A stretch of 33,001 nt of DNA from an uncultured Burkholderiales bacterium (lineage in GTDB: Bacteria; Pseudomonadota; Gammaproteobacteria; Burkholderiales; Burkholderiaceae_C): NCBI GenBank assembly GCA_937873395.1, contig CALMYH010000121.1, forward strand, positions 1-33,001. Reading direction: 5' to 3'. The translations under genes were made by a program, and so were the position numbers. Positions 1-33,001 of this stretch are shown here, piece by piece. Positions within the stretch are counted from its first letter, which is position 1. The number at the start of each line of letters is the position of its first letter. The notes under the pieces are model-generated. The model was given only the letters and a program-made list of their open reading frames with translations. It was not told the DNA's origin and did no database searches.

Positions 1-80
<80 letters not shown>

Positions 81-100
81 TGTCCCCCGGCCTTCATTGA

Positions 101-125
101 AAAGGGCGCCTTCGGGCGCCTTTTT
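101..125. terminator. Rho-independent terminator, probably bidirectional
   Basis: GGCGCC (105-110), loop TTCG, GGCGCC (115-120), extended by A-T and G-T pairs, with an A run on the left and TTTTT on the right. It ends gapA. Because the flanks are A-rich on one side and T-rich on the other it could also stop the convergent SPOR/birA transcript from the minus strand. Confidence 0.85.
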
Positions 126-142
126 CATGCTTGGGAGGCCAC

Positions 143-190
143 CGTGCCGTTGTCCCCCTGGGGGGAAGCCGCGAAGCGGCGCAGGGGGCA
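143..190. repeat. Dispersed GC-rich hairpin repeat, copy 1
   Basis: The core is GTTGTCCCCCTGGGGGG, then AGCCGCGAAGCGGC, then GCAGGGGGC. A close relative lies at 12947-12992 and a variant lies inside topB at 3636-3710. The C run can pair with the adjacent G run, or with the distal G run enclosing the GCCGC/GCGGC hairpin. This copy abuts the stop codon of the minus-strand SPOR gene (193). I recognise this pattern as a family of intergenic repeats common in Comamonadaceae, but cannot name it. Confidence 0.7.
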
Positions 191-192
191 CC

Positions 193-870
193 CTACTCGC
201 AGGGCTGCAGCGGTTTGCCGGCCAGCGCGGCGCCCAGGCCCGCGACTTCGGCGCGCTGGGCGTCGGTCACGGCTGGCAGTCGCAGCACGTGGCTGACTGT
301 CTCGGGTCGTTCCGCTTCGACCCGGGCGGTGCGCACGCCCTTGCGTGCCAGGTCGCGCAAGCCTTGTTCGGCCGCTTCTTCGGTGGAGAAGGTGCCCAGG
401 GCCAGTCCCGGTCCGGCCGCGATGTTGACTTCACGGAAATCCACTTTCAGCTCACGCAACTCGACCTTCTTGCGCGCCACCTGCTCTGGGTTGAAGCGGC
501 CCATGTAGACGATCCAGCGGCCCGGCACGCGAACTTCCTCGATGCGCCAGGCGGACGCCGCAAGGCCTGTGGTCGTCAGGGCATTGCGCAAGGTCTCGGC
601 CTCGGCCGTGCTGAACCCGCTGGCCACCCAGCATCGGGTGTCGGGCTCAGTCACGGACCCAGGCGTGGGCGCCGGGGCGGATGGCGATCCGTTGGAAGAC
701 GGTGGGGGGCTGGACGGAGGGGTCACCAGGCGAACGGTTTCGGGCCTGAGCTGCGCCTGAAGCCGTTCGGGTTCGCGCTGCTTGCCCTGCGTGTCACCCA
801 GCAGGCCCTGGGTCCAGCCGTAGTAGAGCAGGTTGGCCAGGGCCAGCGCCACGATGGTCCATCTCAGCAT
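193..870 (-). CDS. SPOR-domain-type membrane-anchored protein
   Basis: 225 residues. One N-terminal hydrophobic segment (about residues 3-16) acts as a signal anchor. A Pro/Ser-rich linker follows (about 50-72), then a C-terminal domain from about residue 78 containing CWVASGFST and WIVYMGRF and a second half with GLALGTFSTEEAAEQGL. The two beta-alpha halves with alternating hydrophobics fit a SPOR (peptidoglycan-binding) fold, as in proteins that sit at the division septum and bind denuded glycan. Sequence similarity within SPOR is weak, so this is a family-level call. It overlaps the end of birA by 7 bases and is probably co-transcribed with SET and birA. A SPOR-type gene after birA is a neighbourhood I recall from Burkholderiales. 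Confidence 0.68.
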   Translation of the reverse strand: MLRWTIVALALANLLYYGWTQGLLGDTQGKQREPERLQAQLRPETVRLVTPPSSPPPSSNGSPSAPAPTPGSVTEPDTRCWVASGFSTAEAETLRNALTTTGLAASAWRIEEVRVPGRWIVYMGRFNPEQVARKKVELRELKVDFREVNIAAGPGLALGTFSTEEAAEQGLRDLARKGVRTARVEAERPETVSHVLRLPAVTDAQRAEVAGLGAALAGKPLQPCE

Positions 871-1670
871 GGGCGGACACTCACCTCGGCGCTGGTGATG
901 CGGCGCGTGACACCGGCGCAGTCCAACAGCAGGGCGCCTTCGGCATCGACGCCACAGGCCTGTCCTTCGCCGCCGTCCGACAGCCGGACTGTGCGGCCAG
1001 CCAGGGCATCGAGTCGGGCGAATCGGTTCTGGAAGCCGGCGAAGCCGTCGGTCTCGAATCGCAGCAGGTCATGAACCAGGGGAACGGCCACCCGCTCCAG
1101 GGTTTCGCCCGCGGTGATGCCCATGAGCACCTCTGCCAGACCGGCCGGAGGCAGGGGCGGCGCCACTGCACCGGTGCTGGTCGGGGGCAGGGCGGACGCG
1201 TCGGGACGGGCGATGTTGATGCCCACCCCCACCACCACCAGCCGGCGCCCGGCCGCGTCCGGGGCGTTGCCCGTGTGGGTGGCGGTTTCCACCAGAATGC
1301 CGCCCAGCTTGCGCTGCTGCAGCCAGAGGTCGTTGGGCCATTTCAGCCGCACATCGGGGTGCAGGTGTTCGGCCAGGCTGATCCCTGCCACCAGCGACAG
1401 CCCCGACCAGCTGGCCGGGGCCATGGGCAGTCCGAGCGAGAAGGTGAGCGACTGGCCGGGCCGGCTGTGCCAGCCGCGCCCGAGCCGGCCACGGCCGGCG
1501 GTCTGGCGCTCGGCCACCAGCAGCACCGGATCCAGCAGGCCGTCGCGGGCGCGCCGCATCAGCTCGGTGTTGGTGGAGTCGATCTCCGGCAGCACTTCGA
1601 CGGTGAAGGACGGCAACCGCGGCACCAGTGCCTGCCAGATGTTCTCTGAGCGGGCGAGCAGGTCGGTCAT
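864..1670 (-). CDS. birA: Biotin--[acetyl-CoA-carboxylase] ligase
   Basis: 268 residues. BirA activates biotin with ATP to biotinyl-5'-AMP and attaches it to the lysine of the biotin carboxyl carrier protein in the cytosol. Seen in order: STNTELMRRA (family N-terminal motif), GRGRLGRGWHS (the flexible biotinyl-AMP binding loop), LKWPNDLW, and KLGGILVE with the lysine that contacts the adenylate. There is no N-terminal helix-turn-helix, so this is the monofunctional form that does not repress a bio operon. An in-frame start exists 18 codons upstream (1724), but I chose ATG at 1670. It overlaps the SET gene stop as ATGA, indicating translational coupling, and the extra residues lie inside the SET gene and match no family sequence. 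Confidence 0.92.
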   Translation of the reverse strand: MTDLLARSENIWQALVPRLPSFTVEVLPEIDSTNTELMRRARDGLLDPVLLVAERQTAGRGRLGRGWHSRPGQSLTFSLGLPMAPASWSGLSLVAGISLAEHLHPDVRLKWPNDLWLQQRKLGGILVETATHTGNAPDAAGRRLVVVGVGINIARPDASALPPTSTGAVAPPLPPAGLAEVLMGITAGETLERVAVPLVHDLLRFETDGFAGFQNRFARLDALAGRTVRLSDGGEGQACGVDAEGALLLDCAGVTRRITSAEVSVRPC

Positions 1671-2158
1671 CGCTTCTTCGGGGCCAGGAGCGTGCCGCGG
1701 CAGTTCCTGGCGCCGCACCAGCACGGGTACTCGGCCTTCAGCTTGGCCGTGTAGGGTTCGTCGATCACCAGGCCATAGTCGTAGAACAGCTCTTCGCCGG
1801 CCCGGATCGGTCGCCGGGCCCGGATGAACACCCGGCCGTTCTCCACCTCGGCCTCGCAGTTCGGATCGCAGCTGTGGTTGATCCAGCGCGCCGTGTTGCC
1901 GCCCACGTTGGCGTCGATCACACGGTCGTCGTCGATGTGGAAATAGAAGGTGTGGTTGGGCTGGGCCGGGTCGTGCGGGTGACGACGCAGGGCCTCGGGC
2001 CAGTCGATGATTTCGCCGGTGTACTCGATCAGGGTTTCGCCTTCACCCAGGTCCACCAGGGCGTAGACACCGCGGCCGTGAACGCCCGAGCGGCGCGCCT
2101 GGATTCGGCGCGACGGTGCGCGGCCGGGACTCGAAGCAAAACCAGGGGTTTTTTTCAC
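1667..2158 (-). CDS. SET-domain protein lysine methyltransferase
   Basis: 163 residues, essentially one SET domain plus a post-SET zinc knuckle. Motifs: GRGVYAL near 29 (SAM-binding start), YTGEIID near 46, the pseudoknot motif NHSCDPNC at 94-101, GEELFYDYG at 121-129 with the catalytic tyrosine, and the post-SET CWCGARNC at 146-153. SET enzymes transfer methyl groups from S-adenosylmethionine to protein lysines. The N-terminus is basic (about residues 1-23). It is the first gene of a minus-strand operon with birA (ATGA overlap) and diverges from topB. The substrate is unknown. Histone-H1-like Lys/Ala-rich proteins are plausible targets, and the adjacent TopB carries exactly such a tail (inference). 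Bacterial SET proteins of this size are known in Chlamydia and Burkholderiales. Confidence 0.9.
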   Translation of the reverse strand: MKKTPGFASSPGRAPSRRIQARRSGVHGRGVYALVDLGEGETLIEYTGEIIDWPEALRRHPHDPAQPNHTFYFHIDDDRVIDANVGGNTARWINHSCDPNCEAEVENGRVFIRARRPIRAGEELFYDYGLVIDEPYTAKLKAEYPCWCGARNCRGTLLAPKKR

Positions 2159-2191
2159 GACCGGAATTTTTGGTAAGGTTGATTCATGCAG

Positions 2192-2246
2192 GTGCGCGCG
2201 TGTGCGCGCCTACCCCCGTGCGCGTGTACGCGTGTGCATGCGCGCG
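2192..2246. other. Alternating pyrimidine-purine tract (Z-DNA-prone) between SET gene and topB
   Basis: Bases 2217-2246 alternate pyrimidine and purine without exception for 30 bases (CG, TG, TA and CA steps). A second stretch of about 18 bases (2192-2209) does the same, separated by CTACCCCC. Such tracts flip to left-handed Z-DNA under negative supercoiling. The tract ends 19 bases before the topB start, where the promoter or 5' leader of a topoisomerase gene should be. No convincing -35/-10 pair or strong ribosome binding site is visible. Confidence 0.75.
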
Positions 2247-2265
2247 AAGCCTCAGATTGTAGAGA

Positions 2266-5301
<3,036 letters not shown>

Positions 5302-5324
5302 CCCCCGAAACCAGGAGACACCCC

Positions 5325-5981
5325 ATGAGCCTCAAACTGTTCTTCGCCCCCGGCGCCTGTTCCTTCGTGCCGCACGCCATGCTGGAGCTGGCCGGCGCCG
5401 GGTTCGAGCCCATGACCGTCAAGCTGCACAAGGGCGAGCAGCGCAGCCCCGAATACCTGGCGCTGAACCCGCGCGGTCAGGTGCCGGTGCTGGTCGACGA
5501 CGGCGAGGTGGTGACGCAGATCGTGGCCATCCTGCTGCACCTGGATGCGAAGTTTCCGCAGGCCGGCATCCTGCCGGCCTCGGGCCTGGCCCGCACGCGG
5601 GCGCTGTCGACGCTGATGTGGATGAACAACACGGTGCACCCGACCTTCACCCACGTGTTCATGCCGCAGAAGTTCACCGACGACGAAGCCGCGCAAAAGG
5701 CCATCCGGGCCCATGCGGTGCAGGCCTACCGGGGCCTGCTCGGCGAGATCGAGGCGATGGCTGCCAAGGCCTCGCCCTGGCTGTGCGGTGACCGGCCTTC
5801 GGCGCTGGACGCCTACGCCCTGACCCTGCTGCGCTGGGGCGGTTACGCCGGCATCGACCCGACCACCTTCCCCGCCACCTGGGACCTGTCCCAGCGCCTG
5901 GCCGCGCTGCCGGCGGTGGCCCGCGCCATCGAGCGCGAGCGCCTGCAGCTCAACGTCTACCAGCCGCCCGCCGCGGCCTGA
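5325..5981 (+). CDS. Glutathione S-transferase family protein
   Basis: 218 residues, the usual GST length. The N-terminal thioredoxin-like domain (about 1-80) begins LKLFFAPGACSF, the SxxC-type start of bacterial beta-class GSTs with catalytic Ser/Cys. It continues with LNPRGQVPVLV (the cis-proline of the glutathione site) and a DGEVVTQIVAIL helix where E/S-I usually contacts glutathione. The helical C-terminal domain holds the GDRPSALDAYAL N-capping motif. The start is the ATG at 5325 with a CAGGAGA ribosome site 7 bases upstream, not the TTG at 5298 that overlaps the topB stop. It lies 23 bases after topB and overlaps the convergent LysR gene by 25 bases. Substrate cannot be inferred. Confidence 0.9.
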   Translation: MSLKLFFAPGACSFVPHAMLELAGAGFEPMTVKLHKGEQRSPEYLALNPRGQVPVLVDDGEVVTQIVAILLHLDAKFPQAGILPASGLARTRALSTLMWMNNTVHPTFTHVFMPQKFTDDEAAQKAIRAHAVQAYRGLLGEIEAMAAKASPWLCGDRPSALDAYALTLLRWGGYAGIDPTTFPATWDLSQRLAALPAVARAIERERLQLNVYQPPAAA

Positions 5982-6907
5982 CCCGCAGCGTGTGCCTCGC
6001 GCAGCGCCTGGCGCAGCAGCTCGGTCACCCGCAAGGGGGCCGGTGAGGCGCGGTGGATGGCGCTGAAGCGGCAGTCGTAGCGCAGCACCCGGGGCGCCAC
6101 CGCGCGCATCTGCCCCTGTTCCACGAACACGCGGGCATAGTGGTCGGGCAGGAAACCCACGTAGCCGCCCGACAGGATGAGGGTGGCCACGGCTTCCTGG
6201 TCGGAGGCGGTGGCGGCGCGGTCGAGCTGGCGCTGGTGCGTCAGCGCCATGTTGGGTGAGTGGTAGCCCAGGGCGGCCAGGGGCTGCCGGCGCAGGGCGT
6301 CCCAGTCCAGGCTCTGGTTCCGGGCCTCGAACCAGGGGTGGTCCTGCCCCGCATACAGCTGCATGGTTTCGCCAAAGAGGTCGTCGTAGACCAGGCTGTC
6401 CGAGCGCCGGTGCTCGGGCACGATGCCCAGCTGGAACTGCCCGTCCAGGACGCCGCGCTCGATCATGCCGATCGGCCCCACATGCAGGTGCAGGTTCACT
6501 TGCGGCGCCTGCCCGCGAAAGCGCGCCAGCGCCTGGGCGATGCGCGATTGCGGGTTGGTGGCCGTCTTCTCGAACAGGGCCAGGTGAAGGTCGCCACCCA
6601 GGCGGCGGTGGATGTCGTGCAGGCTGCTGCGGAACACCTCGGTGGCGGCCAGCAACTGGCGGGTGGCGGCGTAGACCTGTTCGCCCTCGGGTGTCAGCGC
6701 AAAGCCGCCGCGTCCGCGCCGGCACAGCACCAGGCCCAGCCGGGTCTCCAGGTCCTTCACATGCCGGCTGATGGTGGACATGGCCAGGTTCAGCTCCAGC
6801 TCGGCCGAGGCCATGCCGCCGCAGTCGGCCACGGCCTGGAACACACGCAGCAGTCGCAGGTCGACATCGGCCAGCTGACCGAGCCAGGGTTTGTCATTTA
6901 CTTGCAT
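5957..6907 (-). CDS. LysR-family transcriptional regulator
   Basis: 316 residues. The N-terminal winged helix-turn-helix (about 14-75) reads DLRLLRVFQAVADCGG, then ELNLAMSTISRHVKDLETRLG, the classic LysR recognition helix. It is followed by the linker helix and a two-lobed effector-binding domain (about 100-300). It diverges from the aminotransferase at 7006 with a 98-base shared promoter region, the standard arrangement in which LysR proteins control the neighbour and themselves. The likely target is therefore the aminotransferase and the inducer an amine or amino acid (inference). The 3' end overlaps the convergent GST gene by 25 bases. Confidence 0.93.
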   Translation of the reverse strand: MQVNDKPWLGQLADVDLRLLRVFQAVADCGGMASAELELNLAMSTISRHVKDLETRLGLVLCRRGRGGFALTPEGEQVYAATRQLLAATEVFRSSLHDIHRRLGGDLHLALFEKTATNPQSRIAQALARFRGQAPQVNLHLHVGPIGMIERGVLDGQFQLGIVPEHRRSDSLVYDDLFGETMQLYAGQDHPWFEARNQSLDWDALRRQPLAALGYHSPNMALTHQRQLDRAATASDQEAVATLILSGGYVGFLPDHYARVFVEQGQMRAVAPRVLRYDCRFSAIHRASPAPLRVTELLRQALREAHAAGQAAAGGW

Positions 6908-7005
6908 GAATCGTCAACCAGGCTTGCATATCGTGTCATTTTCCGAAGAATACCGGCTTTGCACAATGGCAGACTCCGACATCTCTCTCTGACAGCGAGC
7001 TCCCC
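6908..7005. promoter_or_regulatory. Divergent LysR/aminotransferase promoter region
   Basis: A short AT-richer gap between two divergent genes. The best dyad is ATTTTCCGAAGAAT at 6938-6951, with 5 of 7 pairs symmetric and close to a T-N10-A layout. It is a candidate LysR box but a weak one. No convincing -35/-10 pair was found. Confidence 0.35.
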
Positions 7006-8370
7006 ATGGACATGACCGACAGCCAGCGCCTTCAAGCCAGTGCACGCACCGACGCCGAATGGCTGTCGGCCCACTGGATGCCCTACACCGGCAACCGCGA
7101 GTTCCACCAGAACCCCCGCCTGATCACCGCCGGCAAGGGGGCGTACTACACGACCCACGACGGCCGCCAGGTATTCGACGGCCTGTCGGGTCTGTGGTGC
7201 ACCGGCCTGGGCCACGGCCGCCAGGAAATCGTCGACGCGGTGGCCCGCCAGGCCGCCACGCTGGACTATTCGCCGGCCTTCCAGTTCGGCCATCCGCTGT
7301 CCTTCGAGCTGGCCAACCGCATCGTTCAGAAAATGCCCGCCGGCCTGAACCGGGTGTTCTTCACCGGCTCGGGCTCCGAGTCGGCCGACACCGCGCTCAA
7401 GATGGCGCGCGCCTACTGGCGGGCCAAGGGGCAGGCCAGCAAGACCCGCCTGATCGGCCGCATCAAGGGCTACCACGGCGTCAATTTCGGCGGCATCTCG
7501 GTCGGTGGCATCGTGGCCAACCGCAAGCTGTTCGGCCAGGGCGTCGAAGCCGACCACCTGCCCCACACCCAGCCGCCCAACGGCAGTTTCCACCGCGGCA
7601 TGCCACCGGCCGAAGGGCCGCACGGTGTGGCGCTGGCCGACGAGCTGCTGAACCTGATCGCCCTGCACGACGCCTCCAACATCGCGGCGGTGATCGTCGA
7701 GCCCATGTCGGGCTCGGCCGGGGTGGTGATTCCTCCGGTGGGCTACCTGCAGCGCCTGCGCGAGATCTGCACCGCCCACAACATCCTGCTGATCTTCGAC
7801 GAGGTCATCACCGGTTTCGGCCGCATGGGCGCCTGGACCGGGGCCGAGGCCTTCGGCGTCACGCCCGACATCCTCAACTTTGCCAAGCAGGTCACCAACG
7901 GCGTGCAGCCGCTGGGGGGCGTGGTGGCCCGGCAGGAGATCTGCGACACCTTCATGGCCGCCGGCGGCCCGGACTACATGCTGGAGTTCCCGCACGGCTA
8001 CACCTACTCGGCGCACCCGGTGGCCTGCGCGGCGGGTGTCGCGACGCTGGACCTGCTCGAGCGCGAAAACGCCCTGGAACGCGTGCGCGAACTGGCGCCG
8101 GTGCTGGAGAACGCGGTGCACGGCCTGCGTGGCGCGCCGCACGTGGCCGACATCCGCAACCTCGGCCTGGCCGCGGGCATCACCATCGCGCCGGTGCCGG
8201 GCGAGCCGGCGCGCCGCCCTTACGAGATCGCCATGGCCATGTTCGCCAAAGGGTTCTACGTGCGCTACGGCGGCGACACCATCCAGCTGGCGCCGCCCTT
8301 CATCAGCACGGCAGCCGAGATCGACCGGATGGTCGACGCGCTGGGCGAGACCCTGCAGCGGACTGCCTGA
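7006..8370 (+). CDS. Class III omega-amino acid:pyruvate aminotransferase
   Basis: 454 residues, the size of class III PLP aminotransferases. These enzymes move an omega-amino group from beta-alanine or an amine to pyruvate. Seen: DGLSGLWCTGLGHGR (substrate-entry region), FFTGSGSESADTALK (phosphate-binding loop), GYHGVN (aromatic residue stacking on PLP), FDEVITGFGRMG with the Asp pairing the pyridine nitrogen, and NFAKQVTNG with Lys294 as Schiff-base lysine. The overall pattern is that of beta-alanine:pyruvate transaminases (OAPT type). ATG 7006 and ATG 7012 are both possible starts, and no strong ribosome site separates them. It is divergent from a LysR regulator. Its stop lies 6 bases from the stop of the convergent kinase gene. 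Confidence 0.92.
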   Translation: MDMTDSQRLQASARTDAEWLSAHWMPYTGNREFHQNPRLITAGKGAYYTTHDGRQVFDGLSGLWCTGLGHGRQEIVDAVARQAATLDYSPAFQFGHPLSFELANRIVQKMPAGLNRVFFTGSGSESADTALKMARAYWRAKGQASKTRLIGRIKGYHGVNFGGISVGGIVANRKLFGQGVEADHLPHTQPPNGSFHRGMPPAEGPHGVALADELLNLIALHDASNIAAVIVEPMSGSAGVVIPPVGYLQRLREICTAHNILLIFDEVITGFGRMGAWTGAEAFGVTPDILNFAKQVTNGVQPLGGVVARQEICDTFMAAGGPDYMLEFPHGYTYSAHPVACAAGVATLDLLERENALERVRELAPVLENAVHGLRGAPHVADIRNLGLAAGITIAPVPGEPARRPYEIAMAMFAKGFYVRYGGDTIQLAPPFISTAAEIDRMVDALGETLQRTA

Positions 8371-8376
8371 CCGGGC

Positions 8377-9852
8377 TCAGCCCTCTTCGTTCGGGGCGGG
8401 CTTGGGTGCAAAGCGCACCGAGGCCCGCAGACCGCGCCGGGGACCGTCTGGGAAGGCGTCGTCCATCTGCAGCGTGGCGCCGTGCTGCTGGACGATTTCA
8501 TGCACGATGGCCAGGCCCAGGCCTGAACCGTCCACGTTCGTGCCCAAGGCCCGGTAGAAGGGCTGCAGCACGAACTCGCGTTCGTTTTCCGGAATGCCGG
8601 GGCCGTTGTCCTCCACCTGCAGCACCTGCACGCCGCTGAAACGGTCCAGCAGCATGCGCGCGGTGACCACACCGCCCCGTCCCACGTAATTGATGGCGTT
8701 GTCGACCAGGTTGCGCACCATCTCCTGCAGCAGCGTCGGGTTGCCTTCGATCAGGCAGTGCGCCGGCATTTCCTCGGGACCCTCGTAGCCCAGGTCGACG
8801 CCGTGTTCCAGCGCACGCGGCACCGAGTCCTGCACCACCCCCTTGACCAGGCGCGCCAGGTCGATGCGGGCACTCGGCAGGGTGCGGCCGGTGGTTTCCG
8901 CGCGCGCCAGTGCCAGCAACTGGTTGACGGTGTGGGTGGCGCGCGCGCTGGAGCGGGCGATCTGCTGCAGCGAACCGCGGATTTCCATCGGATCGGTTTC
9001 GCGCTGGGCCAGCTCCGCCTGCATGCGCAGGCCGGCCAACGGCGTCTTGAGCTGGTGCGCCGCGTCGGCCAGGAAGCGTTTCTGGGTGCTCAGCGAGGTC
9101 TTCAGGCGCGTCAGCAGGTCGTTGATGGAGGACACCAGCGGCGCCACTTCCTGCGGAATGAAGGACTCCTCGATCGGGCTGAGGTCGTCGGGCTTGCGCG
9201 CCCGGATGCGCTGCTCCAGCTCGTTGAGTGGGCGAATGCCCCGCACCAGCGCCAGCCACACCAGCAGCACCGCCAGCGGCAGGATGACGAACTGCGGCAC
9301 CATCACGCCCTTGATGATCTCGGTCGCCAGGGTGGAACGCTTGCCCTTGGTCTCGGCCACCTGCATCAGCACCAGACGCTGGCCATCGCCGAAGCGCGAT
9401 AGCCAGATGTAGGCCACCCGCACCTCGTCACCGCGCAGCACGTCGTCGCGCAGCAGCACGCGGCCCGGTTCGGGCGACACGTTGTCGCGCGGCAGGGGGA
9501 AGTCGCTCTCGCCGCTGATGACTTCGCCGCGGGCGTCCATCACCTGATAGTAGACCAGGTCGCTGTCGTCGGCCCGCAGCAGGTCGCGCGCCTGCGGGGT
9601 CAGGTCGAAACGCACCTGACCCTCCTGGCTGACCACGAACTGCGTCAGGGCCAGCAGGTCGAACTCCAGCGCGCGGTCAAAAGGCTTGCTCGCGATGCCC
9701 TGGGCCACAAACCAGGTCAGCGCCAGCGACAGCGGCCAAAGCAGCAGCAGCGGCGTGAGCATCCAGTCCAGGATCTCGCCGAACAGGCTGCGCTGCTCGC
9801 GCTGGAACAGCCCGAAGGACAGGGATTCGTTCTCGCGATCCTCGGTCGCCAT
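8377..9852 (-). CDS. TctE-like sensor histidine kinase
   Basis: 491 residues, inner membrane. TM1 is about 31-51 and TM2 about 184-204, enclosing a periplasmic sensor of roughly 130 residues of the 2CSK_N type found in TctE. A HAMP-like linker follows, then the dimerisation/phosphoacceptor helix FLADAAHQLKTPLAGLRMQ with His266. The catalytic ATPase domain shows the N box (LVDNAINYV), G1 (VEDNGPGIP), F box (LQPFYRA) and G2 (GSGLGLAIV). It phosphorylates the response regulator encoded 44 bases upstream (start 10571). TctE kinases usually govern tricarboxylate or other carboxylate uptake, but no transporter adjoins here, so the signal is unknown. Confidence 0.93.
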   Translation of the reverse strand: MATEDRENESLSFGLFQREQRSLFGEILDWMLTPLLLLWPLSLALTWFVAQGIASKPFDRALEFDLLALTQFVVSQEGQVRFDLTPQARDLLRADDSDLVYYQVMDARGEVISGESDFPLPRDNVSPEPGRVLLRDDVLRGDEVRVAYIWLSRFGDGQRLVLMQVAETKGKRSTLATEIIKGVMVPQFVILPLAVLLVWLALVRGIRPLNELEQRIRARKPDDLSPIEESFIPQEVAPLVSSINDLLTRLKTSLSTQKRFLADAAHQLKTPLAGLRMQAELAQRETDPMEIRGSLQQIARSSARATHTVNQLLALARAETTGRTLPSARIDLARLVKGVVQDSVPRALEHGVDLGYEGPEEMPAHCLIEGNPTLLQEMVRNLVDNAINYVGRGGVVTARMLLDRFSGVQVLQVEDNGPGIPENEREFVLQPFYRALGTNVDGSGLGLAIVHEIVQQHGATLQMDDAFPDGPRRGLRASVRFAPKPAPNEEG

Positions 9853-9896
9853 GTCAGTGCTTCTGCCGCATGGCGTTCAGGCAGCGGCTGGCGCGT

Positions 9897-10571
9897 TCAC
9901 CCGGGGATCTTCTCGAGGCAGTAGCCCAGGCCGCGCACGGTGGCGATGCGAATCGGGCCCTTCTCGATCTTCTTGCGCAGGCGGTGGATGTAGACCTCGA
10001 TGGCGTTGTTGCTCACCTCTTCGCCCCATTCGCACAGGCGCTCGACCAGCTGGTCCTTGCTCACCAGGCGGCCGGCGCGTTGCAGCAGCACCTCCAGCAG
10101 GCCGAGTTCGCGCGCCGAGAGTTCCACCATCTTGCCGTCGATGGTGGCCACGCGGCCGGCCTGGTCGTATTCCAGCGGACCGTGCTTGATGGTGTTGGTG
10201 GTACCGCCCATGCCGCGGCGGACCAGAGCCCGCACCCGGGCCTCCAGCTCCTGCAGCGAAAACGGTTTGGCCATGTAGTCGTCGGCGCCGTAGTCCAGCC
10301 CCTTGACGCGTTCTTCCACGCTGTCGGCCGCGGTCAGGATGAGCACCGGCATGGTCGAACCGCGCGATCGCAGGCGCTTGAGCACCTCCAGCCCGTGCAG
10401 GCGTGGCAGGCCCAGGTCCAGGATGAGCAGGTCGAACTCGTTGTTGGTCATCAGCGCGGCGTCGGCCTCGCTGCCGGTGGCCACGTGGTCCACCGCAGCG
10501 CCGGCGGCGCGCAGGCTGCGCAGCAACCCGTCGGCCAGCACCTGGTCGTCTTCGGCTATCAGGATGCGCAT
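9897..10571 (-). CDS. OmpR/TctD-type response regulator
   Basis: 224 residues. The receiver domain (1-120) has the acidic pair Glu7-Asp8-Asp9, phospho-acceptor Asp52 in LLILDLGLP, Thr in LILTAAD and the conserved Lys in YMAKPF. The winged-helix DNA-binding domain (about 130-224) ends in VRGLGYCL, with YIHRLRKKIE as recognition region. The start is ATG at 10571, preceded by GAGGAG at good spacing. A longer open frame upstream is not supported. It is the first gene of the operon with the histidine kinase. Confidence 0.95.
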   Translation of the reverse strand: MRILIAEDDQVLADGLLRSLRAAGAAVDHVATGSEADAALMTNNEFDLLILDLGLPRLHGLEVLKRLRSRGSTMPVLILTAADSVEERVKGLDYGADDYMAKPFSLQELEARVRALVRRGMGGTTNTIKHGPLEYDQAGRVATIDGKMVELSARELGLLEVLLQRAGRLVSKDQLVERLCEWGEEVSNNAIEVYIHRLRKKIEKGPIRIATVRGLGYCLEKIPG

Positions 10572-10669
10572 CGTGTCTCCTCGCGGTTTTTCGGCCATTT
10601 TAGGCGGGCGCAGGGCTTCCCGGCTGCCCGGCGCATCGGGGTTTGCGCGCACCTGTCCGTCCCGTTCCC

Positions 10670-11191
10670 TCAGTCGCCCCCGGCATAGGCTTCCAGTCCG
10701 AGCGCCACCACGGTGGCCACATCCTGGCCCACCTGGGACCGGAACTCGGCCTCGGCCCGCGCCACGGCGAGCCGGAATGCCTCCAGCCAGAGCAGGCCGG
10801 TGTCGGTGAACACAATGCGGCGGGCGCGCCCGTCCAGCGGGTCGGCTTCGCGCCGCACCAACCCCCAGGCCTCGCACTGGTCGACCAGGTCGCCCATGGC
10901 CTGCTTGCTCATGCCGGCGCGCGCGGCCAGTTCGGTCAGCCGCGACCCCTGCATCGACAGGTGCCGTGTGAGGTGGATGTGGGCGGCGCCGATCTGGTCG
11001 CGCGCGGCCAGATTCGACAGGGCCAGCGGCACATGGGCGTCGTGCGCCATCAGGTGCAGCACCCGGGCGTCGAAGCGCCGCAGCGCCTCGCCCATCAGCC
11101 GGCCCAGGTGGCTGCTGCGCCAGCGGTCGTCGTGAGAAGTGGTCACCGGTGTCACCAGATAGGGCCTGATTTGGTCAGGCAAACTGAACAA
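10670..11191 (-). CDS. MarR-family transcriptional regulator
   Basis: Up to 173 residues. The winged helix-turn-helix is seen as LTELAARAGMSKQAMGDLVDQ (recognition helix) followed by the wing RREADPLDGRARRIVFT, the signature DxRxR-type wing of MarR proteins. The flanking helices would form the dimer interface. The frame opens at TTG 11191. In-frame GTG codons at 11155 and 11146 are alternative starts, and no start has a clear ribosome site, so the N-terminus is uncertain. It diverges from recA. A perfect inverted repeat at 11195-11214 just upstream is the likely autoregulatory operator. The ligand is unknown. Confidence 0.85.
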   Translation of the reverse strand: MFSLPDQIRPYLVTPVTTSHDDRWRSSHLGRLMGEALRRFDARVLHLMAHDAHVPLALSNLAARDQIGAAHIHLTRHLSMQGSRLTELAARAGMSKQAMGDLVDQCEAWGLVRREADPLDGRARRIVFTDTGLLWLEAFRLAVARAEAEFRSQVGQDVATVVALGLEAYAGGD

Positions 11192-11194
11192 ATT

Positions 11195-11214
11195 TTAGCT
11201 TGATCCGAAGCTAA
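11195..11214. promoter_or_regulatory. Inverted repeat, probable MarR operator
   Basis: TTAGCTT (11195-11201), six-base spacer GATCCG, AAGCTAA (11208-11214). This is a perfect 7-base inverted repeat of the 18-20 bp length that MarR dimers bind. It lies directly upstream of the marR frame and covers the candidate recA -35 box. Confidence 0.6.
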
Positions 11215-11227
11215 GGCCCGATAAACT
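11200..11227 (+). promoter_or_regulatory. Candidate recA promoter
   Basis: TTGATC (11200-11205), 16-base spacer, TAAACT (11222-11227). Each box matches the sigma-70 consensus at four of six positions. Its position is supported by the SOS-box-like sequence immediately downstream, where LexA would block the start site. Confidence 0.5.
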
Positions 11228-11228
11228 C

Positions 11229-11244
11229 CTGTTCAAGCATCCAG
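11229..11244 (+). promoter_or_regulatory. LexA (SOS) box of recA
   Basis: CTGTTCAAGCATCCAG fits CTG-N10-CAG, the LexA operator of beta- and gammaproteobacteria. It differs from the fuller CTGT-N8-ACAG form by one base. It sits just after the candidate -10 box and 59 bases before the recA start. Confidence 0.65.
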
Positions 11245-11303
11245 CCTGTACACAACAACACATGCGGGAAGCGACTACCCACTCACACGCTCAGGAGCAC
11301 ACC

Positions 11304-12410
<1,107 letters not shown>

Positions 12411-12413
12411 GCG

Positions 12414-12863
12414 GTGGGACTGCAGAAGCTCTCGCTCAAGGGGCGCGCGCTGCGGCTGCTCGCGGCCCGCGAGCACTCCCGGGCCGAGCTGGAAAAAAAG
12501 CTCGCCGCGCATGAAGAGTCGCCCGGTGAACTGGCCCGGGCGCTCGACGAGCTGCAGGCCAAGGGCTTCATCAGCGAGCAACGGGTGGTGGATTCCCTGA
12601 TCCACCGCCGCGCGGCCCGGCTGGGCACCGGCCGGCTGAAGCAGGAGCTGCAGGCCAGGGGCATCAGCGCCGAGGCCATGGCCGAAGCGGTCCAGGCATT
12701 GCGCAGCACCGAGGTCGATCGCGCCCGCGAGGTCTGGCGCAAGAAGTTCGGCGAACCCGCCACCGACGCGGCCGGTCGGGCGAAGCAGATGCGTTTCCTG
12801 GCCTCGCGCGGCTTCGGCGCCGACGCCATCCGGCGGGTGGTCTGCGGTTCTGACGACGACTGA
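12414..12863 (+). CDS. recX: Regulatory protein RecX
   Basis: 149 residues starting with GTG three bases after the recA stop, so it is translationally coupled. RecX caps or destabilises RecA filaments and limits recombination. It has the three-helix tandem repeat layout of the family: RALRLLAAREHSRAELEKKL, then LDELQAKGFISEQRVVDSLI, then an RLGTGRLKQELQARGIS segment and a final KQMRFLASRGFGADAIRRV repeat. Order and spacing with recA are typical for proteobacteria. Confidence 0.95.
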   Translation: MGLQKLSLKGRALRLLAAREHSRAELEKKLAAHEESPGELARALDELQAKGFISEQRVVDSLIHRRAARLGTGRLKQELQARGISAEAMAEAVQALRSTEVDRAREVWRKKFGEPATDAAGRAKQMRFLASRGFGADAIRRVVCGSDDD

Positions 12864-12946
12864 ACCAGCGCCCAACACCGTTGACTATCCGGCGCGCGGG
12901 TTTTGTCCAGCGAACGCCGTGGAACCGGCTTTGCCGGGCCACAGGC

Positions 12947-12992
12947 GTTGTCCCCCCTTTGGGGGGAAGCGGCGTCAGCCGCGCAGGGGGGG
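12947..12992. repeat. Dispersed GC-rich hairpin repeat, copy 2
   Basis: GTTGTCCCCCCTTTGGGGGG, then AGCGGCGTCAGCCGCGC, then a distal G run. It has the same design as copy 1 with the inner hairpin arms swapped (GCGGC then GCCGC), so the stem is conserved although the bases differ. It overlaps the last codons of argC, which therefore ends PPLRG. The region 12864-12946 before it holds no gene that I can see. Confidence 0.72.
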
Positions 12993-13916
12993 CTCCAGAT
13001 CCAGCATCAGTTGCAGGTTCTGCACCGCCGCCCCGCTGGCGCCCTTGCCCAGGTTGTCCAGGCGCGCGATCAGCACCGCGTGCCGGTGCGCCTCGTTGGC
13101 AAACACCCGCAGCTCCAGCTTGTTCGTGTCGTTCAGGGCCGTGGCATCGAGCTTGCCGTCGGTCGTGGCCGGCCACACGCTGACCCAGCCGCCCGCGGCC
13201 GCGCTGGGCGCGTAGTGTGCTGCCAGCGCATCGTGCAGGTCGCTGGCCTTGGGCCGGCCCGGCAGCTCGTCCAGGTGCAGCGGCAGCTGCACCAGCATGC
13301 CCTGGCGGAAGTTGCCCACCGCCGGCAGGAAGATGGGGCGGCGTGTCATGCCGGTGTAGCGCTGGATCTCCGGCAGGTGCTTGTGGGACAGGCCCAGCGC
13401 ATAGGCCTCGTGCAGCGGTGCGGTGCCGGCTTCGTAGGCCTCGATCATGCCGCGGCCACCGCCCGAGTAACCGCTGACCGAGGGCAGCGACACCGGAAAG
13501 TCGCGCGGCAGGAGCCCCGCGTCCACCAGCGGCCGCAGCAGCGCAATCGCGCCGGTGGCGTAGCAGCCCGGGTTGGCCACCCGCTCGGCTTTCTGCACCG
13601 CTTCGCGCTGCTCGCCGCTCAGCTCCGGAAAACCATAGACCCAGGCGTCGTTGCAGCGGTGGGCGGTGGAGGCGTCGATGATGCGCGGCCGGTGGCCTGA
13701 CAGGCCATCGATCATCGCGACCGACTCGATGGCCGCGTCGTCGTGCAGGCACAGCACCACCAGGTCGGCCTGCGCCATCAGCTCGCGCTTGGCTTCGGGG
13801 TCCTTGCGCCGCTCGGGCGCGATGCTCAACAATTCGATCACCGGCATGGCCTGCAGGCGTTCGCGGATCTGCAGGCCGGTGGTGCCGGCTTCGCCGTCGA
13901 TGAAAATCTTGGCCAT
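12975..13916 (-). CDS. argC: N-acetyl-gamma-glutamyl-phosphate reductase, short type
   Basis: 313 residues. It reduces N-acetylglutamyl-phosphate to the semialdehyde with NADPH in arginine synthesis. The start [19 protein letters not shown] is the nucleotide-binding loop of the short (type 2) ArgC. The catalytic cysteine is Cys118 in [18 protein letters not shown] and a SHKHLPEI segment with the active-site histidine follow. Short ArgC forms of this size are usual in Burkholderiales, while the longer type 1 has about 340-350 residues. The C-terminal codons lie inside a dispersed repeat. It is divergent from sucC with a 186-base region rich in palindromes. Confidence 0.95.
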
Positions 13917-13943
13917 GGCGTGCCCTTCTGTCAGTTAGGGTTC

Positions 13944-13987
13944 AGCGACCGCTTCCTATAATTATGCATTATGTAAGCGGTCGCTTA
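13944..13987. promoter_or_regulatory. Paired palindromes flanking a TATAAT box, argC/sucC intergenic region
   Basis: AGCGACCGCT (13944-13953) and TAAGCGGTCGCTTA (13974-13987) share a palindromic AGCG-N2-CGCT core. Between them lies an AT-rich stretch containing TATAAT (13957-13962). Two identical dyads 32 bases apart around a -10 box suggest a repressor such as a TetR-type dimer. No clear -35 box was found for sucC, and the region may serve both directions. Confidence 0.55.
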
Positions 13988-13996
13988 TATGATGAA

Positions 13997-14013
13997 ATGG
14001 TGCGTCGCACCAT
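13997..14013. promoter_or_regulatory. 17-bp perfect palindrome upstream of sucCD
   Basis: ATGGTGCGTCGCACCAT has two 8-base arms around one central T. It lies 90 bases before the sucC start, downstream of the TATAAT box, so a bound protein could act as a roadblock. The sequence differs from the AGCG-N2-CGCT dyads and implies a second regulator. Confidence 0.55.
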
Positions 14014-14102
14014 GATACAGTCGTCGGTTGCCATGTCCACCGCCGGTTCTCCGGCCGTGCCTGCCGGCAGGATCGAACAACCCCCAGTCCGAGAGAGACC
14101 TC

Positions 14103-15266
<1,164 letters not shown>

Positions 15267-15282
15267 GCCCCGGAGAACGAAC

Positions 15283-16176
15283 ATGTCCATCTACATCAAC
15301 AAAGACACCAAGGTCATCACCCAGGGCATCACGGGCAAGACCGGTCAGTTCCACACCGAAAAGTGCCAGGAATACGCCAACGGCAAGAACTGCTTCGTCG
15401 CCGGCGTGAACCCCAAGAAGGCCGGTGAGTCGATCTTCAACATCCCGATCTACAGCTCGGTCAGGGAAGCCGCCCAGCAGACCGGCGCCACCGTCTCGGT
15501 CATCTACGTGCCGCCCGCCGGCGCCGCTGCCGCCATCTGGGAAGCCGTCGAAGCCGACCTCGATCTGGCCATCTGCATCACCGAAGGCATCCCCATCCGC
15601 GACATGCTGGAAGTGCGCAACAAGATGAAGGCCAAGGAAGCCGCCGGCGGCAAGAAGACGCTGCTGCTCGGCCCCAACTGCCCCGGCCTGATCACACCCG
15701 ACGAGATCAAGATCGGCATCATGCCCGGCCACATCCACAAGAAGGGCCGCGTGGGCGTCGTCTCGCGTTCCGGCACCCTGACCTACGAAGCCGTGGCGCA
15801 ACTGACCGAACTCGGCATCGGCCAGTCGTCGGCCGTCGGCATCGGTGGTGACCCGATCAACGGCCTCAAGCACATCGACGTGATGAAGGCCTTCAACGAC
15901 GATCCCGACACCGACGCCGTGATCATGATCGGCGAGATCGGCGGCCCCGACGAAGCCGAAGCCGCCCAGTGGTGCAAGGCCAACATGAAGAAGCCCATCG
16001 TCGGCTTCATTGCCGGTGTCACCGCCCCTCCCGGCAAGCGCATGGGCCACGCCGGCGCGCTCATCAGCGGTGGTGCCGACACGGCCGACGCCAAGCTGGC
16101 CATCATGGAAGAGTGCGGGTTCACCGTCACCCGCAACCCGTCCGAGATGGGCCGCCTGCTCAAGGGGCTGCTGTAA
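15283..16176 (+). CDS. sucD: Succinyl-CoA synthetase alpha subunit
   Basis: 297 residues. It is the CoA-binding and phosphohistidine subunit of succinyl-CoA synthetase. Seen: [15 protein letters not shown] (CoA-binding loop of the Rossmann domain), [35 protein letters not shown] and the active-site [10 protein letters not shown] with phospho-acceptor His256. Start ATG follows a CCGGAGAA ribosome site. It forms an operon with sucC closed by a strong terminator. Confidence 0.97.
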
Positions 16177-16231
16177 ACCGTCCCCAACCGGACCCGACGG
16201 CTGCCCTGAGGCAGTCGTCGGCGCCGTGAAG

Positions 16232-16258
16232 AAGGCAACGCATGCGTTGCCTTTTTTT
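16232..16258 (+). terminator. Rho-independent terminator of sucCD
   Basis: Perfect stem GGCAACG (16234-16240), loop CATG, CGTTGCC (16245-16251), followed by seven T. It lies 58 bases after the sucD stop. Confidence 0.93.
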
Positions 16259-16299
16259 GTTTCGTCCGCCGAAATGCAGCCAGAATCCGACAGGCAGGC

Positions 16300-16328
16300 T
16301 TGAAACCGCACAGGCCGTTGTCCAGAAT
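16300..16328 (+). promoter_or_regulatory. Candidate promoter of the PP2C/FHA/cyclase cluster
   Basis: TTGAAA (16300-16305), 17-base spacer, CAGAAT (16323-16328). The spacing is ideal and the boxes match at five and four positions. It lies between the sucD terminator and the phosphatase start, with about a 100-base leader. Confidence 0.4.
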
Positions 16329-16438
16329 CCGAAAGCCATGCAGACCCTAGGCCCGCCCCAGGTTGCCCGCTCCGTGCCTGTTCCGCCGGTCGACCCGTTC
16401 CCAGAAAACGGCACAATGCAGTCAACAGCCCAGGTTCC

Positions 16439-17224
16439 ATGAACTTCGAGTACTTCAGCCTCACCGACACCGGCATGGTGAGAGAAAACAACGAGGACTC
16501 CGTGTTGCTGGACACGGAGAACCAGATCGTCATCCTGGCCGACGGCATGGGAGGCTACAACGCGGGCGAGGTGGCCAGCGCCATGGCCACCACCTACGTC
16601 AAGACGGAGCTGGGCCGCTGGCTGGCCGAGGGCGGGCACGATGCCAACCCGCGCGAACTGCGCCGGGCGATGGAAATCTGCATCGACAACGCCAACCGCT
16701 CCATCTTCAACGCCGCCAACGCCGAGGCGCACTACGCTGGCATGGGCACCACGCTGGTCATGGGCGTGTTCCAGAAGAACCGGGCCATGATCGGCCACGT
16801 CGGCGATTCACGCTGCTACCGGCTGCGCGACGGGCAGTTCGTGCAGCTCACGCGCGACCACTCCCTGCTGCAGGAGCAGATCGACGCCGGCCTGATTTCC
16901 CCCGAGCAGGCCCAGTTCGCCACCCACCGCAATCTGGTCACCCGCGCCCTCGGGGTCGAGGACACGGTGTTGCTGGAAGTCAACGAATACCGCATCGAGG
17001 ACGGCGACCTGTACCTGTTCTGCTCCGACGGTCTGAACGACATGATGTCCGACGAGCGCATCGCCGCCCTGCTGGTGACCGCCGGCACACTGGAGGAAAA
17101 AGGCCGCGCGCTGGTCGGTGCGGCCAATGATTGCGGCGGACGGGATAATATTTCGGTCATACTGGCGCAGGCCAGATCCCGACCAGTCCGCCGCGGGTTG
17201 CTCTCGCGCATGTTGGGGGCCTGA
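16439..17224 (+). CDS. PP2C-family serine/threonine protein phosphatase
   Basis: 261 residues, one catalytic domain without membrane segments, so cytosolic. PP2C enzymes use a two-metal centre to remove phosphate from Ser/Thr. All acidic motifs are present: RENNEDS near 15, ADGMGGYNAGE near 34, GMGTTLV, GHVGDSRCY (metal Asp), SDGLND and GGRDNIS near the end. It is closest to the bacterial Stp/PrpC/PstP group. The start ATG follows a weak CAGG. An FHA protein is encoded 62 bases downstream, a frequent pairing of phosphatase and phospho-threonine reader. No Ser/Thr kinase is encoded in the window. Confidence 0.93.
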   Translation: MNFEYFSLTDTGMVRENNEDSVLLDTENQIVILADGMGGYNAGEVASAMATTYVKTELGRWLAEGGHDANPRELRRAMEICIDNANRSIFNAANAEAHYAGMGTTLVMGVFQKNRAMIGHVGDSRCYRLRDGQFVQLTRDHSLLQEQIDAGLISPEQAQFATHRNLVTRALGVEDTVLLEVNEYRIEDGDLYLFCSDGLNDMMSDERIAALLVTAGTLEEKGRALVGAANDCGGRDNISVILAQARSRPVRRGLLSRMLGA

Positions 17225-17286
17225 CCGTCCGTCCGCCCGAACACCTAGAATCCACGCAGTACTACAAGTCCTCAGAGGAGTCGGCC

Positions 17287-17901
17287 ATGCCGAAAATGAT
17301 CGTTTCCATCGACGGCGTCGTGATCAAGGAAGTGCAGCTCACCAAGGACCGCACGACCCTGGGCCGTCGACCGTACAACGACATCGTGATCGACAACCTG
17401 GCCGTCAGCGGCGAGCACGCGGTGCTGCAGATGTCGGGGGCCGACGTGTTCCTGGAAGACCTCAACAGCACCAACGGCACCTACGTCAACGGCAAGGCGG
17501 TCAAGAAACAGCAGTTGGCCAACGGCGACACGGTCGAAATCGGCAAGTACAAGATCAAGTTCATCCACGACGGCACCACCGAGAGCCATGAGAAGACCAT
17601 GGTGATCAACACCGCGCAGGGTGAGTCGGCCGGGCCGACGGGCCCCGCCGCCATCCGCGTCATGTCGGGTGCGGCCGCCGGTCGCGAGGTGCCGCTGGTC
17701 AAGGTGGTCACCACCATCGGCAAACCCGGCGTCGCCGTGGCCGCCATCACCAAGCGCCCGCACGGCTACGTCGTGGCCCTGGTCGAAGGGGCCAACAAGC
17801 CCACCGTCAACGGCCAGCCCCTGGGCAACGAGCCCATCCAGTTGCGCCACGGCGACGTGATCGAGCTGGCCGGCACCCAGATGCAGTTCGTCCAGCAGTG
17901 A
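17287..17901 (+). CDS. FHA-domain protein, with a second degenerate FHA-like half
   Basis: 204 residues, cytosolic. The first FHA domain (about 1-95) is complete for phosphothreonine binding: GRRPYNDIVID (conserved Arg), SGEHAVL (Ser and His), and STNGTYVNG (Asn). Residues about 120-204 repeat the fold outline (SGAAAGREVPLVKVVTTIGKP, then VNGQPL, then HGDVIELAGTQMQFV) but lack the GR and SxxH residues, so it probably cannot bind phosphate. A strong AGAGGAG ribosome site precedes the ATG. It sits between the PP2C gene and the cyclase gene on the same strand and could link phosphorylation state to cyclase activity (inference). Confidence 0.9.
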   Translation: MPKMIVSIDGVVIKEVQLTKDRTTLGRRPYNDIVIDNLAVSGEHAVLQMSGADVFLEDLNSTNGTYVNGKAVKKQQLANGDTVEIGKYKIKFIHDGTTESHEKTMVINTAQGESAGPTGPAAIRVMSGAAAGREVPLVKVVTTIGKPGVAVAAITKRPHGYVVALVEGANKPTVNGQPLGNEPIQLRHGDVIELAGTQMQFVQQ

Positions 17902-17950
17902 TGCGCACCGCCTGCCCTGCGGTGGCGGGCTTCTGACCCGGATCGGGCCC

Positions 17951-20185
17951 ATGAAGGCCATTCTGAGACACGGCCCGCGCATGGCCGTGTCCCTGCTGCC
18001 GCTGCTGCTGGCCCTGCTGCACGTGCTGGGCGCGTGGCCGATGGAGCCGCTGCAGCGCCTGGACCAGATCATCTACGACGCGCGCCTGAAGGCCGCCCTG
18101 CCCCAGGGCACCGACGAGCGCATCGTGATCGTCGACATCGACGAGCAAAGCCTGGCCGAGCAGGGCCGCTGGCCCTGGCCGCGCGACCGGGTGGCCGCGT
18201 TGGTCGACGAGCTGTTCGAGCGCCAGGGCGTGCGCGTGCTCGGGCTGGACACGATGTTTGCCGAGCCCGACGAGAGCGCAGGCCATGCCCGCCTGCAGGC
18301 GCTGGCCCGTGACGAACCGGCGCTGGCGCAGCGCCTGCAGGCCCTGCTGCCCGAACTCGACCTGGACGCCCGGCTCGCGCAGGCCCTGCGCGATCGTCCG
18401 GTGGTGCTGGGCTACTACTTCACCAGCGACCGCCAGGCCCGCACCAGCGGCGTGCTGCCCGCGCCCGTGTTCACCGCCGACGCCCTGCGGGGCCAGCAGC
18501 TGCGCGCCACCCGCTGGGACGGCCACGGGGCCAACCTGCCGGCGCTGGCCGAGGCGGCGCCGCGCGCCGGGTTTTTCAATGCCATCGCCGACAGCGACGG
18601 CGTCGTGCGCTCGCTGCCCCTGCTGGCCGAGCACCAGGGCCGCTACTACGAGTCGCTGGCGCTGGCGGTGCTTCGCCTGACCCTGGGCGACCCGGCGGTG
18701 GCGCCGGTGGCGTCCGCGGCCCACCTGCCCGGCCAGCCGGCCCCGGTGCACGGCCTGCGCCTGCTGCAACCGGAGCGCGCGCGCCTGATCCCGCTGGACG
18801 AGCGCGCCACCGTGCTGGTGCCGTTTCGGGGCGCCGGCGGCCCGCAGGGCGGATCCTTCCGCTACGTCCCGGCCACCGACCTGCTCAGCGGCCGCCTGCC
18901 GCCCGGCAGCCTGCAGGGCCGAATCGCCTTGCTGGGCACCACCGCGCCCGGCCTGATGGACCTGCGCGCCACCCCCATGTCCGAGACCTTTCCCGGGGTC
19001 GAGGTGCACGCCAACCTGATCGCCGGCCTGCTGGACGAGCGCCTGCCGGTGCGGCCCGACTACGCGCCCGGCGCCGAGCTGGTGCAGGTGCTGCTGGTGG
19101 GTCTGATGCTGGCGCTGCTGCTGCCCCGGCTGTCGGCGCTGGGGGCGCTGCTGCTCAGTGCCGCCAGCTTGCTGGCCGTGGTCGGCCTGAACCTGTGGCT
19201 GTTCAGCGCCCACGGCCTGGTGCTGCCCCTGGCCAGCGTGCTGTTCGTCATTGCACTCGTGTTCGTGCTCGACATGAGCTACGGCTACCTGGTCGAGAGC
19301 CGCTCCAAGCGCCACCTGGCCCAGCTGTTCGGCACCTACGTGCCGCCCGAACTGGTCGACGAGATGCTCAAGGACCCCGACCGCTACAGCATGCAGGCCC
19401 AGACGCGGGAACTCACCGTCATGTTCTGCGACATGCGCGGCTTCACCAGCCTGTCCGAGCGCCTCACGCCGACCGAGCTTCAGGCCCTGCTCAACCGCGT
19501 CTTCAGCCGCCTGACCCGGGTCATCCGGCGCCGCCGCGGCACCATCGACAAATACATGGGCGACTGCGTCATGGCTTTCTGGGGGGCACCGCTGGACGAG
19601 CCCGCGCACGCCGCGCTGGCGGTGCAGACCGCCTGGGAGATGGTCGCCGAGGTGCAGGCCATCAACCGCGAGCACGCCGCTGCCGGCCTGCCCCCGATCG
19701 CGGTCGGCATTGGCCTGAACACCGGCGAAGTCTGTGTCGGCGACATGGGCTCGGACCTGCGGCGCAGTTACACCGTGGTCGGGGATGCCGTCAACCTGGC
19801 TTCGCGGCTGGAAGGCCTGTCCAAGGTCTATGGGGTTGCGGTGGTGGCCGGCGAGACCACCCGGGCGCAGGCCCCCGGCTGGCTCTGGCAGGCGCTGGAC
19901 CGGGTGCAGGTCAAGGGCAAGGCCGAAGCCGTCACCATTTTCACGCCGCGGGCGCCCGCCGCCGGCGCCGACCCGGCGCTGACGGCCGAGCTGGCCCTGT
20001 GGGAGCAGGCCCTGGCGGCGTGGCGCGCCCGCGACGGGGCCGCCTGCCGGGACGCCCTGTTACAACTGCGGGCCACAAGTGCGGAAAATGTCCTTTACCG
20101 CCTCTATGCCGAGCGGGTAGCCTCTGTGGACACGGAGTCGCGGGACGCCCCCTGGACGGGCACCACGGTCTTCGACGACAAATGA
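17951..20185 (+). CDS. CHASE2-domain class III adenylate/guanylate cyclase
   Basis: 744 residues. TM1 is about 12-30. An extracytoplasmic CHASE2 sensor follows (about 35-370, with IVIVDIDEQSL and the WPWPRDR motif). Three closely spaced TMs lie at about 375-392, 396-415 and 423-442. A short linker RSKRHLAQLFGTYVPPELV leads to the catalytic domain (about 485-665). Catalytic residues are present: metal-binding Asp494 (FCDMRGFT) and Asp538 (DKYMGD), Lys534, Thr608 (YTVVGD), Asn615 and Arg619 (NLASR). Lys plus Thr is the class IIIb pattern, usually adenylate cyclase, though guanylate activity cannot be excluded. It is followed by a cyclic-nucleotide phosphodiesterase gene. Confidence 0.94.
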   Translation: MKAILRHGPRMAVSLLPLLLALLHVLGAWPMEPLQRLDQIIYDARLKAALPQGTDERIVIVDIDEQSLAEQGRWPWPRDRVAALVDELFERQGVRVLGLDTMFAEPDESAGHARLQALARDEPALAQRLQALLPELDLDARLAQALRDRPVVLGYYFTSDRQARTSGVLPAPVFTADALRGQQLRATRWDGHGANLPALAEAAPRAGFFNAIADSDGVVRSLPLLAEHQGRYYESLALAVLRLTLGDPAVAPVASAAHLPGQPAPVHGLRLLQPERARLIPLDERATVLVPFRGAGGPQGGSFRYVPATDLLSGRLPPGSLQGRIALLGTTAPGLMDLRATPMSETFPGVEVHANLIAGLLDERLPVRPDYAPGAELVQVLLVGLMLALLLPRLSALGALLLSAASLLAVVGLNLWLFSAHGLVLPLASVLFVIALVFVLDMSYGYLVESRSKRHLAQLFGTYVPPELVDEMLKDPDRYSMQAQTRELTVMFCDMRGFTSLSERLTPTELQALLNRVFSRLTRVIRRRRGTIDKYMGDCVMAFWGAPLDEPAHAALAVQTAWEMVAEVQAINREHAAAGLPPIAVGIGLNTGEVCVGDMGSDLRRSYTVVGDAVNLASRLEGLSKVYGVAVVAGETTRAQAPGWLWQALDRVQVKGKAEAVTIFTPRAPAAGADPALTAELALWEQALAAWRARDGAACRDALLQLRATSAENVLYRLYAERVASVDTESRDAPWTGTTVFDDK

Positions 20186-20231
20186 ACCCGCCGGCCCCGC
20201 CGGCCCACCGACCAGACAGGCCCAGTCACCC

Positions 20232-21035
20232 ATGAGGGTACGCGTTCTCGGCTGTTCCGGCGCCATTGCCAGTGGCTGCCGGACCACCTCTTTTCTGCTG
20301 GACGACAACGTCCTGATCGACGCCGGCACCGGCGTGGGCGACCTCACGCTCGACGAGATGGCGCGCATCGACCACGTGCTGCTGACGCATTCGCACCTGG
20401 ACCATGTGGCCAGCCTGCCGCTGATGATCGACGCGGTGGCGGCCCGCCGCCTGGCCGCCGGCGCGCCGCCGCTGCAGGTGCATGCCCTGCCGGGCACCAT
20501 CGCCGCGCTGCGCACCCACATCTTCAACGACCTGATCTGGCCCGACTTCGCCGCCATCCCCAGCGTCGACACGCCGCTGGTGCGCTTTGTCAGCTTCAGC
20601 GTCGGTGAGCAGGTGCGGGTGGGGGGCAAGGCCATCGAGGTGCTGCCGGCGGTGCACACCGTGCCGGCGGTCGGTTTTGCGGTCGACTCGCCCTCGGGCC
20701 ACTGGGTCTTCAGCGGCGACACCCACCGCAACCCCGCCTTCTGGGACCGCGTCAACCACATGGCGGTGGCCATGCTCATCATCGAGACCGCCTTCAGCGA
20801 CCGCGAGAAAGCCCTGGCCCAGCGCAGCCTGCACCTGGCGCCCAGCCTGCTGGCCGAAGAGCTCGACCAGATCGCTCGCGACCGGCGCTTCCCGGTCTAC
20901 ATCACCCACACCAAACCGGCCGAAACCGCGCTCATCATGAACGAGATCGAGCGCTTCGACGCCACCCCCAACCGCGAGAACGACGTCCGCCACGACATCC
21001 GCTGGCTCAGCGCGGGCATGGAGTTCGAGCTGTAA
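20232..21035 (+). CDS. Class II 3',5'-cyclic-nucleotide phosphodiesterase (metallo-beta-lactamase fold)
   Basis: 267 residues. Seen: VRVLGCSGAIASGCRTTSF at the start, the zinc motif THSHLDHV near 55, a VHTVPAVGF histidine, GDTHRN and THTKPAE. This combination is that of PF02112-type phosphodiesterases (yeast PDE1, Vibrio CpdP) rather than generic beta-lactamase-fold hydrolases. It hydrolyses cAMP and possibly cGMP to the nucleoside monophosphate. No convincing signal peptide is seen, so a cytosolic site is likely. It begins 46 bases after the cyclase stop on the same strand, so synthesis and breakdown of the same messenger are encoded together. Confidence 0.88.
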   Translation: MRVRVLGCSGAIASGCRTTSFLLDDNVLIDAGTGVGDLTLDEMARIDHVLLTHSHLDHVASLPLMIDAVAARRLAAGAPPLQVHALPGTIAALRTHIFNDLIWPDFAAIPSVDTPLVRFVSFSVGEQVRVGGKAIEVLPAVHTVPAVGFAVDSPSGHWVFSGDTHRNPAFWDRVNHMAVAMLIIETAFSDREKALAQRSLHLAPSLLAEELDQIARDRRFPVYITHTKPAETALIMNEIERFDATPNRENDVRHDIRWLSAGMEFEL

Positions 21036-21099
21036 GGCGGCTCCCGGCGCCCGCGTCAGCTTCGGGCGGCAACCACCCTTTCGGTATAGCCCGCGCAGA

Positions 21100-21141
21100 C
21101 GGACATCCAGGCCCCGCCATGCCCGCGAAAGCGGACATCCA
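21100..21141. repeat. Degenerate dispersed repeat in a 237-base gap
   Basis: CGGACATCCA occurs at 21100-21109 and 21132-21141, around a small hairpin CCGC-GAAA-GCGG (21123-21134). CCCACGCATGAG also occurs twice in the following 60 bases. It resembles the 'CCCGCGAAAGCGGG' family of intergenic repeats of betaproteobacteria in decayed form. No gene is visible between 21036 and 21272. Confidence 0.45.
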
Positions 21142-21241
21142 CCAGTGAAATTCCTGCTGCCACGGATTCCCGCCCCACGCATGAGCGGAAACGGCGTTTG
21201 GTGCACCCAGTCTGGCGCCCACGCATGAGTTGCGTTAACAT

Positions 21242-21261
21242 ATTGGTGTTTTAGCACCAAT
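21242..21261. promoter_or_regulatory. Operator palindrome of the RHH/PIN toxin-antitoxin pair
   Basis: ATTGGTG (21242-21248), spacer TTTTAG, CACCAAT (21255-21261). This perfect inverted repeat lies 11 bases before the antitoxin start. Toxin-antitoxin pairs with ribbon-helix-helix antitoxins usually autorepress through such a site. Confidence 0.65.
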
Positions 21262-21272
21262 GTGAGAATGCC

Positions 21273-21512
21273 ATGAGCCGCCTGACCATCACCCTGTCCG
21301 AAGCCCGTTACCGTGCGTTGAAAGAAGCCGCCGCCCAGCGCAGCAAGACCATCGGGCAACTGATTGACGAGAGCCTGGACTTCTACGGCATCAAGTCACG
21401 CGAGCAGGCGCTTGACCTGGTGCGTCAGGCCCGAGTCCGCAGCCAACTGGACGCAAGCCAGGCCATGGCGCTGGCACAGGAAGAAGTCCAGGCTGTTCGC
21501 CGCGCACCGTGA
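21273..21512 (+). CDS. Ribbon-helix-helix (CopG-type) antitoxin
   Basis: 79 residues. The N-terminal 45 residues fit the ribbon-helix-helix fold: a beta strand RLTITLSEA, then helices RYRALKEAAAQRSK and TIGQLIDESLDFYG. The C-terminal part (50-79) is an alanine/glutamine-rich helix expected to wrap the toxin. The stop overlaps the PIN gene start as GTGA, so the two are coupled. A perfect operator palindrome lies just upstream. It neutralises the neighbouring PIN nuclease and probably represses the pair. Confidence 0.82.
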   Translation: MSRLTITLSEARYRALKEAAAQRSKTIGQLIDESLDFYGIKSREQALDLVRQARVRSQLDASQAMALAQEEVQAVRRAP

Positions 21513-21940
21513 GCACCTGCTACATCATTGACACCAACGTCGTCGTCGCAGGTCTGCTCTCTGCCCAGGCCGACTCGCCGGTGGTGCGCATTCTGGACGC
21601 CATGCTGGGCGCAGCATTTCCGTTCGCACTCTCGCCCGACCTGTTGTTCGAATACCGCGCTGTGCTCCTTCGACCGCGTCTGGTCAAGCGGCACGGCCTG
21701 ACCGCCGAGCAAATCGACACCGTGCTGACCGACCTGGCACGCCTGGCGATCGTGCTGAAGCCGCCAGCCAGGGGGTCTTTGACGCCTGCACCTGACCCCG
21801 GTGACCAGTTCTTGTGGGACCTGTTGGCCTTGCGCACCGACCTCATCCTGGTCACAGGCGACCAACGCCTGCTGGAAGAAGCAGCCATGCGGCACCGCGT
21901 CATTGCCCCAACGGTTCTCGCCGAGCGTTTGTGGCATTGA
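21509..21940 (+). CDS. PIN-domain toxin (putative RNase)
   Basis: 143 residues, GTG start in a 4-base overlap with the antitoxin. The four acidic positions of PIN nucleases are visible: Asp8 in IDTNVVV, Glu48 in LLFEYRAVL, an Asp cluster at 96-104 (PDPGDQFLWD), and Asp118 in VTGDQRLL. This layout matches the PIN_3 group ('putative toxin component, PIN family') rather than classical VapC. It probably cleaves RNA using divalent metal. The RNA target cannot be told from sequence. Confidence 0.85.
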   Translation: MSTCYIIDTNVVVAGLLSAQADSPVVRILDAMLGAAFPFALSPDLLFEYRAVLLRPRLVKRHGLTAEQIDTVLTDLARLAIVLKPPARGSLTPAPDPGDQFLWDLLALRTDLILVTGDQRLLEEAAMRHRVIAPTVLAERLWH

Positions 21941-21963
21941 ACGCGGGGCAGGTCCTTGGGCAG

Positions 21964-22039
21964 TGACAAATCCTGTCGCGCCCGCCCCGCCTGACAATTT
22001 TTGTCAGCCCTCAGTTCACCGTTCCGACACGTTTTGTCA
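21964..22039. promoter_or_regulatory. Three 15-bp dyads upstream of pilA (candidate PilR enhancer sites)
   Basis: Dyads at 21964-21978 (TGACAAATCCTGTCG), 21992-22006 (TGACAATTTTTGTCA, perfect) and 22025-22039 (CGACACGTTTTGTCA). They share the pattern YGACAM-N3-YTGTCR. The PilR activator of Pseudomonas recognises C/G-TGTC elements, and these lie 53-128 bases upstream of a sigma-54 promoter, the usual enhancer distance. Confidence 0.7.
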
Positions 22040-22091
22040 CCCGGGACCCATAAAGCGTGAAATAGAGCGCAAAAACCCGGCCATTTCGGGT

Positions 22092-22107
22092 TGGCACGCG
22101 ATCTGCT
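22092..22107 (+). promoter_or_regulatory. Sigma-54 (RpoN) promoter of pilA
   Basis: TGGCAC (22092-22097), five bases, CTGCT (22103-22107), one mismatch from TGGCAC-N5-TTGCW. It leaves a leader of about 50 bases before the pilA start. pilA genes of many proteobacteria are RpoN/PilSR-dependent. Confidence 0.78.
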
Positions 22108-22169
22108 AAAGAGAACGCGTCTGCCCACACCCCCCAAGGGATTCTGTTTTCAACCAAGGAGAGAGTTTC

Positions 22170-22670
22170 ATGAAGCGTTCCATGCAAAAAGGTTTCACCC
22201 TGATCGAACTGATGATCGTGGTGGCCATCATTGGTATCCTGGCTGCCGTGGCCCTGCCGGCTTATCAGGATTACACCGTTCGTGCCCGTGTGTCGGAAGG
22301 CATGGTGGCCGCATCGGCTGCGAAGGTCAATGTGGCCGACATCTTGGCCACTGGCCGCAACTCGGCTGCGGGCTACAGCGCTGGTTTCACCGCTCCTGCG
22401 GCTTCCCAGAACTTGGCATCGATCGCCATCGCAGCGGCCACCGGTCAGATCAGGGTCACGACCACTGCTCGTGCTGGCAACGGATCTTTGGTGCTCGTAC
22501 CTTACACTGCAGCTGGCGCTCTCCCTGATGCGACCGCTGCATTCACCCCTCCTGCAGATGCTGTCCAGTGGCAGTGTCACTCGGCGACAGTTGCAAGTGT
22601 CATTTCGCCTGCCCCCACGGCTCCGGCTCCTGACTTGCCGGCACGGTTTGCCCCGTCTGAGTGCCGCTGA
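22170..22670 (+). CDS. pilA: Type IV pilin major subunit
   Basis: 166 residues. The leader MKRSMQKG is cleaved before Phe by the prepilin peptidase, giving an N-terminal [20 protein letters not shown] helix with Glu5, the canonical type IVa pilin start. The globular domain is Ala/Thr-rich with few charges. It ends with a two-cysteine loop (Cys in QWQCHS and Cys in SECR) that would form the D-region disulfide. A strong AAGGAG site precedes the ATG. Control by sigma-54 and upstream dyads is indicated, and a hairpin terminator follows. The neighbour is a TfpX/TfpZ-type accessory gene, a pairing known for certain Pseudomonas pilin alleles. Confidence 0.95.
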
Positions 22671-22685
22671 CCTTCGTGTTGGCCA

Positions 22686-22713
22686 GAAAAAGGGCGCTAC
22701 GGCGCTCTTTTTC
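22686..22713 (+). terminator. Rho-independent terminator of pilA
   Basis: GAAAAAGGGCGC (22686-22697), loop TACG, GCGCTCTTTTTC (22702-22713): a 12-pair stem with one G-T pair and a T-rich distal arm. It separates the highly expressed pilin from the accessory gene. Confidence 0.88.
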
Positions 22714-22736
22714 GTTTCTGTTGTAGTCTCGCTGAC

Positions 22737-23516
22737 ATGAGTTTCGCCTTTCGACTTCGATCGGCCAGTCGCGCCGCTCTCAAGCACCTGTTGATCTGCC
22801 TGCTGGTGGCCGCGGCCGTGGCCGCCCTCGTGTTCGGTCTCTGGTACCCGAGTCCCTATGGAGAAATGTCCGGTGGCCAGGGCCTGTTCTGGCTCATCGT
22901 GGTGGTGGATGTGGTCTGTGGCCCGCTGCTCACCCTGGTCATCTACAACCCGCGCAAGCCGCGCGCCGAGCTCGTTCGCGACATCGGGCTGGTGGTGCTG
23001 ATCCAGCTGGCAGCGCTGGGCTACGGCCTGCACAGCCTGCTGCAAGCGCGCCCGGTCTGGCTGGCGTACGAAAAAGACCTGTTCCGCGTTGTCAGCCTGC
23101 CCGACCTGATGCCGGGCACTCTGGAGCAGGCACCGCCGGACCTCCAAGCCCTGAGCCTCCTCGGCCCGAAACCGCTGGGTGTTCGTCTGGCCCAAGGTAC
23201 CGACGCCGACTTCTTGCAGAACGTCCAACAGTCCCTCGCCGGCAACCACCCCGCCTTCCGCCCCGACCGTTGGGTGCCCTACGCCGAGCAGGCTGGCCAG
23301 GCCGCCGCCGCCGCCCGGCCGTTGGCCGAACTGCAAAGCCGCTACCCGGATCAGTCCGCCCTCATCGACCAGGCCTTGCGCCGCAGCGGCCGTGCTGCCG
23401 ACGCCTTGGGCTTTCTTCCCCTGGCCACCGAGCACCCGACCGACTGGGTGGTGCTGCTGGACCGCAGCACGGGTGAGCCGGTGGGCTACCTTCCGCTGGA
23501 CGGCTGGGCCGACTGA
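22737..23516 (+). CDS. TfpX/TfpZ-family type IV pilin accessory protein
   Basis: 259 residues, inner membrane. TM segments lie at about 15-36, 48-68 and 80-100, with the family motif LWYPSPYGEMSGGQGLF and VVDVVCGPLLTLVIYNPRKP between them. A periplasmic or cytoplasmic C-terminal domain of about 155 residues ends in VVLLDRSTGEPVGYLPLDGW. In Pseudomonas aeruginosa, TfpX, TfpY and TfpZ are encoded next to particular pilA alleles and are needed for efficient assembly of that pilin. It starts 24 bases after the pilA terminator, so expression probably depends on terminator read-through or its own promoter. Confidence 0.85.
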   Translation: MSFAFRLRSASRAALKHLLICLLVAAAVAALVFGLWYPSPYGEMSGGQGLFWLIVVVDVVCGPLLTLVIYNPRKPRAELVRDIGLVVLIQLAALGYGLHSLLQARPVWLAYEKDLFRVVSLPDLMPGTLEQAPPDLQALSLLGPKPLGVRLAQGTDADFLQNVQQSLAGNHPAFRPDRWVPYAEQAGQAAAAARPLAELQSRYPDQSALIDQALRRSGRAADALGFLPLATEHPTDWVVLLDRSTGEPVGYLPLDGWAD

Positions 23517-23525
23517 GCCGCGAGT

Positions 23526-23555
23526 GTCCGTGTGTGCTCCCGAACGAACACGGAC
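23526..23555. other. Perfect inverted repeat downstream of the accessory gene
   Basis: GTCCGTGT (23526-23533) and ACACGGAC (23548-23555) with a 14-base loop. No T run follows, so it is at best a factor-dependent terminator or RNA-stabilising hairpin. Between 23517 and 23591 nothing else is visible. Confidence 0.5.
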
Positions 23556-23591
23556 CAGGCCTGTCCCCATTTCAGCTTCGGGGTTCTGTTC

Positions 23592-23744
23592 TCAGTCCGC
23601 TTCCAGCATGGCGCTGGCGGCCTGGGCCAACGGGGCCAGTCACTGGTTCACGACGGTGGCCACCGTCTCGGCGCCGATATGGCCCAGGTAGTTGTGCACG
23701 AGGATGTTCCGAAACCCGCTGATTTCGCGCCAGGGTTTGCTCAT
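23592..23744 (-). pseudogene. HepT-like (DUF86) toxin remnant
   Basis: The frame from ATG 23744 reads MSKPWREISGFRNILVHNY and stops at 23640-23642 (TGA) after 34 codons. Reading on in the same frame gives LAPLAQAASAMLEAD, then TGA at 23592, which is the expected C-terminus of a DUF86/HepT protein. The RxxxxHxY RNase motif (RNILVHNY) survives. About 70 residues that normally precede PWR are missing, and a nonsense codon splits the end, so the gene is broken twice. It overlaps the MNT remnant by ATGA, the usual coupling of MNT-HepT pairs. Confidence 0.72.
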
Positions 23745-23932
23745 GGCTCAACCACCTTACGCAGCACCTGATCGCGAATGTGCCGGTTCAGTTCGTGCTC
23801 GGGCACCAGCTCCACCGGGCGCTGCAGCCATTGGGACAGCTGGTCGGCCAGGGGCATGCGCTGGGCGAACAGGTCGTAGCCGGGGGGAAAGTCCACCAGA
23901 AAGTCGATGTCGCTGTCGGCCGTTCTTCGCAC
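23741..23932 (-). pseudogene. MNT-type nucleotidyltransferase antitoxin remnant
   Basis: From GTG 23932 the frame reads RRTADSDIDFLVDFPPGYDLF and continues for 63 codons with the C-terminal half of an MNT-domain protein. The second acidic pair (DSDIDF) is present, but the GSxxRG nucleotide-binding motif and N-terminal strand are gone. The frame is open upstream only as far as the TGA of the sugar transferase gene (23960-23962), nine codons away and in the same frame. Together with the HepT remnant it marks a decayed toxin-antitoxin module abutting the polysaccharide operon. Confidence 0.68.
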
Positions 23933-23959
23933 CGGGTCACCCGACCTCCCACCACTACC

Positions 23960-25414
23960 TCAGTACGCGTTCTTCCCCGTCAGCGCCCCCAGCGTGCGCA
24001 CCAGGATGCTCAGGTCCAGCCAGAGCGACCAGTTGTTGATGTACTCGATGTCGGCCTCGATGCGCTGCTGCATCTGCTCGACGTCGCGGGTTTCGCCACG
24101 CAGGCCGCGCACCTGGGCAAGGCCGGTGATGCCGGGCTTGATGTTGTGGCGTGCCAGGTAGGCGTCGATGCGCTTGGAATACTCTTCGTCGTGCTGCACG
24201 GCGTGGGGCCGCGGGCCGACCAGCGACATCTCGCCCGTCAGCACGTTGAACACCTGCGGCAGCTCGTCCAGGCTGGTCTTGCGCAGAAAGGCGCCGACGC
24301 GGGTGATGCGCGGGTCGTCGCGCGTGGCCTGCTGCACCACGCCGCCCTCGGGCTGGTGCACATGCATGCTGCGGAACTTCCAGATGTGGAACACCTTGCC
24401 GCTCCAGCCCTTGCGCGCCTGGCGGAAGAACACCGGCCCCGGGCTGTCGAGCCTGATGGCCAGGGCAATGAGCAGCAGCACGGGCGCGACCAGCAGCAGG
24501 ATCAGCGTGGCCAGCACCCGGTCCTCCACCGCCTTGAGCAGCAGGCGGGTGCCTGTCAGCGGCGTCTCCGACAGGGTGAGCACCGGCAGGCCGGCCATCT
24601 CGCGCACACTGTGGTTGACCAGCAGCAGCGAGAAGATGTCGGGTACCCAGTGCACCGCCACGTGCCGGTCCAGCAGCCGGAAGTACATCTCCTCGATCAG
24701 GTCGGAGTCGCCCAGCGGGATGGCGAAGTAGACCGTGCGCACGTCGTGCCGCTCGATGATGTCGAGCATGTCCTCCAGGTTGCCGATGACCTCGGCTTCC
24801 TTGAGCGCGGCGAAGTCTGAACTGTGATAAAGCGAGGCGGCGGGCTTGCCGCTTTGGCGGGCCTGGCTGCCGGGCAGCTCCAGGCAGCCGACCACGTTCT
24901 GGTTCAGCCAGGGGTTGCCCGAAATCTTGGCTTGCAGGTAGCGCGCGAGCTTGCCGGTGCCGATGATGAGCACGTTCTCGGCCGGCACCGCGCGGCGCAT
25001 GACACGGGTCTGGATCTCGCGGCTGAAATAGTGCAGCAGCACCTGCACGGCGTATCCCCCGACGTACAGCTGGCCCAGCAGCAGGCGGGAGTAGACGTCG
25101 GTCTGCTTGGTGGCAAAGCCGACGACCAGCAGAAAGGCAAAGGCCAGCGACCAGGCCTTGAGCAGGGTGAGCGCCTTGCGCGCGAAGCTGCTGTTGCTGC
25201 GATAGACGCCGAACTGGTCGTACGCGAACAGCATGCCGATGGCCAGCAACAGCAGCAGCACGGAATAGGCGGCCGGCAGGACGCCGTACTGGCGGTGGAC
25301 CAGTGCCAGGGCCAGACCGAGCACCACCACCAGATCCAATACGGTCTGCACCGCGGTGGAAATGCTGCCGCGGCGCTTGAGGATGGAACGGGGGGTTCGC
25401 TTGGGCAGCACCAT
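23960..25414 (-). CDS. WcaJ-type undecaprenyl-phosphate sugar-1-phosphate transferase
   Basis: 484 residues, inner membrane. It has four N-terminal TM helices (about 20-130), a CoA-binding/Rossmann-like domain (VLIIGTGKLARYLQ near 170) and a further TM near 300. The catalytic bacterial sugar transferase domain shows WKFRSMHVH, DDPRITRVGAFLRKTSLDELPQ, GEMSLVGPRPH and the C-terminal IKPGITGLAQVRGLRGET. Such enzymes start exopolysaccharide repeat units by moving a hexose-1-phosphate, commonly glucose, from the UDP-sugar to undecaprenyl phosphate. Start ATG 25414 is preferred since the frame upstream (to 25615) has no family sequence. No ribosome site is visible, and a TATACT lies just upstream, so a leaderless or short-leader transcript is possible. 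Last intact gene of the operon. Confidence 0.92.
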   Translation of the reverse strand: MVLPKRTPRSILKRRGSISTAVQTVLDLVVVLGLALALVHRQYGVLPAAYSVLLLLLAIGMLFAYDQFGVYRSNSSFARKALTLLKAWSLAFAFLLVVGFATKQTDVYSRLLLGQLYVGGYAVQVLLHYFSREIQTRVMRRAVPAENVLIIGTGKLARYLQAKISGNPWLNQNVVGCLELPGSQARQSGKPAASLYHSSDFAALKEAEVIGNLEDMLDIIERHDVRTVYFAIPLGDSDLIEEMYFRLLDRHVAVHWVPDIFSLLLVNHSVREMAGLPVLTLSETPLTGTRLLLKAVEDRVLATLILLLVAPVLLLIALAIRLDSPGPVFFRQARKGWSGKVFHIWKFRSMHVHQPEGGVVQQATRDDPRITRVGAFLRKTSLDELPQVFNVLTGEMSLVGPRPHAVQHDEEYSKRIDAYLARHNIKPGITGLAQVRGLRGETRDVEQMQQRIEADIEYINNWSLWLDLSILVRTLGALTGKNAY

Positions 25415-25536
25415 GGCGCTGGAGTATAGGTACCTCAGGCCTTGCCTGGGCTGACAGGCCGGACGGGTCCGGCGAAAGCGGCCGCCGCCGTGTGGATGTT
25501 CACGCCCAAGGCCGCGGCGCTGGACTGGCCGCAGGC

Positions 25537-26640
25537 TCAGGCCCGGGCGTCGCCCCAGGCAATCGGTGTGTGCTCGTCGCCGACGTAGAGGGTGTTGCCG
25601 TGCCGGTCCACACAATACTGGGGCGACATGATGCGCTCGCTGGCCACCTGGGCGGTGCCGATGCGGGTGTACTCGAACAGCACGCTGCGCTCGACGGTGC
25701 TGCCGGGCCGCAGGTGGCAGCCATGGCCGATCCAGGTCGGGCCGACCACGCGGGCGCCGGCCTCGATGCGGGTGTTCGAGCCGATGTAGACCGGACCCTC
25801 GATCTGAACCGAGTCCCAGTCGACCGAGGTGTTGAGCCCGACCCAGACACCCGGGCGCACCTGCTTGCCCGGCATTTCCATCTGGGCGATCTCGCCGCGC
25901 AGCACACGCTGCAGCACCAGCCAGTAGTCGGACAGGCGCCCGATGTCGATCCAGTTGAAGAAGCGCTTCTGGGCAAAGAAGGGCAGACCCTGCTCGACCA
26001 GCATCGGGAACAGCTCGCTGCCGATGTCGAAGGGCTTGCCCGGCGGCACCAGGCCCAGCACCGCCGGCTCGAAGATGTAGATGCCGGTGCTGGCGGCGGT
26101 GGACAGGGCGTCTTCGGGGCGGGGCTTTTCCTGGAAGGAGCGCACCCGGCCCTGCTCGTCGGCCACCACCACGCCGTAGTTCTGCACCTGGTCGCGCGGC
26201 ACGTCCAGCGTGACCACGCTGGCCAGCGCCTGCTTGTGGCGGTGCTCGTCCAGCGCGGCGCCGATGTCCAGGTCGACGATGGCGTCACCACACATCACCA
26301 GCGTGGTCTCGTCGAAGAAACCGCCAAAGTCCTGGATCTTGCGCAGGCCGCCGGCCGAGCCCATGGCGCGCGGCACGATGTCGCCGTGCTCTCGCGCGCC
26401 TTCGAAGGAGTAGCCGATCTCGACCCCCCAGCGCCGGCCGTCGCCGAAGTAGTTCTCGATCTTGTAGTGGTTGAAGGCCACGTTGATCATGATCTCGCGG
26501 ATGCCGTGGCGCGCCAGATGCTCGATGATGTACTCGAGCACCGGCTTGCCCAGGATCGGGACCATGGGTTTGGGGGTCTTCTGCGTCAGCGGACGCACGC
26601 GGGTTCCCTGGCCCGCTGCCAGGATCATGCCTTTGGCCAT
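25537..26640 (-). CDS. Sugar-phosphate nucleotidyltransferase (mannose-1-P guanylyltransferase-like)
   Basis: 367 residues, cytosolic. The N-terminal nucleotidyltransferase domain begins GMILAAGQGTRVRPLTQKTPKPM, the signature loop and lysine. VMCGDAIVDLD binds metal and EKP contacts the sugar. From about residue 265 a left-handed beta-helix of hexapeptide repeats follows (VWVGLNTSVDWDSVQIEGPVYIG region). It joins a nucleoside triphosphate to a hexose-1-phosphate, supplying activated sugar for polysaccharide. The GDP-mannose class is favoured by the two-domain layout but glucose-1-phosphate enzymes look alike. It sits 122 bases before the WcaJ-like gene and 45 bases after the SGNH-like gene, all on one strand. 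Confidence 0.88.
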   Translation of the reverse strand: MAKGMILAAGQGTRVRPLTQKTPKPMVPILGKPVLEYIIEHLARHGIREIMINVAFNHYKIENYFGDGRRWGVEIGYSFEGAREHGDIVPRAMGSAGGLRKIQDFGGFFDETTLVMCGDAIVDLDIGAALDEHRHKQALASVVTLDVPRDQVQNYGVVVADEQGRVRSFQEKPRPEDALSTAASTGIYIFEPAVLGLVPPGKPFDIGSELFPMLVEQGLPFFAQKRFFNWIDIGRLSDYWLVLQRVLRGEIAQMEMPGKQVRPGVWVGLNTSVDWDSVQIEGPVYIGSNTRIEAGARVVGPTWIGHGCHLRPGSTVERSVLFEYTRIGTAQVASERIMSPQYCVDRHGNTLYVGDEHTPIAWGDARA

Positions 26641-26685
26641 GGTGTCAAGTTGCTTGGTAAGTGATGAACAGGCTGGATTGTGGGC

Positions 26686-27630
26686 TCAGGACGCCGATGC
26701 CGATACCCCTGTTTGTGGCAAGGAGCGAACGACCTCCCAGACGGTCTTCTGCATCAGCCGGGCGGCTTCGGGCGAAGGCGCCACCGCTGGCGTGCCGTCG
26801 GCCTTGAGCAGTTCGTGCGGCAGGCCGACCGGGCTGCGGTGGTAGAGCACGGCGTAATGGGTCAGGGCCACCAGGTAGTTGCCCAGGTCGTTCAGGTGAA
26901 TCTGGTCCTGGGTGCCGTCCGGGTTGAGCGCAAACAGGTCTTCGCGGCGCTGCAAGCCGGGCACACCCTGGCTCCCCTCGATGGCCCGCACCAGCCGGGC
27001 CAGCACCTGGCCCGCCGGAATCACATGCACCGGCCCGCCGGTATCGCCATGGGCCAGGCCCTTGGCCAGGATTTCGCCCTGCCAGTAGCGCCCCAAGTCC
27101 TTGTCCAGGCGCTCCAGCCAGCCTTCCTTGTCATCCAGCTGGTGCCAGGTCTCGTACAGGTAGACGCGGATGTTGGGCCGGTGGGTGCGGGCTTCGCGCG
27201 CCCACCGGCGGAGGTATTTGGGGCTGTCGAACCACTTGATGGCACCCCTGATCTCCGCCATTTCGGTCAGCACCAGCACATCGAAGTTGCCGCTGCGAAC
27301 GGCCTGAAGCGCATCCTGATAGCGCGCATGGGCATTCTCATGTTCAAAACCGTTGATCGGCACCCCAGGCTCCCAGTGGGATTGGAGGGTCGCGCCCCAA
27401 CCCAGTTGTGACCGGTGCTCATGCCCCTCGCCGGCGAGCTGTTCCAGCATCATCGGCATGTCCCGGTTGACCAGACTGTGCCCGATGTGAAAGACCCACA
27501 GTGGCTTGTCGGGTGGGGTCAGTGGCGCGGCGTACAGCTGCTGGAGTTCAGCGGGTGGCAGCGACTTCTGGAAGCCGCAGGCACTGAGGGCCAGCAGCAG
27601 GAACCATTGGGCGGCGCGGTGCAAGGGCAT
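26686..27630 (-). CDS. SGNH-hydrolase-like lipoprotein of the polysaccharide operon
   Basis: 314 residues. It has a short signal peptide with lipobox LSAC (Cys18), so it is probably an outer- or inner-membrane lipoprotein facing the periplasm. After the linker, LWVFHIGHSLVNRDMP gives a GxS-type nucleophile block. VLVLTEMAEI follows, and near the C-terminus DQIHLNDLGNYLVALTHY supplies the Asp-x-x-His-like pair of SGNH hydrolases. The activity could be esterase or acetyl transfer on the polysaccharide, but this is inference from fold motifs. It is the promoter-proximal gene of the minus-strand operon and diverges from the VPELDG protein. A broken gene at 29912-31358 encodes a related N-terminus. 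Confidence 0.7.
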   Translation of the reverse strand: MPLHRAAQWFLLLALSACGFQKSLPPAELQQLYAAPLTPPDKPLWVFHIGHSLVNRDMPMMLEQLAGEGHEHRSQLGWGATLQSHWEPGVPINGFEHENAHARYQDALQAVRSGNFDVLVLTEMAEIRGAIKWFDSPKYLRRWAREARTHRPNIRVYLYETWHQLDDKEGWLERLDKDLGRYWQGEILAKGLAHGDTGGPVHVIPAGQVLARLVRAIEGSQGVPGLQRREDLFALNPDGTQDQIHLNDLGNYLVALTHYAVLYHRSPVGLPHELLKADGTPAVAPSPEAARLMQKTVWEVVRSLPQTGVSASAS

Positions 27631-27758
27631 GTTCGGTGCGTCTTTCAGCGGGCTTGAATCAGCACATTATCCTCGTGGGAGTCTGCTGGCAAGACGCTGG
27701 TGGAGGGAGGTCGTTGCCACATGCTTGGCATTTTTCACGTTGCAGCCCCGGCGCAGAC

Positions 27759-27787
27759 TTGACGCACTTTGACTAAGAATGTAATCT
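27759..27787 (+). promoter_or_regulatory. Promoter of the VPELDG secreted protein gene
   Basis: TTGACG (27759-27764), exactly 17 bases, TAATCT (27782-27787): five and four of six consensus matches. It lies 50 bases before the ATG. The divergent region 27631-27837 otherwise shows no gene. Confidence 0.65.
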
Positions 27788-27837
27788 TTCAAAGGATGCT
27801 GGCGTAGTGCCAAATTCTGTACCTTGCTAGGCGATAT

Positions 27838-28146
27838 ATGAAACAAATTTCTGTGACGTTTCTTGCGTTCGCCCTGCTTTTTTCAGGAAGTGCGCTGGCC
27901 CAGAGCGGCGCTCAGGTGCAGGTGAGCGCCTCACAGGCTGGTCAGCAAGTGCGTAGTCAACTTGCGCAGCATTTGCAGCAAGTGCGCAGTCAAGTTGCAC
28001 AGCGACCTCAGCAACGTCCGTCGTCAGTTCGGCCGTCCCGGCCAGTAAGAGCTGTCCCCGAGTTGGATGGAAGCGTTGGCTTTCTGGCGCTTGGGCTGGC
28101 CTTTGCGGTGGGCGCACTAGTTCGCGAGAGGCGGCGTTCTCACTGA
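27838..28146 (+). CDS. Small secreted protein with VPELDG (VPEID-type) C-terminal sorting signal
   Basis: 102 residues. It has a signal peptide of about 21-22 residues (ending SALA-Q) and a glutamine/serine/arginine-rich mature part of about 50 residues without cysteine. The C-terminal tripartite signal is VPELDG at 73-78, a hydrophobic helix (79-94), then RERRR. That is the layout of exosortase substrates, and the motif matches the VPEID-CTERM class. Residues about 37-58 hold two copies of an 11-residue unit (QQVRSQ-type), encoded by a 33-base near-duplication at 27943 and 27976. The exosortase/protease gene starts 76 bases downstream, so it is the obvious partner. The function of the mature protein is unknown. 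Confidence 0.85.
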   Translation: MKQISVTFLAFALLFSGSALAQSGAQVQVSASQAGQQVRSQLAQHLQQVRSQVAQRPQQRPSSVRPSRPVRAVPELDGSVGFLALGLAFAVGALVRERRRSH

Positions 28147-28222
28147 CATCGGGGGGGCGGCGGGTCGGCTTGCTGGCCTATAGTGGGCGCGGCAGGTGCG
28201 TTATTAAGCAGCTGCGTAGTCA

Positions 28223-29836
28223 GTGCGTCAAGTGACTGCGTTCCAAATGCACCACCTTCGGTTTTGGGTGTCGGTGGCAGTCATCGTCGTCCAAGCGGTC
28301 GGGTTGTCCACGGCCTTTGATTTAGGCTCCCTCTTCGGGCGTGCTCAGGCCGCGGGTTTTGCGTGGCTGGGCCATGCGGGCTTGGCAGCAAAGGTGCTTA
28401 TCGCATGGTTTGCCGCGTTGATGGTGGCTGCAGGACCGCGCTGGTCGTACTGGGTCCGAACTCTTCACGACGCTCCCTTCGCCCACCGGCATCTTCTGCC
28501 ACTTGTCTTTCAAGTGGGCAGTTTCACCCTGTTATTTCTTCTCACGTACCAGATGTCAGTGGAGTCAACCCACTGGAACCTGGATTCTGCCCTTCCATAC
28601 CTGGTTTGGATCGGGTTGCTGGGGTTGGTCGGGCTGTTTTGGCTGACCTCTCTAGCTCCGACATCATTTTGGATCCGGTTCGCACGTGAGGAGACTCATG
28701 CCATCGCATTTGCCTGTGCTGTCGGCGTAATCGCATTCCTCTTCGCCTTGGTCACTCAGGATCTCTGGGATCCTCTAGGCGATGTCACTTTCAGCGCCGT
28801 GGCTTCGCTTCTGCGCTGGTTTTACACGGACGTCTTGGTTGAACCAGAGCACCGAATCATCGGTATTGATGAATTTCTTGTTGAAATAGCAGCTGCTTGC
28901 TCAGGGTATGAAGGCATCGGCCTTGTTCTGATTCTCTCAGGGTTTTATCTTTTTATATTTCACAAGGAATTTCTCTTCCCCCAGTCTTTGCTGTTGTTGC
29001 CCATTGGCGTTGTCACTATCTGGTCGTTCAATGTTGCTCGGATAGCGATACTTGTCGCCATTGGGGCCGAGATTTCACCAGAGTTGGCTGTGGATGGCTT
29101 TCACAGCCTTGCAGGTTGGATAGCTTTCGTCTTGGTCACCACATTTATGTTGCTGTTGGCACACAAAAGCCTTTTCTTCAGTCGCACTTCTTCGGCGTTT
29201 GGCAGGCATCCCATCAGCTTCAGAATGGCACTGCTGATCCCGCTGGTGGTATTGCTCGCGACCACGCTTATCACATCGGCCTTGACCATTACGGTGGACT
29301 GGTGGTATCCATTGAGGGTCGTTCTCACGGGTGGCGCACTGATTCTTCTTTGGCAACATTATGGCAGCATTCGATTTCGCATCAGCTGGTTTGCCGTCGG
29401 AGTTGGAACGCTCATTTTTTTGCTGTGGGTTATCATGGTTCCAACTGATCCCGCAAAAGACGAAGCTGTTGCTCAGCAATTGAGTGATATACCCTTCAGT
29501 CTCTTGGTTGCCTGGTTGATGTTCAGAGTCGTGGGCGCGGTCGTCACTGTATCCCTTGCCGAAGAGCTGGCCTTCAGGGGGTATCTTTTCGAGGTGCTTG
29601 CCAACAAACGAGGTGACGTGAGCTGGCCGCGCTTTCCTTGGTTTGCATTGATTCTCTCCTCGGTCCTTTTTGGCTTGCTTCACAGTGCGTGGCTCGCTGG
29701 CTTTCTGGCCGGGGTCGCTTACGGTCTGGTCCGGTGCTACCGCAACAACGTGGGCGATGCTTTTGTCGCCCACGCAACCACCAACGGACTGCTCTCCATT
29801 TATGTTCTAATCACTGCTGAATGGTCTACTTGGTAA
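28223..29836 (+). CDS. Exosortase fused to a CPBP/CAAX-type membrane protease (exosortase E type)
   Basis: 537 residues, inner membrane, with about a dozen TM helices. The exosortase half (about 1-320) has the catalytic triad: Cys226 in AAACSGYEG, Arg273 in FNVARI and His294 in DGFHSLAGW. The second half (about 335-537) is a CPBP intramembrane metalloprotease: Glu447-Glu448-x3-Arg452 (AEELAFRG), His487 in GLLHSAW, and His517/Asn521 near AHATTNG. I know this fusion as exosortase E/protease, paired with VPEID-CTERM proteins. It would cut the substrate at VPELDG and transfer or release it. The protease may trim or degrade the leftover tail (inference). The frame opens at GTG 28223. ATG 28247 is an alternative start. 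It is visibly less GC-rich than the core genes. Confidence 0.92.
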   Translation: MRQVTAFQMHHLRFWVSVAVIVVQAVGLSTAFDLGSLFGRAQAAGFAWLGHAGLAAKVLIAWFAALMVAAGPRWSYWVRTLHDAPFAHRHLLPLVFQVGSFTLLFLLTYQMSVESTHWNLDSALPYLVWIGLLGLVGLFWLTSLAPTSFWIRFAREETHAIAFACAVGVIAFLFALVTQDLWDPLGDVTFSAVASLLRWFYTDVLVEPEHRIIGIDEFLVEIAAACSGYEGIGLVLILSGFYLFIFHKEFLFPQSLLLLPIGVVTIWSFNVARIAILVAIGAEISPELAVDGFHSLAGWIAFVLVTTFMLLLAHKSLFFSRTSSAFGRHPISFRMALLIPLVVLLATTLITSALTITVDWWYPLRVVLTGGALILLWQHYGSIRFRISWFAVGVGTLIFLLWVIMVPTDPAKDEAVAQQLSDIPFSLLVAWLMFRVVGAVVTVSLAEELAFRGYLFEVLANKRGDVSWPRFPWFALILSSVLFGLLHSAWLAGFLAGVAYGLVRCYRNNVGDAFVAHATTNGLLSIYVLITAEWSTW

Positions 29837-30058
29837 TCTATCGCCCCAGAGGAATCCAAGGGCGGAATTATTTGCCAAGTCGCGGTTTCAAGCTCCAAGT
29901 ACAATGAAGTGATGATGGTAGATTTCAAAGTGAGCATGCAGTTCCTTAATCTGCTATTGGGTATGGTGATCACAATGAATGCAGCGCTTTCCCTGCCTTG
30001 TGACTCCGAAATAGAGACGCAGTGTATTGACCCAGCGGTTTCTGCACAGGTCAGGCTG

Positions 30059-30871
30059 CTATAGCATAAGCCTCAGCGGGGGTCTCATGGCCAGCGCCTG
30101 ATGAGGGCGCCGGTGGTTGTAGAAGCTGATCCAATCAGCGATCACGCGACTGGCGTGCTGCGGGGTTTCGAACCGGTGGCGATGCACGCATTGGTCCTTG
30201 AGCGTTCGGATCACGCGCTCGACCATGCCGTTTTGCTCCGGGCTGTAGGGGGTGATGAATTCCTGCTGCAATCCATAGCTCTTGGCCAGGGCCGTGTAGC
30301 TGCGGCTGGTGAACACCAGACCGTTGTCAGACCTCAGCAAGAACGGGTGCTTGACCCTGCCCAGGCAACCGTAGCGGGCGATCAGCGCTTGTTCCAAGGC
30401 CGCTTCAGCGGTCTTGGAACGCCCACTGCGGCTCAGGTGCCAACCCAGCAGTTCGCGGCTGTAGCAGTCGATCACCAGGGCCAGTGAGGCCCAACCATCA
30501 CGCCCAGCCCACACACGGCACAGATCGGTGGCCCAGCGCTCATCTGGCGCCAGGGCCACTGAGGGCAAGGCCTGAATGCGCAGCCTGAAGCCCACCGGGC
30601 GCTTGCGCACCTGCCAGCCCTTGAGCTGGAAAACGCGCTGCACGGTGTTCTTGTTGAAGCCGAGCAGGTACGCCACGGTGCGGTAACCGAACGACGGGTT
30701 CTCTTCAATCATCGCCTTGATGGGCTTGACGAAGTGATCCTGAACCTTCGGCGGCGCCTTGGTGCCGCGGTAGTACACCGTGCGCCGAGGCATGTCGAAC
30801 CACTGGCACAGCTTGACCAGGCTGACCTTGAACCCGTCTTGCGCCAATCCCTGCTGAAGGCTGAGGATCAT
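30059..30871 (-). CDS. IS3-family transposase OrfB (DDE integrase domain)
   Basis: 270 residues. The N-terminal helical region holds FDMPRRTVYYR and NPSFGYRTVAYLL (HTH_21-like), followed by an rve-type catalytic core. The core shows Asp in RWATDLCRV, Asp in LLRSDNGLVF and Glu in QNGMVERVIRTLK, the DDE triad with the conserved K/R seven residues on. The C-terminal YNHRRPHQALAMRPP is typical. It cuts and joins the element ends. The ATG overlaps the orfA stop as ATGA. I see no clear A6G slippery run at the junction, so coupling rather than a frameshifted fusion may supply OrfB. Confidence 0.95.
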   Translation of the reverse strand: MILSLQQGLAQDGFKVSLVKLCQWFDMPRRTVYYRGTKAPPKVQDHFVKPIKAMIEENPSFGYRTVAYLLGFNKNTVQRVFQLKGWQVRKRPVGFRLRIQALPSVALAPDERWATDLCRVWAGRDGWASLALVIDCYSRELLGWHLSRSGRSKTAEAALEQALIARYGCLGRVKHPFLLRSDNGLVFTSRSYTALAKSYGLQQEFITPYSPEQNGMVERVIRTLKDQCVHRHRFETPQHASRVIADWISFYNHRRPHQALAMRPPLRLML

Positions 30872-31209
30872 TTCTCGTCCTCGTTGCCCAGCAGGGAGGC
30901 CAGCTCTTTTCTGGCACGCAGCTCCAGCATGGCTTCGCCATAGGCCTCCTGCAGTTCGCGCAGTTGCTTCTCGTACTGCTCTTTGACTTCCAGGGGCTTG
31001 GTGCGCAGGGCGTTCTCCATGCCACGCTTGCCTTCATCAACCCACTGCTCCACCTCGGACGGGTTGAGATCGAAGGTCCGGCTGGCCTCCGAGATCGTGG
31101 TCTTGCCCTGGATGATGTCCAGGACCAGGGCCGTTTTACGCTTGGCCGTCCAGCGCTTGATGTCGTCTTCCATCAGGGTGCTCATCGTCGTTTCGTTCAA
31201 CGTTAACAC
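30868..31209 (-). CDS. IS3-family OrfA (DNA-binding subunit)
   Basis: 113 residues. A helix-turn-helix (about 15-60: KRKTALVLDIIQGKTTISEASRTFDLNPSEVEQW) is followed by a coiled-coil/leucine-rich stretch (VKEQYEKQLRELQEAYGEAMLELRARKEL) used for multimerisation. OrfA proteins bind the terminal repeats and regulate or join with OrfB. It starts 16 bases inside the right terminal repeat, and in-frame ATG codons downstream (MSTLMEDD) are alternative starts. Confidence 0.9.
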   Translation of the reverse strand: MLTLNETTMSTLMEDDIKRWTAKRKTALVLDIIQGKTTISEASRTFDLNPSEVEQWVDEGKRGMENALRTKPLEVKEQYEKQLRELQEAYGEAMLELRARKELASLLGNEDEK

Positions 31210-31379
31210 CTGAGCAGGAATTCACTGGGTCAATACAGCAGCGCATGAACGTGTTCTGGTCGGGTCACAATTTCACCGATCCGCCCGTCCCGGAATTCGT
31301 CGCAGAGATCGCCAGTGGCTTCGGCACCCCAATGCAATGGAACCGGCATAGCGTTTAAGGCGCGATTACCCTAGCAAGG

Positions 31380-33001
31380 CTACCGCTGAGCGGAATGGGT
31401 GCTGATTGCGGGAAGACCGAACCCTGCACGCACATGATTGATGACCGCTGCGGTAGTGAATCTCTGGTCCCAAGCGCCCCACCTGTTGTTTATCGCTCCC
31501 CGAAGAGAGGGTTGACTTGGCACACCATTGACGAACCACTCAATGGCCTGCTGTGGATTAGCTGGCGACACGCCGAGCGTTTGCATGTACGTAACTAGGT
31601 CTCGATTCGGATCAGGGTAGGCTATTCGTGTGTTGCTGCCGCGCGAAGGCACATATGCAGCGTAATTTGAAGTATAACCTGAAAACCATCCTGACTGCGC
31701 CGAACTGGAATAGAAGCGGTTGTTGGCTTCGTAGGTGAAGTCGTTGCTTTGCGCCTGAATCAGCGCACCGCCTGCCGGGCGTTGGAAGTCGTTGCGGCGA
31801 ATCAGGTACGGGCCGGTGATCGTGCCGGCGTGCTCTACTAGTGGAACAATGTTTGCGTTATAGAAAATGTTGTCTTGAACAGTGACATTGGTCACGGGCA
31901 AGGTGTTGCTCCCTGTCGTGTTTTCGTAATAGGTCAGAGACTGGCCTGCAAGAAAAATGTTCTGCTCGATAACCGCGTTCTTAATGTCATAGAGTACGTA
32001 GACGTCGCCTGGGTTATGAAGCGCCAGGTTGTAGCGCAGGTTCAGGAACGTACCTCTGTTGGCAGGGGTGCCTCCGGAGTACGAGCCGGTGCCTATATCA
32101 AAGCTTGCCAACCTGCTATTCAACACAAGATTTGCCTCGACGGTGCCAAGTCCACGTTGCCGGAAACCAACGCCAGGCGAGTTCGCGCTGATGTTTCGCC
32201 GCGAATCAATATCGCCAACGTCGTATTGAAAGTAGTTGTTATGCTCGACGCCACCCCCTCCGACATATCCGGCGGGATGCCACATGACGTTGTCCCAAAA
32301 GGTCATGTTTCCACGTCCGATATTCCCATTGGTAAACGTCCGGATACGGTGAAAACCAGACCGTGAAAAATCGAGCCCATCAGACACATCAAACGTAAAA
32401 TCAGCGGTCACGCTCGTATCTGGACCATTGAACAAAACCCCCTCAAACCTCGTTGTAAATCCCCGAATGGCTGCTGAACTGTTGGATGGAAAAGAAGAAA
32501 CATAGTGTGCAAGCAATTGATTGCCAGCCGTGGTTTGTGCATTCGGAAACAGATAGCCCACCTGCGGCCTCGGGCTGGTCGGGTCACCGTAAGCCGCCAC
32601 AATTATCCTGGCCGACGCGCTCGCCCCTGCCTTGTTCGTGAACAGGTTCTCTGCCCAAGTGTCGCCCCTGCGCAGCAGCATGACGTCCGCAGAACCGTTC
32701 CTGATCTGGGCCCATGCTGCTTGCAGCGTCCTGTACGGAGCGATCTGACCGACAGGGTCAAGCGGGCGGCCGCCGAGCTCTGGTGAATCGGGGCGATAGA
32801 CTTGCCCGGTGGAATTGTTGCCTTCGCTGGAAGACACGTAGACCACGCGGGAACCCGAGTAAGTAGGGCTATTGATGAGCGCATTCAGATCCGTCCAGCC
32901 ATCAGTGGTGCCCACACTGTCGCCAGAATTCATGGGCTGATCCGGCGCAGGTGCAGGTGCAGGTGCAGGTGCAGGTGCAGGTGCAGGTGCAGGTGCAGGT
33001 G
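31380..33001 (-). CDS. Secreted right-handed beta-helix protein with Pro-Ala linker (5' end outside window)
   Basis: At least 540 residues. The open frame runs off the window edge, so the true start and any signal peptide are not visible. The visible N-terminal part is a (Pro-Ala)n linker of at least 9 units, then DQPMNSGDS. From about 517 residues before the end the sequence is rich in Asn, Gly, Ser, Thr and aromatic residues, with repeated short strands such as NAVIEQNIFLAGQ and NVTVQDNIFYNAN. Those are turns of a parallel beta-helix like pectate lyases and polysaccharide-processing proteins. A role in cutting or binding the locus polysaccharide is inference. Internal ATG 32933 follows the linker and is unlikely to be the real start. 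The stop lies 21 bases from the convergent pseudogene end. Confidence 0.78.
   Translation of the reverse strand, partial: PAPAPAPAPAPAPAPAPAPDQPMNSGDSVGTTDGWTDLNALINSPTYSGSRVVYVSSSEGNNSTGQVYRPDSPELGGRPLDPVGQIAPYRTLQAAWAQIRNGSADVMLLRRGDTWAENLFTNKAGASASARIIVAAYGDPTSPRPQVGYLFPNAQTTAGNQLLAHYVSSFPSNSSAAIRGFTTRFEGVLFNGPDTSVTADFTFDVSDGLDFSRSGFHRIRTFTNGNIGRGNMTFWDNVMWHPAGYVGGGGVEHNNYFQYDVGDIDSRRNISANSPGVGFRQRGLGTVEANLVLNSRLASFDIGTGSYSGGTPANRGTFLNLRYNLALHNPGDVYVLYDIKNAVIEQNIFLAGQSLTYYENTTGSNTLPVTNVTVQDNIFYNANIVPLVEHAGTITGPYLIRRNDFQRPAGGALIQAQSNDFTYEANNRFYSSSAQSGWFSGYTSNYAAYVPSRGSNTRIAYPDPNRDLVTYMQTLGVSPANPQQAIEWFVNGVPSQPSLRGAINNRWGAWDQRFTTAAVINHVRAGFGLPAISTHSAQR
32947..33001 (-). repeat. Hexanucleotide tandem repeat encoding Pro-Ala linker
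   Basis: GCAGGT repeated nine times without error, reaching the window edge, so the full copy number is unknown. On the minus strand each unit encodes one Ala-Pro pair. Slippage changes linker length without shifting the frame. Confidence 0.95.

Follow-up and report, generated by a model that had tools for sequence, protein, structure and literature searches.

The question raised by this locus is what an exosortase E/protease fusion does with a partner of only 102 residues encoded directly upstream of it. We know of no work that has resolved the chemistry of exosortases or the reason for their fusion to a CAAX-type protease. Since this locus has two genes, one 102-residue substrate and predicted catalytic residues that have been identified, the precursor, the peptide and the left-over helix can each be tracked. 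The window (the whole stretch of DNA that was analysed, 33001 bases) is the entire contig C121 of a 3.7-Mb Hydrogenophaga draft genome. We hold with good confidence that the two genes form a sorting cassette in which exosortase E is dedicated to one very small substrate, working by the mechanism proposed below. The features of the pair are the following.

27838..28146, + strand: substrate micro-protein, an open reading frame of 102 aa; it matches the tail profile in its own genome at 50.4 bits, the profile itself containing the window tail
27838..27900, + strand: predicted signal peptide MKQISVTFLAFALLFSGSALA, 21 aa, from an in-house rule-based prediction, not SignalP
27901..28053, + strand: predicted mature stretch of 51 aa, rich in Gln, Ser, Arg and Pro, without Cys, and not conserved among relatives
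28054..28143, + strand: sorting tail composed of VPELDG, a hydrophobic helix and RERRR, assigned from the tail sequence; TIGR04161 score below cut-off
28223..29836, + strand: exosortase E/CPBP protease fusion (xrtE), 537 aa, GTG start, assigned from the open reading frame and profile matches
28898..28900, + strand: codon of Cys226, the predicted exosortase nucleophile (with Arg273 and His294), invariant in 47/47
29561..29566, + strand: codons of Glu447-Glu448, the predicted CPBP catalytic pair (with His487, His517 and Asn521), invariant in 47/47

The larger protein had been described from the DNA letters as a 537-residue product beginning 76 bases after the small frame, and the reading frame at 28223-29836 (+) bears this out. 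Its TIGR04162 score, proposed earlier as a check, was 219.6 bits (8.6e-65, curated cut-off 150) over profile positions 19-514 of 516, and the CAAX-protease-related model TIGR03008 gave 120 bits (cut-off 81.05). In Pfam, PF02517 (Rce1-like) scored 57 bits and PF09721 (exosortase) 46.5 bits. The XrtA and MrtJ models gave 26.1 and 26.9 bits and did not reach their cut-offs of 208 and 75. Within its own genome the enzyme is the sole TIGR04162 match (E <= 0.001) and the sole match to an exosortase/archaeosortase domain (E <= 1), and its GTG start lies at the same position in two aligned relatives. By these matches it is clearly an ordinary member of the known exosortase E/CPBP fusion family. The adjective "compact" in the preliminary description had to be given up, since 537 aa compares with 525-661 aa among 47 enzymes (longest start) and with 516 profile positions. 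The eight residues named there for the exosortase triad and the CPBP centre (C226, R273, H294, E447, E448, H487, H517 and N521) all occur in the window enzyme, and none of them varies across the 47 aligned enzymes; for the CPBP residues this constancy suggests that their half of the fusion is in use. Three residues before the Glu pair the window enzyme has Ser444, where the other 46 of the 47 have Pro, so its CPBP half might be altered.

The 47 enzyme loci, scanned with phmmer, comprise four from Hydrogenophaga, one each from G165, G205 and G212, 31 more from family f94, and nine plasmid records. Family f94 is taken to be alphaproteobacterial from the likeness of its enzymes to Rhodobacterales plasmid copies. 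TIGR04162 was matched in 4 of 60 genomes of the genus (own included, several of the 60 being incomplete), in 1 of 399 genomes of a family sample, this one being the own genome (E <= 1e-30), in 4 of 397 of a phylum sample, in 1 of 78 of the order of G205 and in 33 of 296 of f94. Among 72,556 plasmid records there were 16 matches, 13 of them spanning the fusion; nine of these 13 supplied the plasmid loci, and the matches left out of the locus set were four Paracoccus records (H11-H14) and three CAAX-only records (H18-H20). The window enzyme is 58-60% identical to two Hydrogenophaga MAG copies and about 30-36% identical to Rhodobacterales and Novosphingobium plasmid copies. A megablast of window positions 20000-33001 against plasmids recovered the IS element from one record and gave short matches to three more, and a search of viral contigs found no relative.

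The small frame agrees with its earlier description as a 102-residue secreted protein with a VPELDG-helix-RERRR tail: it has a signal-peptide-like start (in-house rule), the motif, the helix and a basic cluster at the very C-terminus, and it ends in VPELDGSVGFLALGLAFAVGALVRERRRSH. No Cys occurs anywhere in the 102-residue frame, and 76 bases separate it from the enzyme frame. The expected TIGR04161 match of the tail was obtained (E 0.004), but it is weak, 17.2 bits (18.7 in whole-genome searches) against a curated cut-off of 33. A promoter had also been placed ahead of the substrate frame. A scan for sigma-70-type sites (threshold 9/12 matches) found none in 27630-27838; its single site falls within the enzyme gene, against a mean of 1.3 sites in shuffled sequence, and the promoter was therefore rejected.

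If one enzyme serves one substrate, as had been claimed, enzyme and tail should be found together and singly. All four Hydrogenophaga loci have one VPELDG frame directly upstream of the enzyme. An automatic scan of the flanks, which covered 1.5-2 kb in genomes and about 9 kb in plasmids, found a tailed frame at 43 of the 47 enzyme loci, 45 frames in total. A second scan added a tailed frame of ~205 aa adjoining the enzyme on plasmid locus L028. At L030 the tailed frame lies downstream of the enzyme, past two other genes; around L059 (G986) a wider stretch holds four large frames with VPEVS tails; the single tail gene of G893, also small, lies ~2.5 Mb from the enzyme (L036); and at L024 no tail was found within the stretch fetched. 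A profile made from 30 tails was then run on 73 genomes, 38 of them enzyme-positive and 35 enzyme-negative, the latter being 15 Hydrogenophaga (absence at E 0.001) and 20 genomes of f94 (absence at E 1e-30). All 38 positives were matched at E <= 1.3e-6, compared with 0/35 negatives below E 0.001; up to E 0.01, two matches were obtained among the negatives, one at 0.0040 in a frame of 3530 aa and one at 0.0074 in a frame of 297 aa. Exactly one strong tail was present in 35 of the 38 positives (extra weak matches at 0.006-0.009 in three positives are not counted), the exceptions being G888 with four small tails, G1044 with two and G986 with six on large proteins.

The tail profile was built partly from the genomes on which it was run, and because it contains their tails the test was repeated with the NCBI model TIGR04161. 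This model matched 30 of the 38 positives at E <= 1.7e-5 and the own genome (G000) at 0.01, while three negatives appeared at 0.03-0.05 and none lower. The seven positives that it missed (G010, G053 and G057 of Hydrogenophaga, and G205, G872, G881 and G986) carry divergent motifs, namely VPELD, APEIDGG, VPEVG, APEIN and VPEVS. In all four Hydrogenophaga genomes the tail falls below the TIGR04161 cut-off, which as it stands misses likely partners of the VPELDG class. For the genomes tested, these searches establish co-occurrence and one-to-one pairing at the level of sequence, and the one-enzyme, one-substrate claim is strongly supported both for the own genome and as a rule.

Tail distance and enzyme distance are correlated (Mantel r 0.72 over 42 pairs, with 0/2000 permutations as high), so that tail type appears to follow enzyme type; shared descent alone could yield such a correlation. 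Closely related loci are informative about the tail itself. Between L005 and L007, 7 of the 90 tail bases differ but none of the 30 residues; between L005 and L006 the tails differ at 11 bases and one residue, while just 91 of 172 bases align in their N-terminal parts. Few residue changes in the tail together with divergent N-terminal parts mean that the tail is constrained as protein and that the mature part is exchangeable. The comparison thus demonstrates, between these relatives, tail constraint and replacement of the mature stretch.

The pair shares with the exosortase E/protease-VPEID-CTERM system (TIGR04162/TIGR04161; for example xrtE of Rhodobacteraceae bacterium SC52, CP049031.1) the same fusion and catalytic residues, a small tailed frame immediately upstream and one-to-one pairing. 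It differs in its Hydrogenophaga tail, VPELDG...RE[RK]RR, which is below the TIGR04161 cut-off, and in its host, the known exosortase E hosts that we saw being Rhodobacterales and Novosphingobium plasmids. In PMC1569441, four EpsH/CAAX-protease fusions are already reported, and the epsH homolog of PEP-CTERM/EpsH systems is placed nearly always among exopolysaccharide genes; in PMC3237569, PEP-CTERM species are said often to have twenty or more substrates. An exosortase domain, a tripartite tail and a signal peptide are common to PEP-CTERM/EpsH and to our pair, which differs from this portrayal by its one small substrate and by having no conserved exopolysaccharide neighbourhood. MrtJ/JDVT-CTERM and myxosortase (PMC11980579) resemble the pair as two-gene enzyme-substrate cassettes, sporadic in beta- and gammaproteobacteria, with a CPBP glutamic protease, and in M. 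xanthus as well as in E. coli a C-terminal tag is cleaved by MrtX, a myxosortase of the CPBP family. The window enzyme differs from these in its additional exosortase half, and the window substrate in being Cys-free. Rhombosortase/GlyGly-CTERM, whose target, in genomes with a single one, tends to adjoin the enzyme as a 'dedicated system' (PMC3237569), offers the same dedicated adjacent arrangement with an unrelated protease family and tag.

The partners that we found are usually small. Across 44 tailed frames (L043, in which two tandem frames are run together, being omitted) the median length is 73 aa (53-102). From the predicted signal-peptide cut to VPE the median is 20 aa, with quartiles of 11-29.5 and a range of 5-51, the cuts being set by the in-house rule, with L038 and L061 lacking a convincing signal peptide and one L038 frame, for which none was predicted, entering with its whole N-terminal part. 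The starts agree with five public CDS annotations, of 69, 64, 71, 57 and 88 aa. At L021, for instance, the stretch is LIPPT, followed by APEIDGG, and at L027 it is KPPTPS, followed by VPEID. None of these substrates is larger than that of the window, in which 51 residues precede VPE; the other three Hydrogenophaga substrates have 39. Sequence comparison therefore establishes the small size of the substrate just as it does the identity of the enzyme and the constancy of its two catalytic sets. Substrates need not be small, given the large VPEVS-tailed proteins of G986 and the ~205-aa frame of L028; the predicted partner of exosortase E is usually a micro-protein. This pattern may be new. The titles and abstract openings listed yielded no literature on exosortase E substrates, nor a paper joining 'XrtE' and 'exosortase', related papers naming just 'exosortase EpsH'; Haft et al. 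2012 may already state that the substrates are small and paired. Should the pattern be borne out, work on exosortase E ought to treat the enzyme as producing short peptides for the envelope or for secretion, and the view centred on exopolysaccharide cannot be carried over to it unchanged.

Under the mechanism that we propose, the 102-residue precursor would be exported by Sec, and signal peptidase would take ~21 residues off its N-terminus. The remainder would stay in the inner membrane, held there by the C-terminal helix, whose RERRR end faces the cytoplasm, and VPELDG would lie at the outer face. Cleavage within VPE-LDG or beside it would be the work of the exosortase half (Cys226/Arg273/His294) and would either release a peptide of some 51-54 residues or transfer it; this cut and the fate of the peptide follow family knowledge from PEP-CTERM/EpsH (PMC1569441). 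The CPBP half (Glu447/Glu448/His487/His517/Asn521) would act second, either on this substrate again or on the ~27-residue helix that is left. Surface attachment of the product and destruction of the cleaved helix by the protease half, both suggested in the preliminary description, may take place. The product is likely to be a short tethered or released peptide. Topology, cut site and order of the steps are our inference, as are the acceptor, should there be one, and the role given to the CPBP half. An AlphaFold2 run on the window enzyme with L017 and L018 gave a pLDDT of 43.2 and a pTM of 0.35 and was unusable, and a search of PDB sequences with the same alignment returned 0 matches up to E 10. 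Averaged hydropathy and charge gave 15 segments with 13.1 vs 11.5 K/R, which does not separate inside from outside. A topology that omits the weak segment 6, which puts the triad on or close to the outer face and the Glu pair close to the inner one, was dropped because His487 does not fit it.

A wider reading, which we put forward tentatively, is that exosortase E as a family is mainly a peptide-maturing enzyme and not a surface-protein sortase. It would convert a micro-protein into a peptide of ~5-51 residues, carrying in some clades a Cys pair or several Trp. The peptide might be a signal, or it might anchor or prime the assembly of surface material, in one clade maybe of an SdrD-like protein. 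Exactly two Cys are present in 14 of 45 stretches and at least two Trp in 16 of 45 (one of these being the misread L043 frame). In one enzyme clade, 12 of 14 wide stretches hold a large SdrD-like protein whose C-terminus contains Cys. A disulphide tether between a Cys-pair peptide and the end of this protein was considered and is weakened by L093, L097, L098, L099, L101 and L027, which have the large protein and a Cys-free peptide.

The pair might instead perform classical surface-protein sorting, decorating the cell surface or exopolysaccharide as proposed for PEP-CTERM/EpsH, with the sugar-transferase neighbourhood of the window being functional. We think this unlikely, somewhat more so than the family-wide peptide-maturing reading. 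In the window, the pair stands opposite a divergently transcribed sugar-phosphotransferase cluster and ahead of an IS3-type element, and two neighbours outside the conserved pair speak for such sorting.

23960..25615, - strand: undecaprenyl-phosphate sugar phosphotransferase (TIGR03023, 482.9 bits, cut-off 410.75)
25537..26640, - strand: sugar nucleotidyltransferase (PF00483, 5e-51)

From this neighbourhood the preliminary description had tied the pair to an exopolysaccharide operon. If the tie were a property of the system, exopolysaccharide genes should accompany the enzyme elsewhere. With twelve single-protein queries on stretches of ~20 kb, a detection by which some genes will be missed, none of three Hydrogenophaga relatives had an exopolysaccharide-type gene in the stretches tested; in these relatives (G010, G053 and G057) the pair follows lpdA of a pyruvate dehydrogenase cluster, a place where the own genome and nine enzyme-free Hydrogenophaga have no pair within 1.5 kb. 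Such genes were detected near 3 of 23 other genome loci (two with a core gene) and 20 of the 23 were without one, control stretches giving 0/23. After removal of self-query matches they were found at 6 of 9 plasmid loci, and in five of the six a gene for a sugar transferase, for export, for an autokinase or for a flippase is among them; L023, outside the six, has an annotated glycosyltransferase. Most queries came from plasmids (five of the nine supplied them), which favours plasmid matches. Because the window sugar transferase and the plasmid genes were detected, the detector works, though it is not exhaustive. The counts indicate that the exopolysaccharide link is local or plasmid-linked in this sample; as a general property of the system it is not supported by the 0/3 and 3/23 results, the 6/9 plasmids notwithstanding. 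Surface sorting would also accord with the large VPEVS-tailed proteins near the enzyme of G986, but the usual substrate, with 5-51 residues between predicted cuts, has little to display, and its mature part is replaced between relatives.

One tiny, usually adjacent partner whose tail is conserved and whose mature part is free to vary is also what would be expected if the micro-protein were a small accessory subunit of the enzyme or its built-in regulator, acting as a pseudo-substrate by occupying or folding the enzyme while other proteins are the real substrates; the SdrD-like protein could then be the business end in its clade. The tail of the micro-protein, however, has the full tripartite form of a sorting signal, and the same tail type ends the large proteins of G986, where it is thus a portable C-terminal tag, so that we consider this explanation improbable and the dedicated sorting cassette the better account of the partner.

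Slightly more improbable still is that the CPBP half makes the main cut, as in myxosortase: all CPBP residues are invariant in 47/47, MrtX shows that a CPBP-family enzyme can cleave a C-terminal tag, and TIGR03382 (MYXO-CTERM) scores 16.2 bits on the window substrate against a cut-off of 15.85 (E 0.012), a score that we judge to be chance, but cleavage of TraA by MrtX needs the motif Cys (PMC11980579) and the window substrate has none, the enzyme reaches 33.4 bits against the 100-bit cut-off of the myxosortase core model, and the exosortase triad is as invariant as the CPBP residues.

Near the exosortase E of one clade, defined as a grouping in a FastTree phylogeny, we observed a large protein with a cysteine-containing C-terminus (e.g. 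QPFI...DCLC) and no obvious signal peptide. Among the fetched loci (L handles), it was located as follows.

L022, 6265-8286: large Cys-ended protein
L023, 5161-8058: large Cys-ended protein
L027, 5181-8150: large Cys-ended protein
L029, 6625-8061: large Cys-ended protein
L093, L094 and L096-L101: large Cys-ended protein also present

When motif and homology were combined, the protein was found in 12 of the 14 wide windows of the clade (9 of 14 by the motif by itself), and by neither route in the remaining two, L024 and L063. The C-terminal motif occurred in none of the 23 control stretches, which were scanned by motif alone, while the clade windows were also searched by homology. SdrD-B or SdrC/SdrD models matched the protein from L022, L023, L027 and L101, four of the five scanned, with no such match for the fifth, from L029. 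Type I secretion genes adjoin the SdrD-like protein in L023.

In G888 (L038 / L088), one exosortase E has three small VPEI-tailed ORFs next to it, at least one of which has no recognisable signal peptide, and a fourth tailed ORF lies on a different contig from the enzyme. In G986 (L063), several large VPEVS-tailed frames of 220-539 aa lie close to exosortase E, a many-to-one arrangement.

The Hydrogenophaga position 3' of lpdA (stretches L069, L072 and L078) was variable between genomes: of 13 compared, 3 carry the substrate-enzyme pair there and 10, including the window's own genome, carry other sequence.

Codon 444 of the window enzyme (29552-29554), three residues ahead of the catalytic Glu pair, encodes Ser, whereas the other 46 of 47 aligned enzymes have Pro. 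Judged by eye, positions 21273-21940 and 22170-23516 appear to hold first a small ribbon-helix-helix/PIN-type gene pair and next a putative type IV pilin, then a pilin-accessory-like membrane protein. Two further features of the window are listed here.

31380-32933, minus strand: 517-aa ORF
30022-31241: IS3-type two-ORF element, just downstream of the enzyme gene

At a threshold of E 1, searches of Pfam and NCBIfam gave no match for the 517-aa ORF. The element shares 92.3% identity with part of Comamonas aquatica plasmid NZ_CP104280.1, and an IS3 family transposase is among the features annotated in that part.
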